The position numbers were made by a program, and so were the translations under genes. From Bedellia somnulentella (taxonomy: Eukaryota; Arthropoda; Insecta; Lepidoptera; Bedelliidae), in the NCBI GenBank assembly GCA_963576735.1, contig OY755190.1:3217695-3281694 (forward strand): a DNA stretch of 64,000 bases, in the 5' to 3' direction. Of the stretch, positions 1 through 64,000 are shown one piece after another. Every line of letters starts with the position of its first letter. Within the stretch, counting starts at the first letter, position 1. The notes under the pieces are model-generated. The model did no database searches. It was not told where the DNA came from and saw only the letters and a program-made list of their open reading frames with translations.

Positions 1-1
1 T

Positions 2-514
2 CACGAGGAGCAAATAAAACTTGACATTATAGCTTCACATCATTCTAATAATGATTTTAAAAACTTCTGGAAATCAACGAACAAACTCAAAGACAGATCT
101 GGCTTTCCTGTGAATGTTGACGGAGTTAGCGAACCTAAAAACATTGCTGAGCTGTTTAAAGAGCATTTTTCAGTGAAGTCATTGTTGGGTCCACCACAGT
201 CCTCCTCGGAAAGTAGTGACGAGAATCGGTTTGATGTTAATGGTATTATAGTAGTAGATAAGGACATTGAACATATAATAAGATACATGAAAAGGGGCAA
301 GTCTCCCGGACATGACGGCTTAAGTCTAGAACACTTACTGCATGCCGGCCCGAGAATAGTTGAGCTACTCACAGATCTTTACTCACTGTGTTTACGTCAT
401 GAATACCTACCACAGGAACTGATGAGGACGGTGGTGGTACCCATTGTAAAGAATAGGACTGGTAATGTTTCCGATAAGACTAAATACCGCCCGATTTCAC
501 TAGCCACGATACTT
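2..514 (+). pseudogene. Outer LINE ORF2, 5' fragment (linker and start of RT)
   Basis: This reading frame is open from base 2 to the junction at 514 and continues off the left edge. It encodes the region before the RT palm, with the GKSPGHDGLS and YRPISLAT signatures typical of LINE reverse transcriptases (RT motifs 0 to 2). It stops exactly where the inverted LINE begins. Its continuation is at 19490, where the downstream residues AKVFD follow directly. It is broken by the insertion and cannot make a working protein. Confidence 0.85.
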
Positions 515-533
515 AATAATAATAAATAATAAT

Positions 534-784
534 AAAAATTTATTCAGTTTTCAAAAGTACATAATATTCGTCTTAACCTAGTAAGTTATTTAAAGTACAA
601 AATATAACATTTTCCTGTTCCTGAGCTAGGTAATTTACCTGTATTTCAGGCAACAATAAACAAAAAAGGCTTAAACTATCAGTTTTCATATAATGGTATT
701 GGTAAGTAGTGTATAAATTATTATCAGACTCGATTGTATCTAACTAATTGTATTATTATGATAAAAAAATAAAAACATCTTATA
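534..784 (-). other. Inner LINE 3' UTR
   Basis: Non-coding, AT-rich sequence between the ORF2 stop at 785 and the tail at the outer junction. No gene is seen. The similar AATAATAATAAA start followed by a TTTATTTCAG-like stretch near 38540-38575 may be a 3'-end fragment of a related LINE. Confidence 0.6.
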
Positions 785-2254
785 TTAACTTATTATATTA
801 AGCAATTCCTCTGATTCCGTGTATGTAAGATTTAAAAGCCACGATTGAAGTTTTTTCTTGCATTCAAAGTTGTTTAAGTTATATAATACTAGTAATCTAT
901 TAATTTTATTATATAAGTATGGACCTAAAAATATAAAGAATCTATTTGTAATGGAAAATTTTGCACTATAAGTATTCAAACATACTATATCTTTTCGCCT
1001 CCTGTTTAGTGTATCAGGGTTGAAGTGTAAGCTGGCATGCTGCTTTAGAACAGTGAATAGAATAAAGAGCTGGCGCACAGTTAGCACTTTGCATTGTTTA
1101 TATAGTTCGGTAGTAGGGAAATAGAAAGGGCGCGCTGTGGCTACTTTAAGTAGCGCTCTTTGAGCTCGTTCCAGTTTTAACATAGTGGTAATGCCAGCAC
1201 CTCCCCAAGATTTTATGCAATAAGTCAGTAAGGATTGACCAAGCGCTTGATAGATTTGTTTTATTAAAGCGTAGTCACATATGTGTCTCAACTTTTTAAA
1301 TATTACTATAAGTTTTCTAATTCTATTACAGAGTGCATTAATATGGACCTTAAAAGTTAAAGTAACATCGAGAGTAATTCCAAGATATTTGATGTTAATT
1401 GCTTTGGAGATAGTTGAGCATGGGCATGGTGCGCTATCAGTGCAAGTGCGGTGATGTGCATAAAGCGGGGTATTAGCGAGTAATGGTGTAGAAGTGTTCC
1501 TTGCGAAAATCATATACATAGTTTTATCAGTGTTCAAGGACAGAAAATTATTAAAAAGCCAGTCATTCACAATACTAAAGCCAAATTGAGCGAATTTATA
1601 AGCTTCGTCTATTGTTTTTGCAGAAAAAAGTAAGGCTGTGTCATCTGCATATGAAACTATGGTGCCGTTATTAAGTTGGAGATTACATAGCTCATTAATA
1701 TAAATCAAAAATAGGCTGGGTCCTAAGATACTACCCTGAGGGACGCCATAGGGGTGGTTTTTTGAAAATGTGCTATAATTGTCTCCAATTTTTAGGCACT
1801 GAAGTCTATTACTAAGATAACTTTCAAATAATTTTAACTGAGTATCCCGAATGCCGATATTTTCTAATTTTCGCAATAAAATTGGAATTGAAATTGTATC
1901 AAAGGCTTTTTTGAGGTCGAGAAAAATCCCTATAACATGCATACCTTTGTCCAAATTTTGCACAATTTCATTTGTAAGGCAATGGACTGCGTCATCAGTA
2001 GATAACTTTTTACGGAAACCAAATTGACAACTTGAGAGAAAGGATATTTCATCTAAATATTTTATTAACCTACTGTTCATTATTTTTTCCAAAATTTTAG
2101 AGAAAGTGGGAAGAAGAGAAATCGGTCTGTAATTATTTGGTTGGTTTTTATCCCCCGATTTATAAATCGGAATAACCACAGCTTTTTTTAATGACTCGGG
2201 GAATATACCTTGAGACAAGCAATTTTGAAATATGAGAGTTAACGGAGGGGCTAG
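785..2254 (-). pseudogene. Inner LINE ORF2, 3' part: reverse transcriptase and C-terminus
   Basis: This is the carboxy-terminal half of the polymerase that starts at 18045. RT motif A is FLDLKKAFD, motif B GVPQGSILGP and the catalytic motif SYADDTALLF. The C-terminal region resembles that of the separate LINE at 41200-44142. Residues read upstream of 2254 belong to the Polinton inverted repeat. The frame joins that of the other half exactly once the duplicated 6 bp are counted only once, which dates the Polinton insertion to a time when this ORF was intact. Confidence 0.88.
2249..2254. repeat. Polinton target-site duplication, left
   Basis: GGCTAG directly abuts the left inverted repeat. The same six bases abut the right repeat at 16579-16584. 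On the LINE coding strand it covers the codons ..CTA GCC of ORF2. Confidence 0.97.
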
Positions 2255-2350
2255 AGTAGTAGGGTTATGGGAGTTCTGGCTCAACCCCCTCCACCCCCGC
2301 TTCTCTCCCCTCTCTCGGCTCAAAGTATTATCAAGGGCAGCAGACCCAAC

Positions 2351-2393
<43 letters not shown>

Positions 2394-2652
2394 TAGCCCC
2401 CCATTTGGAGCGATTGCGCTGGGTTTCAGAGCTGTATCTGTAAGCGTTTCAGAGATAAATAATCCTTTCCAAACCTCCTAGATGATTAGTAATCACCTCA
2501 TTAATGATGCCTCAGCTTCATGCTCAAAACTCATTAAGCTAATGCATCATTGTATTTGATTTCAATGTCTTAATCACCTACCTGACGTCATCCACATTCT
2601 AAACAAAACCCACTTTAACGAATACTAACATAATGTTTTAATGCTCAAGTCT

Positions 2653-2762
2653 CAAACATTCACGCTGTATATCCACGGAAGGGTAGGCAGAGGTACTACT
2701 ACTTCTAAACATCATATGACATTAACAACCGAGGTTCTGCCTAGTGAGCTATCACGGATGAT
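2653..2762 (-). repeat. SINE-B fragment inside left TIR
   Basis: Diverged and internally shortened copy of the tRNA-headed SINE seen complete at 49579-49925. It starts with the CATTCACGC...GGCAGAGGTACT tail and ends with the AGCTATCACGG head. The identical fragment is in the right TIR at 16071-16180. Confidence 0.75.
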
Positions 2763-2803
2763 TTAATATTTATTTTATATTGACTTATGATATTTCGCAT
2801 ATT

Positions 2804-3040
2804 ATGTAGGCTTAGAATAGCACTACCCCATTTCTTACTGCAGGTGTACTTAAGAGGCAACTAACGGTATTGGGGCTTTAAAGGGATTTTCGTGCGATGA
2901 GGTTGGAGGCCGCTCACAATAAAACTTTATTTCATCATCTGTTCCCCATTCAACTTTCCAAAAGTGGCTAAAGTATTTTTAATTCCTTAGCTCTGGCTAC
3001 CCCTTCTAGAGATTTATAGTCGTGAGCATATTTATGTATG
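2804..3040 (+). repeat. Repeat A copy inside left TIR
   Basis: Copy of the family that runs from GGCTTAGAATAGCACTACCCC through AAGAGGCAACTAACGGTATTG to TATAGTCGTGAGCATA. Its mirror is at 15793-16029. It is a host repeat captured by the Polinton repeat. Confidence 0.85.
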
Positions 3041-3384
3041 ATGTATCTATATAAATTACTTATACTTATAATAACTTATTCGTTCTGTCTATCCAATACA
3101 ATATTATCATTTTCCACACTTCACAATTTTTATATATAAATTCATCATATTGCGGCTACTTGATTAATTAAACAAGTGTGCGAATACGTATCTCATCATT
3201 TTTTGAAAACATACGTAGTCTACCTACTCTTTCTCATAATATGGAAGTCTTATCGGAACTTTATCGAAATAGTTAACGATATTAGTTATCAAATACTCAT
3301 TAACATGCTAAAGTCCTGTTTGTCAATCAACAATATTAAGAAACGAGAAAATCAACATCTTTATCACAATTGCATCACTACGAG

Positions 3385-3420
3385 TATATAACATGGTCAG
3401 ACAATAGATTCTTCATATTG
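3385..3420 (+). promoter_or_regulatory. Possible core promoter of the TIR gene, left copy
   Basis: A TATATAAC box at about 3385-3392 lies some 100 bp before the ATG at 3492, and a TTCATA start-like element follows at about 3410. The same arrangement is mirrored in the right TIR near 15413-15448. This is inference from motif and spacing. Confidence 0.4.
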
Positions 3421-3491
3421 CGTTGATAGTGACCCGTTACTACTACTCTCCTTTGCTCGTACAAGTGAATACAACACCTCCACTACAAACT

Positions 3492-4197
3492 ATGGAAGTA
3501 AGTATATCTTAACACATTATTTTATTGTATTGTTAATATATTTTCGCTATAATACTATTGTGTTAAACGTAGTTGATGGATCCTGGAACCCGTATATGAC
3601 ATTGTACATGTATGTATCTTATGTGTATGCTATAAAGATTCCAAACCATAAAGTGTTAACAGTGGGTAACCTTATCTAATAATGTTTGTTATTTGCTATT
3701 TGTTTTAGACATCACATTGTGCCGACATCATAGATGAAACGTTGGTGGAGAATACTTTTAAAACCTATTACTATGGTTTGTCGGACGAAGAAACATCTCT
3801 ACCACCGCCTTCATACTCCACGAAGAAACGAAAGCATTCAGCACTCGAACACTCGATTGATGAGTTTTTCGAAGAAAATAAAAAGAAGAAAACGAACTGC
3901 TCATCTACTGTTGGTCGGGCCACAAAAGACGGCGGAATGTCATATGTTTCGTCAAATCGAAATGATGCAGCGAATGCCACACATATGATTAAAATTGAAA
4001 TATTCGATCTTAAAAAGACAGCAAACATCGATCAACAAAATCAATGGAAATACGCCGACGTGCGGCTTAAGTATTATGTGGAACCGACAAAAAATTCGAA
4101 TCACCAAAGAGTTCGAGAAGTAATATATAACATAACGAAAGAAATTTCAGAAATACCAAACGTTAAAAAATATCACTTTTCTAATAAAAATTCTTAA
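3492..4197 (+). CDS. TIR-encoded protein of unknown function, 164 aa, two exons (left copy)
   Basis: Exon 1 (3492-3497) is only ATG GAA, followed by a perfect GTAAGT donor. The 211-bp intron ends in TGTTTTAG, and exon 2 is 3709-4197. The join keeps the frame and replaces an otherwise missing start, since exon 2 has no usable early ATG. The product is hydrophilic with two basic clusters that look like nuclear localisation signals (TKKRKH near residue 42 and NKKKKT near residue 60), an acidic patch (SDEET) and a more structured C-terminal half. I recognise no known domain. The gene lies wholly inside the inverted repeat, so the element carries two identical, divergently placed copies. A nuclear, possibly DNA-binding or regulatory role is a guess. 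Confidence 0.75.
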
Positions 4198-4312
4198 TGT
4201 TAAATACGTTAAATAATATTAAACTTAATAACGCCTTACTTAAGTATTTTTCATTAACAAATTGAATTACTCATTAGTCATATCATTAGCTAACACAGTG
4301 TTAGTAACAAAT

Positions 4313-4341
4313 ATAAAAGGTCTGTAGGTTACCTTTCAATC
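4313..4341 (+). promoter_or_regulatory. Core promoter of the Polinton DNA polymerase gene
   Basis: A strong TATAAAAG box at 4313-4320 is followed about 25 bp later by a TCAATC initiator-like sequence (around 4336-4341), about 60 bp before the ATG at 4400. Spacing fits an arthropod TATA-plus-initiator promoter. Confidence 0.6.
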
Positions 4342-4399
4342 ATTATTACATTTTTAAACGAAGATAGTAACATCACTCTTGTATAGTACTGTTATCCAA

Positions 4400-7300
4400 A
4401 TGGAATCTAACAACAGGAATAATGGAAGGAATTGCTTTGGAGAAGATCAATGTCTCATCGATGAGTATCTGGTCGACTTATGTATAGAGGCTGAAGAAAA
4501 TATACGTAACCAGCAGAGTTTATCACCAATATATGACCGTTTCTATGATGCTGATTTGGTTGAACTTTGTATGGAAATCGAAAAAAGGTAAAATTCTTTA
4601 TAATTATCTTCGACTTTAAGTTTTTGAAATGGTATTTATATTTACTTATGTTTTGTTTATCTTAATAGGGAAATGGTACAAAATGGAACAGGGTTAAAGC
4701 GTCTTCGTATAAACAGTGGAGAAGAAAATAAAGAAGATATGAAGAAACGTCGCCTTGATGAACCCTCTACATCAGCTGAAATCAACCCTACATCAGTTGA
4801 TGCTAACTGTGAGATGAAGTTTTGTGAAGTATGTCATATTAACGTCAAAAAAAGGTATTTAAGCAATCATTTAAAGAGTAACTTACATAAAAATAATACG
4901 CAGAAAATTCATAATTTTTTTTCAAATGTTAAACTGATTGAAACTGCATTTGGTAAGAGAATTTATACTTATAGAATAACTTCACCTTCTTCTGAAACAG
5001 AATTTCTTACTATAGAGTCTTTTATAAACGCAATAACACATATATTATTACACTTATTTCATGAAAACGTACAGTCGCTTAAATCCTTTAAAGTAAATTT
5101 CATATTACATGCTATCTTTATACAACAAACCAAAGATTTAACTAATGCATTTGATTTTCAAACCACCAACTATATTATTAATGAATCAGAAGATATTTCA
5201 ATTTTCATTAATAAAATCAAAGATACTTTTGCGTGTAAAATAAGTGAATTTGAGAGAAAGGATAGTGGTTGGAGTCTTAAAAATCTCATTAGTATTGATA
5301 TGAATATAAATAAATATAATCCTCTACGAGGATCTTCTTTTATAGATTTACCTCTTGATATTAAACTTAAAAAAGCTGTTATTAATGTAAAAAACAACGA
5401 TATTTATTGTTTTAAATGGGCGATACTATCAGCTTTATACCCTGTGAACAAAAATAGCGATCGAGTGAGCTCCTATGCAGACAAACAAACTTGTTTAAAA
5501 TTTAATGGTGTAGAATTTCCCGTTAAATTAACAGACATAAACAAAATTGAAAAGTTGAATAATATAAGTGTTAACGTTTTTGGACTAGAATATAATTCTT
5601 CAGCAAAAAAACATAATGTGGTAGGACCTTTATATTTCACTAAATGTAGAAAAGCAATCCATATAAATTTACTATATACAACGGAAGGCAGTAATGGGCA
5701 TTATAGTTATATTAAAAATTTATCCCGATTAGTAAGTAGTCAGCTTACTTTGAAAAATGGAGCCGTACACATATGTGATGGATGCCTTTTGTACTTTTAT
5801 ACTAATGAAGCACTTGAAAATCATCATTTAAATGATTGTAAACATATACGTTGTGATCTTCCTACCCAGGGAACATTTAAGAAAAATAGATTTTTACAAA
5901 ATGTCCCTAGTAACGAATTGTGTTTTGATAATTATGATAAAAAACTAAAAGTTCCGTTTATAATTTATGCTGATTTTGAATCATTCCTAAGGCCAATCGA
6001 ATCTTGTTCTAATAACCCAAACCTATCTTCCACTAGCAATGTTCAAAGACACGATGTTTATAGTTTTGGTTATTATATGAAATGTTCATATAACCAAAGT
6101 TTATCCAAATATGTAACTTACACTGGAGAGGATTGTGCAAAAGTTTTCATGACATATTTGTATGAGGACATTAAAAATATAAGTACGAAATTGAGTTTTC
6201 AAAAGAGTCCCCACGAGCTTACCGAATCAAACATAAATTTAATTAATAGCACAAGTAACTGTCACATTTGTGAGTTAGAAATAACTTCAGAAAAGTATAT
6301 AGATTATGATTGGCGAACAGGATCTTTCTTAGGTATATGTCACGAAAATTGTAGTAAACATTTTCATAAAGTTTCATTCATACCTATTGTGTTACATAAC
6401 TTAAGTAACTATGATGCTCATTTCATAGTCCACGCATTAAATTTTAAAGAAGGTGATATACAAATTATACCTCAAAATAAGGAAAAGTATATTTCATTTT
6501 CTAAAGTCTTAAATATAAACGGAAAGCAAATAAGTTTAAGGTTTATCGATTCATTTAAATTTTTGGCAAGTAGCTTAAGTTCACTAGCAAATAATTTAAA
6601 TAAAGAACAATTTGTTGAGCTTAAAAATGAGTATCCATTAGATGTAGATTTTAATTTATTAAGAAGAAAAGGTATTTTCCCTTATGAATATGTAACTAAT
6701 TTTGAAACTTTAAAATTGAAATCTTTACCAGATATTGAACATTTCTACAGTTCTCTTACCAATGCAAGTATAACTTTAGATGAATATTCTCATGCTAATG
6801 CAGTTTGGGTTAACTTCAAATGTTGTACATTGAGTGATTACTCTAATTTATATTTGAAAACTGATGTTTTACTACTATGTGACATATTTGAAAATTTTAG
6901 AAGTGTTTGTTTAAGCACATATAATTTAGATCCTGCTCATTATTATACCGCCCCCGGTCTAAGTTGGGATGCAATGCTAAAATATACAGGAGTTCGACTT
7001 GAACTACTAACAGATTTTAATAAAATTGCTTTTGTAAAGAGCGGAATCAGAGGTGGAGTATCTCAATGTAGTAATCGTTATGCTAAGGCTAATAACCCAT
7101 ATATGAAGAACTACAACAAAAACGAAGTCACATCCTATTTATGTTATTTAGATGCTAATAACTTGTACGGTTGGGCTATGTCTCAATATTTACCAGCTTC
7201 AGATTTTGAATGGGTAGACCCTAGCATAGATTTTAATTTATCAGACACGTCTAATATTGGGTATATATTAGAAGTAGACTTAGAGTACCCTGAAACTCTT

Positions 7301-8368
7301 CATGATTTACACTCAGATTTTCCTTTATGTCCTGAAAATATTTGTGTTGGTGAATGTAATGATAAGAAGCTTGTATTAAATTTAAATAATAAAATTAAGT
7401 ATGTAATACACTATAGAAATCTTTTACAATGTTTGGAAATGGGTATGCTTCTGAAAAAAGTGTATAGAGTTTTAAAATTTAAGCAGAGTCCGTGGTTAAA
7501 AGAATACATAAAATTAAATACTGATAAACGAATGCTAGCACGTTCAGATTTTGAAAAAGATTTCTATAAATTAATGAACAATTCTATTTTTGGGAAGACA
7601 ATGGAGAATATTGAAAAAAGAGTTAATGTTAAGTTACTTACACACTGGGAAAATCATGGTAAAATTCAAGGAGCTCAAAGTATGATTGCGCGCCCTGAAT
7701 TTCACAGCCTCTCAATATTCTCTGAAAGTCTCGTTGCAGTTCAATTACAAAAAACTAAATTATTTTATAACAAACCCATTTATTTAGGTTTTTGTATTTT
7801 AGATATATCAAAAACTTTAATGTATAACTTTCATTATAAATATATGTGTAAAAAGTTTAGCAATTTAAAATTATTATATACTGATACTGATAGTTTAGTT
7901 TACCAGATATTTTGTGCAGATTATTACAAAGAAATTCGGTCTGATCTTGTTCAATACTTTGACACTTCTGATTATCCTGAGAATAATATTTATCAATTTC
8001 CACTAATCAATAAGAAAAAAATAGGATATTTCAAAGATGAGACTAATGGTCGAATTTTTAATGAATTTGTAGGTTTAAGATCAAAGATGTATGCAATGGA
8101 CATTGATAACATGTCTGTGACTAAAGCCAAAGGTGTTAATAAAACTGTAACAAAGAGTTTGAAAATGGAAAATTATAAATCTTGTTTGTTTAATAAAAAT
8201 ATTCAACATGCTGAGATGTATAGATTTAAGTCAATTAAACATGTAATTTTTACACAAAAAATTAATAAAATAAGTTTATCGTATAATGATACTAAACGTT
8301 ATATTATACCTGATTCGACTGATACTTTAGCATGGGGGCACTATAGTATAAGACCAGAAGCGGTATAG
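4400..8368 (+). CDS. POLB: Protein-primed family B DNA polymerase, 1295 aa, two exons
   Basis: Exon 1 is 4400-4587 and exon 2 is 4669-8368. The 81-bp intron begins GTAAAA and ends TTAATAG, and splicing joins the two frames with a shared AGG codon. The N-terminal third carries two C2H2-like fingers (CEVCHINVKKRYLSNH near residue 115 and CDGCLLYFYTNEALENH near 430). The exonuclease follows: ExoI YADFESF near 497, ExoII HNLSNYDAHF near 645, ExoIII YLKTDVLLL near 795. The TAPGLSWDAML motif of protein-primed enzymes is near 830. Polymerase motifs are A DANNLYGWAM near 889, B KLMNNSIFGK near 1031 and C YTDTDS near 1133. All catalytic acids are present, so it should replicate the linear element from its ends. 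Size is normal for Polinton PolB. Confidence 0.95.
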
Positions 8369-8420
8369 TTATTTAATTATTGTAACCTATTGTAAATTAG
8401 ATGTTTGTTGTATACTTAAG

Positions 8421-8428
8421 CTAATAAA
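8421..8428 (+). terminator. Polyadenylation signal after PolB
   Basis: TAATAAAC lies about 55 bp after the PolB stop codon, in the 196-bp gap before the ATPase gene. Confidence 0.5.
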
Positions 8429-8564
8429 CTGATTTGTAAACAAAAATATTTCTTTTCCTCATTTCCTTCATATACACGCTAAATTTTTTTTATTAAACAT
8501 TAATCGATCACCTCTCGAAAGCAATATACGTAGTCTATTAAGTCAAAACATAAAGTAAAATAAA

Positions 8565-9200
8565 ATGTTTCATTTCCAACATCCTTTTACTTCAATTGTA
8601 GCTGGTCCAAGTAGTTGTGGAAAAACTGTTTTTGTCCATAATTTTTTAAAACACATGCATCACATATGTAATGTCCAATTCAAAAACATTGTTTGGTGTT
8701 ATGATGAAATGCAACCATTGTATAACCTAAGTGGAGTGAAATATCATCAAGGTTTACCTGATTTAAATATGTTTGATGGAAAACTACCTCAGCTTATAAT
8801 AGTTGATGATCTGATGAGAGAAACGGATGGTCGTATTGTAGATATTTTTACAAAAGGTAGTCATCACCGCAATCTAAGCATATTTTATATAACGCAGAAT
8901 CTCTTTCATCAAGGTAAAGGACAACGTGATATTTCATTGAATTGTAACTACATTATTTATTTTAAAAATCCAAGAGACAAAACACAAGTTAGATACCTCG
9001 CTCGTCAACTATCACCTGAAAACCCCAAATTTGTTGAAGATGCTTACAAAGATGCAACGAGTCACCCATATGGTTATCTTATGATCGATTTAAAACAAAA
9101 CACCAATGAATCGTTTAGATTTAAATCAAATATTTTTTTAAATGAATATACTATTTGTTACATACCTAAAAATAAATATAAAAGGAGTGGTATTCGATAA
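8565..9200 (+). CDS. ATP: Genome-packaging ATPase (FtsK/HerA-type), 211 aa
   Basis: The Walker A motif GPSSCGKT is at residues 14-21 and the Walker B motif LIIVDD at 77-82. FYITQNLFHQ at 107-116 follows in the position of the sensor region. These define the A32-like packaging ATPase that pumps DNA into the capsid in Polintons, adintoviruses and virophages. Length is normal for the family. It begins 196 bp after PolB and ends 20 bp before the next gene, on the same strand. No damage is visible. Confidence 0.93.
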   Translation: MFHFQHPFTSIVAGPSSCGKTVFVHNFLKHMHHICNVQFKNIVWCYDEMQPLYNLSGVKYHQGLPDLNMFDGKLPQLIIVDDLMRETDGRIVDIFTKGSHHRNLSIFYITQNLFHQGKGQRDISLNCNYIIYFKNPRDKTQVRYLARQLSPENPKFVEDAYKDATSHPYGYLMIDLKQNTNESFRFKSNIFLNEYTICYIPKNKYKRSGIR

Positions 9201-9220
9201 GAGTTTATCATTTTTAAAAT

Positions 9221-9547
9221 ATGAAAGCACGAGTAAGGACATATAAAAAGTTTATTCATGCACTACATTTATTGGAACCCAAATACCGCAAAGTATTGTT
9301 ACAAGCCTGTTGTACTAAAAAAATAAATTGTATCTGTGAATGTATTTATAACATATTAAAAGGGAATATTCCTTTGAAGTCTGAAGTAAAAAAAAAACTT
9401 ACTAAGTATAAAACTATACTCAGAAAATTAGTTAAAAGAGGAAAAAACATTTCAAGAAAACACATTTTGATACAAAAAGGTGGTGCATTTTTACCTATTA
9501 TTTTGAGTTCCGTTTTATCATCAATATTAAAATCTTTTACACCCTAA
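9221..9547 (+). CDS. Small basic protein with hydrophobic C-terminal helix, 108 aa
   Basis: The protein is strongly basic (many Lys and Arg, plus five Cys in the first half), and its last 25 residues contain GGAFLPIILSSVLSSIL, which would form an amphipathic or membrane-active helix. It lies between the ATPase and a 270-residue gene, with gaps of 20 and 4 bp. Small proteins of this kind recur next to the ATPase in insect Polintons. By analogy with adenovirus core and minor proteins it may bind DNA or membranes in the virion, but that is inference and I cannot name it. Confidence 0.72.
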   Translation: MKARVRTYKKFIHALHLLEPKYRKVLLQACCTKKINCICECIYNILKGNIPLKSEVKKKLTKYKTILRKLVKRGKNISRKHILIQKGGAFLPIILSSVLSSILKSFTP

Positions 9548-9551
9548 TAAA

Positions 9552-10364
9552 ATGGAAAATGCTAAAAAAATGATATTAGTCGAACCAGAAGTCATAGAAA
9601 AATTAAAAGCAGGAAGCAGTACTACTAATGTTAGTAATTTATCACTTCTTGATGAAGAAATGCATAAAATATTGAACAAAAAGATGGAAGACCGTGAAAA
9701 ATGGCCACTTTATTTACAAACATTACAAAGGTATTTATACTTTATAAACAAAGAACGACAACCTGTAGAAATACCGATTCTATCCTTAAACGAGCAGAAT
9801 TGTATAGATAACCAAACAAAACCTGAGACTACCTCAGATACACCAGAAAAAAATGCTATGAAGAATCAGGAGAAAAATATTTTTGAAACTGAAAGATTGG
9901 ATGGAAATGTAAACATTAGTACTAAATTAAAGAACTTATATGATAAGACTCAAATACTTCAGTTAATACCAAAAACATATAAAATAAAGGGTGAATTGTT
10001 ATTAGACGTTCTTTTAAATAATAAAGACAAGGTTACTTGGAATAAACAGGGAACAGTGTTTATCAATAATAAAGAAATTTATAAAAGTAATATAGTTGAC
10101 TTAGTAAACGATGTGTTAAGACCACTTAAAAATAGCTCCCCTAGTGGATGGGTAGATTTTATTATACTTTTAAAAGATTTACAGGTACCTATGAGTTATA
10201 TAGGAAATGCAAAGAGAGCAACTGTCATAAAGGTTTTAAACAGCACACCGGAAAGTGCACCTGAGGCGAACACCACAAACAGTCTATGTTCTACACCCAC
10301 TTCAGTAGACAAAGACATTAAAAGAGTCAAACGTACACACGATTGGAATAAATGGACCCCTTAA
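9552..10364 (+). CDS. Conserved Polinton protein of unknown function, 270 aa
   Basis: The N-terminal part is helical (EKLKAG and DEEMHKILNKK, with a tryptophan at KWPLYL). The middle is a low-complexity linker, then comes a compact domain at about residues 125-230 with the motif SPSGWVDFIILLKDL. The C-terminal tail is Ser/Thr-rich and basic. I recognise the arrangement as one seen in other invertebrate Polintons but do not know a function. It starts 4 bp after the previous stop and overlaps the integrase start by 13 bp in another frame, so the genes are packed as tightly as in a virus. Confidence 0.72.
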   Translation: MENAKKMILVEPEVIEKLKAGSSTTNVSNLSLLDEEMHKILNKKMEDREKWPLYLQTLQRYLYFINKERQPVEIPILSLNEQNCIDNQTKPETTSDTPEKNAMKNQEKNIFETERLDGNVNISTKLKNLYDKTQILQLIPKTYKIKGELLLDVLLNNKDKVTWNKQGTVFINNKEIYKSNIVDLVNDVLRPLKNSSPSGWVDFIILLKDLQVPMSYIGNAKRATVIKVLNSTPESAPEANTTNSLCSTPTSVDKDIKRVKRTHDWNKWTP

Positions 10365-11440
10365 CAGAACTGCACAACATTTACTACAATATTTCTCATC
10401 CAGCTGGTTACAGCAGTTTAAATAAACTATATGTTACTATGAAAAATAAACTTAAGAAAAGTGAAATAAGAAAATGGCTGCAGTCTCAAGAAACTTACAC
10501 CTTACATAAACCAGTCCAACGTAGATTTTCAAGAAATAAATACATCTTATCGAACTGCAATGAATTATGGCAAGCTGATTTAAGTGATATGCGCTCATAT
10601 AGTGAACAAAATGATGGATTTAAATATATATTATGTGTCATTGATGTTTTTAGTAAGTATGCTTTTGCGAGAGCTATAAAGAAAAAAGACTCTAAAACAA
10701 TAAAAACGTCTTTTGCTGATATTTTTAAAGAAGCTCAAACAACCCCTACCCATATTCAAACCGATAAAGGTACTGAGTTTATTTCTAAAGATGTTCAAAA
10801 ATATTTAAAAAGTTGTAATATTAACTACTATACAACAAATAATCCTGATATTAAAGCTAGTATTGTTGAAAGATTTCAACGAACTCTTAAAATGAAAATG
10901 TGGCGATATTTTACTCATAAAAATACTAATAGATATATAGACATATTACATAATTTAATGTATTCGTATAATCATAGTTACCATCGAAGTATTAAAATGT
11001 GCCCGTCTGACGTTAATTCGAATAATATCATGACTGTATGGCAAAACTTGTATGGTAAAAATGAAACACAAGATAAAAAACTAGTTACAGTGTCTCGCTT
11101 AAAAGTTGGAGACTATGTTAAAATTGCTAAATATAAACACATTTTTCAAAAAGGTTATGAAACGAATTGGAGTGATGAAATATTTATTATAACTTCTATT
11201 ATCAAACGAACACCATGGGTTGTTTACACTATAAAAGATCTAAAAGATGAAGCGATAACGGGAACGTTTTATGAGAAAGAATTACAAAAAATATCTATGA
11301 CTCCAAATGGAAAATTTAAAATAGATAAAATCTTATGCACTCGCAATTTTGGTAGCAGAAAAGAGTTGTTCGTTAAGTGGAAAGGTTATCCGAATAAATT
11401 TAATAGTTGGATATTAGCCTCTAGCTTGGAATCAATATGA
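10352..11440 (+). CDS. INT: Retrovirus-like integrase with C-terminal chromodomain, 362 aa
   Basis: The RNase H-like catalytic core has Asp76 in WQADLSDM, Asp138 in QTDKGTEF and Glu173 in KASIVERFQRT, with the last two 34 residues apart by my count. The NPDIKASIVERF stretch is characteristic of Polinton integrases. Residues about 322-362 form a chromodomain (FVKWKGYP, then NSWI) that could guide insertion to chromatin. The enzyme inserts the linear element and makes the 6-bp duplication seen at the ends. The start codon lies inside the end of the upstream gene, and the stop overlaps the next start as ATGA. Confidence 0.95.
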   Translation: MDPLTELHNIYYNISHPAGYSSLNKLYVTMKNKLKKSEIRKWLQSQETYTLHKPVQRRFSRNKYILSNCNELWQADLSDMRSYSEQNDGFKYILCVIDVFSKYAFARAIKKKDSKTIKTSFADIFKEAQTTPTHIQTDKGTEFISKDVQKYLKSCNINYYTTNNPDIKASIVERFQRTLKMKMWRYFTHKNTNRYIDILHNLMYSYNHSYHRSIKMCPSDVNSNNIMTVWQNLYGKNETQDKKLVTVSRLKVGDYVKIAKYKHIFQKGYETNWSDEIFIITSIIKRTPWVVYTIKDLKDEAITGTFYEKELQKISMTPNGKFKIDKILCTRNFGSRKELFVKWKGYPNKFNSWILASSLESI

Positions 11441-12198
11441 GTCACGATAACTTTTATTTAACCTTACCTAGTAATAGCTCAATGTTGTATTTCCCCGATA
11501 ATAAAACATCGAATTTTTCAACGAAACTACCAAAATCAATTAAATTAGAAGGAGAGTGGGCGGTAGGTGTAGTAGAATTCCAGTACCCATGTACTATGTT
11601 CACAGTTCAAGAGAAAGAAAATATTATGTACATATCAAAAATAATGACAGTCCCAAATATGGAAACACCAACCTTAGTTACTTATAAAAGTCATATTCCA
11701 CCATCTAGTTACGAAACAATTGATGATGTGTTAACTGTTCTAAACGCCAAGGAAAGTTTCAAGTTACGACATGATAAGATAGCAAAATATGTAACTTTGA
11801 CACAAGATAAAGACGAATTAGTTTCACTAAAATTTTCACCAAAATTAAGTTTGCAACTTGGGTTTGACCCCTTAACTGATGTTGTTACAAAAAGAACTGG
11901 AAAATTCCCTGCTAACTTATACTTAGGGCTTCCATCACAGCTATATATTTATTGTGATATTATTGAACCTCAAATTGTTGGTGATGTAATGTGTCCACTT
12001 TTAAGGATCGTTCCATTAGATCCTATCAAGTATGTTTATGGCTCGAACAAAATGCATATATTTTCACCACCACACTACGTCCCTGTAATGCGTAGAGAGT
12101 TTGACACCATTGAAATAGATATTAGAACAAACATTGGTGAAAAAGTACCATTCCAGTTTGGTACTTCATATGTTAAACTACATTTTAGGTGTAAATAA
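11437..12198 (+). CDS. Minor capsid (penton) protein, single jelly-roll, 253 aa
   Basis: The N-terminus has the FYLTLPSNSS and YFPDNKTSNFSTKLP pattern and a WAVGVVEFQYP stretch that recur in Polinton minor capsid proteins. The rest is beta-rich with few charged runs. In this family it is predicted to form the pentameric vertices of an icosahedral capsid. It overlaps the integrase stop by 4 bp and is followed 2 bp later by the pVI-like gene. Assignment rests on pattern recognition and on its place just before the major capsid gene. Confidence 0.82.
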   Translation: MSHDNFYLTLPSNSSMLYFPDNKTSNFSTKLPKSIKLEGEWAVGVVEFQYPCTMFTVQEKENIMYISKIMTVPNMETPTLVTYKSHIPPSSYETIDDVLTVLNAKESFKLRHDKIAKYVTLTQDKDELVSLKFSPKLSLQLGFDPLTDVVTKRTGKFPANLYLGLPSQLYIYCDIIEPQIVGDVMCPLLRIVPLDPIKYVYGSNKMHIFSPPHYVPVMRREFDTIEIDIRTNIGEKVPFQFGTSYVKLHFRCK

Positions 12199-12200
12199 TA

Positions 12201-12650
12201 ATGTATCCGAAATTTGAAAATAACATTTGTCCATATGAAAGTTACTATACACATCAAGCTGGTTCTGGTATAGGGGTTATTTACAAAGGTGTAGCTCACC
12301 AACGAGGTCATGGGATCGGTAGTTTTTTGGGGGGATTATTTAGATCAGTTTTACCTCTTCTTTCAAGTGGTGCAAAAGTAGTAGGTAAAGAAGCCTTGAA
12401 ATCTGGAGTTGGATTGTTATCTGATATGGTCAAAGCACGACCTTTGGAAGAATCTTTAAATAATCGGTTTCAAGAAGCAACAGCTAATCTTAAACGAAAA
12501 GCAGATGGAAAAATCGGTCGTGTATTGGGAGGTTCAGGACTTAAATATAAGAAACGTAACAATCGAAACCTCAGTCGCTCTAAAAACACTCAACAAGTAA
12601 CATCAAAAAACATTGGGGATAAACAATATAGTGACATATTTACAAATTAA
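12201..12650 (+). CDS. pVI-like minor virion protein, 149 aa
   Basis: A glycine-rich amphipathic segment (GIGSFLGGLFRSVLPLLSS, about residues 38-56) is followed by helices and a basic tail (LKYKKRNNRNLSRSK). This order matches the membrane-lytic/cement protein VI of adenoviruses and its Polinton counterparts. LGGSG at residues 109-113 fits the (M/I/L)-x-G-x-G consensus cut by adenain proteases, and such a protease is encoded nearby at 14013. The gene sits 2 bp after the minor capsid gene and 2 bp before the major capsid gene. Confidence 0.75.
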   Translation: MYPKFENNICPYESYYTHQAGSGIGVIYKGVAHQRGHGIGSFLGGLFRSVLPLLSSGAKVVGKEALKSGVGLLSDMVKARPLEESLNNRFQEATANLKRKADGKIGRVLGGSGLKYKKRNNRNLSRSKNTQQVTSKNIGDKQYSDIFTN

Positions 12651-12652
12651 TA

Positions 12653-13972
12653 ATGTCATATTTACATCATCACTCTTGTGAATGTGCTAAGTCAGAATTA
12701 GATATATTTGCGTTACCGTCTACCCAAACAAGTATAGAAAGTGGTCAATGGATAAATTATAAGCCGATTTCATCCATGAGTGATGATGGTCCAATAGAGT
12801 TTCAAATACCAGGATCGGGTGATGACTACATAGATTTATCACATACATTAATTTATGTTAAAGCAAAAGTTATTAATTCTGATATGACATTTCTCACAGA
12901 AGATACTATTGTTGCCCCAGTCAACAACTGGCTTCATTCTTTATTTAGTCAACTTGATGTTTACCTTAACCAAAAGCTTATATCTCCACCAAATAACACT
13001 TATGGATATCGTTCGTACATAGAAACGTTGTTAAATTATGCGCCTGCTGCTAAAAATTCACATCTGAGGTGTGGGTTGTGGTATGAAGATACAGCTGGGA
13101 AAATGAATGCAACTGATGAAACAAACGTTGGGTTTAAAGAACGACAGAAATTTGTTAAAAACAGTAAAGAAGTTGAAATGATTGGTCATCTTCATGGGGA
13201 CATATTTAATCAAGAAAAGTTTTTGATTAACGGCGTAGAAATGTGTGTAAAGTTAGTTCGATCGAGAGATTCCTTTAATCTCATATCTTCGTCAAATGAT
13301 GTTAAGTTAAAGGTAACTTTGTTAGATGCCACTTTGATGATTCGGAAAGCTCGTATTAATCCAAGTGTACTATTAGCCCATCAGAAAGTGTTATCTTCTA
13401 CTACTGCTAAATACCCAATTACACGAGCAGAAGTTAAGGTTTTAACCATACCAGCTGGTATTCAGGGAAAAACATTAGATAATATTTTCTTAGGACAAGT
13501 ACCAAAAAGATGTATTATTGGTTTTGTAGATAATACTGCATTTAATGGTAGTTTTATAAAGAATCCTTATGATTTTAACAATTATGGTATTAATACATTC
13601 AGTTTGTATATAGATGGAATCCAAATACCTTCTAAAGCATTACAACCTATCTTTAGCAACAATTTGTATACTGCAGCCTATCATACACTATTTTCCGGTA
13701 CTGGCATTCATTTTCTTAATGAAGGAAATGGTATATCAAGGGAGCAGTATCTGGTTACTGTGGTTATCTGCTTGATGGCATTTGATTTAACACCTGACTT
13801 ATCAGCCAATTCTAGTGGTCATTGGAATCTCATAAAACATGGTAGTGTAAGATTGGAAGTAAGGTTTGAGAATGCTCTAACAGAAACTGTGAATTGTATT
13901 GTATATGCTGAGTTTGATAATATAATTGAAATAGATAAAAATAGAAACGTTAGTGTTGACTTTAGCAGTTAG
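12653..13972 (+). CDS. MCP: Major capsid protein, double jelly-roll, 439 aa
   Basis: The length and the QTSIESGQWINYKPISS, FQIPGSGDDYIDL and VNNWLHSLFSQLDVYLN stretches are those of the Polinton major capsid protein family, often labelled F54H12.2-like in animal genomes. Two beta-rich halves fit a double jelly-roll hexon. The frame is open throughout and the acidic C-terminus ends 40 bp before the protease gene. Together with the penton, protease and ATPase genes it indicates that the element could form particles. Confidence 0.9.
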   Translation: MSYLHHHSCECAKSELDIFALPSTQTSIESGQWINYKPISSMSDDGPIEFQIPGSGDDYIDLSHTLIYVKAKVINSDMTFLTEDTIVAPVNNWLHSLFSQLDVYLNQKLISPPNNTYGYRSYIETLLNYAPAAKNSHLRCGLWYEDTAGKMNATDETNVGFKERQKFVKNSKEVEMIGHLHGDIFNQEKFLINGVEMCVKLVRSRDSFNLISSSNDVKLKVTLLDATLMIRKARINPSVLLAHQKVLSSTTAKYPITRAEVKVLTIPAGIQGKTLDNIFLGQVPKRCIIGFVDNTAFNGSFIKNPYDFNNYGINTFSLYIDGIQIPSKALQPIFSNNLYTAAYHTLFSGTGIHFLNEGNGISREQYLVTVVICLMAFDLTPDLSANSSGHWNLIKHGSVRLEVRFENALTETVNCIVYAEFDNIIEIDKNRNVSVDFSS

Positions 13973-13984
13973 TTTATATATAAT
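13972..13984 (+). promoter_or_regulatory. TATA-like stretch before the protease gene
   Basis: TTTATATATAATTTAG lies just after the MCP stop and about 30 bp before the protease ATG. It could be a core promoter, but AT-rich DNA makes chance matches likely. Confidence 0.3.
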
Positions 13985-14012
13985 TTAGTAATATTTGAAT
14001 TTTCATTAGTTT

Positions 14013-14507
14013 ATGAACACATTGTTAGGTGCATGTATGTTAACTATGAATAGTTTACAAATAGGATATTATTTGAAACAAATTAATAACTCTTTAGAAT
14101 ATAACGTGTTTGCTGCAAACCAATTACCTATTCATATAAGTAAACCTATATACTTAATCAGTAATTTAGATCCAGATTCTAAGCCAGGATCTCATTGGAT
14201 TGCAATTTGTGTGGATAGTAATGGTATTGGCGAGTACTTCGATACTTTTGGACGCAAACCAGGGAACCCTCATTTATCATTTTTGAGGAGGAACACTACT
14301 AAATGGTTTTACAACTCAAAAGCTATTCAAAATGTTTTTTCATCTGTTTGTGGACAATATTGTTTGCTATATCTTTATTTAAAAATAAGAGGTATGAAAT
14401 TATTTGATTTTGTAGAAATGTTTAGTAACAGAACTTACAAAAATGATTTGTTGTTACAAAAAATGTTTAATGTATTTTTAGTGACTAACAATAATTTAAA
14501 TGTGTAA
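14013..14507 (+). CDS. PRO: Adenain-like cysteine protease (maturation protease), up to 164 aa
   Basis: The C5/C48-type catalytic set is visible in the expected order: His61 in GSHWIAI, Asp77 in GEYFDTFG and Cys117 in SVCGQYC. This matches adenovirus protease and Polinton proteases, which cleave minor capsid proteins during maturation. The first ATG is at 14013; the ATG at 14046 is an alternative start that removes 11 residues and is closer to the usual family N-terminus. It is the last unique gene before the right TIR, and an AATAAA overlaps its stop. Confidence 0.92.
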   Translation: MNTLLGACMLTMNSLQIGYYLKQINNSLEYNVFAANQLPIHISKPIYLISNLDPDSKPGSHWIAICVDSNGIGEYFDTFGRKPGNPHLSFLRRNTTKWFYNSKAIQNVFSSVCGQYCLLYLYLKIRGMKLFDFVEMFSNRTYKNDLLLQKMFNVFLVTNNNLNV

Positions 14508-14516
14508 TAAAATAAA
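14506..14516 (+). terminator. Polyadenylation signal after the protease gene
   Basis: AATAAAATAAA overlaps the stop codon of the protease gene. It may serve all the upstream late-type genes. Confidence 0.5.
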
Positions 14517-14615
14517 AAATATTATTAAAATATGTTGTGTTTTTATTCCTTACTTCGTTGATATGGATAATGTTAAGAATATCAGTAAAACCATAAAATT
14601 AAAATAAACACTATC

Positions 14616-14621
14616 TTTATT
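14616..14621 (-). terminator. Polyadenylation signal of right TIR gene only
   Basis: Reading on the - strand, AATAAA consists of five bases of the TIR plus the first unique base outside it. The left TIR copy ends AATAAT at the same place. Confidence 0.55.
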
Positions 14622-14635
14622 TAACGTATTTAACA

Positions 14636-15341
14636 TTAAGAATTTTTATTAGAAAAGTGATATTTTTTAACGTTTGGTATTTCTGAAATTTCTTTCGTTA
14701 TGTTATATATTACTTCTCGAACTCTTTGGTGATTCGAATTTTTTGTCGGTTCCACATAATACTTAAGCCGCACGTCGGCGTATTTCCATTGATTTTGTTG
14801 ATCGATGTTTGCTGTCTTTTTAAGATCGAATATTTCAATTTTAATCATATGTGTGGCATTCGCTGCATCATTTCGATTTGACGAAACATATGACATTCCG
14901 CCGTCTTTTGTGGCCCGACCAACAGTAGATGAGCAGTTCGTTTTCTTCTTTTTATTTTCTTCGAAAAACTCATCAATCGAGTGTTCGAGTGCTGAATGCT
15001 TTCGTTTCTTCGTGGAGTATGAAGGCGGTGGTAGAGATGTTTCTTCGTCCGACAAACCATAGTAATAGGTTTTAAAAGTATTCTCCACCAACGTTTCATC
15101 TATGATGTCGGCACAATGTGATGTCTAAAACAAATAGCAAATAACAAACATTATTAGATAAGGTTACCCACTGTTAACACTTTATGGTTTGGAATCTTTA
15201 TAGCATACACATAAGATACATACATGTACAATGTCATATACGGGTTCCAGGATCCATCAACTACGTTTAACACAATAGTATTATAGCGAAAATATATTAA
15301 CAATACAATAAAATAATGTGTTAAGATATACTTACTTCCAT
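14636..15341 (-). CDS. TIR-encoded protein of unknown function, 164 aa, two exons (right copy)
   Basis: Mirror copy of the gene at 3492-4197: exon 1 15341-15336, intron 15335-15125, exon 2 15124-14636. The coding sequence is identical, so the protein has the same basic clusters and no recognised domain. It is transcribed toward the protease gene, converging on it. Unlike the left copy, it is followed by an AATAAA, formed across the inner TIR boundary at 14621-14616. Identity of both copies points to recent duplication or continued homogenisation of the repeats. Confidence 0.75.
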
Positions 15342-15792
15342 AGTTTGTAGTGGAGGTGTTGTATTCACTTGTACGAGCAAAGGAGAGTAGTAGTAACGGG
15401 TCACTATCAACGCAATATGAAGAATCTATTGTCTGACCATGTTATATACTCGTAGTGATGCAATTGTGATAAAGATGTTGATTTTCTCGTTTCTTAATAT
15501 TGTTGATTGACAAACAGGACTTTAGCATGTTAATGAGTATTTGATAACTAATATCGTTAACTATTTCGATAAAGTTCCGATAAGACTTCCATATTATGAG
15601 AAAGAGTAGGTAGACTACGTATGTTTTCAAAAAATGATGAGATACGTATTCGCACACTTGTTTAATTAATCAAGTAGCCGCAATATGATGAATTTATATA
15701 TAAAAATTGTGAAGTGTGGAAAATGATAATATTGTATTGGATAGACAGAACGAATAAGTTATTATAAGTATAAGTAATTTATATAGATACAT

Positions 15793-16029
15793 CATACATA
15801 AATATGCTCACGACTATAAATCTCTAGAAGGGGTAGCCAGAGCTAAGGAATTAAAAATACTTTAGCCACTTTTGGAAAGTTGAATGGGGAACAGATGATG
15901 AAATAAAGTTTTATTGTGAGCGGCCTCCAACCTCATCGCACGAAAATCCCTTTAAAGCCCCAATACCGTTAGTTGCCTCTTAAGTACACCTGCAGTAAGA
16001 AATGGGGTAGTGCTATTCTAAGCCTACAT
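15793..16029 (-). repeat. Repeat A copy inside right TIR
   Basis: Mirror of 2804-3040 with the same boundaries. Confidence 0.85.
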
Positions 16030-16070
16030 AATATGCGAAATATCATAAGTCAATATAAAATAAATATTAA

Positions 16071-16180
16071 ATCATCCGTGATAGCTCACTAGGCAGAACC
16101 TCGGTTGTTAATGTCATATGATGTTTAGAAGTAGTAGTACCTCTGCCTACCCTTCCGTGGATATACAGCGTGAATGTTTG
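16071..16180 (+). repeat. SINE-B fragment inside right TIR
   Basis: Mirror of 2653-2762 with the same end points and the same internal deletion, which shows the two are copies of one insertion. Confidence 0.75.
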
Positions 16181-16439
16181 AGACTTGAGCATTAAAACAT
16201 TATGTTAGTATTCGTTAAAGTGGGTTTTGTTTAGAATGTGGATGACGTCAGGTAGGTGATTAAGACATTGAAATCAAATACAATGATGCATTAGCTTAAT
16301 GAGTTTTGAGCATGAAGCTGAGGCATCATTAATGAGGTGATTACTAATCATCTAGGAGGTTTGGAAAGGATTATGTATCTCTGAAACGCTTACAGATACA
16401 GCTCTGAAACCCAGCGCAATCGCTCCAAATGGGGGGCTA

Positions 16440-16482
<43 letters not shown>

Positions 16483-16578
16483 GTTGGGTCTGCTGCCCTT
16501 GATAATACTTTGAGCCGAGAGAGGGGAGAGAAGCGGGGGTGGAGGGGGTTGAGCCAGAACTCCCATAACCCTACTACT

Positions 16579-16584
16579 GGCTAG
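16579..16584. repeat. Polinton target-site duplication, right
   Basis: GGCTAG, the direct copy of 2249-2254. A 6-bp duplication is what Polinton integrase produces. Confidence 0.97.
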
Positions 16585-18045
16585 TATATCCTTACAAAAT
16601 TTCAAAACTTTACATGAGATGTTATCCCATCCGGGGGCACTATTACTTTTTAAGTTATTTATAATACCCTCTACTTCAGAGACGTCTGTATCGATCATAA
16701 CAAACGATTTAAGCCTTGAAGGGTGTTTAGAATTAGCTTGATAGTATTTTTCAAAATTTGCCTGTTCAGATAAATTCTTACCAATGTTTATGAAAAAGTT
16801 ATTTATAAATTCTGCTGACTGTGTGGGAGTTGACCTTAGCTTGAATAGTTCGTTAGGGATATCATTATGTTTTGTCGTGCAAGTCTTTTGTTTAATGAAA
16901 TTCCAAATTAATTTGTTGTTACTTCCCGCAGATTGAAGTTCTTTTTTCTCGTACTCACATTTTACATTTTTCAAAATTTTATTGCAAAAATTGCGATATC
17001 GTTTGTAAATAAGAGTAATAGTATTGTTAGTAGGCTCAAGCATATACCTTTTGTGCAACTTATCTCTATGTTTTATGCATCTGATTAAGCCAGGAGTTAT
17101 CCAAGGTTTTATTATTTGGTACTTCCTGCTTTGACGAAACGTGCTTGTATTTTTCGCAATTGCGTTTTGAACACAGTTAGTCACGTAATTCATGGAAAAG
17201 TTTACGTCAGTATTATTACAAACCGTGCTGAACTCTATTTGAATTAAATCACGTCTTACGTTTTGCATGTTAACACTAGAATAGCTGCGGCGGCATTTGT
17301 TATGAGTCAGCTTTAAATTCAATGTCAATAGCACCGCGCGATGATCGGTAATAGTCGAGTTAGTAACAAATGTATGTGTCAGGTAATTCGTTTTTATCAT
17401 AACATGATCTAGACAGGATCCGCTGTTGTGAGTGGGAAAGGTATGGGCGGGTGATATTCCATGAAAAGCACATATGTTTAAGTATTCCTGGATAGAAGAA
17501 TCGTTGTTTTCTGTTATAATGTCAATATTCAAGTCTCCAGTTAAAACAATGTTTTTTGTAGAGGCGAAAGCATGTAGTATACTGTTCAAGGATTGTAAAA
17601 AATTATCAAGTTTGCGAAAAGATGGAGAGCGGTAAAAAGATAATATGACTAAGTCCTTACTTATCAGTCCTAGACAATTACTTTCATTAACACAAATTTC
17701 TTCTATGGTAAAGTTTAACGTATCTCGTACATATATTATAATGCCATCATTTTGGTTATGTAGTTTAGTTGAGCTGTGTAATTTGTACCCTGTGAGGGTG
17801 GGTAAACTATGTGCTCGGTTTTGTAACCAACATTCAGTCAAGATAATAATATCAAAAGGAACATTAAATCGAGTTAATAATATTAGAAAATCATCGAAAT
17901 TTTTGTGAATACTACGAATGTTTTGGGTTAAGATTTTAAGAGTACCTTTCTCATTACAAATTAATTGGCTACACAATTCAACATCACACGAGTGAGATTC
18001 ACCAAATTTTATATTGTCTAAGTCATAGATAATTTGATGTGTCAT
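16579..18045 (-). pseudogene. Inner LINE ORF2, 5' part: APE-type endonuclease
   Basis: This is the amino-terminal half of the LINE polymerase, 489 codons up to the Polinton target site. It carries the endonuclease signatures NIRSIHKNF, GDLNIDI and DHRAVLL in the usual order, followed by the linker into the RT domain. The frame is cut at the GGCTAG duplication, with GCC as its last codon, and continues at 2248 on the other side of the Polinton. Reading on from here into the inverted repeat gives about 60 spurious residues, including a polylysine run. Without the insertion ORF2 would be 977 codons including stop, with no other break seen. Confidence 0.88.
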
Positions 18046-18155
18046 TGATAAATAAACTAAAGAACGTTTAAAAATAAATTTAAAAAAGAAGTAAAAAATG
18101 TGAAAAGAAACTTAATTAATAAGTGCTTATAGATAATAAGAAGATACGGGCGCTC

Positions 18156-19415
18156 TTAGGCGCCTTCATAGTTAATAGAATTTATATACCTCAATTCTGC
18201 ATTCTTCCTTGCTGGGCATTCAGGGTCTCCTGTAGGATGGTTACTCGTTTTTTTAAAACGCTTGCAGGTGGCACAGGTTGGTTCCTGAGATTTTTTAATA
18301 CACTCTTTGATAGAGTGTCCAGTCTCCCCACAATGGCCACAGACCTGATCAGCCTCACGACAAAACTTAGCTGAGTGTCCATATTGCTGACATTTAAAAC
18401 AACGGGTCACAAGGGTGAAGTCTCTTATTTTACATGATGTCCAGTTAATGAAAATTCGCTTCTGATTCATGAGACATTTGCGAATTCCTGCGGGGACCTC
18501 AATTATGTAGTGGCAATATTTACCCTGTTTTTTACCCCCTTTATGGCTAAGTTTTATGGAGCTAAGAAATTTGTCGAATGTTGAGTCTGGATACTTATCG
18601 GCCAAATTTTGTTCATACATGCACTGAAACACTTCTTTCTCCGATAAATTTGTTGGCACTCCAACTACAACTATTCTAGGGCGGCGCTGGTTACTTTCTT
18701 CTAAAGTAAGATCGTTTGAGCAGAGTTTATTTGATGATTTGATCTTTTCAATATCCTGCTGGGACTCGGTGCTGATGATTACTCCTCCATTTTTAGTTTT
18801 TCTGAGTCCTCGTACTTGCAATTTCATCTCCTCGGGGCAGATAATTTTTTGTACTAGGGACTTGGTCTCATCACTAGATTTTTGTTTGTCTTTGGGAAAT
18901 ATTGTTATGGAGGCTAGATTTTGGGGTCTTACAAAATCGTTCGGTCCCTTTTTAACCATATCGGCAAAAGAAGTGTTCGTCTTAGTTTGGGACTCCAAAG
19001 AATTGCGTATAGATTGTTTAAGGTCTTGGATTGTTTCAAGGTCACCTTGTTTTTGTTCTAAGACTTCAATTTTCTGATATAAGTTCTGGATTTTAGATTG
19101 GGCGAGAAGAAGATGTTGTTTAGCCGATTGGTAATGAACTGCCATTTGACCAGTACCATTCCCGATTTTCCTACATAAGTTACTAATACAGAGCTTTTGG
19201 TCTGAGTTCAGCTTACCTTCGGTCGATACTTGGCATATTTTTTGTAAGCAGGCCTCAATGGTGTCCATCCAATATTGGATATCAGTAGTTGATACAACGC
19301 TGGAGTCCTGATGTTTTGAAGAAGCCGATGGTGCTTGGTCCATATTGTCTTCAGTGCACTGCGGAGGAGGACTGCGCCGAGTCAGTCCGCTCCGATTAAA
19401 TGGACTTCCTTCCAT
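18156..19415 (-). CDS. Inner LINE ORF1, gag-like nucleic-acid-binding protein, 419 aa
   Basis: The protein has an N-terminal region with a short coiled-coil-like stretch, a central RRM-like part, and a C-terminal cluster of zinc knuckles at about residues 337-410: CFKCQQYGHSAKFC and CGHCGETGHSIKEC (both C-x2-C-x4-H-x4-C) and a third, degenerate CATCKRF...C. Such proteins coat LINE RNA in the retrotransposition particle. The start at 19415 is the first ATG and lies close to the 5' end of the element. The frame has no stops, so ORF1 appears intact. ORF2 begins about 110 bp downstream. Confidence 0.88.
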   Translation of the reverse strand: MEGSPFNRSGLTRRSPPPQCTEDNMDQAPSASSKHQDSSVVSTTDIQYWMDTIEACLQKICQVSTEGKLNSDQKLCISNLCRKIGNGTGQMAVHYQSAKQHLLLAQSKIQNLYQKIEVLEQKQGDLETIQDLKQSIRNSLESQTKTNTSFADMVKKGPNDFVRPQNLASITIFPKDKQKSSDETKSLVQKIICPEEMKLQVRGLRKTKNGGVIISTESQQDIEKIKSSNKLCSNDLTLEESNQRRPRIVVVGVPTNLSEKEVFQCMYEQNLADKYPDSTFDKFLSSIKLSHKGGKKQGKYCHYIIEVPAGIRKCLMNQKRIFINWTSCKIRDFTLVTRCFKCQQYGHSAKFCREADQVCGHCGETGHSIKECIKKSQEPTCATCKRFKKTSNHPTGDPECPARKNAELRYINSINYEGA

Positions 19416-19489
19416 AATAATCTCTTAGTTAAATACACTAATACACTAATACAACATATTAACACTACAATAGTCTATGCGATTAGTCG

Positions 19490-20598
19490 ACTTGCAAAGG
19501 TGTTTGACAGCCTGCTTAGTTCGCACCTGGATAAGCATTCAGATATACATGACAACCAGTTTGGTTTTAGACCGAGCTTATCCACGGAGAGTGCGATTTG
19601 TCGTTAAAGCAGACGGTCAGATACTATACGCTTCGGCAAACTGCTGTCTGTGCGTGCTTTCTTGATCTGTCCAAAGCGTTCGATTTGGTATGTTATGACA
19701 GACTATGGGAGAAGCTCAAAGCTCAAAAAGTTCCTAGTGTCGTTATACAAATATTTAAATATTGGTACCAAAATCAAGTTAACACTGTACGCTGGATGGA
19801 CAGTTTCTCTGAGCCGTATAAAATGGAGTGCGGAGTGAGACAGGGAGGGTTAAGCTCTCCGAAGCTCTTTAATCTATACATAAATGCGCTAGTCGAGGAG
19901 CTCAGCAGCACTCGTGTCGGTTGTCACATTGACGGAATAGCCGTTAATAACATAAGTTACGCGGATGACATGGTGCTGCTGAGCGCCTCGGCTGGAGGTC
20001 TCGCTTCGCTTATCCGGATATGCGAAAGGTACTCGGTCTCCCATGGTCTGAAATACAATGTGAACAAGAGTGAATGCATGGTCTTTGAGGCCAGGGGTGC
20101 TTGTCAGGCGACGTTTCCTCCCATTAAACTTAATGGTGTTGTTTTAAAGCAGGTGCAACAATTTAAGTACTTAGGTCACAATTTCACCTCTGACCTCAAG
20201 GACGATGCAGACATCGAACGCGAGAGGCCATGATCGCCCGTAGGTTCGCACGATGTACAGGTGCAGTAAAGGTAACTCTGTTCAGAGCCTACTGCACTTC
20301 ACTTTACACGTGCGCTCTATGGGCTAATCCTACGAAGCGGCAGTATCATGCACTTAGAGTGCAATATAATGACGCTTTCAGGGTGTTGATGGGGCTGCCC
20401 CGCTTCTGCAGCGCATCAGGCATAATTGCCGAAGCGCGAGTAGCGTGCTTGTACGCCACCATGCGCGCCCGCGCCGCTTACCTGCTGCAGAGGGTGCGGG
20501 CCAGCCCCAACAACATCCTGCAAGCTATTGCGGATAGGGTGGATTCGCCATATATATGGCATTGTATAACCTTCAATGTAAATATAATAGTTAGGTAA
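19490..20598 (+). pseudogene. Outer LINE ORF2, RT palm and C-terminus, frameshifted
   Basis: This is the second half of the outer LINE polymerase. RT motif A (FLDLSKAFD) is near 19665, motif B (GVRQGGLSSP) near 19835 and the catalytic YADD near 19955. The C-terminal domain follows up to a stop at 20596-20598. The frame is broken twice by single-base changes, near 19600 and near 20225-20232, so the copy is dead independently of the insertion. Short ATG-initiated frames inside this region are fragments of the same protein and are not separate genes. Confidence 0.85.
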
Positions 20599-20710
20599 AA
20601 GTAGTATTAAGTATTTTTTAAGGTGTCTAACATAGTTGATAACTCTTGTTACTAACAATATGAGCCCTGTTGCATTGAATAAAGATTTAAATATATATAT
20701 ATATATTACC

Positions 20711-21177
20711 GTACGAGAGGACTGACCGTATACATGTTTTGTTTAGTGTAACTTTGTGACGTAGTGTAACTTACTGCGAGCTCAAAGCATCGGTAACTGC
20801 GAGCACAAAGCATCGGTGAGCCTACCCCAATGGGAAATAATGGCGTGAATATGTATTGTAGCCCGTAGACTGGACAGTTTGAATCTTTGCCTACTTGCTT
20901 AGGCTTTGATTAAAAAAACAAGAACAATAATAAACTAACCTCAAATTTATCAAATTCGTAAAATCTAAAAAGAAAGGGTAAAAAACGGAGAGAAATACTT
21001 AAAATATTTTCGTATATTGAAAACCTGTAACATTTTAACTTACAATTAATATTTATTATAGTCATTTTCAACTCTACTCAGTCTAAGTATTCCTTTGCTT
21101 CTCATTACCAGCAGTACTTCATACAACTTACATTGTGAGAATTCTTGTGACTAGCTAAGTTATTAGTATCCTGTAAG
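20711..21177. other. Gap between outer LINE and mRpL44
   Basis: No gene is seen. At 20765-20820 a short sequence (ACTGCGAGC..AAAGCATCGGT) occurs twice in tandem. At 20818-20855 there is a LINE 3'-tail fragment (CCTACCCCAATGGGAAATAATGGCGTGA) of the same family as 49136-49305. Confidence 0.6.
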
Positions 21178-24100
21178 ATGTCTTTGCTTAGATTATCGAT
21201 GCCTTTCGTCATCAACACGGCAAAATGTATCTCTGTTGCACAACAAGGTAATTATTTTGATTTATTTACTTTAAAAGAAATCCACATAACTTTGATTCTT
21301 ATCCTACATTTTTCTCATTTCAGTAAGAAAAATCCACAGATATGTCGCTCCTACATTAAAGGCATTTAAACGGTATGAAAAGAAGCTTGGTGGGAAAGTA
21401 GTACATCCACGGAACACCTTTTTAGAATGGAACTTGGAGGCTGAGTTGTATGCGTTCAGTAAAAGGTTGAATGAAGAGTTTGATAGTGACCTTTTACTAC
21501 AAGCATTCACCGACAGATCCTATGTTATAAAAGAAGAACTTAAACAAAAAGAAATAGAGCTGGAAGTTAAAATAAAAGACAACCGAGAGTTAGCTGATGA
21601 AGGTAAGATGATAAATAATACACTTTTGCTGGTAGTCCAAATAATAGTAGTTGTCTATCAAAAGTTATTTTGTGTTTGGCTGATGGATAATACTAGTAAA
21701 GTTTTTTTTGCTGTTAATATTGTCTTCCTACTTTTTCAGAATATCTCTCAGATTTGCTACTCCTTTTTTTATTCTACTATTAGTTGAATATTTTGAACTT
21801 AAAAAGTTTTAGATGAAAACACTCACATATGCATTATGTTTGATGTGATTATAAATAATTATGTTGAAGTTGTTAGTTTGAATTGTGAAAGAAAATATTG
21901 CATGGGATACTAGGAGAGCTTGAGTAGTGCCATTTAGTTATCACACTAAACAGGTGCCTGATAGCTGTTCCAATACAATACAATACAATACCCACATGCA
22001 TGAGTTGAACATAGTTCTACAAAAATTTATTCATAAAAAAACAAAGATGGGCCTAGCCTCTATCACATTAAGGTCTCTTAGCAAAACATTTCAACTCTGA
22101 ACAACAGTTGATAAACATGTTACACAATATTTTCATGCATTTTTCTCTGCAACCCATTCATGGGTTTCATAGCCTGTATGTTGAGATGAGACTTTATTAT
22201 AAACTGGTTACTGAAATGGGTAAAACAAGCACAAGAGTGAAACAACTTGACTCATGACACTATCTACATGATATTCAACCAATTTCATGCATTAAAATTT
22301 CCTTTTCAATGTTTCAGGTGAGAAGTTCATGGCAGATTATGTGCAACTATACTTAGAATATGTGTTACCGAGATTTCCTTTAGAGGGTATACAAAGTATT
22401 AAGAATCATCTGATAAGTGAAGACATTCTAGCCCATATTTCTGCACATCTTGGTACCAAAGACATTATTCTGGCTGCTGTAAGTTTGAATTAATTCTTTT
22501 ATACATATATATACTCACGCCATTATTTCCCATCGGGGTTGGCAGAAACTATTGATTGCCACTTTGTACAATCTTGACAAACATATGTCAATGTTTTCAT
22601 ACTTGCTCTTTCATACTTTCCAATTTATTTTAATACTTCTAATTGAAAATTGAAAGAAATCTCAATAATTTCTACCTAAAAACTAAAATCTTTTGGAATT
22701 ATCATTTGTAACAGTAATGTTTAATTATTTAGGGATTTATTTATGGTGTAAATATTTTGTCTAAAGTAGTTTTTCACTAAAATGTGCAGTTTTCAAGATA
22801 ATGGTGATAAATAAAATAACTTTTTACATTTGAACTTGAATTTATTTTATGATTTTAGTCTACCCCTTAGGTTTATTAAAATAGTACTAGTAGTAGAGTG
22901 TCCTTACAACAATAATCATATGACTACTCATTTAATAAATAACATGATTGCAGGAATATCCTGTGGAAAACAGTATTTTGGCTCAAACATTCAGAGCTGT
23001 AGTTGGGGCTCTTCTGAAGTCTGCTGGAGAAGAGAGAACAGCACATTTTGTACGAGACTTTGTGATCACTCAACTGCAAGGTTAGTTATTTTCATATATA
23101 CATATACTCACAGCCTTAAGTCCCAAAAAGGGATAGCCAGAGCTTCAGAGCTGGAAAATCCTCAGTCACATTTGGAAGTAGACAGTGAATAGGGGACAAG
23201 ATTGTAGAAATAAATTATTGCTGATGATGGGTTTCCAACCGGATCGCTCAGATACCACTTGAAAAAGCCCCGTACCTTAGTGGCCTCTTACAACACCTGT
23301 GGGTAGAAAGGGGTAGTGACATTCTATTTTATTTACAAAAACCTGGCATAAACTCAGGAATGCAGTGTGTGACTGATGGATGAGGACAGAATTAAATGAG
23401 TTGCTGTGGATTTTGTTATCTTTCTAAGATATTCGATTATTATAATTGCTAATAATATCTACCACAAATCATGATGAATCAGCCATAGTTTGACTAGTTA
23501 GAAGTTAAGCACATATGACTGATGCCAGGGGGAGTGGGGAGTTTTATAGTATCTTACAAAATTGCAAAGATGAAAGATGAATAAACTTTTTTGAGTATGA
23601 GTGCTGGCCTAAAAGTAAAATAATAAATGTGATTTCAGGCAAAGATATCAATGAGTACTGGCAAATTGATAAACCATGGGAAGTTCTCACAAGTTTAATA
23701 GAGAAACAAGGATCTGCAATTGAGCCCCGATTAATTGGAGAGGTAGGCAAGAACACTCTGCTTTCTTGTTACCAAGTTGGCCTTTATATGGACAAGAAAA
23801 TGTTAAGTTCAGGTATGTTGTTCCTTTTATTTACAGTATATATACAGTAAGTATTTGATAATAGTATTTTCTAAGACTTACACGATTGCACATTATAATA
23901 AAAACAACTATTGACTTTTGGATATTTTAATCGCGTGTTATTACATGGTTTTTTTAAGCCCGAACGAAAAAATTTCAGTTAAAATTTAAGTTACATTTGC
24001 GTTTAATATTTGCTAAGTACAAAAAGAGCTAAACCATGTAATAACATGAAGTCAATAGTTGTTTTAATTATAAGTATTTGATAAGTTTTGATTGAATGGT

Positions 24101-24516
24101 ACAAAGCCTGCCAAATTGAAATTGTGTACGTAAGAGGCAACTAACGGTATTGGGGCTTTTAAGGGATTTTTGGGCTATGCGGTTGGAGACCCATCACCAA
24201 CAACCTTTACTTTACTATCCTTTCCCCACTCAATTTTCCAAATGTGGCTGAGGAATTCCTAATTCCTTAGCTCTGGCTACCCCTTCTAGGGATTTATAGC
24301 CGTGAGTATAATATGTATGTATGTATGCATAATAATTAACTCTTTTTTCTTATTTCAGGATTTGGAGAATCGGTAGCAATAGCTAAAGAGATGGCAGCCC
24401 GAGAAGCTCTGAAAAAGATATTTGGCACCGAAGATAACATGCATCCAATGAACTTCCAAGTGAGCGGGTTTCCTAAGCGCGCGTCTGAAGAGAGACACCA
24501 AATATCTGCTAGCTAA
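21178..24516 (+). CDS. mRpL44: Mitochondrial ribosomal protein L44, 322 aa, six exons
   Basis: Exons are 21178-21247, 21324-21602, 22318-22478, 22954-23080, 23639-23812 and 24359-24516. Every junction has GT..AG ends and the phases agree. The product starts with a short mitochondrial-type leader, followed by AKCISVAQQ and [19 protein letters not shown]. An RNase III-like fold ([31 protein letters not shown]) and a double-stranded-RNA-binding domain ([23 protein letters not shown]) follow. This is the layout of mRpL44 of the large mitoribosomal subunit, and the length is close to the usual 330. Repeat A copies sit in introns 4 and 5. The gene converges with Sas-4. Confidence 0.93.
22500..22570 (-). 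repeat. LINE 3'-tail fragment in mRpL44 intron 3
   Basis: On the - strand it reads ...GGCAATCAATAGTTTCTGCCAACCCCGATGGGAAATAATGGCGTGAGTATATA, matching the tail of the LINE fragment at 49136-49305. Confidence 0.6.
23095..23325 (-). repeat. Repeat A copy, mRpL44 intron 4
   Basis: Reads TACTCACAGCCTTAAGTCCC...GGGATAGCCAGAGC through GTGGGTAGAAAGGGGTAGTG; diverged, opposite to the gene. Confidence 0.8.
23900..24066. mobile_element. Short foldback element in mRpL44 intron 5
   Basis: AAAACAACTATTGACTT at the left pairs with AAGTCAATAGTTGTTTT at the right, and TGTTATTACATGGTTT pairs with AAACCATGTAATAACA inside. The arms span most of 167 bp. A non-autonomous inverted-repeat element. Confidence 0.65.
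24127..24330 (+). repeat. Repeat A copy, mRpL44 intron 5
   Basis: Runs from GTAAGAGGCAACTAACGGTATTG to TATAGCCGTGAGTATAATATG, without the first 40 bp of the family. Confidence 0.85.
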
Positions 24517-24642
24517 CTTTGTAGGATAATGTAATATAGTTGTGTAAATAGTATTGTGGTTTTATTTTAATATAATGAAAATAATGTAAAACATTACTTG
24601 TGGTTAAGTTACATTTCAGTAGATGTATTATATTCTTGCTAA

Positions 24643-24866
24643 GTGCCGTGTAGTGTCGGCTTAGAATAATACTAACCCATGTCTTCCGGTGGGTGTATGT
24701 AAGAGGCGACTAACGGTGTTGGTGCTTTTAAGGGATTTTTTACCCGTCACCAACAACCTTTATTCCACCATCTTTTCCTCAAGCAACTTCCAGCTGAGGA
24801 ATTTATGATTCCCTAGCTCTGGCTACCCCTTCAAGGGATTCATAGCCGTGAGTATATGTATGTATG
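24643..24866 (+). repeat. Repeat A copy after mRpL44
   Basis: Near full length, from GCCGTGTAGTGTCGGCTTAG to CATAGCCGTGAGTATATGTATG, with a deletion in the middle. Confidence 0.85.
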
Positions 24867-24937
24867 AAACTTGGCGGTATCTGAGAATTTACCATTTTAA
24901 TTCCCTCATTGTAATGGCGTAAATATATCTTACTCAA

Positions 24938-25035
24938 ACATTCACGCCATATATTCCCAAAGCTTAGAGAATCTGTTACTTCTGAAAATCACGGGACATT
25001 GACATTCAAAGTACCCACGTTTTATTTTAACAGTT
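24938..25035 (-). repeat. SINE-B fragment
   Basis: Diverged tail part (AACATTCACGCCATATATTCCC to GTACCCACGTTTT). Confidence 0.6.
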
Positions 25036-25042
25036 AAATACA

Positions 25043-25287
25043 CTGCGTAGTGTCGGCTTAGAATAGCACTACCCCATTTCTTCCAGTGGGTGTACGTAAG
25101 GGGCGACTAACGGTATTGGGGCTTCTAAGGGATTTTTGGGCGATGCGGTTGGAAACCTATCACCAACAACCTTTATTTTACCATCTTTTCCCCACTCAAC
25201 TTTCCAAACGTGGCTGAGGAATTTCGAAGTCCTTAGCTCTGGCTACCCCTTCTAGGGATTTATAGCCGTCAGTATGTGTATGTATGT
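25043..25287 (+). repeat. Repeat A copy, full length
   Basis: A good full-length member of about 245 bp: CTGCGTAGTGTCGGCTTAGA at the start, GGCGATGCGGTTGG in the middle, TATAGCCGTCAGTATGTGTATG at the end. It may have landed in the SINE-B at 24938-25400, whose remaining part follows. Confidence 0.9.
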
Positions 25288-25465
25288 TAAATACACTGTA
25301 TTCACGTGATAGCGGGCTGGCCTATCGCCTTTTCTATACGAACACACTGACACATGATAAAGTACGACGTAGGTATATGGATTTACTCACGATATTTTAA
25401 CCTCATGTATAACATTAGAAAAACAATATGTGTAGCACAGAATTCGTACTCACACCTCTCTGAGC

Positions 25466-25645
25466 TATAGCCGTATACACCGTAAGAGGTTGGCAGAGTT
25501 ACTAACACTTCTGAACATCATGTGACATTGCCATCTGTTTAGCGTACCCACCTTTTTCTTGGACAGTGTACTCATATGATAGGGGGCAACCCTGTCGCTG
25601 TGTTGTACTAATAAACTGTCACATGAGTAAGTACAACTTCTTCTT
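25466..25645 (-). repeat. SINE-B fragment
   Basis: Diverged copy with GTATACACCGTAAGAGGTTGGCAGAG at one end and CTGTCACATGAGTAAGTACAAC at the other. Confidence 0.6.
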
Positions 25646-25916
25646 CGCTCAACATTTTAATGTATCGATGCTACTTTAAAATAAAAAACTTCTTGACAAA
25701 ATTATGTTAATATATTAAATTATCCTTATCAAATCAATTCATATAACAAATACAAAATATTTACATGTCATTTAAAATACTTATCACAAAATATATTTTC
25801 CAAGGTACATTGCAGGTAGTTTGAGAAATTTTTATATCTAGTGGCTTTATCGAGTTTTCCGGCTCAATTTCGCCAATGTCATTTGAATTTAAAGGGTTAA
25901 AAGATCATCATCATCA

Positions 25917-28900
25917 TCAGCTTTTCGATGCGGAGTCCATAATGAGGTTGCCATGTTTGTCTTTTACCCGGACACGGCCTGAAGAATAGCGAGTTTCTGA
26001 TGTACCGTCATTGTATAATAACTTCACTGTGCCATCTGGGTACTCGCGGCGCTGAAAAAATTCAAAATATAAAATATTTCACCCAAATTTGTTTATTTTC
26101 TACAGTTTTATGTATAACTTCCTATTGCCAAATAAATAGCTGAAATTGAATACTGCTGCATAACTAAGTTCTCAGCTAAGTGAGTTCATTCACATTGGCT
26201 AGTCGCGAACTTAAAAACCTTCTAAATAAATTATGACAACATATGTAAAACACGGCACCTAAATGTGAGCAAATTACTTAACAAGCGATTTTAATCCTAA
26301 TCACTAGATTTCTAAGCACATTAAGAATTTGAAGATCTTCAGCCACTTTTGGAAGTTAAGTAAAGAAAAGGTTGTAAAATAAAGGTTCTTAGTGATTAGT
26401 CTTCAACCGCATTTTCCAAAAATTACTCCTTAGCTGCCTCTTACGAACATCCACGGGAAGAAATATGGTAGTGCTATTCTAAGCCGACACTACACAGCAT
26501 ATAAATCTTTTACCTCTAAATTTACAAACTGTTTAAAATTAAAATCATCAAACCAGAGCCCTAAAAACTGTACTATACCTTATGATCCTTAGCATGCACC
26601 TCAATCTGCCCATTGGCAAACACCACTCTCTTCTCCCCATTAGCCGCCACAGTGAGAGTAGAGCCGTCAGGAAACCTCCATTCCTCCTGTACATGGGTGT
26701 TCTTGGGATCGTGGTAGCGTACACTGCCATTCGGGAGACGGACTTCAGTTGAGCCGTCTTTATAGCGCTTTTCTACTTGACCGCTGTAAGAGAAGAGGGG
26801 TTTTTATTACCTTTGTGGAGATAGCAAAGATGTACTAGCCAATAAACCCCGCTGTGGACCAGAAAACAAAATGCATTGTTTCCTTTGATGCAATATGTAA
26901 CATACTTGATCTTCTTAATTTGATATTTTATTGAATAAAATAATGGAAAGATTTATAAAATATAGTACCACCGGCAAAGCAGCTATGGTTTTTGTGATGT
27001 TTGTGCAGGTTTAGTCAGAGGGAGCGTAAAATTTGGGCACACAAGAAAAATATTCTTTTTAAGACTCACAGTCAATAGGATAAAGATTTTAAATTATTGA
27101 ACTGAAAAGTTTAAGCCGTATATTCCCAAAGGTATTAGCAGAGGTACTGATACTTCTGAACATAACATTACATTATCATCTGGTGTTCAGAGTACCCAAG
27201 TTTTGCTTGGATAGTGTACTCACGTGAAAGGGGCAGGCCTATCGACGTTTTATATAATAAAAATTGCCGTATAGTGTCGGCTTAGAATAACACTACCCCA
27301 TTTCTACCCGTGGGTGATTGTAAGAGGCGACTAAGGGTATAGGGGCTTTTTAAGTGATTTTTGGGCGATGTGGTTGGAGACCCGTCACCAATAACATTTA
27401 TTACCATCTTTTCCCCAATCAACTTCCAAAAGTGGCTAAGGAAATTCTCATTCTAAAGCTCTGGCTACCCCGTTAAGGGATTTATAGCCGTGAGTATATG
27501 TATGTATATAATAAATATATGGACATATTATACACAGATCAAGTAGAACTTGTATTATGGGATACTAACTGAATGATATATTTAATATTATATAATACCC
27601 ATATAAATAACATCCAAGACTAAGAAGTAATCATTTAAGCTCATCACATAAATGTTGCTCTCAGCGGGGATTGAACCCGCAACCTCCGGACTGAGAAGCT
27701 AGTCACCTATCCATAACATAACATAAACGTTCACGCCGTTTTTCCCCGAAGGGGTTGGCAGAGGTACCAATACTCCTGAACTCACATGGCAAGCGCCATC
27801 TAGTTTCCAGAGAAGGTACCCACGTTTTGCTTAGACAGTGTACTCACGTGATAGGGGGCAGGCCTATCGCCGTTTTGTACGAATACACTGTCACATGACT
27901 AAGTACAACTCAGCCATGTGGGTTTCCTCACGATGTTTTCCCTCACCGTTAGCAACCATGACAAATTAACCACACATATGACTTACCTATCCACTCGACC
28001 ACAAACGTCATCACATGACTAATTACAACTTTGTCATGTGAGTTTCTTCACAATGTCTTCCCTTAACGTTAACAACCAAGATTAATGAACCACACAATAT
28101 GACTTTAGAAAAAACTCAGTGGTGTAATCCCACCCCAGGGATAGAACTGACGCCTCTCTGCATGTTAAGTGCATGTTTTAACCACTAAGCTATCTTATTA
28201 AAAATATTTTTTTTACACTTACTCTGCAAACTCTAGCACTTGTAATCCATCTGCATATGTTGTGTGATATGTTTTAGTTTCCGCATAAAAATATTTGACT
28301 CTGCCATCATCATAAAAGTTTTCTTTGACGTCACCATTGTAATATATGAACTTTGTGTATTGTCCGTCTGGCGAGACTAATTTCACATTGCCGTTGGGGT
28401 ATCTGAGCTCCCTTGTACCATCAGATTTTTTTATTTCTGTAGGTGTAAGATTAAGTGAGGATTTACTGCTTGCTGTGCCACTTGTCTGATGATATTCTTT
28501 GTTAACAGACGGTTTCCATTTGTTAGCTTCTTCGAAATGTGATGAGCCTTTAATTTGCTCCCAATTTGTAGTACTATTGGTTCTGTCATTCATATTCTGC
28601 ATACAGGTAACTGGAGATTTTGAGGTTGAGCTGCTCGTTGTAAATGGTGATTTGGATCTTCTCGTGTTAATAGTCTCTTGAGAACCAGATACTGATTTAA
28701 GATGTTGTTTCTTTATGAAGAATCCATGATCATAAACATCAGAATGAGGACTCTTGTCATTCTCTTCAGCATTATTTCTACCTTGTGAAGGACCAAACTG
28801 TTCTCTATACAATTTTTCTAAATTATTTTCATAATCACTATCTCTTTCTTGGAGACATAAACTCTCATAGGAATCCAAACTTTTATTGGAAACATCTTCC

Positions 28901-31299
28901 ACAGAATCAAACCTCTCAATATTAATATCTCTCATTTTATCTAATTGGCTGGTCACATCTCGTTGACTGAAATACTTTGCATATCTTGAGGTCACATTAA
29001 GGTTTGGTACACTTTTAGCTCTAGGTCTAGGGCCTTTATCATTACATTTCATTTTCCTACCTCTACTTTGCCTTTCTATCTCAAAAGCCTTATATTTAAT
29101 ATCTCTATCAAAATCGATTGCTGAATGTACTTCTTTATTGTTCATATTATCAGAAAGTTTTTTGTTAATTTGTTCAAGATATTTTATGTTGGATAATCTT
29201 CTAGTCACATCATTACTGTGTTGAATCCTTCTATTTTCTTTTTTCAATTTCTCAATTTCAGCTTGAAGGTTTGTTTTTTCTTTTTCTGCTATCTTTAGCT
29301 GGTTTCTTAGTCTGGCAATATGTGTTGTAGACTTTGCATCTTTGAGTCTCACTTCTTCTTTCAAGTCAGCTAGTTCTTTCTTTAAATTAACTACCTCATC
29401 TCTGTCCTTTTTGTTCAGCCTTCCTCTCATTTCCTTGACATATCTTTCATACATTAACTTCTGTTTGTTGAGTTTTTCTTTTTCTTCTGCAATGTAATAT
29501 TCAGATAATATTTTTTCTTCATTGAATTTCTGTTCAAAGGAAGCTTTGTCTTCATAAAACTTTTGCCTCTCTAAATCAATTTCTTCACGCATTTTGGTCA
29601 AAGTTACATTTTCTTTTCTAAATGTTTCAATTTCACTTTCCAATTCTTTTAATCTTTCTTTCAATAGTTCACTTGTAGCAATTAATTTAGCATTCATTTC
29701 AGCCATGTCTGATTTGATAACATCTGTTTCTGTCACATTTTGTTTGTTTGGTATGACATGTTTTTCATTGGATTGAACCTTTTTTCTTTGAACTTTTTGG
29801 TTTGTTTCCTTCTTATTAGACACTTTTTGAGTTTTAGGAGAGCTTTGGCAAGAGCATGACATTTTTGATTCTTCTACAGTTTTACATGAACAGCATGTAG
29901 AGGCAGATGAGCAAGATTCATGGTCACAATCAGTTCCCTCGCTCTCACCATCACTTTGAGTATGTTGTGTATTTGCAGAAGAATTCTTAGGGCCAGGATA
30001 TATATGGAGTAAGTTCGGATTATACTCCAAGCATTTTTGGAACACAAGTGGTGTGCTTTCACCAGAACATTCTAAATTGCTTTTCCTCAAAAATTTATTG
30101 AAAAATGAGTTTTCTAGAGAAAAACTGGATCCAGACACTTTCTGTTCAATAAGTTCAAAAACATTTTGCTCTGCTGTTTCTCGCTCTTGAACTAATGTAG
30201 AATGTGTCTCATCACAGCTAATATCAGACGATTGGCTTTTTGCAGGTGACACAAAGTTTTTGTAGTAGCTACTCTGTTTTAGTTGTCTCAAGAATTGTTC
30301 TTGCTCGGTGTTCAATATCGCTGCCCATGTTTTGCTCTTGTTTGCAGCTTTGGAAAGCTTTACTGGCTCAGGCTTTTTGAATAATACTTTAGAATGTACT
30401 TCACAGTTTTCAGAAGATTCTACAGGTTCCTCTCTTTGAGGTGATAATTTAAAACTAACTTTCTCAGATGTTTTATCAGGTTTTTTCTGGTGCTTTTGAA
30501 ATTCAGGTACTATAATTTGAACATTGATATTATCTAAATGTAAGTTTTTATTTTCTTTAACAGGGGCTTTAGGTTTTGGTTTAGATATGGTTTGTTTAAA
30601 TTTACAATTTTTATTTCCTTTTTTCCAAGGCAGTGAGTTAGTATTTTGTATTACAAGTGCTTTTTTGTCAAGACCGATTCTAGCCATGCCTTCACCTTTT
30701 CTCAAGAATGTTTTTTTACCAAATTGAGGTCCTGGCTGATTAGTTTCAGAACAGTCATTTTTCAAAAATGCTTTCTCGTTTTTGAGTTTCTGCAAAAGGA
30801 GAGTTTCGAAATCTTGTTTTGGTGATAGAATTGGTATTTCATCTATAGCTTTAGGTTCTCTAATAAATTGGTTATCCAATTTATTTTGTATAGTTTGCAT
30901 GGAGTTGATTTGAACTGAAGTAGTGTTGCTATGACTGGAAGTAGGGGATTTTATGATACACTCAGATTCTTGTGAAACATTTAACACAGAAACTCCATCA
31001 ATTAGATCTTTGTCTTCAATCTGTTTCGAGGCGGTAAAGTTAGCAGATCTATTTGGTGAGTTGGGTTCGGCTGACTGTTGTAGCAAACTTTGAAAAGTTT
31101 TGTAACTAGTACTACTGGCTATAGATTCAAGAATATCTGTTACGTTAAAAGATGAGGCTGATGATTGCTCTTGATACTGTAAGCATTGTTTTTGTAACTT
31201 GCCCCGCTGAAGATGTTGCAGTTGTCTAAGCATTTGCAAGCGTTCCAGTAATTGAGTTGGTGATATTGATACATCACTGTCTGACTGAGACACATCCAT
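25917..31299 (-). CDS. Sas-4: Centriole assembly protein Sas-4/CENPJ (CPAP) homologue, 1138 aa, three exons
   Basis: Exon 1 is 31299-28223 (1025 codons plus two bases), exon 2 is 26783-26579, exon 3 is 26051-25917. Donors GTAAGT and GTATAG and both CAG acceptors keep the frame. The N-terminus is short and helical. [12 protein letters not shown] at about 199-209 matches the conserved K-R-G-E-G-L-A-R-F tubulin-binding motif of CPAP. A long coiled coil covers about 530-720. From about 965 to the end, repeats of D-G-x(n)-Y-P-N-G-x-V/T-K type form the TCP10/G-box beta sheet that binds the Ana2/STIL partner. The protein sets centriole length and recruits pericentriolar material. It is longer than Drosophila Sas-4 and shorter than human CENPJ. 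Confidence 0.93.
26331..26502 (-). repeat. Repeat A copy, Sas-4 intron 2
   Basis: Reads CAGCCACTTTTGGAAGTTAA through CTATTCTAAGCCGACACTAC; 5' part of the tail is missing. Confidence 0.8.
27115..27265 (-). repeat. SINE-B fragment, Sas-4 intron 1
   Basis: From GCCGTATATTCCCAAAGGTATT to GGCCTATCGACGTTTTATAT; truncated by the adjacent repeat A. Confidence 0.7.
27266..27508 (+). repeat. Repeat A copy, Sas-4 intron 1
   Basis: Full-length, from TGCCGTATAGTGTCGGCTTAG to TATAGCCGTGAGTATATGTATG. It directly interrupts SINE-B sequence. Confidence 0.88.
27660..27715 (-). repeat. tRNA-like SINE head fragment
   Basis: On the - strand GGTTGCGGGTTCAATCCCC is a clear B-box-like sequence of a pol III promoter. 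The rest of a cloverleaf is not formed, so I call it a SINE remnant. Confidence 0.5.
27718..28195 (-). repeat. Two SINE-B-type copies in tandem, Sas-4 intron 1
   Basis: The first (27718-27980) has the usual tail and body. The second (about 27985-28195) begins at CACATGACTAATTACAACTT and ends in a tRNA-like head with B-box-like GGGATAGAACTGACGCC and a CTAAGCTATCTTA A-box region, reaching to within 25 bp of the Sas-4 donor site. Confidence 0.7.
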
Positions 31300-31637
31300 G
31301 GTTATTAAGTTGTGTTTGATTGAATTAATACAAGAACTTAAATATAAAAGATAAACATTAGTAAATTTTTAAAAGAAAACGACCACTACACAACAAACAA
31401 AACAATAAGTCTTTATTGGCATTTGGTTACCTTTTGACATTGTTTGTTTGGCTGTTGGGAAAAGACAGAACAACGAAGACGCTAACGAACGCAACGTATA
31501 AATGTGCTGCCATTACAAAAATATAGAACTGTCTATTTTATACTGGTCTCCCTTTTTTCCAACCCGCATCCGTCAATCATGCATGTCATTGTCATGTCAT
31601 TCATTGTCATTGTCATATCACATATGGTAGGGATCAA
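31300..31637. promoter_or_regulatory. Shared divergent promoter of Sas-4 and nardilysin
   Basis: Only 338 bp separate the two start codons, so the region must hold both promoters or a bidirectional one. At 31584-31618 the hexamer-like unit TGTCAT occurs several times in tandem just before the nardilysin ATG. No TATA box at a fitting distance is obvious for either gene. Confidence 0.6.
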
Positions 31638-34600
31638 ATGTTAAAATTTTTGTCCACACAGCGCTTATATTTTCAAGTAAAAACATCTTGCAGTATATCC
31701 AATAAAATTATACAAAATAACACGATGTCCCGAAGATATACGCGAAGATCTCCCAAGTTCAAACCAGAGGTTAAAATCATAAATAGTAACCCCAAATTTG
31801 GATTGATCAAACCAACTTTTGACGAGAAAAAATTGGAAGTTCTTCCATCTCCTATAAAATCCTTAGCGGATAAGAAACTTTACAAGTAAGCTTTATGAAT
31901 ATATACTTCCAATATGTTCCTGTGAGTTTTCGTTTAACGCTATATCGGTCACTTAGCACACGCTTTTAGTTTAAATTTTAAATTTCTATTCAATTTCTTA
32001 ACGTGCTTATTAAAAAATATATAATAAGTTATGAAATGAACCATTAAAAAAAATCATACCCGTTGGGAGTTAAGTGGAGAAGAGTTTGTATATCATGGTT
32101 TGTCTCTAACCAAACCACCCTAATATTACTTTAGAAAATGCACGAGGAAACTGATTAATGCTATTCTAAGCCAACACTATACAGCTAAAGTTATACCCTA
32201 CCAAACAATAAAATAAAAATTACACACTGTATCAGTTTCTTTTATGCCCTTAAAAATACCAAATTAATGATGTATATAATTAATCCTTTAATTTGCACTT
32301 AACATTTATTTGGAGTTTATACTCAATACCAAAATAATAATTTATTATCTATTAAAAAGCCTTATTGCCCACAGCTAAATTATCTTTATTATTTGTTGCT
32401 TAATTAGTCAGACACCCAAAATAACATATATACTCATGGCTATAAATCCAAAAAAGGGTTGGCCAGAGCATCTGATAATCTGATACTAATTCTATTTTAT
32501 TCTAATTCCTCACTTTTGAAAGTTGATCAGTAGGAAATTGCAAAAATAAAGTATCATTGGCAATATGTTTCCAGCCACAATGACCAACAATCACTTAAAA
32601 GGCTCTAAACCTTAATGTTTTGATAAATATTTAACTATACTAATACCCAACTATTTTTCTTTGCAGGACTGTAAAACTGCCCAATGGCCTTGTCGCATTA
32701 TTGATCTCTGACCCATCAACAGTGGTTGATGATCCAGCAGAAGACAGTGATCTGAGTGATTCCGGCACAGATTCCGAGTACTCCAGTAGTGATGGGGAGA
32801 AGTCCAATGCCTCAGCTGCTAGCGATACAGCAGGAACTAAAAGATCATACAATGAAGAAAAGCTAGTAAGTAACTTTAACATTTACTTTTTGGTTACTTC
32901 TTTCACATAAAATATCCAGGGCATGGAATTTACAGTAGGAGGGTGAAAAATAATTCAGGAAATTGGTCTCACAATCACCAAAGGCACAAAAAAAAGTGAA
33001 ATTGCATTTCAAATAAGTTTCATCACTAAGTGCTATGCATGCTTCAATAAATATAATAATAATAAGAAAAACATATAAAAAAAGTATATTGTGTCACTTG
33101 CACTCTTTACAATGCCTCACATAGGCTAACATGGAGAGCTTAAAGTTCTCCATATTCTTTGAAATTATTATCTTGGTTCTGTCCAACACCACCACACTTA
33201 AACCATCTAGAGGGAGTTCAACCTGGAGAAAAGGAATGAAATTAAGGCTTTCAGAGAACTCCACAAGAACCAGATCTACACGGCCCTAATAAATTGGCTT
33301 TAATTAAATTCCTTGCCTTCCCCTGGCTTGTCATCTATCCATCTTGTAGAAAACCTACCCAGTAGTGTTGTGACTCTGTGTGTCTCTCTGTGTCGTGTTT
33401 TGACTCTACTCTATTAGTAGAGAAAGTCAAATCACACTTTTTCTATGCACTGTAGCCACTGAGCATACTTGGCCCATTATGTTGCATTAGTTGCTATGCC
33501 ACATTAAATGTAATAAATAAAGAATAAATAAAGGAAAGAATAATTTCGACACAGGCGGGAATCGAACCCGCGACCTCGGGTATACGCCCCCCTCGCTCTG
33601 CCATTGAGCTACCGTGTCAATGGCTGCCAGCGCGAAATTATTCTTTATTAGTAATAATCCCCACATGAGGTTTTCATGAACAAGAAGATTTAAATTTTAT
33701 TAAAGGTTTTTGTCTTTCAAACATCCAAGCCATATATCTCCTAAGGGGTTGGCAAGACGTGTGCGCCGCGCCGCCGCGCCGCCGCCGCCGCCGATTTTAG
33801 CTCACGCCGCCGCCGCCGAGGCTTGGACCGGCGTGAAATCGGCGTGAACAAAGCCAACAAATTCTTACTATTTTAATCATAAAAACTAGTTTCAGTCCCT
33901 TCATTTTTGCCTTTTGTAACCATTCGTGCCCTAAAAGAACCAGTATCCAGAGGCATATAACCATTAAAAATAAAAAACACTTTTTTAAATTAAAACGTAT
34001 CGTGCCTATTCGTGTATTTTATTTTTTTGCAGTATTTAATTACAATCTTTCGAAATGTTGAATAGAAATGAATTATTTAACTATAAAATTAAAGAGTTTA
34101 CTGTGAATCCACTACACAGCACTTCGAAAAACAGCTTCTGTTGGAAGTCTTTTGGGATACTGGTCATCAAAAAAGATGACAAAAGACAATCTGTTCTTAC
34201 AGAAGATGTTTTTTGCTCAGCTTGTCTCGAACATATTTAATAACATACATAATACATAATTCTTATTATATAGTATAATTTTGCATGCCTCGGTGTCAAC
34301 CGTTTTCATTTTACGTGTCTTTTATGTCAAATATTCCTTAAACATTTTGTACTTAATTTGTTTTGCAAATTTTCTTTACTATTGATAGGATCATTTAAGT
34401 TTACATCTGTATTTCATTTGTTCTCTTATCTGTCGATCTTGTAAGTTCGTGCGTTCTTATAAAAGCGATATTTTTCATGTTTTGTTCCACTTGGAAGCGG
34501 TTAAATTCAAGCATTTCAACTATTTTTAAATAAAATTCTTTGAAAAACACACGGTTTTATTGCTAGATGTCATTTAATAGGCTGACAATAAGATATTGAT

Positions 34601-37600
34601 AGAAAACTTTAAAAAAGTGGCTGTCGCCGATCACGCCGATCACGCCGCCGCGGTGTTTTTGACCCTCACGCCGCCGCCGATTAAAATATAATCGGCGCAC
34701 ACCTCTAGGCAGAGGCACTAATACTTCTGAACAGCATGTGATATTGTCACCTGGTTTTCCGAGTACCAACGTTTTGCTTGGACAGTCTACTCTCGTTTTA
34801 ATGGCGGGCCATCGCCGTTTCGTACATACACACTGTCACATGACTAAGTACCGTAAGACCCACATGGCTAAGTTGTATGACTCGGGATCTGAACCCACGC
34901 CTGTCTGCATGATAGGTGGTGTTCTACCCACTAAGCTTTCTCGGTGTATTTGTAATGAGTTGGCATCGTTATATAGTTCTATATTTTGTCAATTAACTTC
35001 TACTTAGTATGGGGCTAGATGACGTGTATGTTCGTAATTGTTTTTATATTGTTATTGAATATTTCTAATTGGTAAAGTTAGTTGTTTAAAACTGCGAAAT
35101 GAAATCTCACTCTCACAACAAATGCAAATTCCATTCGAATGGGATTTTCACTCAATTATGAATGGAGATTTCGAGTGAGATGGAAATTCTAACATGACTC
35201 GGTGGAGGTAGTAAAATGGACTCGGTGGAGGGAGGCAGTTGCACCACTTAACCGAAACTGCGTCGTCCGGTATGTGGCCGCCACTCCAGAGCTCTCGGTT
35301 CTGCGTGCAATGTGCCCTACCCATCGTTTTGCAACGCTTTGGGCTACGTCCTCCACCCCGGTTCTTTTCAGGATCTCCTCTTTGCGGCTTCGGTCACGTG
35401 GTGAAAGGCACTTTGGGTGCCTTCAAATGAGGCCCACTTTCATTGAAGCACAATTTGTAACTGTATATCTGATCTGAACAATTAATTACCTAGTCCCATT
35501 AGTCCCAACTTACGTGAGGTGTCGTGTCCCTGTTGCGATAGTGTGGTAGGGATTTTCCAGGCTAGTTAAATAATAAGAAGAATTGCTTAAAGTGAAAAAG
35601 AATCCTTAATCTCCAAAATTAAACTAAGTTAAAGCAAACATACAAATGAATCCAATGTCCTGATAAGATATTTTTTTAATACTTTCCGAAACCTTAAAAT
35701 ACAACTAATCGGTCTTTAAAAATAATACAATGGTTAAATAACGATGTAGTAATATTACGTGTATCAAATTATTACCAAACAGAGCATGCGAATTGACCAA
35801 TGTTTTGCACGGGTTTTTGCATATTTAGAAACCGCTTGTTATTATAATAGTGGCCCATTGAAGCGTGAACGCGCTGAAAGAAATTATAAACATTCGAAAT
35901 TAACATTTCAATTAAGGATTTCTCATACTCGTGTTACACATACGCATTATAGCATTACATACAGGCTATAGAGGGCGGTTTTACTCGTGCGTTGCTTGAA
36001 TTCACGATATTATCTCTTCAGGGTAGGCTAACTATACTTATATTTTTATATACTGATTCACCTCTTCTCTAGTTCTTGTTTCTCTCTGAACTCAAATTCT
36101 CGAATATATTATCTAAGTTTTTTCAAATGAGAATGTGTCCATCATTCATCAGGGCCCAATCCTGTGATGTAGTATTTTTTATTACATAACATAAACGTTC
36201 AAACCGAATATCCCCGAAGGGGTTGGCAGAGGTACTAATACTTCTGAACATCACGTGACTTTGTCACCTGGTGTTCAGAGTACCCACGTTTTGCCTGGAC
36301 AGTGTACTAACGTGATAGGGGGCAAGCCTATCGCCGTTTTGTACGAATGCACTATCACATGGCTAAGTACAACTCAGCCATGTGGGTTTCCTCACGATGT
36401 TTTCCCTCACCATTAACAACCGTGATAGATTAACCACCCATATGTCTTTAGAAAAGACAAATTGGTGTAGGCCCGACCCCAGATTTGAACACTAGTCGTT
36501 TGCACGAATATTCAAAAAATATCAACAAAAATATTTAAATTAAATACGATAATGTTCCCTTAAAAAGCAGGCTTCCAAAGTGTGAAGAATGCATGTAAGA
36601 AAAGATTGATGATTGAAACCACGAGAGTGTTGCCAGAATCGTCAAAGTAGCCAACTATAGTCTTTGCTTTGCCTACTCTAATGAACTTATGACGTGAGCC
36701 TGTGTAAGTATGTAATAAAGTCTCTACCCACCCCAATGGAAACTAACGGCGTGAGCATATGTATGTAAGAAAATTATGTACTAGTAATAGCAGAAATGGA
36801 TGATCTCGTCAGAAATTGATGGTACTTATAATTAAGTGATGGCGGAAAATGATGAGTTGTGCTCGTTATGCGAGCTCCTACACGTGTGTCTGTTTGTATT
36901 TGATTGTGTGATTGTGATTTTTATGGGATGCAAACTAAACAAACTTTACCTTTTACGTATTTTGCGAGAAGTATAGAATAGAAATACTCTATATTGCACA
37001 TCAAACCGATATTATTTACAAAATTAATAAGTGAAGTACAAATATACATGTATGGATTTCCGTTGTTTTTTGTGTGACAAAAATCAAAAATTTAAAAGCC
37101 AAATACATTTTTTTTTCTCTTTACTACTGAATTAACAAACTTTTATGGCCTGCATTGTTCTAAAGCTTGAATGCAACCCCTAGTTAACAAAAACAAAATA
37201 AGAAGATGTTTTTAAAATTGGAAACCAATAAAGTAAATTTCGATTAAATCCGAAGTAACAAGCAATCATATACAAAAATAGAAATATGAGATTTACAACA
37301 TGAAATTACAACACAAATCTATATCTAAAATCTAATGCAATTCAGATATCAGTAAAAGATAACACAGATAATGCATGCAATGACGTCATGCATTGCAAGG
37401 CTGCTATTAGGCACTATTGTGACCTGACGTGACAGATGCACGAAGCACCGGATCAATAGACTACGTCGCACAGCTAAGAAATATGGTACGAGGACACGAA
37501 ATACTGCGGTATTTGTGACTTCAACCCATTAATATCTTAAACAAGTTAATTATCTAAAAACAAATCTTATATGAGATGGTAGGGATCAGCCTCTGTAGCG

Positions 37601-40600
37601 TGGGGCGTGTGAGAGCGAGAGAGGCAAGTAAAGAGTGAGATATTAGTATGTCAAGTAAAGAGTGAGATACTACTAAAGTCAAACCTTAACACCGTATATC
37701 CCCTAAGGGGTTGGCAGAGCTACTAATACTTCTGAACATCACTTGAAATTGATATCTGGTGTGCATGATGCATGCAATGACGTCACGCATTGCAAGGCTG
37801 TTATTAGGCTCTATTGTAACTTACGACCTTGACAGATGGTGCACGAGTCACCGGATCAATAGACTCGCAGAGCTAAGAAATATGGTACGAGGACACAAAA
37901 TACTGCGGTATTTGTGACCTGAACCCATTAACATACGTACTTATACTCACGGCCATAAATTTCAAAAAGGGGTAGCCAGAGCTATAGAGCTCGTCAGCCA
38001 CATTTGGAAGTTTGGAAGTTGATGGGGCAAAAGATGGTAGAAATTAAGTATCGTATATACTCAACCCATTAACATCTTAAAGAACAGTCTTTAAAGTCTC
38101 AAATATAAATCGTATGCGAGATACTTGGTAGGGACCAGCCTCCGTAGCATAAGGCGCGTGAGCGAGGTGGTCACATGATGAGTAAAATACTGGAAGATTT
38201 TGTTTGGATAATCAGTCAGTGTCTCATTGCCACCTGACATACTGGCTCGCACATGCCTTATACTGATATTACAATTTATAAGGATGGCGTAGGATGAATG
38301 AAATGATTAGTTTATTAACGAAGCGGAAAGATCGTAAAAAGTAGGTTTCGATAATAGGCTATTTGACTGTAATAAAAATATACATTTCTTTTATTCCATT
38401 AGTCTTAATATTTATTTCTTGGAGCAATATGTAATAATGCGAGATAATAATATTGCATAATTTGACTAAAATCCGTCTTCTAAAATAAGTATTTTGATGC
38501 AACTGTCACGTGACTAAAAACGACCGTGATTGGTTATTTCTATAATAATAATAATAATAAAACGTTTATTTCAGATAAGTTACATCCATATTACATAAAA
38601 TTCAAAACAATTAAATTAAAAATTAATTAAAATAAATAAATTAAATTAAATGAAACAAAAATAATAATAATTAAAAATTACAATTAAAAATTAAATTAAT
38701 TAAAAATTAAACATCAGCTCGTAAATTAACCTAATGTGAAAATAATGACGTAGATCGTGCATAAACTGACTTTGTATCGCTTCGCTCATTGGTGTATAAT
38801 TCGGAATTGACGTCATTTGTGCTACAGCCGCCATATTACTTAAAGTCGCGTTTTCGCGGCACATTTGAATATTGCATTTTCTTTTTCGATTTTTTAATAA
38901 AATAGCTAAAATGAAGAGAGAAATATATTTGTCTAGGGCTCCTTATAAACAAATTAACACAGTAAGAGGGTTTTCAAAACTTAGTCAAATAGCCTATTAG
39001 TCACTGACTCTACAAACTTTATAATGTATTTAAAAATAACGTAAGTGGGTCCTTTGAGAAAGGAGAAACTAAAATAATGAATTTCTATTGTACGAAAAAA
39101 ACAAAAAATACTTATTTTTCTTGTTTATGCAGATTAAATATGTTTTTAGTTAATCAATATGTATGTGTAAACCGCACGTATTCCAAAAGACCGTTATTTT
39201 ATATATTCTTCCTGTTTACTCCGACTAATCTCTGAAAGGCTGATGGGGCCTTCTCTGGTTTCCTATATAGCTGATCCGCCTAAATTAGGCTTAGTTTATT
39301 TACATATTTAATGCTATAATAATCACGGTTGTTACCCGAGTGAACCCTGGAGGGATTGCTAATACTGAATAGTATTCACATACATCTCTACCAAAACCGT
39401 AGGTCGCGCAGCTAGTAACCTTACATGAACTAGAAAATGCGAATGAATCCAAGCTTGTGTAGTTCTATCTACTTTTTACTAGAATATAATTGAGATATAT
39501 GATTACTTTGTTATGTATATTTGCTATCAATGCCACTACGTTCAATTGGGTACATTTATTGGATCACTGGATTAGTAGGGTCGATACACAGCAACTATAT
39601 TTATGTATTTGGAAGACTTGCTGCTAAATAATAACAACATAAGTAACATCCATGCCAATTAAAAGTCTTCACCAATCGTTTATTTCAATTAAAAAATAAT
39701 AATTACGCGCTTAACTTACAACTATCTTAGTGACTATTCTAAACTAAAAAAATATTATATATAGAACTTGCATTTGATTTGATTTCGTTAGATCGTGTTG
39801 ACCTTCTAGATATTATATTTTTCATATATTTCTTTATTTCTAGTGTGTAGTTTATGAAAAAGATATCAAACTAAGATTATTATTACAAACGTATAAATAT
39901 TTTCTAGAGATCCGACCCCGAATTAGTCCATGTCTATGAGGCACAAAAGCCCATTTAATTATACACACACATCTATAAAGGGTCTTCATATTTGCCCCTA
40001 TAGCCCTTACCCCCTCAGTTTATACAGCCTTTAGTGTAGTTTGTCCAAAAGATCATTGTAGTAACTCATTGGTAATGTTGGCAGGTGACATGTTGTTACC
40101 ATGTGAGGATGGTTCTGAAAAGTGTTATTAAAAAGCAAAAACGTTTCTTTGCCAAAAGGGAAAGACTGTCCTTTGATACGGTATGAAAGTATAGTTTTTT
40201 TTTTATTAGAGTCGCGAATTGTATTTTGGTTGTCCACCTGCCATCATTAGTTGTAGATCTATTTTGTTTGTATTTATTTTTTGTTTTATGTTAAGGATTT
40301 AATGTATCTTTTAGGAAGTAGATAAGTTAAGAAAAGAATACTCAATACTCTATACAACCGTGTGCTACATATGATATCCGAGATGTATATCGTGTGAATA
40401 CACAATCAACTAAGAATAAGCATGTCATCGTAGATTTTAATAGCGTTATGACAAGGGATAAGGTATAAATAAGGGATAAATTACAAGCAACATAACAAGT
40501 TAAACAGGGATAACAAGTTGAACACAAGTGATATTCAGTTGGATAACCAGGCTTCGCTTCTGTACATATCTGAATTTCTCTCTTCCAAAAAGAAGAAATT

Positions 40601-43600
40601 ATTTTATTTGGCTCGAGAATTTGCAAAGGAAAATGGATACAAATTCTGCTGGTCCTCTTATAGCAACATATATTTGAGAAAAAATGAAAATACACCTCAC
40701 CTGAAAGTACTTTCAGAAGAGGATTTGATAAAGCTTAAAGCCAACGTGAAATGACTATTTACGGAACTCTTTAGTCTTTTTGTGTTTTTTTATTATTTTT
40801 TTAAACTTTTAATACTTTATGCATGCTTTTTATTTTTTTATTCATTAGTTTATAATTTTGTATACAAATTTGTTAAACCTTCAGATTTTTATGTACTAAT
40901 TTTAATCAATTACTTACAATACAACTACTTTACATATTTACACAATACAGTCAAATGTAACTCCTACCCTATTAATTTTATATACAACAATCTGCTAATG
41001 ATGGTTACTCTAAAAAAATGCTATAAATCTTTATTAGATTGCGTTTTCCTACTTATGAACAAAAAAAAAATGAATTTCATTTTGAAACCTACATTATTAT
41101 TGCTATTCTATTCTATTTTAATTTTGGAACACTTCCAATTAACCTTGGTATATTTAATCGTTAAAATTCGATAGTAATGACGTTGCAATAATTAAAGAAT
41201 TGGACCATTCATTGAGTATAAAATGCACTAAAATTAGTGACCCTACACTAACATTTAAAACACTTAATCCTACCAATACAGTTAAAGCCCAACTCAATAT
41301 CGTAACTGCTAACATATGCAGTATTCATTGTAATTTGGATAAGTTTTTGATTTTTATGTCTCAAATAAATATTAATACTGACATTATTGTGTTGACAGAA
41401 TGTTGGTTGAGTAATAACTATATTCCTCCATCTATAAATAATTATAATATGTACTACACAAGCAAATTTATTAACCAAAATAATGGAGTTGTGGTTTATG
41501 TAAAAGAAAACTTAGATGTCACCGTCCATGAACCATCTTTTGAAGAGGGGGATTGTTTGGTGGTTACAATAGATAAGGATTTTACTCTGATTTGCAGCTA
41601 TAGGCCTCCCAGTTACAGGAATTTAGACAAATATCTTAGTAGCCTGGACTCCATTCTTAGGGCAACAAATACCAAGAATATTGTAGTTACTGGTGATATA
41701 AATCTTAATATTATAGCAGATACTATTGACCAAGATACCAATGATTATCTAAATATTCTAGCAACACATGGTCTTCAGCAATGCATTAACCTGCCAACTA
41801 GAGGCAAGAATTGTCTAGATCATTTCATGATAAAAAGCAACCTTGAATGGGAAACATTAGTTTATGACCCACTGACTGACCACTCTCCCATTCTGTTAAC
41901 TATAAATAACTTAAATTATCATAAGGAAGATTTGTTTTACCGTAAATTTAAAACTGATTTTAATGCTATGGAAAATTGCCTTAAAAATGAAAATTGGTGT
42001 GAAATATATAATTGTAAAGACGTAAACGATGCAGCAAACATTTTTACCGATAAACTAACCACTATAATCAATGATAATACCGTGGTGGTCAAGCTTCCTA
42101 ATAGACTAAAACCCCTTAAACCTTGGATTACCCCTAATATAGTAAAATCATTGCGAAAACGAAACTCATTACATAAAGATATGAAACAAAACCCTAAAGA
42201 CGATTCATTAAAAGAAAAATACTCTACCTATAATATATGCTGTAATAATGTTATTAAATCTCTTAAAAAGGAATACTATCAAAAGAAACTCTCAAGTAAC
42301 TCCGGGAATAATAAACAAACGTGGGGTATAGTTAAAGAGCTTACCAATATTAATCAATCTAACCCTACTTCAAACAAATTGTTAAAATTGTGTGATGTCC
42401 CTTCCCAGTCCCTTAATATAGTTAATAATTACTTTACATCCGTTGGTAGAAACCTCGCAAACCAAACTCTCAGGAAACTAGGTGTCAGTGATAGTAAATT
42501 AACCAGAAAAATTAGTCTTTGTAATGGTCCAAATGAATCGATTCCGATGTTCCTAACAGACCACACAGAAATAAAATCTTTAATAATGAAATTAAAAACC
42601 ACCAATACCACCGGATGGGATAATATCTCCTCGAAGTTTTTAAAAAAATTTAGTTCCTTCCTCATTTCACCACTAACTTACTTATGTAACCTTAGCTTCA
42701 CTACTGGTATATTCCCTAAATGTTTTAAGAAGGCTATAATATGTCCAGTGTACAAAACGGGAGAAAAAGACCAACCTAGCAATTATAGACCTATCTCGTT
42801 ACTTAGTACACTCTCAAAAATAATTGAAAAGGTGGTCAACAGGAGATTAATGCGCTTCATTGAAACTAGAGACCTTTTATCTATCAGACAATTTGGCTTC
42901 CGTAATGGTAGATCGACAAATGATGCCGTTTTAAAACTGTCTTCACTTGTCACTAAGTATCTCGATAACGGAGAAAAGTGCTTAGCTGTATTCTTAGATC
43001 TCCAAAAGGCATTTGACACAGTGTCTATCCCAATTCTTTTAAAGCGGCTGGAGAGTATTGGTATCAGAGGAGTGCCGTTGGCATGGTTTGAAGATTATCT
43101 TCTAGATAGAGAGCAAATGGTGCGGGTTGATGAATATTACAGTGAAGGTAACTTTTGTGATTACGGTGTCCCACAAGGTAGTACCCTTGGTCCTATATTG
43201 TTCCTCCTATATATTAATCAGCTGTGTGATCTCAAGCTAGAGAGTGCTGAAATACTCATGTTTGCAGACGACACAGTCTTAGTTTTTCATGAATCATCAT
43301 GGGAAAAAGCAAAAGAAGCAGCAGAAGGGGGTCTTAAACAAGTAACATCTTGGCTAGAAGATAATCTGCTAACATTAAATCCTCAAAAAACTAAATTCAT
43401 ATGTTTTAGCATTAATAATAAAATAAAAAAATGTAATAAACCTAATATCCTGAAACTACATACTTTTCCATGTAACAGAAATAATTTGAGTGTAGAATAT
43501 TCATGTAACTGCTTCGATCTTGAAAGAGTAAACTTCATTAAATATCTTGGTGTAATTATCGATCAGAATTTAAATTGGCATCGTCACGTACAATATGTTA

Positions 43601-44606
43601 TTTCGCGAACTAGAAAATTAATACACGTTTTTAAAAATATACGAATAGTTGGTAATCCGACATTACTTTTACAAATCTACAAAGCATTGAGTGAAAGTAT
43701 TGTCTCATACTGCATATGCGCCTGGGGTGGTGCTGCAAAAACGCAATTCATCAAAATAGAGCGTGCTCAGAGATCCGTCCTTAAAGTTATGATGAACCGC
43801 CCGTATAGATACCCAACCACTAACTTATACCAAGAGGCAAAGGTTCTTTCAGTTCGTAGATTGTACATAGTGGCATGTCTATGTAGGCAACATGTTGGTC
43901 TATTGTCCCTCCTACCAGAACAGAGCAAAAGGTTTAATAAAATTCCCACACCAAAATGCAAATCAACCTTCGCCCAAAGACAATATGATTTTATAGCGTC
44001 TTATATATACAGACATGTGAATCATACTGCCAAATTAGATACGCTTACCCTTAATAGTAAATTATTTAAAAAACACATAACTGATTGGGCACTAAAGCTA
44101 AACTATGAGGAAACGGAGAACTTGTTAAAGGTTACAAAATAGAATAGGTCTAATATATTTACAACACAAACACACACACACACGCACATGCGCACTCAAC
44201 CGCACACACATACTATTAAATAAACTGGTATAAATTTACATTCTAAGATTATGATTCAAAATCATTATAATTTGTATTTTTTTATTATTTTTTTAAAAAA
44301 AATCTTTTTTCTTAATTTACCTTTACCTGTATAACGAATGCCCTTAAGTATCCTTTAAGTTGTATTTTTTATTTTTTGTTCTGCATTTGTGTTAATTTGT
44401 TATTTGATTACTTTCTTTTTCACTGTCTTCATATTTTCAATTTTTAATTGACTGTTTTGTTTTCATTCAAATATTAGTAAATAAGTCCTGGACCCCAATG
44501 TAAAGACCTCCTGGGAAGTCTGCCTCCCGCACTACGGGCAACCCTTTTGGGAGGCAGTGCATTGTAATTTTATTTTATATTATGTGTAATATTTGGATCC
44601 AATAAA

Positions 44607-44652
<46 letters not shown>

Positions 44653-47600
44653 TATAACAAATAAACTGATGTCTAAGGGGGGTCTTCTCAGGTTATTTTT
44701 ATCTTTTATAATCTTTAAATTTTTCTTACTTCGGACTTCCGTATATTTCAGAACGGTCTCATTTTGATCTAAAAACGTACTTTATAGCTATTTCATATAA
44801 CTAAGAACCAGCCACATTAGCGGTATATCTTTTCTTCCACATTCATACATTCTTTAGAAATGCTAAAACAAATTCAACCGTCTCATTTTAAATAAAAGTT
44901 TCTAGATTGAACTTTTAGTAAGATTATACTTGAAGTAATGAAAATAATGATGACGTGTCAAATATCAAAGTAAAATATATAGTAAAATATAAAGTAAAAT
45001 ATATAAATATAAAATAAAATATATCTGCCAAATAGTATCTTAATTTTCCCGAAATGGTAGCAGATGTACTAATATTTCTGAACATACCTAGTCGGTGCTT
45101 AAAGTGCTTTTCAAATAAAAAGTAGACTTGCAACGAATATTCGGTTACTATTCGGTATTCGGCCTATTCGGCTGCTTGTATTATATTCAACCGAATACCG
45201 AATATCTACATATTATTCGGCCAAATACCGAATACTTAAGTAATATATTTTGTTACAGGGAGATAATTGGTAAAATTAAAAAAAAAACAATTTATTACGT
45301 ATATATATATTGATAATTTCATTTCTCTTCCAATCATTTAAGTAGTCATTGGTACATAACACAGGTATATAATCATCTTCTGAATTAGAAATTTTAAGGA
45401 TTCTATGTATTTGAATTATTGTCGTAATCAAAATTTAGAAGGGTAAGGTTCTCATTTCTTCTATAATCGTTTATTAAGTAGTCATTGGTACATAAAACAG
45501 GTACAGAATTTAATCATCTTCTGCATTCAAAAAGTTAAGAATTTATTTATATTTCATAATCAAAATTTAGAAGGGGAAGGTTATGGTGCAGTATGGTCTA
45601 AACATGCAGTGCGTTAGCAATATACAGCGCAGAGCAACTGCGGGCGCGCGAGCGGTGAGTTGAGTACATTAGAACAAACGAGCGCGAAACAATCACGTCT
45701 GTACAAGTTTTGGCGCTAAAATCCAGCCGAATACTTTTACCTAATATTCGACTATTCGGTCAGGGGGCTCGCCGAATATTCGGTATTCGGTATACTGCCG
45801 AATATACTATTCGTTGCAAGTCTAATAAAAAGTTATTTAATTAGCTTACATTTAACACAAAATTTATTCAAAACGATTGCCACTACTTTTCACAAAAGCC
45901 TTCAATCTTAGCGGCCAGTCTTCAATAGCAGCACGGCCCATATTCATGTCGATATCGGTCACTGCTTTAGTCAATGATGACTTTAGGCTGCTCAATTTTT
46001 TGTGAGGTTTAGAACGGACCTTCTTCTCCAATTTCTACTATATTTTGTATTCCAGTAGATTGAGGTCAGGGCTAGATGAGGGCCAATCTTGATGCCTTAA
46101 TAGCTCGACATTCTGGCGCTCAAACCACTCCTGAGTTGTTTGGGCCTTATGAGCAGGTGCAGAGTCCTGTTGAAACACAAATGGTCGTCCTCAAAAGAGT
46201 ATCTGGGGCAGATCTTTTACTATGCGATCTAAAACCGTGTCTTTTTACACTTTTGCACTGGTTTTGACACCTTCTTCACAAAAATGCACTTCAGTAGGGC
46301 CATAGTAGGACACTCGCAACAAAATCATGATTGATGATGGATGATGACCGTACTGCACTCCAGAAATAGCATTTCCAGCGGCCGCAGAACTGGTAGCGTA
46401 CACCCTGTCATTTTTTTTTGTAGTATCTCTCCTGAATATTAAAAAAAATCTCGTCTGTAAACAGGATATCGCGGTGTCTTTTTCTTGCATACCGCTTAAG
46501 CAATACTTTGCATTTTTTGTCTCTCATAGCTATCAGACGCGCTTTCAGAATATGTCCACTATTTTTTCGGTAAGCTCGTAGTTCCAGGTATTCATCGAGT
46601 ACTTTTTTACTTACTTACGTACTTCTGGTTAAACCCATCTTCAAAGACATCAATATCTACTTGCGGTCGGGATTTCTTGGCGCACGCGCCTTGATTGCTT
46701 TGATCACCCCTGGAGTCCTAAGGGAACGAAGTCTGCCAGTTCTTTTCTTATCATCGACATCATCGTGAATTTTAAATTTTAAAGCAAGTATAATAGCGTC
46801 TTTGGTGGACGGCCGCAACGAAGCAATGCAATGGGAGGTTTTCTTTTTGAGAAATAAAAAAACAACATAGTTTCCTAGAGCTCTGTAGATGGCGTTGATG
46901 TAACTACGTTACTTAGTTAAATTTTTTCTTCGTGGCCTTAATCGTGTTGCCACAATAATTTCTCCAATGTCAACTTTAAAAACATGTGTCACATCACCAT
47001 AGAGTAATTTTTTGGCGAGTAAAAACAACAAAAAGAATGTTAAATATAAATACCTTCTTTGTTTATTTACTTTTAAGCTATCTTGGCTTAAACTGATATT
47101 TATTTAGACTTTCAAATCAGAACGTTTTTATGTACGTTCCGTTATACGATATCATTACATCCAAGTGTGAAAAACGGTGTGACGTTCCGTTCCTACCAGT
47201 AACATAGCAAGTCTGGCGCCATCTATCCTGAGAACAGGGAAGAAGAAAAAAAGAAAAAAAGGAAAACCTCTCATTACTGTTACTCACTTCTCTTTGAAGG
47301 TCTACACCATCGTAAAAAAATATGAATTTAATTGTGATTCAGCAGATTAGTATTAAAAAAATAATTAAAAAATCGAACACCATTTCATATTTTTGTCTAG
47401 GTGTTCTATTTTTAAAATAAATGGCTAGTGACAGTATTTAAGAACCGACTAGGTATGGTGTTTTCTTTGTCACAAGTAATGGTAGCATCAGGGGGCCTAG
47501 CATTTTTAGCACTAGCGCTATTTTATCGTCACGATATCGGTAAGAATGAGCTGACCTTCGAAGATACTAAGCAAGTGCGTAAGAGATGGCTGTTATATAC

Positions 47601-50600
47601 CATGCGATATACAGTCAAAAGATCGCTCGTATCACAAAAGCTATCAGTATCTCACTTTTCACGTGACATATTATCTCTTACACAACACATGCTACGAGGG
47701 CTTTTGTTCCGATTACCCAATTTTTACATGGACAGTGAATTCACGTCATACGGGGCAAGCCTATCGCCGCTTTGTATGAATAAAATGCTACATGCCTAAG
47801 TATTACTGAGTCACGATGTTTTCCCTCACAATTAATAATTAGAATAATCTAATCACACGTAAATATAATCTAGATCGAAAAAACACACATTCAAAAAGGT
47901 CCCAGACCTACTGGGTAAACTAACATCTAGATCTTAAGGTCGTGAGTTTAAATCCCGGTGAGGGCAAAATTTATATTATAAATATAAACGATTGTTTGTT
48001 AGTATTGAGTGTTATGTTATTAATATATTGTTAGATAATAAATCATATTAAAAACCTTTACCCCACTCAACTTCCAAAACATAAACGTTCACGCCGAATA
48101 TCCCCGAACGGGTTGGCAGAGGTACTAATACTTCTGAACATCACGTGACTTTGCCACCTGGTGTTCAGAGTACCCACGTTTAGCATGGACAGTGTACTCA
48201 CGTGATAGGGGGCAGCAGGCCTATCGCTTTTTTGTACGAATACACTGTCACATGACTAAGTACAACTCAGCCATGTGGGTTTTCTCACGACGTTTTCCCT
48301 CACCGTTAACAAACCGTGATAAATTAACCACACATATGTCTTTAGAAAAGACAAATTGGTGAAGGCCCGACCCGAGATTTGAACACTAGTCGTTTGCACG
48401 ATAACCGGTGTTCTATCCATTGAGCTATCACGTCGTATTTCCGAAAATTACAGGAATTTCTTATTCCGAAGCTCCAGCTACCCCTTCGAGGGATCTATAG
48501 CCGTGATTACATGTATGTAATAAATCATAAACAGATGAGTAAGTATTTTATACCACAAGTCATTAATGTTCTTAATTTTGGGGTAATTGGATAAGACATT
48601 GGCGGATGCTCAATCCAGTATTCCAACTCACGCCCTCTCCGAATAGAAAGCAGCGCTTTTCCCACTGGGATAAGATCTTTACAATTAATTTAAATGTGAT
48701 ATTAATAGATTTTAAAATACATTTGTGCAGTCAAAGTTGTTCAGAGTTGTATAGAAAGTAGTTTGTTTAGAAAGTGTCTGCATATATCAAGTTGTTGTTA
48801 GCTGACATTTTATATAATACCTTGTCTCTTAGGGCCGGCGCTGACTGCCGGCATGGCATGGCAAAGGATTTCGGTACAGATATAGCATTTTTAATCTTAT
48901 TACCATGCGTATAGAATTCATTTTGACACAACGATGCCGAGGGAGGCCGCGGTAGGACAGAACGTCGGCATCGTTGTGTCAAAATAAAGTAAAATGAATT
49001 CTATACTCATGGTAATAAGATTAAAAATGCTATATCTGTACCGAAATCCTTTGCCATGCCATGCCGGCAGTCAGCGCCGGCCCTTAGTTAACGTTAAACA
49101 AGCACTCCACGGAGAACACACTTGGACCAAAATGAGAGTGTGCTCAAAAAGGCTGGCGTCCGAAGTATGAAGAATAAAAGAGCATGCATGAAAAGATTGA
49201 TGGATGTAAACGAAGCTAGAGAGGTTTGTCAGGATCGTACGAAGTGGCGATCAATAGTCTCTGCCTACCAATAGGAACTAATGGCGTGAGTTTATGTATG
49301 TATGTATGTTTAAGCACTTTAACATAAATGATTCATCGTTTATTATTGATCAAACATTACATATTGATCTGTACGTTTGAAAAACTATCGTATGTCTGCT
49401 ATAAAATTTTATTGTATCGTTGCGATTGTAAATAAATGCAGTGCAGTGTAGTATGAGAATCGCAGAATCCCATCTCTTTCTGTAGCTGTTGAAAAAGTAG
49501 CAGAGAGTTAAAACATTTACAGTAACTAGAGGTTGATTAGTTATGGAATTTCGAAAATATATTTCAGTAAGTAGACAACCGTGATAGCCCAGTGGGTAGA
49601 ACACTTGGTTATCGTGCAAGCGACTAGTGTTCGAATCCTGGGTCGGGCCTACACCAATTTGTCTTTTCTAAAGACATATGTGTGGTTAATTCGTGACATA
49701 ACATCGGTAACATCGTGAGGAAACCCACATGGCTGAGTTGTACTTAGTCATGTGACAGTGTATTCGTACAAAACGGCGATAGGCTCTTCCCCTATCACGT
49801 GAGTACACTGTCCATGCAAAACGTGGGTACTCTGAACACCAGGTAACAAAGTCATGTGATGTTCAGAAGTATTAGTACCTCTGCCAACCCCTTCGGGGAT
49901 ATTCGGCGAGAACGTTTATGTTATGTTTATGTTATATTTCAGTAAGACTTCCTTGCTATAGACAAATAATATTAATAAAAAATACATACATACATACATA
50001 TACTCACCGTAGGGGTAGAAAGAGCTAAGGAATGAGAAATTCCTAAGCCGCCTTTGGAAAGTTGAGTGGGGAAAAGATGGTAAAATAAAGGTTGTTGGTG
50101 ATGAGTCTCCAACAGCATCGCCCAAAAATCCCTTTAAAGCCCCAATACCGTAAGTCGCCTCTTACGTACTCCCACCGGAAGAAATGGGATAGTGCTATTC
50201 TAAGCCGACACTACACAGCAATAAACAATAGACAAATAATATTAATAAAAAATATAAAAGTATATTCTCTACTCTATTCGACCACAGACTTAAAAATCCA
50301 TAAAGCTATTGGGTTACATCTATCTATACTTATAATAAATCTGTAGAGAGGTCAATTCTGTACATGAAATATATTTTCAAAATAACCATCAGGTGGTGAT
50401 TAGGGATCGATACTGATGCCAAAAATGCAATCAGTAAAATTTTTGTCTGTCTGTCTGTCTGTCGGTTTGTATGTTACTTATGGAAACAAAAACTACTCGA
50501 CGGATTTTAACGAAACTTGGTACAATTATTCTTCATACACCTGCGCAGGTTTTTGTATACTTTCCAGCAGAGTAGTAAAGGGGAATTTTGGGTAATTTTG

Positions 50601-53600
50601 GGAAAAAGGGAGAAGTTACTCCATTTTTTAAGCTTCCGTCGCATGTGCAGCCTCAATGGTTAAACTTACATAGAAATCATGTGTGACAGAAGTATTCTTC
50701 ATAAAATTATCTAAAAAAAAAATCCTCAGCAGTTTATGTCTGTTGGCTCACAATAACACGTGTAATTCCTGATAGCTTAGCAGTTCGGATCATTCTGATT
50801 ATATTTGTTTACTCTTACGTTTGTAAACGTCTCACTCATCCCAAATTTAAAAAAGGTAACATTATTACCTATTCAATAAAAAAAGAATCATAGAAATCGG
50901 TAAACAAACACCGAAATTATACATAAAATAAGCCAGCTAATCAGCTAGTTGGTAAATAAAAGAGCATGTTTGAGAAGATTGATGGATGTAAACGAAGCGG
51001 TTTGTCAGGATCGGACAAAGTGGCGATCGATAGTCTCTGCCTACAAATGGGAACTAATGGCGTGACTATCTGAATGATTCACAATAGCTATGTTCATGTG
51101 TGTCAAATATGGGGTATAGAAGCGTGCTTTATGTTTGTTTTATTAATATTGTAAAGGGGGATCTACATTACGAAACCAGTATCATGCGTGATAAAACTGA
51201 ACTTTGTGAAGCTAATTTTAACACATGTGAAACACTTGTGAACGAAAGAAGTTGATGAAAGAAAGAAGAAATTCGTTTTATTATGCACGATACTTGTTTC
51301 GTAATGATAAATCCCCCTGAATGGCTCACTCATAGTGAGCCGTTTTTATTCATGAGGATTTTCATGCTGATGGTTTACCAAATCAAAGTATAATATTTTT
51401 ATTATTTTCGTTAATTAGCTTTATTTAACCCTCTGTAGAAAATAACTGCCAAATTTCATACTCTCCCATCCGAACATTTATTTTTAAAAAAGTCGAAAGT
51501 TTTCGCACCCCGACTTGATTTAAAAATAATTTTAAGCGGTCAGTTTTTATTTCACTACCCCTTAACTCTGATGTTTCAATAGTTCCTTACTATTTATTTC
51601 TTTTGAAGTTGGCTATAGAATCATATAAAGTTTAATGAAATCAAGCTAATGTGTCCACAGGATGTTTTACCACCGGTAACAGCATTTCTATAAAAAAATA
51701 CATACAAGATTTCTCAAAAAACACAGACAATTCCAGCCAAACATGTATGCTTCGTCGCGATGTTTTGCCTTGAACGTTAAACACTTTATTAACCACTCAT
51801 ATTACTTTAGGAGACACATGTTCCCGCTATTAATTCCCGATGTGATAGGCATAGGATATCTATCGCTACTTAAGAAAAAAAAAGAAAAGAAAAGAACATG
51901 TTCATTCGTTGTTGCAAAAAACAACTGAGAACTAGGTTAACAAACATAAAAAGAGAAAAGTGTACAAAAAAATGTAGCTTGATGACCCACGGAATTCCGG
52001 ATGCCTATTATTATGTCTGCTTTTTATAATCTATCATAGTACTCTTCTGCTATTGTTTTAATCGTGATGATGTATAAGTTATATAACTTATAACTTTGTG
52101 CTGTGCAATGTCGGCTTAAAATAGCACTACCCCATTTCTTCCGGTGGGTGTACGTAAGAGGCGACTAACGGTATTGGGGCTTTTAAGGGATTTTTGGGCG
52201 ATGCGGTTGGAGACCCATCACCAACAACCTTTATTTTACCATCATTTCCCCACTAAACTCTCCAAAAGTGGCTGAGGAATTTTTAATTCCTTAGCTCTGG
52301 CTAACCCTTTTAGGGATTTATAGCCGTGAGTATATGTATGTATGTATGTGACTTATAGCCTTCCTCGATAATTAGGCTATCTATCACCGAAACAAATAAA
52401 CTTCAGCTTTATGACATTATTAAATACACCCGCGATAACCCACGACTACAATTTCAAAAGGGTATAGCCAGAGCTAAGTATTAGAAATTACTCAGCCATT
52501 TATGAAAGTCAAATGGAAAAATATGTAAAATAAAAGTGGTTGAAAAAATAAAGTAATATCAATTAATATTCTTCTCACATAGAACTCACCTTTTTAAAAA
52601 CATACCATGTTTAGTACATATTACCTTCATCTGTAAATAAACATGATTCCACGCTAGAACTTTCCTCAATTATTCTTGTTTTCCTCCATTGTTTAAACAA
52701 GGATACTGCGTTTCATAGTATTATGATATATCAGCGAGTGTCGTGAAGTAAATAAATTAATGCTCATCGTTATGATATGACTATTTTCACAAAAGAGTAA
52801 TATATTTCTAATCATAGGGTCATCTTCCATATAGATTATTAATTTATAGAGCTTAAAATCAGAATTAAATAAAATTATGAAAAATTTTGTAACTTATTTA
52901 TTTATTTATTTAAGAAACAAACGGTACACAATATTTCAAATAAGATAAAAATACAGAGAAGTTCTTGACCTATAAAGTTTCTACCAATTGTTACACAGAC
53001 GATACAGAAAAACGCAAATTAAAATATCTAATGAAAACAAAACAATTCTATACATCAGTTGTAATATGGATAATTTATACAGATGAAATTAAGTAAGTTA
53101 AATGAATTATATTGTCATTTCCACCAGACCAAGCAAACACTACAAGATTACAAAATATGCATAGAGATTTTATATTGAGTAAAGACATGATGACGTCACA
53201 AGTCACTGTTTGTGGCATTTTAGGCGTTTGAATAATAGAAATCCCTTACCAAGTAATCTTAATTTGAACACATATTTTGTTTACCCTTCAAAACTCCCAA
53301 ATTTCTAAAAAAAATATATATAAGACTATATAGTATGCTAAACAGTTCCAGCTTAAAGATATTAATATATGGTAGCTCTTATTTATGAATTGCATCTATT
53401 ACAGAAAAATATTGTTTGGTAGCCTTATTTATGAATTATATTTTTTACAGGCAGCTGTGTCTTTGACGGTAGGGGTAGGCAGCTACAGCGATCCCCCCGA
53501 CATCCAGGGTCTGGCGCACTTCGTCGAGCACATGGTGTTCATGGGCAGCAGCAAGTATCCTAAGGAGAATCAATTTGATTCGTTCATTAAGGTGAGTGTT

Positions 53601-56600
53601 TAAAAAACAAAATATATACAAATGTCTTGTGGACTAGGAAATAAAATCTCTTAACTGCACATCATAATATTATCTATTTTTAAGAAGCAGAATAACGGCC
53701 TTATCACTAAAAGAAATCTCTACCAGACAACCTTTATTAGCATTGTACTTGGTGCAAAAAAAGGTAATACACAAACACCGATAGTAATTCACATAAAATT
53801 ATATGTAAGCCAGCATATTACGTATATTACAAATGCAATACAGCCAATTGGTGGAGATCAAGTCTTCGATACTTATCCTTCTCCCATAAAGTAACTAAAA
53901 GTTCTTCAATAGTAACTCCAGCAAAATGATTTACTATGTTATATTATATATAGTATAGATAAATAATTTCACCTATAAACAACCAAACCTAACCCACCCC
54001 TAATTCCTCCAGAAAAAAGGCGGTTCCGACAACGCCTCAACCGACTGTGAGATGACGACGTTCTACTTCGAGATCCCGGAGCGCCACCTGCCGCAGGCCA
54101 TGGACATGTTCAGCCAGTTCTTCGTCAGCCCGCTCATGCTGAAAGAGGCTATGCAGAGGGAGAGAGAGGCGATAGAGTCGGGTGAGGAAACTAGTTTTTT
54201 TTTCAAAAACATTATCCCTACAGGTACAACCTAGCCAATATATTGGCTAATGCTGAAAGAGGCTATGCAGAGAGAGGGAGAGAGAGAGAGAGAGAGAGAC
54301 GATTGAGTCGGGTAAGGAAACTAGAATAAAACATCTTTAGGAGGCTTTTTATGATATAAACTAGAATGAAAAAACATGTATTAAATCATGACATCGTTAT
54401 GATATGTTATGACAACATCATGAAAGTATTAGTACATATGCTTGAAGATATTGGGTTGAAACAATGGGTATCGAGTGTCGATTAACTATAATAATAATAA
54501 AGCCCTTTTATTCCGAACCACAGTACAAATACAATACAATATTTATTTATAATATGTCACGCAGTTCGGCGTGCCTCTTGGCATAGGCCTCCTCCAGCTC
54601 TCTCCATTGGGTTCGATCCTCCGCGACTCGAGTCCAAAAAGGTCCTAGGGTTAGGCGGATATCGTCACTCCATCTACTCTTTGGACGCCCTGGTTTTCTG
54701 GTGTTCTCTCTAGGATACCAAAGAGTCACCTGTTGGCTCCACTTGTTTAGCTTGCAGCGCAGCATGTGTCCTGTCCAGCTCCATTTTAGATGTTCAATGC
54801 GAGATATGATATCCGTAACTTTAGTCTTTCTTCTGATTTCCTCATTTCTGATCCTATCACTGAGCCTCGTTCCCAACATGCTTCTTTCCATTGCTCTTTC
54901 AGTTTTGGCTAATTGTTCTCTATGTTTTTCGGTTAGAGTCCATGTCTCGCAGCCGTATGTCATGCAGGGAAGAACCCAAGTGTTGAAAGTCTTTCTCTTG
55001 ATATGTATACCTAAATCTTTGTTCTACATGATTTCTTTCAAGGTCCAGTATTTCTTCCACCCACTAGCTATTCTTTTGTTTATTTCTTTAGACATGGAGT
55101 CCTCCAGAGATATGATTTGCCCTAGGTAAACATATTCTTTCACGTACTCAAACTTAGTTCCGTAGACCTCTATGTCAATTTCTATTGAGTTTGTCATAAG
55201 TTTTGTTTTGTCCGCGTTAATTTCTAAGCCCACTTCTCTGCTTTTTTCTGCTAGGGCTTTTATCATGTGCTCCAGTTTTTTGGGATCTTCTTCCAGCAGG
55301 ACAATATCATCTGCAAATCTCAAGTGATTCAGGTGGTTTCCATTTATGTTAATACCATTACTCTCCCAGTCCAATTTTTGAAATATGTGTTCAAGAACAG
55401 CATTAAACAGCTTAGGGGACAAAGGGTCTCCTTGTCTCACACCTCTGTTTATTGGAAAGGGTTCTTCTTTTGATTCTAGTTTAATACTGCTTTTACTTTC
55501 TTTGTATATGGACTTGATTAGTTTTATGTAGACCTCTTCCACGCCTTGTTCTTTTAGACTCTGCCAGATAAACGTGTGTTTTATACTATCAAATGCTTTG
55601 GAGTAGTCTATAAAGCAGATATAAAGTGTCTTCTGGTATTCGTTGTATTTTTCCACAACTTGTTTTATTGTGTGGATGTGGTCTATAGTGCTGAAGTTCT
55701 TTCTGAATCCTGCCTGTTCAATCGGTTGGCTTTCGTCTAAGACCTTTGTTATCCTTTCTAATATTATTTTTTCAAAGACTTTGAACACATTGGATATTAG
55801 GCTGATTGGTCTGTAGTTGTCAATGTCATCTTTCTTCCCTTTCTTATGAAGGAGAATAATATGTGATTCGTTCCACTGTTGAGGGATAACGCCTGTTATA
55901 ATTATGTCATTAAATAGCTCGGTTAGGATTGGAGCTATTTCTGCTTCTGTGCCTCTGATTAGTTCATTTGTTATATTGTCGGGACCTGGAGCTTTTTCCA
56001 GCTTTTGTGACGCTATGGCCCTTAGTACTTCCTGCACTAGTAATGGTGGGACTGTTTCGTAAGTTGTATGAGGCTCATTTTTGGCATTATTTTCTTGAAC
56101 TGTGTCATTATTTGAGTAAAGATTCCGATAAAAGTTTGTCGCCAGATGGATTCTTCGGCGATTTGTTTCTAGATTGGGTCTATTACTTTTTAATTTTGGT
56201 ATCCACTCTTTTCCGTATTCCCTCAATTCCTTCAAAGCTTTTCTTGTTCCTCCTGTCTTTTGGATTTCTTCTTCTAGTTTGATCATCCTCTTTACTTTCC
56301 TGTCCTTTCTTAGATTTACTCGAATCTGTTTGCTTAGGCTAGATATTATGTTGCGGTTCTCTGCAGTTTTTGATTTATCTGCCATTAATGATTTTCTTTC
56401 TACTAGCAGCTCCCTTGTCTTTTCACTAAGCTCTACACCTTTACTTACATTAACTGTTCTCAATTTTGACAATTGTTTGTTTATGAGGTCGTATTTATCT
56501 GCGACGTTTCTTTCAGAGTCTACTATTCCTTTCAGTGTTGTGATGAACGAAGAGTCCATGTTTTCTCTATGTTGTTCTAAAGTTATATTATTTCTAATAT

Positions 56601-59600
56601 TATTTCTGCTTTTTTTTGTTGGATGCTTTTTTAGACAACTTTGTACCATGCGGTGGTCGGTATTAAAATTTGAATTTTGAATAATGTGTGTGTCTTGAAA
56701 ATATTTTGGTTTATTTGTTATTATAAAATCGATTTCATTTTTATGTTTACCATCAGGTGATAACCAGGTCCACTTGGTTTTGGGGTGTTTTTTGAAGATT
56801 GAATTGAGTAATGTTAAGTTGTTTTGCAGTAGAAACTCAGTTAGTCGACGACCATTTGCACTTCTCTTTCCACGTCCATGTATGCCCATTATCAGTTCTT
56901 CGCCTGGTTCTCGGCAACCAACTTGTGCATTGAAGTCACCCATGACTACGAGGAAGTTATTATGGTAGGATTTTACAACATCAGACAAAGCGCAGTAAAA
57001 TATATCACTTTCACTTTGAAGAGCTGATTCTGTGGGTGCGTATGCTTGTATTATTGTCCATGGTTTTTTGTATCTTGGAATATTGATGTTGAGTATTGCT
57101 ATTCTGTCTGAAATGCCTTTCAATTCTTGTATATAGTTTTTCAATGTTTTTTTAATTAAGAATCCAACTCCATTTATGCCTGCTGTCTCACCTTTCTGGT
57201 ATAGTATATAATCGTTTCGTTCTGTTATTTTTTCTTGTGGTCTTCTCATTTCGCATATGCCTAGGATATCAAATTTTATATTTTGTAAAGCCATGTCCAA
57301 TTCGAGTAAACTTTCTTCTGCTCGCAGAGTTTTTGTATTCAGTGTTGCAATGTTAAATGTTTCAGTTCTTTTTGCTGGAGGGGTTTGGTCTAGTGCTCCC
57401 GCGGAGACCAGCCGTCTTGGGAGACAATGTATTTGTTGTTTTTGTTTTGTTCTGTTTGTTGTAGTGGTTTCTGTATGTTTCCGGTTTTCAGGGGCTGTAG
57501 CTAGTTTTTTGGGGAATTTAAGTAGGGTTCAGATCTTGTTTTTTCTACATAATTTAGTAAGTTGGGCCTAATAATATCATTTTTCTGTATTTTGGGACGT
57601 GGATGAGTTGCTTTTTTTGCTGAATCGCTTTTATACTGTGTTGTTTGGTTCGGAGAATCTGATGGTTCTCTCCTTCTTTTATCCCTGCTGTTGTCCTCCG
57701 GTTTCTTCACTATGAGTTTATCATGTTTTAGATAGGCAATATTTCCCTTTATTTTTAACGATTAACTATAAATAGTAATAATTATTGATATTTTTAGAAC
57801 GTTATTTTTTAAATATTATTATTGTGGATAATAACCAGAAATCGGAATTGGGTGTGTGAAAATACCTGAAGCGTGCAACGGGCAGTAATATGGAGCTGTT
57901 ATATATAATATTCTGTGCTTGGCCGACAAAGAACAATTCGGTATGCAAAGAAGATTGATAGAAGTGTTGCTGATTACAAAACCATTTCGAGATTTTATGT
58001 TTTTCTCTGTAAAATAGTTTGACCTCTAATCGTTTTTCAAGGGTATACGCCTCAGAGAATTCTTTGAATATCCATCACATAAAAGGACACAAATCGTTTA
58101 CAGATCCACAATCATAACTTGGCCGGCGGCGACTCTGGTACTACTGTCGCCATTTTGAAATTTCGGCCTGTCATTGTCAGTTAGTTCTTAACTAAATAAA
58201 AATTATAGGGTGACCTACGTATATAATAAATTATCACTTTCATTAATATTTTTTGTAGTGGAAACTTTTTTTCAAAGACAATTATTTTTATGATGTATCT
58301 TTGCTTATTGATAAACGCTTTTATTTCCAGTATTCAATATAAAAATTCATGAAAATTATTATTTATATTGTTAAATTTTATCTAAGTAGGCTAACACCGT
58401 CCGAAAAGTTGTGCGCGCATCGATAGTCATGCGGTGCGGGTTACGGGAAGTGGGGAAATGCTCCTGAATAAGATTTCACTTCGTATACACTTATGCGTGG
58501 GTTCTAATCCTAATGCGGGGATGTACCAATGTGTCATTTCTTAAGTCATAACTGTCTGACATATAAAAATACAAGGCAAATACGACGTGATAGACTAGTG
58601 TTCAAATCCCGAATCGGGCCTACACCAATTTGTCTTTTCTAAAGTCATATGTGTGGTTAATTTATCACGGTTGTTAACGGTGAGGGAAAAATCGTGAGGA
58701 AACCCACATGGCTGAGTTGTACTTAGTCGTGTGACAGTGTATTCGTGGAAAACGGCGATAGGCCTGCCCCCTATCACGTGAGTACACTGTCCATGCAAAA
58801 CGTGGTTACTCTGAACACCAGGTGACAAAGTCACGTGATGTTCAAAAGTATTAGTACCTCTGCCAACCCCTTCGGGGATATTCGGCGTGAACGTTTATGT
58901 TTTATGTAAGACATTTCAATACTGTACTACATAAATTAGCCTGTATGATGTAAAATTATTTCCCTTATAATGGTTAATTTTTATTTACTGGCAATACTAA
59001 TATCGATGACAGCGACGCCCTTACCGGCCAAGATAAGATTGTGGATCTGTACTGCCAATCACTTCAATAAATAAAATGTCAAAGTCACCTATGTTTTATT
59101 CTGATTATGGTCCGTTACGCTTGGTTGTCACTTTATTTAAACTCCTATACTCGATTCGGTTTCAATATACTATTTTGAAAAAGTGAAATGAATTTTTATT
59201 ATTTAATGACATAGGAAATCCAATCCGATTTATTTTGTACGCTGATAATGCTATAAGCAATTTTTTATTAGAAATAGACTTTATGAACTTTGATAGAACT
59301 GTGAATACAAAATTATGTATCAACTCGTCAAAATCTGTCAGTGTAATTTGACAAGTACTGATCTTACTGATCGCTAGGTGTATTTCTAGCAAAAACCCAT
59401 ATAATTCTTGCGATAGATGACGTCATTCCTTCTTAAAGTTTCTGAAACTTTTAATAATATCATAACTAATTAATAAATATGTTTTGAAGAAAAATATTCA
59501 AATTAGTTTTTTATTGTTGTATTCTGCATGGAAAAAAAGTCATAAAATAAGTACGAAAAAAATACTTTGCATACCGAATTAGGACTAACAGACTGTGTTT

Positions 59601-62600
59601 TAACCGAAAAAGTACAAAACAAAAATTCATATAGAACTGTATAAGCAGCTTGTGAATGTTTTTAGTTTGGTGTTTGGAAGGAAAAGAATATGGAAAGAAA
59701 ACGAAACTAAACCAGAAGGGCAAGCACGAGCCGTGTTGAAACTAGTTATCGCGTGGGATAAAGCAGCCATCTCTTACGCACTTACTTAGTATCGTATACT
59801 GCCATCTCATTCTAACCGTTATCGTGTCGATAAAATTGCGCTCGTGCTTGCCCGGCTGCAATATCTAAAACTGCTTTAACTTAAATGAATATAATAGCTC
59901 CATATTATGTCCCGCTATTTTTAGACACCCAAATCCGATCGAAAGAGTATTCAGAATAAGAAATTCCTACGTCATTTTTGGAATGTTAAGTTGAAGTTGT
60001 GAAAAGAAAGTAGGTATGTAAAATAAAGGTTAAGGGTTGTTAAGAATAAATAAATAAACTTATGCCGTTTCAGTATACGTCACTGGCGTAGAGAAGCTAG
60101 TCAAACTGATTTTCAAACTCAAATAACTAATACTTTAATAAATAACAATATAATTCTAATACTAACATACTTTCGCTTACCTACTATTTTACGCATAGTA
60201 TAACGTATTAAACCGGTTTATTTTATTGTACCCAGAATTCGCAATAGCCACGCCATCAGACTCAAACCGGAAAGACCAACTACTAGCAAGCTTCTTCCCG
60301 GAAGGCCACCCTGCCAGGACATTCGTGTGGGGAAACCTACAGAGCCTTAAAGACGATATAGGGGATGATGATAAACTTTATAAGGCTGCCCATGAATTTA
60401 GGAAACGGCATTACAGTGCGCATCGGATGACGGTTTCTGTTCAGGTAATAATAATATTACATACGTACGTATACCCACGGCTATAAATCCCTAGAAGGGG
60501 TAGCCAGAGCTTCGGAATATTCCTCAGTCACTTTTGGAAGTTGAGTGGGGGAAAGGTTGTAAAGTAAATGTTTGGGGTTATGGGTCTCGAATCGCATCGC
60601 CCACAAATCACTTGAAAGCCTCAACCTTAGCCGCCTCTTACGAACACCCTAATAGGGTAGTGATATTCGAAACTGACAATACACATCAGTATTAATCATA
60701 TATTAAGTAAATAGATAACTCATTTATTCATGTTATAATATAACACACAATAAAAGTATTATTGGGGATGATGATAAAATTTATAAGTGTGATTTAAATC
60801 TTTTTGTTCATGAAAACCTCATGTGGGGATTATTACTAATAAATAAAGAATAAATAAAGGAAAGAAAAATTTCGACAAAAGATTTAAATTATGTGATAGG
60901 TAGGGGTTTTCAACATTTGCATTCTATCTGAAAAGGTAGACAAGTGGCCTTCCGAATTTGTAAAAATTCGGAGGTAGTAAACGCAAACACTACTTAAACG
61001 TGTAAAAGAAATAAAGGATAGAAGAATTTCGCGCTAGCAGCCATTGACACGGTGGCTCAATTGGCAGAGCGACGGGGCGTATACCCGAGGTCGCGGGTTC
61101 GATTCCCGCCTGTGTCGAAATTTTTCTTTCCTTTATTTATTCTTTATTTATTTATAAGTGTGCCCATAATATATATACCCAAATTTCAGGCCCGCATGGA
61201 CCTGTCAAGACTAGAAGAGTACGTAATAAACACATTCGGGCACATTCCTACCAACAATCTGCCGCCATCGGACTTCTCTGCCCACCACTTCAGTCTTAAC
61301 TCCACCGTGACACCCGAGTTCAGTAGTATGTACTATATGAAACCTATGAGCGATGCTTCTGAGGTAAGAATCATTTTTTGATTTGCTTACTCTTAAGTGA
61401 GAAGAATACATACATACATATACTCACGGATATATTTCCCTAGAAGGGGTAGCCAGAGCTAAGGAATTAGAAATTCCTCAGCCACTTTTGGAAGTTGAGT
61501 GGGGAAAATATGGTAAAAATAAAGGTTCTTAGTGATGGGTCTCCAACCGCATCGCCCAATAATCCAATATAAAGCCCCGATACCCTTAGTCGCTTCTTAC
61601 GACACCCGTGGGAATAAAGGGGTAGCGACATTCTAAGCCGGCACTACACGGCTAGAAAGAGAAGAATAAAAGAGGATTTATGAGAAAAATAATGAATGTG
61701 AGGGAAAGGGATTCAAATATATTTGTAGACGAAATATTAAGATAACTGCTTTTTGTCACATGCATAAGAATTTACATACGAAATAAAGCAAATTTATTTT
61801 GTCTGATCCGGCTGATCTCTGAAATGGCTGGAACGCTTTGACGAGACTCACTGGTCATTTAAGTAAAGGCTCATTAAAAGGCTCAGTAAAAAGAAACATA
61901 GAAGTGAACTGAAGTGATCCGCTAGTTATTTCCAACATACATATACTCACGGCTAGAAATCACTAGATGGGATAGCCAGAGCTAAGGAATCAGAAATTCC
62001 TCAGCCACGTTTGGAAAGTAAGTGGGGAAAAGATGGTAAAATAAAAGTTTTTGGTGATGGGTCTCCAACCGCATCGCCCAAAAATCCCTTAAAAGCCCCA
62101 ATACCGTTAGTCGCCTATTACGTACACCCATCGGAAGAATTGGGGTAGTGCTATTCTAAGCCTAATAAAATTCTGTTACATTGCATTACCGTGTAGAGAT
62201 CAATATATATTCAGTTAATTTTTAAGATTACAAACAGACACTCCAATTTCGTATAGATGGTTAAATATAAAAAAAAAACTGTAAACGTCAGAGGTCATTG
62301 GAGCCAAATTCATAACTCAAAACACGTACTATTAATTAAGAACACTTATCTTTAACTTATTTTTTTGCAGCTTTGCTTAACATGGTGTATAAGATCTCTG
62401 ATATCGGAGTACGAGTCGAAACCACATCAGTATATTTCTTATCTGCTCGGACACGAGGGAAAGGGCAGTCTGCTTTCTTACCTAAGGAAAAAGTAAGTTT
62501 ATTAGCTACATTCTTACTTATACTAAAAGTTCCAAAATAAAAATAGTACTTACAGAGATTTACAACCCCACAACTCTTCCACCATTCGGACAGAATACAT

Positions 62601-63119
62601 ACCTACATATACTCACGGCCGTAAATCCCAAAAAGGGGTAGCCAGCGGTTCAGAGCTTGATACTCCTTAGCCACATTTGGAAGTCGATAGGGACAAGATC
62701 CCATATCCAGTCGCCTCTTACGACTTCCGTGGGTAGAAAGGGGTAGTAGCGTTCTAAGCCGGCACTACACGGCATATTGGTTAAAAGGTTCTTTCTTTTG
62801 AAAATGAAAATAAGAGTCCTTAAAAAAACAACAACACGACCTAAAGCAGGTGGCCGGGAGTGGTTGGATGAGGCTGGCCGAGGATAGGAAGAGGTGGCGC
62901 GCCATGGGAGATGCCTATGTCCAGCAGTGGACGAGTGTGGGCTGATGATGATGATGATGATGAAAAAAACAAGTCTTACATCAAAATTCTACTTTCAGAG
63001 TGTGGGCACTAGGTATCTACACGGGCACATCGGAAAGCGGCATCGACTACACTTCTATGTACAGTCTGTTCTCTACGCAGATTGTGTTGACTAAACAGGG
63101 CTTGGAACATGTTGATGAG
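31638..63119 (+). CDS. NRDC: Nardilysin (M16 metallopeptidase), exons 1-8; continues past the window
   Basis: Exons are 31638-31885, 32667-32865, 53451-53591, 54013-54181, 60236-60444, 61190-61363, 62371-62492 and 62999-63119; all junctions are GT..AG and the phases agree. LPNGLVALLISDPS is followed by an acidic serine-rich stretch (DSDLSDSGTDSEYSSSDGE), the insert that separates nardilysin from insulin-degrading enzyme. Exon 3 holds the inverted zinc site HFVEH in GLAHFVEHMVFMGS. GGSDNASTDCEMTTF and YYMKPMSD follow in family order. The first 29 residues before a second ATG at 31725 are basic and amphipathic, like a mitochondrial leader. The product cleaves before Arg in dibasic sites. The remaining exons lie to the right. 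Confidence 0.93.
32426..32640 (-). repeat. Repeat A copy, nardilysin intron 1
   Basis: Diverged: TATACTCATGGCTATAAATCC at the start, GCCAGAGC, then ACTTTTGAAAGTTGATCAG. Confidence 0.7.
33548..33618 (-). repeat. tRNA-like core of an inverted-repeat SINE
   Basis: The 71 bases form an acceptor stem (GACACGG with CCTGTGTC), a D arm (TAGCTCAATGGCAGAGC) and a T arm (GCGGGTTCGATTCCCGC). The anticodon loop would read GTA, but the anticodon stem is imperfect and there is no intron as expected for a Tyr gene. A near-identical copy with the same flanks is at 61046-61116, so it is a mobile repeat. The flanks AATAAAGAATAATTTCG and CGAAATTATTCTTTCC are inverted copies of each other. Confidence 0.7.
33705..33754 (-). 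repeat. SINE-B, tail part, interrupted by hAT-like element
   Basis: AACATCCAAGCCATATATCTCC to GGGGTTGGCA. The copy continues after the insertion at 34707. Confidence 0.75.
33755..34706. mobile_element. hAT-like element with BED finger fragment, 952 bp
   Basis: The ends are AGACGTGTGCGCCG and the inverse of AGAGGTGTGCGCCG, with one mismatch in the first 14 bp, and both subterminal regions are rich in CCGCCG. It splits a SINE-B at GGCA, with only an imperfect flank duplication (TTGGCA/TAGGCA). Inside, after a TTTTTTTGCAG acceptor-like site, 34055-34240 encodes 61 residues with SFCWKSFGILVI and VFCSACLEHI, the pattern of an N-terminal BED zinc finger of hAT transposases. No transposase core is left. 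Confidence 0.65.
34055..34240 (+). pseudogene. BED-type zinc finger remnant, 61 aa
   Basis: A short frame starting at ATG just after a splice-acceptor-like TTTTTTTGCAG. It contains a tryptophan-rich SFCWKSFG stretch followed by C-x2-C in VFCSACLEH; the expected downstream histidines and the hAT catalytic domain are missing. It is probably the residue of a hAT transposase or ZBED gene captured in the element at 33755-34706. Confidence 0.5.
34707..34945 (-). repeat. SINE-B, body and head part
   Basis: Continuation of 33705-33754: AGAGGCACTAATACTTCTGAAC through CACTGTCACATGACTAAG to the head CATGATAGGTGG..CTACCCACTAAGC. Confidence 0.8.
35205..35420 (-). pseudogene. LINE ORF2 C-terminal fragment (RTE-type)
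   Basis: On the - strand one frame reads RSRKEEILKRTGVEDVAQSV and then KRWVGHIARRTES, the typical end of an RTE-like LINE polymerase (compare EEIRRKTKVTDII at 54547-54963). It is a short dead fragment inside nardilysin intron 2. Confidence 0.65.
35500..36180. other. Intron 2 stretch without recognised features
   Basis: AT-rich, no gene, no clear repeat. A 70-codon frame at 35759-35971 has no recognisable content and is judged a chance frame. Confidence 0.5.
36188..36515 (-). repeat. SINE-B copy, near full length
   Basis: ACGTTCAAACCGAATATCCCCG at the tail, body with GTGTACTAACGTGATAGGG, and the head side ending GACCCCAGATTTGAACACTAG with B-box-like sequence on the - strand. Confidence 0.88.
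36575..36775 (+). repeat. LINE 3'-end fragment
   Basis: AGGCTTCCAAAGTGTGAAGAATGCATGTAAG through AACTATAGTCTTTGC to CGGCGTGAGCATATGTATG. Same family as 49136-49305, more decayed. Confidence 0.65.
36776..37365. other. Intron 2 stretch without recognised features
   Basis: AT-rich; no coding potential or repeat that I can name. Confidence 0.45.
37370..38165 (+). repeat. Direct duplication of an approximately 250-bp unit
   Basis: The unit starting GCATGCAATGACGTCATGCATTGC at 37372 recurs at 37768 (one change in the palindromic TGACGTCA context). GAAATATGGTACGAGGACAC..AATACTGCGGTATTTGTGA and CCCATTAA follow in both. The unit then continues as GAGAT.GGTAGGGA.CAGCCTC at 37573 and 38120. A SINE-B fragment (37688-37766) lies between the copies and a repeat A fragment (37941-38060) is inside the second. 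Confidence 0.8.
37941..38060 (-). repeat. Repeat A fragment
   Basis: TATACTCACGGCCATAAATTTC..GGGGTAGCCAGAGC to GGGGCAAAAGATGGTAGAA. Confidence 0.75.
38354..38997. mobile_element. MITE with TA target duplication, 644 bp
   Basis: The ends are ATAGGCTATTTGACT and its exact inverse AGTCAAATAGCCTAT, with TA on both sides (38352-38353 and 38998-38999). No transposase frame is present. The middle contains an AT-rich LINE-tail-like stretch (38538-38720). TA duplications suggest mobilisation by a Tc1/mariner-type transposase. Confidence 0.75.
39000..40489. other. Intron 2 stretch without recognised features
   Basis: No gene or named repeat seen. Frames at 40031-40237 and 40342-40695 lack any recognisable motif and are judged chance. 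Confidence 0.45.
40503..40754 (+). pseudogene. LINE ORF1 C-terminal fragment (FP25K-like domain)
   Basis: The frame reads QLDNQASLLYISEFLSSKKK and then LFYLAREFAKENGYKFCW, ending with a conserved VLSEEDLIKLK. This is the C-terminal domain found in many insect LINE ORF1 proteins and named after the baculovirus FP protein. The upstream coiled-coil and PHD-type part are missing, so the element is 5'-truncated. It ends with TGA at 40752-40754. Confidence 0.7.
41200..44142 (+). CDS. LINE ORF2: APE endonuclease and reverse transcriptase, about 980 aa
   Basis: The frame is open for 980 codons. Endonuclease motifs: NICSIHCN near residue 37, ECWL, GDINLNI near 165, DHSPILLT near 227. The RT domain covers about 500-760: YRPISLLSTLSKIIEKV, motif A FLDLQKAFD, motif B GVPQGSTLGP, catalytic FADDTVLVF. 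The C-terminus is the usual Cys-containing region. The frame has no ATG between its upstream stop (41155) and the endonuclease, so the start at the TTG of 41200 is nominal and initiation is unclear. The product would nick target DNA and prime cDNA synthesis. Confidence 0.9.
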   Translation: MDHSLSIKCTKISDPTLTFKTLNPTNTVKAQLNIVTANICSIHCNLDKFLIFMSQININTDIIVLTECWLSNNYIPPSINNYNMYYTSKFINQNNGVVVYVKENLDVTVHEPSFEEGDCLVVTIDKDFTLICSYRPPSYRNLDKYLSSLDSILRATNTKNIVVTGDINLNIIADTIDQDTNDYLNILATHGLQQCINLPTRGKNCLDHFMIKSNLEWETLVYDPLTDHSPILLTINNLNYHKEDLFYRKFKTDFNAMENCLKNENWCEIYNCKDVNDAANIFTDKLTTIINDNTVVVKLPNRLKPLKPWITPNIVKSLRKRNSLHKDMKQNPKDDSLKEKYSTYNICCNNVIKSLKKEYYQKKLSSNSGNNKQTWGIVKELTNINQSNPTSNKLLKLCDVPSQSLNIVNNYFTSVGRNLANQTLRKLGVSDSKLTRKISLCNGPNESIPMFLTDHTEIKSLIMKLKTTNTTGWDNISSKFLKKFSSFLISPLTYLCNLSFTTGIFPKCFKKAIICPVYKTGEKDQPSNYRPISLLSTLSKIIEKVVNRRLMRFIETRDLLSIRQFGFRNGRSTNDAVLKLSSLVTKYLDNGEKCLAVFLDLQKAFDTVSIPILLKRLESIGIRGVPLAWFEDYLLDREQMVRVDEYYSEGNFCDYGVPQGSTLGPILFLLYINQLCDLKLESAEILMFADDTVLVFHESSWEKAKEAAEGGLKQVTSWLEDNLLTLNPQKTKFICFSINNKIKKCNKPNILKLHTFPCNRNNLSVEYSCNCFDLERVNFIKYLGVIIDQNLNWHRHVQYVISRTRKLIHVFKNIRIVGNPTLLLQIYKALSESIVSYCICAWGGAAKTQFIKIERAQRSVLKVMMNRPYRYPTTNLYQEAKVLSVRRLYIVACLCRQHVGLLSLLPEQSKRFNKIPTPKCKSTFAQRQYDFIASYIYRHVNHTAKLDTLTLNSKLFKKHITDWALKLNYEETENLLKVTK
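44609..44648 (+). repeat. Poly(T) run at LINE 3' end
   Basis: About 40 consecutive T directly after AATAAATC. It is on the sense strand of the LINE, opposite to a normal poly(A) tail. Confidence 0.9.
44649..45113. other. Intron 2 stretch without recognised features
   Basis: AT-rich; 44970-45020 has short tandem AAAATATA-type repeats. No gene seen. Confidence 0.45.
45124..45823. mobile_element. Inverted-repeat element with CGAATATTCGG motifs and 10-bp target duplication, 700 bp
   Basis: The ends are AGACTTGCAACGAATA and its exact inverse (TATTCGTTGCAAGTCT), flanked by AATAAAAAGT on both sides (45114-45123 and 45824-45833). Both subterminal regions are filled with CGAATA/TATTCGG repeats in both orientations. 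Inside, a unit of about 90 bp around AAGTAGTCATTGGTACATAA occurs twice (about 45320-45410 and 45455-45545). A GC-rich patch follows at 45610-45720. No transposase is encoded. Confidence 0.75.
45862..46870 (-). pseudogene. Relic IS630/Tc1/mariner-type transposase with DD37E spacing
   Basis: On the - strand three regions can be read: a helix-turn-helix part (LRTPGVIKAIKARAPRNPDRK, around 46680-46760), the first catalytic block around GGVCYG/YYGPTEVHF near 46290, and FQQDSAPAHKAQTTQEWF followed by WPSSSPDLNLLEY near 46060-46180. The second and third acids (Asp of QQD and Glu of LLEY) are 37 residues apart by my count. Frameshifts and a TGG-to-TAG stop right after LLEYKI make it dead. It directly abuts the 700-bp inverted-repeat element. 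Confidence 0.75.
46900..47725. other. Intron 2 stretch without recognised features
   Basis: A 123-codon frame at 47428-47799 has no recognisable motif and runs into SINE-B sequence at its end, so it is judged a chance frame. No other signal is seen. Confidence 0.45.
47733..47860 (-). repeat. SINE-B fragment
   Basis: GACAGTGAATTCACGTCATACG to GTCACGATGTTTTCCCTCAC. Followed at 47890-47965 by a tRNA-like + strand stretch with B-box-like GAGTTTAAATCCC. Confidence 0.65.
48068..48437 (-). repeat. SINE-B copy, full length
   Basis: AACGTTCACGCCGAATATCCCC at the tail; at the head TTTGAACACTAGTCGTTTGCACG..TCTATCCATTGAGCTATCACG, which on the - strand gives A-box and B-box. Confidence 0.92.
48445..48520 (+). 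repeat. Repeat A 3' fragment
   Basis: AGGAATTTCTTATTCCGAAGC to TATAGCCGTGATTACATGTATG. Confidence 0.7.
48831..49084. mobile_element. Foldback element with arms of about 110 bp
   Basis: Left arm AGGGCCGGCGCTGACTGCCGG..ATTTTGACACAACGATGCCGA (48831-48947) pairs with the right arm TCGGCATCGTTGTGTCAAAAT..CCGGCAGTCAGCGCCGGCCCT (48966-49084). About 20 bp (GGGAGGCCGCGGTAGGACAG) form the loop. The right arm contains a small insertion (AAAGTAAAATG). The DNA could form a near-perfect long hairpin. No coding content. Confidence 0.9.
49136..49305 (+). pseudogene. LINE ORF2 C-terminus and 3' tail
   Basis: One frame reads KNKRACMKRLMDVNEAREVC and then QDRTKWRSIVSAYQ followed by a stop, the C-terminus of a LINE polymerase family. 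The tail GGAACTAATGGCGTGAGTTTATGTATGTATG follows. Shorter copies are at 50958-51075, 36575-36775, 20818-20855 and 22500-22570. The tail resembles the 3' ends of both SINE-B and repeat A. Confidence 0.75.
49579..49925 (+). repeat. SINE-B, full-length reference copy with tRNA-derived head
   Basis: The head has an A box (GATAGCCCAGTGGGTAGAAC) and a B box (GTTCGAATCCTGG), so it carries an internal pol III promoter. The body runs through TTTGTCTTTTCTAAAGACATA, CACATGGCTGAGTTGTACTTAG and GTGAGTACACTGTCC. The tail CTCTGCCAACCCCTTCGGGG..GTTTATGTTATG is followed by a repeat of ATGTTATGTTTATGTTAT. About 345 bp long. Confidence 0.93.
49985..50221 (-). repeat. Repeat A copy, full length
   Basis: CATACATATACTCACCGTAGG at one end, CATCGCCCAAAAATCCCTTT in the middle, CTATTCTAAGCCGACACTACACAGC at the other. 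Confidence 0.9.
50323..50948. mobile_element. Helitron-like non-autonomous element, about 626 bp
   Basis: It starts TCTATACTTATAATAAATCTG, a 5' end common in lepidopteran Helitron relatives, and ends AATCAGCTAG in an AGCTAGT context, fitting the CTRR terminus. There are no terminal inverted repeats. A (GTCT)n microsatellite lies at 50440-50465. No Rep/helicase frame is present. Exact ends are inferred from motif only. Confidence 0.65.
50958..51085 (+). repeat. LINE 3'-end fragment
   Basis: AAAGAGCATGTTTGAGAAGATTGATGGATGTAAACGAAG to CTAATGGCGTGACTATCTG; same family as 49136-49305. Confidence 0.7.
51086..52095. other. Intron 2 stretch without recognised features
   Basis: No gene or named repeat. 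51150-51330 contains ATTACGAAACCAGTATCATGCGTGATAAAAC and TTATGCACGATACTTGTTTCGTAATG, an imperfect inverted pair flanking about 130 bp, possibly a small MITE. Confidence 0.5.
52100..52349 (+). repeat. Repeat A copy, full length
   Basis: GCTGTGCAATGTCGGCTTAAAAT to TATAGCCGTGAGTATATGTATGTATG. Good reference copy of about 250 bp. Confidence 0.92.
52435..52545 (-). repeat. Repeat A fragment
   Basis: ACCCACGACTACAATTTCAAAAGGG..AGCCAGAGCTAAG to AAATATGTAAAATAAAAG. Confidence 0.65.
52546..53450. other. End of nardilysin intron 2 without recognised features
   Basis: AT-rich. A short direct repeat (TATTTATGAATTGCAT/TATTTATGAATTATAT around 53370-53440) precedes the exon 3 acceptor TTTTTTACAG. Confidence 0.5.
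54249..54325 (+). pseudogene. Partial duplicate of nardilysin exon 4 (3' end with donor site)
   Basis: ATGCTGAAAGAGGCTATGCAGAG, an expanded GA run, then GATTGAGTCGGGTAAGGAAACTAG repeats 54137-54200 with few changes. It keeps a GT donor (GTAAGG). The copy lies about 70 bp into the intron and has no acceptor, so it is probably not spliced as a separate exon. Confidence 0.85.
54547..57525 (-). pseudogene. RTE-type LINE polymerase, one in-frame stop codon
   Basis: The frame starts before the ATG at 57300: ETFNIATLNTKTLRAEESL lies in frame upstream and is the first endonuclease motif, and the frame stays open to about 57525. GDFNAQVG and TDHRMVQ complete the endonuclease. RT motifs are FIDYSKAFD, GVRQGDPLSP and RFADDIVLL. 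A single TAG at 55024-55026 separates this from the C-terminal part (EEIRRKTKVTDII, WTGHMLRC, GRPKSRW), which continues in the same frame to the stop at 54547. A one-base shift near 57520 separates it from a further open frame to 57710 that may be its N-terminus. It is antisense within nardilysin intron 4. Confidence 0.9.
58585..58912 (+). repeat. SINE-B copy, near full length
   Basis: Starts inside the head (GACTAGTGTTCAAATCCCGAATCGG) and ends GGGGATATTCGGCGTGAACGTTTATG. The A-box half of the head is missing. Confidence 0.9.
59718..59853. mobile_element. MITE, 136 bp, nested in the palindromic element
   Basis: Exact 13-bp inverted ends GGGCAAGCACGAG and CTCGTGCTTGCCC. The inside is non-coding. 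No clear target duplication is seen. Confidence 0.7.
60466..60690 (-). repeat. Repeat A copy, nardilysin intron 5
   Basis: GTATACCCACGGCTATAAATCC to CCCTAATAGGGTAGTGATATTCG. It begins 22 bp after the exon 5 donor. Confidence 0.85.
60838..61153 (+). repeat. tRNA-core element with inverted flanks, intron 5
   Basis: AATAAATAAAGAATAAATAAAGGAAAG..TTTCGACA at 60838-60877 is the inverse of TGTCGAAATTTTTCTTTCC..TTATTTATT at 61111-61153. A second inverted pair (AATAAAGGATAGAAGAATTTCG) immediately flanks the tRNA-like core. The same core and flanks occur inverted at 33510-33700. Confidence 0.65.
61046..61116 (+). repeat. tRNA-like core, second copy
   Basis: GACACGGTGGCTCAATTGGC..GCGGGTTCGATTCCCGCCTGTGTC folds as a cloverleaf with a loop reading GTA. 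It differs at few positions from 33548-33618. A functional tRNA gene cannot be excluded, but repeat flanks argue for a SINE. Confidence 0.65.
61408..61662 (-). repeat. Repeat A copy, full length, nardilysin intron 6
   Basis: CATACATATACTCACGGATATATTTCC to CATTCTAAGCCGGCACTACACGGC. Confidence 0.9.
61936..62163 (-). repeat. Repeat A copy, nardilysin intron 6
   Basis: CATACATATACTCACGGCTAG to GGGGTAGTGCTATTCTAAGCC. Two members of the family lie 270 bp apart in the same orientation. Confidence 0.9.
62601..62775 (-). repeat. Repeat A copy, nardilysin intron 7
   Basis: CTACATATACTCACGGCCGTAAATCCC to GTTCTAAGCCGGCACTACACGGC, with an internal deletion. Confidence 0.85.
62845..62965 (+). pseudogene. 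LINE ORF2 C-terminus with (TGA)n tail
   Basis: One frame reads VAGSGWMRLAEDRKRWRAMG and then DAYVQQWTSVG, followed by stop codons that are part of a (GAT)n repeat. This is the 3' end of another RTE-like LINE family, inserted 35 bp before the exon 8 acceptor. Confidence 0.75.
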
Positions 63120-63168
63120 GTAAGATATTGGAAAATGAAGGAAAATGTCCATTACTTAGAGAACTTTA

Positions 63169-63466
63169 TACATACATACGGCTATAAATCCTTAGAAGAG
63201 ATATGTAGCGAGAGAGAGCGTCGCCCAAAAATCGCATTACAACCCCAAAACACTTACGCCCGATTTATCAATTGAGTATTCAAGCTGAGAACGAGTTAAG
63301 TATCGTTTTGTCTCATTCTGTTGTTAAGATTTCAATGCGACAGAACGATACTTAAGTTGTTCTCAGCTGGAATACTCAAGTCAGAAATCGGGCGTTAGTC
63401 GCTTCTTTCGAACACCCTCAAGAATAAATGATGTAGTGGTATTCTAAGCCGACACTACACAGCCAA
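63169..63466 (-). repeat. Repeat A copy split by a MITE, intron 8
   Basis: CATACATACGGCTATAAATCC to AACCCCAAAACACTTA, then after the MITE TTAGTCGCTTCTTTCG to CTAAGCCGACACTACACAGC. Confidence 0.85.
63257..63395. mobile_element. MITE with TTA target duplication, 139 bp
   Basis: The ends are CGCCCGATTT and AAATCGGGCG, with TTA on both sides (63254-63256 and 63396-63398). The arms extend to about 60 bp (TTGAGTATTCAAGCTGAGAACGAG.. with its inverse). TWA duplications are typical of PIF/Harbinger-driven MITEs. Confidence 0.8.
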
Positions 63467-63525
63467 CAGATCTATCTGAAGGTATCTAAGTAAATGAAAT
63501 CTGACAAAAAGTACATAATAATAAA

Positions 63526-63702
63526 CATAAACGTTCACGCCGAATATCCCCGAAGGGGTTGGCAGAGGTACTAATACTTCTGAACATCACGTGACTTTGT
63601 CACCTGGTGTTCAGAGTACCCACGTTTTGCTTGGACAGTGTACTCACGTAATAGGAGGCAGGCCTATCGCCGTTTTGTACGAATACACTGTCTCATGACA
63701 AA
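63526..63702 (-). repeat. SINE-B fragment, intron 8
   Basis: AAACGTTCACGCCGAATATCC to GTACGAATACACTGTCTCATGAC; head missing. Confidence 0.88.
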
Positions 63703-63737
63703 AAGTAATACATATAAAAGGCTATGTTATGGCATAT

Positions 63738-63858
63738 TAAGGCTATGTTAATATCTACACGAGCACATCCCACTGGTATCGACTACACATCTATGTACAG
63801 TTTTCTACGCAGATTGTGTTGACTAAGCAAGGCTTGGAACATGTTCAAGAAGTAGAAC
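63738..63858 (+). pseudogene. Degenerate duplicate of nardilysin exon 8
   Basis: ATATCTACACGAGCACATC..GGTATCGACTACACATCTATG and CGCAGATTGTGTTGACTAAG..CTTGGAACATGTT follow the order of exon 8 (62999-63119). Small deletions break the frame and the acceptor region is not conserved. GAAGTAGAAC stands where the donor GAGGTAAGA should be. Confidence 0.88.
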
Positions 63859-64000
63859 ATTTAAGACTATTAATATATAAATTTATAATAACTTTGTTAC
63901 AAGAAGAATAAATGAAACGGAGTGATAAAGAAATATAAATAAATGAAATGTTGGTGGTTATTGGTTTTTAACTATGTTAAACACTATTTACCTTACAAGC

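What the first reader, a model, noticed from the sequence alone, without database searches (positions are those of the whole stretch)
3492..4197. Spliced gene of unknown function inside both terminal inverted repeats
Polinton TIRs usually lack genes. Here a 164-residue protein with two nuclear-localisation-like clusters is encoded twice. Exon 1 is only ATG GAA, followed by a perfect GTAAGT donor, so ordinary ORF calling misses its start. Two identical divergent copies at the ends suggest a role tied to termini or to early expression.
Basis: partly seen in the sequence, partly recalled or inferred. Interest (0 to 1): 0.8.

Follow-up and report, generated by a model that had tools for sequence, protein, structure and literature searches.

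The report
Parvovirus-like gene in insect transposon ends
A large virus-like insect transposon carries, in each of its two end repeats, a small spliced gene whose predicted fold matches a little-understood accessory protein (NS2) of insect parvoviruses, which hints at a gene shared between two very different virus groups.

Summary
Window 2255-16578 is a 14,324-bp Polinton/Maverick-type element with a 6-bp target duplication and a 1,962-bp terminal inverted repeat (TIR) with one mismatch. Each TIR carries the same complete 164-codon gene: exon 1 ATG GAA, then a GTAAGT...TTTTAG intron. Both copies point inward (convergent, not divergent).

The gene is real: 93 database relatives, the closest about 56% identical; the 12 named species are Lepidoptera. 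The two-codon exon has comparative support: 40 of 56 unnamed relatives show F-Q or L-Q (a translated splice acceptor) just before the conserved block, against 1.2% of control windows.

The C-terminal domain is predicted confidently (pLDDT 94). Of its 23 strong BFVD hits, 21 are densovirus/parvovirus proteins, 13 of them named NS2 (best E 9e-7). No sequence-level match to NS2 was found. The tail holds conserved basic clusters around an IDxFF motif that resembles a PCNA-binding box.

Best reading: an NS2-type nuclear accessory protein for replication or transcription, doubled because the TIR spans the whole gene. Gene and fold are well supported; function and PCNA binding are inferred.

The parts
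2255..16578 (.). Polinton/Maverick-type element, 14,324 bp
   Evidence: TIRs, 6-bp target duplication, rve integrase with chromodomain
2249..2254 (.). target site duplication GGCTAG, left copy
16579..16584 (.). target site duplication GGCTAG, right copy
2255..4216 (+). left terminal inverted repeat, 1,962 nt
14617..16578 (-). right terminal inverted repeat, one mismatch to the left one
3385..3391 (+). TATA-like motif TATATAA upstream of the left gene copy (motif only)
3492..3497 (+). TIR gene, left copy, exon 1 (ATG GAA)
   Evidence: two-codon exon supported by relatives
3498..3708 (+). intron, GTAAGT...TTTTAG, 211 nt, phase 0
3709..4197 (+). TIR gene, left copy, exon 2 with stop; C-terminal domain from about 3892
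4183..4188 (+). AATAAA inside the last codons (candidate poly(A) signal)
15336..15341 (-). TIR gene, right copy, exon 1
15125..15335 (-). TIR gene, right copy, intron
14636..15124 (-). TIR gene, right copy, exon 2 with stop

Best explanation
The TIR gene encodes a small nuclear accessory protein of the NS2 type known from densoviruses. Shown by computation: each TIR carries a complete copy; the protein is a conserved family; its C-terminal domain is predicted to have the NS2 fold; its tail carries conserved basic clusters around an [IL]DxFF motif. Inferred: it is transcribed inward from a promoter in each TIR, in double dose and probably early; it enters the nucleus through the basic clusters; the IDxFF peptide docks on the host PCNA clamp or a similar replication hub; the NS2 domain helps the element's DNA replication and/or sets the activity of its promoters, as reported for NS2 of insect ssDNA viruses. 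The copies stay identical because one TIR is rebuilt from the other during replication, and they exist because the repeat reaches inward just past the gene's poly(A) signal.
For: Family: 13, 75 and 70 hits in three searches, 93 distinct proteins, with W115, K97, K105, R121 and the FF invariant or nearly so. Fold: two models; hits 1-20 of the whole model all belong to densoviruses or other parvoviruses; with the domain alone 21 of 23 hits with probability 0.97 or more, the next being 0.16. Motifs in 83 sequences of 130 aa or more: [ILMV]xxF[FY] in 76 (7.5% in shuffles), basic pair-x10-12-basic in 61 (10%), core between basic clusters in 73 (1.2%). Literature on NS2: nuclear, bipartite signal, changes viral promoter activity in BmBDV (PMC11768917, parts 1-3 of 5 read); JcDV NS-2 lowers p9 activity (PMC5978394, section 18); HaDV2 NS2 nuclear (PMC5296992, passages).
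Against: No densovirus NS2 appeared in three sequence searches, although the last reached E 10; the link is predicted fold alone, and no unrelated control model was run. NS2 is a poorly understood protein, so the fold gives little mechanism. The first Q of the PIP box is present in 1 of 83, and the window copy itself misses the 10-12 spacing (13-15 instead). The statement that NS2 is needed for efficient DNA replication (PMC6624781 citing Azarkh 2008, passage) concerns mosquito densoviruses, whose NS2 I did not test against this fold. BmBDV NS2 has its signal at the C-terminus, not before a C-terminal domain. Splicing, expression and timing have no RNA evidence.
Confidence: 0.6

Rival explanations
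1. Real gene, incidental location: in most relatives it is a single-copy gene beside the TIR, and in this lineage the repeat merely grew across it. Position and double dose have no function. (This rivals the location part of the best explanation, not the NS2 part, so the odds are not exclusive.)
For: The TIR ends only 19 nt past the stop, as a chance extension could. A published scheme already draws a small polintovirus gene next to the TIR (PMC4061559, Figure 6 legend).
Against: The whole putative unit, from TATA-like motif to AATAAA, lies inside the repeat, but a chance extension could give this as well. My data do not decide.
Confidence: 0.4
2. A terminus-acting replication protein: a terminal protein or a TIR-binding initiator for protein-primed replication, hence its place in the TIR.
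For: TIR location; conserved Tyr-rich block ENTFKxYYY; basic clusters.
Against: PMC4061559 (section 5) puts the likely terminal protein in the N-terminal part of PolB. The fold matches NS2, not a known initiator.
Confidence: 0.12
3. A host-defence antagonist (RNA silencing, piRNA or cell-cycle/death control) kept by the element, with NS2 of densoviruses doing the same job.
For: Accessory gene of small size, fast change in the tail and strong conservation of short motifs.
Against: No known suppressor matched in Pfam, NCBIfam, PHROGs or the solved structures. The motifs fit the nucleus and replication better.
Confidence: 0.2
4. A virion or egress protein using the PPxY late-domain-like motif of the window copy.
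For: The window protein has PPPSY.
Against: PPxY occurs in 2 of 83 sequences, the window's included.
Confidence: 0.03

Closest known systems
NS2 of densoviruses (as named in BFVD: Helicoverpa armigera densovirus, Bombus-associated virus Den2, Blattella germanica densovirus 1, Hordeum marinum Itera-like densovirus and others)
   Same: Predicted fold of the C-terminal domain: E 9.2e-7, TM 0.75, rmsd 2.3 A over 94 columns for the best; the first ten hits have TM 0.62-0.77 and rmsd 2.2-5.3 A. Nuclear-signal-like basic clusters.
   Different: No sequence-level match found. Here a stand-alone spliced gene in a TIR of a dsDNA element, whereas NS2 ORFs overlap or lie within NS1 in the densoviruses that I read about. 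The IDxFF tail was not compared.
NS2 of Bombyx mori bidensovirus (Bidnaviridae)
   Same: Small nuclear protein with a bipartite basic signal (R)KR(K)X10-12K3/5 (PMC11768917); 61 of 83 relatives here have a basic pair with the same spacing. PMC4061559 proposed a Polinton gene beside the TIR as a possible source of a small bidnavirus gene.
   Different: No bidnavirus protein among the 50 rows shown in either BFVD search; its signal is C-terminal; homology not established.
Musca hytrosavirus protein B2YG54
   Same: Fold hit to the domain, E 4.3e-3, probability 1.00, TM 0.63. PMC8363768 (section 21) reports a possible very distant homologue of hytrosavirus gene MdSGHV056 in an adintovirus; I do not know whether B2YG54 is that gene.
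   Different: Function unknown; weaker match; absent from the rows shown for the whole model.
PIP-box (PCNA-binding) peptides, known also in transposon proteins (pogo transposase, LINE-1 ORF2p)
   Same: [IL]xxFF core next to basic residues; definition Qxx[I/L/M]xxF[F/Y] from PMC5371812 (passages).
   Different: The first Q is missing in 82 of 83. Binding untested. Q-less PIP boxes in host proteins are recalled, from no call.

Membership tests
Polinton/Maverick | long TIRs and a 6-bp target duplication (criterion recalled) | tested here: met
Polinton/Maverick | retrovirus-like integrase (with chromodomain in adintoviruses) | tested here: met
   rve E 5e-14 and Chromo E 7e-6, both above cut-off, ORF 10352-11440
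Polinton/Maverick | protein-primed PolB | tested here: inconclusive
   ORF 4628-8368 has motifs that I recall from Polinton PolB (such as YTDTDS), but no real match in Pfam, NCBIfam, PHROGs or PDB
Polinton/Maverick | packaging ATPase and adenovirus-like protease | tested here: inconclusive
   Pox_A32 E 0.009 and Peptidase_C5 E 0.019, both under the curated cut-off
Polinton/Maverick | double-jelly-roll capsid protein | tested here: inconclusive
   ORF 12647-13972 fits in size and place, no library match
densovirus-type NS2 | fold of the NS2 domain | tested here: met
   (predicted against predicted models)
densovirus-type NS2 | sequence or profile similarity | tested here: inconclusive
   no NS2 among hits; these searches need shared 5-residue words; no NS2 sequence could be fetched for a direct profile comparison (0 matches)
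densovirus-type NS2 | gene overlaps or lies within NS1 | tested here: not met
   stand-alone gene; no parvovirus NS1 match among the ORFs scanned. Hence 'NS2-like domain protein', not a parvovirus NS2 gene
densovirus-type NS2 | nuclear localisation | not testable with these tools
   only signal-like basic clusters
bidnavirus NS2 | similarity to BmBDV NS2 | tested here: inconclusive
PCNA-binding (PIP-box) protein | core [ILM]xxF[FY] | tested here: met
   67 of 74 aligned, 76 of 83 by pattern (V allowed too)
PCNA-binding (PIP-box) protein | first-position Q | tested here: not met
   1 of 83
PCNA-binding (PIP-box) protein | physical binding to PCNA | not testable with these tools
   needs a binding assay

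The most novel reading that the evidence does not exclude
The Polinton TIR gene, densovirus NS2 and bidnavirus NS2 are one gene family that moved between dsDNA transposon-viruses and ssDNA viruses in insects. The Polinton TIR copy would be the missing source of the small bidnavirus gene next to the TIR, and its conserved IDxFF tail would show that the family works by recruiting host PCNA to viral DNA ends.
Probability: 0.25. Interest if true: 0.8.

Novelty: new variant of a known kind. Interest (0 to 1): 0.62.

Why it matters
[quoted passage not shown] A fold-level match makes that guess directly testable, adds a candidate case of gene flow between parvoviruses and Polintons, supplies a large lepidopteran family in which to read off functional residues, and offers a concrete molecular hypothesis (docking on PCNA). 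In the held library one search for densovirus + NS2 + Polinton returned two papers; the sections and passages that I read in them report no such match.

Tried and rejected

No relatives confirmed in viral contigs (capsid and PolB of the element), genome contigs or plasmids. So I saw no DNA around any relative: TIR location elsewhere, intron DNA and dN/dS are untested. The genome search did not complete. Papers not held: Azarkh 2008, the adintovirus paper, Kapitonov and Jurka 2006.

Full report
Observation. The search for inverted repeats of at least 100 nt in 1-22000 returned one pair, 2255-4216 and 14617-16578, 1,962 nt, with a single mismatch. Directly outside lie identical 6-bp copies GGCTAG; when the flanks are joined, the interrupted reverse-transcriptase frame of a non-LTR element reads through. 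Between the repeats lie ORFs that fit a Polinton in size and order: the integrase with chromodomain is clear, ATPase and protease are weak matches, and the PolB and capsid ORFs gave no real library match; I call PolB by recalled motifs. The copies converge. TATATAA lies 107 nt upstream of the ATG, AATAAA lies at 4183, and the repeat ends 19 nt after the stop. A 37-nt A run near the tip is equally long in both repeats, which fits a recent insertion.

Is the gene real? The single-sequence search gave 13 proteins of 39 candidates, the weakest at 4e-19. A 14-sequence profile gave 75 of 1,585 candidates, the weakest at 4e-24. A 76-sequence profile gave 70 of 3,625, 18 of them new. That makes 93 distinct proteins; the closest are about 56% identical to the window copy. 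17 carry organism names from 12 species. I looked up six of the 12 and all six are Lepidoptera; the other six (Cydia pomonella, Cydia amplana, Pararge aegeria, Aphantopus/Maniola hyperantus, Leguminivora glycinivorella, Chilo suppressalis) are Lepidoptera by recall. Two copies in one species can be as distant as 41% (Cydia pomonella) or 46% (Plutella), while others pair within a species at 73-99%. This fits several element lineages per host, but I could not see their surroundings.

The tiny exon. The conserved block is ENTFKxYY. Of 93 relatives, 70 have it by my pattern: 56 unnamed and 14 named; 23 lack it and were left out. In 41 of the 56 the block is preceded within 12 residues by an x-Q pair (x = F, L, Y, I, V, C, S or M). 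In a slightly different count over 14 residues, 40 of 56 hold F-Q or L-Q, against 1.2% of 7,332 windows of the same lengths from the rest of the same proteins. A run rich in F, L, C and S ending in Q is what a pyrimidine tract and a CAG acceptor give when read as codons. Of the 14 named models 8 begin M-D or M-E; the other 6 do not, nor do the three named ones without the block. MD|FTENTFK beside LFQ|FTENTFK, and ME|NSPNDEYTL beside SFQ|DTPNDEYTL, put the junction at the same place and in phase 0, as in the window. Against this, 15 of the 56, among them the nearest relatives of the window copy (P0001-P0004), lack the signature. That the unnamed proteins are unspliced genomic ORFs is an inference; there is no RNA evidence.

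What the protein is. AlphaFold2 with 76 sequences gives a low-confidence N-terminal 60 residues and a confident domain (blocks at pLDDT 90-97). The domain alone, with 50 sequences that partly overlap the first set, gives mean pLDDT 94.1 and the order strand-strand-strand-helix-strand-helix. Against BFVD, hits 1-20 of the whole model all come from densoviruses or other parvoviruses. For the domain alone 23 hits have probability 0.97 or more: 21 from densoviruses or other parvoviruses (13 of them named NS2 or nonstructural protein 2), one from a Musca hytrosavirus and one without a name; the next hit drops to 0.16. The best, Helicoverpa armigera densovirus NS2, has E 9.2e-7, TM 0.75 and rmsd 2.3 A over 94 columns. 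Among the 21, TM by query runs from 0.44 to 0.77 and rmsd from 2.2 to 12.8 A, the poorest being lower ranks. Both models come from one family, so the two searches are not independent, and no unrelated control model was run. No solved structure stood out.

The tail. It carries ENTFKxYYY, an acidic SDEE-like stretch, and basic-IDxFF-basic. In 83 sequences of at least 130 residues (window included; shorter ones dropped) the core [ILMV]xxF[FY] is present in 76 (7.5% in shuffles of the first 110 residues), a basic pair with 10-12 spacing to a second cluster in 61 (10%), and the core flanked by basic clusters at 8-16 spacing in 73 (1.2%). In alignment columns the core is in 67 of 74. The window copy has the core but a 13-15 spacing. 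The first Q of a full PIP box occurs in 1 of 83. In print the PIP box is Qxx[I/L/M]xxF[F/Y] and occurs in transposon proteins (PMC5371812, passages). BmBDV NS2 has a mapped bipartite signal and changes viral promoter activity, raising P10 and possibly lowering P21 (PMC11768917).

Mechanism. The most economical reading is an NS2-type accessory protein, made from both ends, that goes to the nucleus and supports replication and/or transcription of the element; docking on PCNA by IDxFF is my proposed molecular step. Only the gene, its conservation, the motifs and the predicted fold are shown. Direction of transfer is open: in the densoviruses that I read about, NS2 overlaps or lies within NS1, which could mean birth there by overprinting and later transfer to Polintons, or the reverse.

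Relation to the known. Krupovic and Koonin (PMC4061559; sections 4, 5 and 8 and passages of the legends read) derive bidnaviruses from a parvovirus and a Polinton, call the provenance of bidnavirus NS2 unclear, and suggest in the Figure 6 legend that a small gene next to the TIR may have come from the Polinton despite no significant sequence similarity. The present gene is a small TIR gene of a Polinton-type element with the NS2 fold of densoviruses. Bidnavirus NS2 itself was not among the rows that I saw, so that last link is untested. I file the protein as an NS2-like domain protein, not as a parvovirus NS2 gene.

Noticed in passing
4400-4587 and 4669-8368 (+): The adjacent PolB-like gene also looks spliced: a 188-nt exon 1 with its own TATA-like motif (4312), an 81-nt intron, then the long ORF; exon 1 holds two similar DLCIE / ELCME stretches.
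   Followed up: partly
BFVD entry B2YG54: A Musca hytrosavirus protein shares the NS2-like fold, so the domain may also sit in a large nuclear dsDNA virus of flies; an adintovirus paper reports a possible distant hytrosavirus homologue.
   Followed up: no
2353-2389 and 16444-16480: A 37-nt A/T run lies about 100 nt inside each tip of the element and is equally long in both TIRs.
   Followed up: no
18156-19424 (-), 16390-18111 (-), 785-2350 (-): The element sits in the ORF2 of a non-LTR retrotransposon whose gag-like zinc-knuckle ORF lies upstream (the gag-like label is by eye).
   Followed up: partly
28219-31368 (-): Long host ORF whose C-terminus resembles the centriole protein Sas-4/CPAP (recalled by eye, not searched), showing nuclear chromosomal context.
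   Followed up: no
41158-44142 (+), 55024-57528 (-): Two further long reverse-transcriptase-like ORFs of non-LTR elements, seemingly intact (by eye).
   Followed up: no
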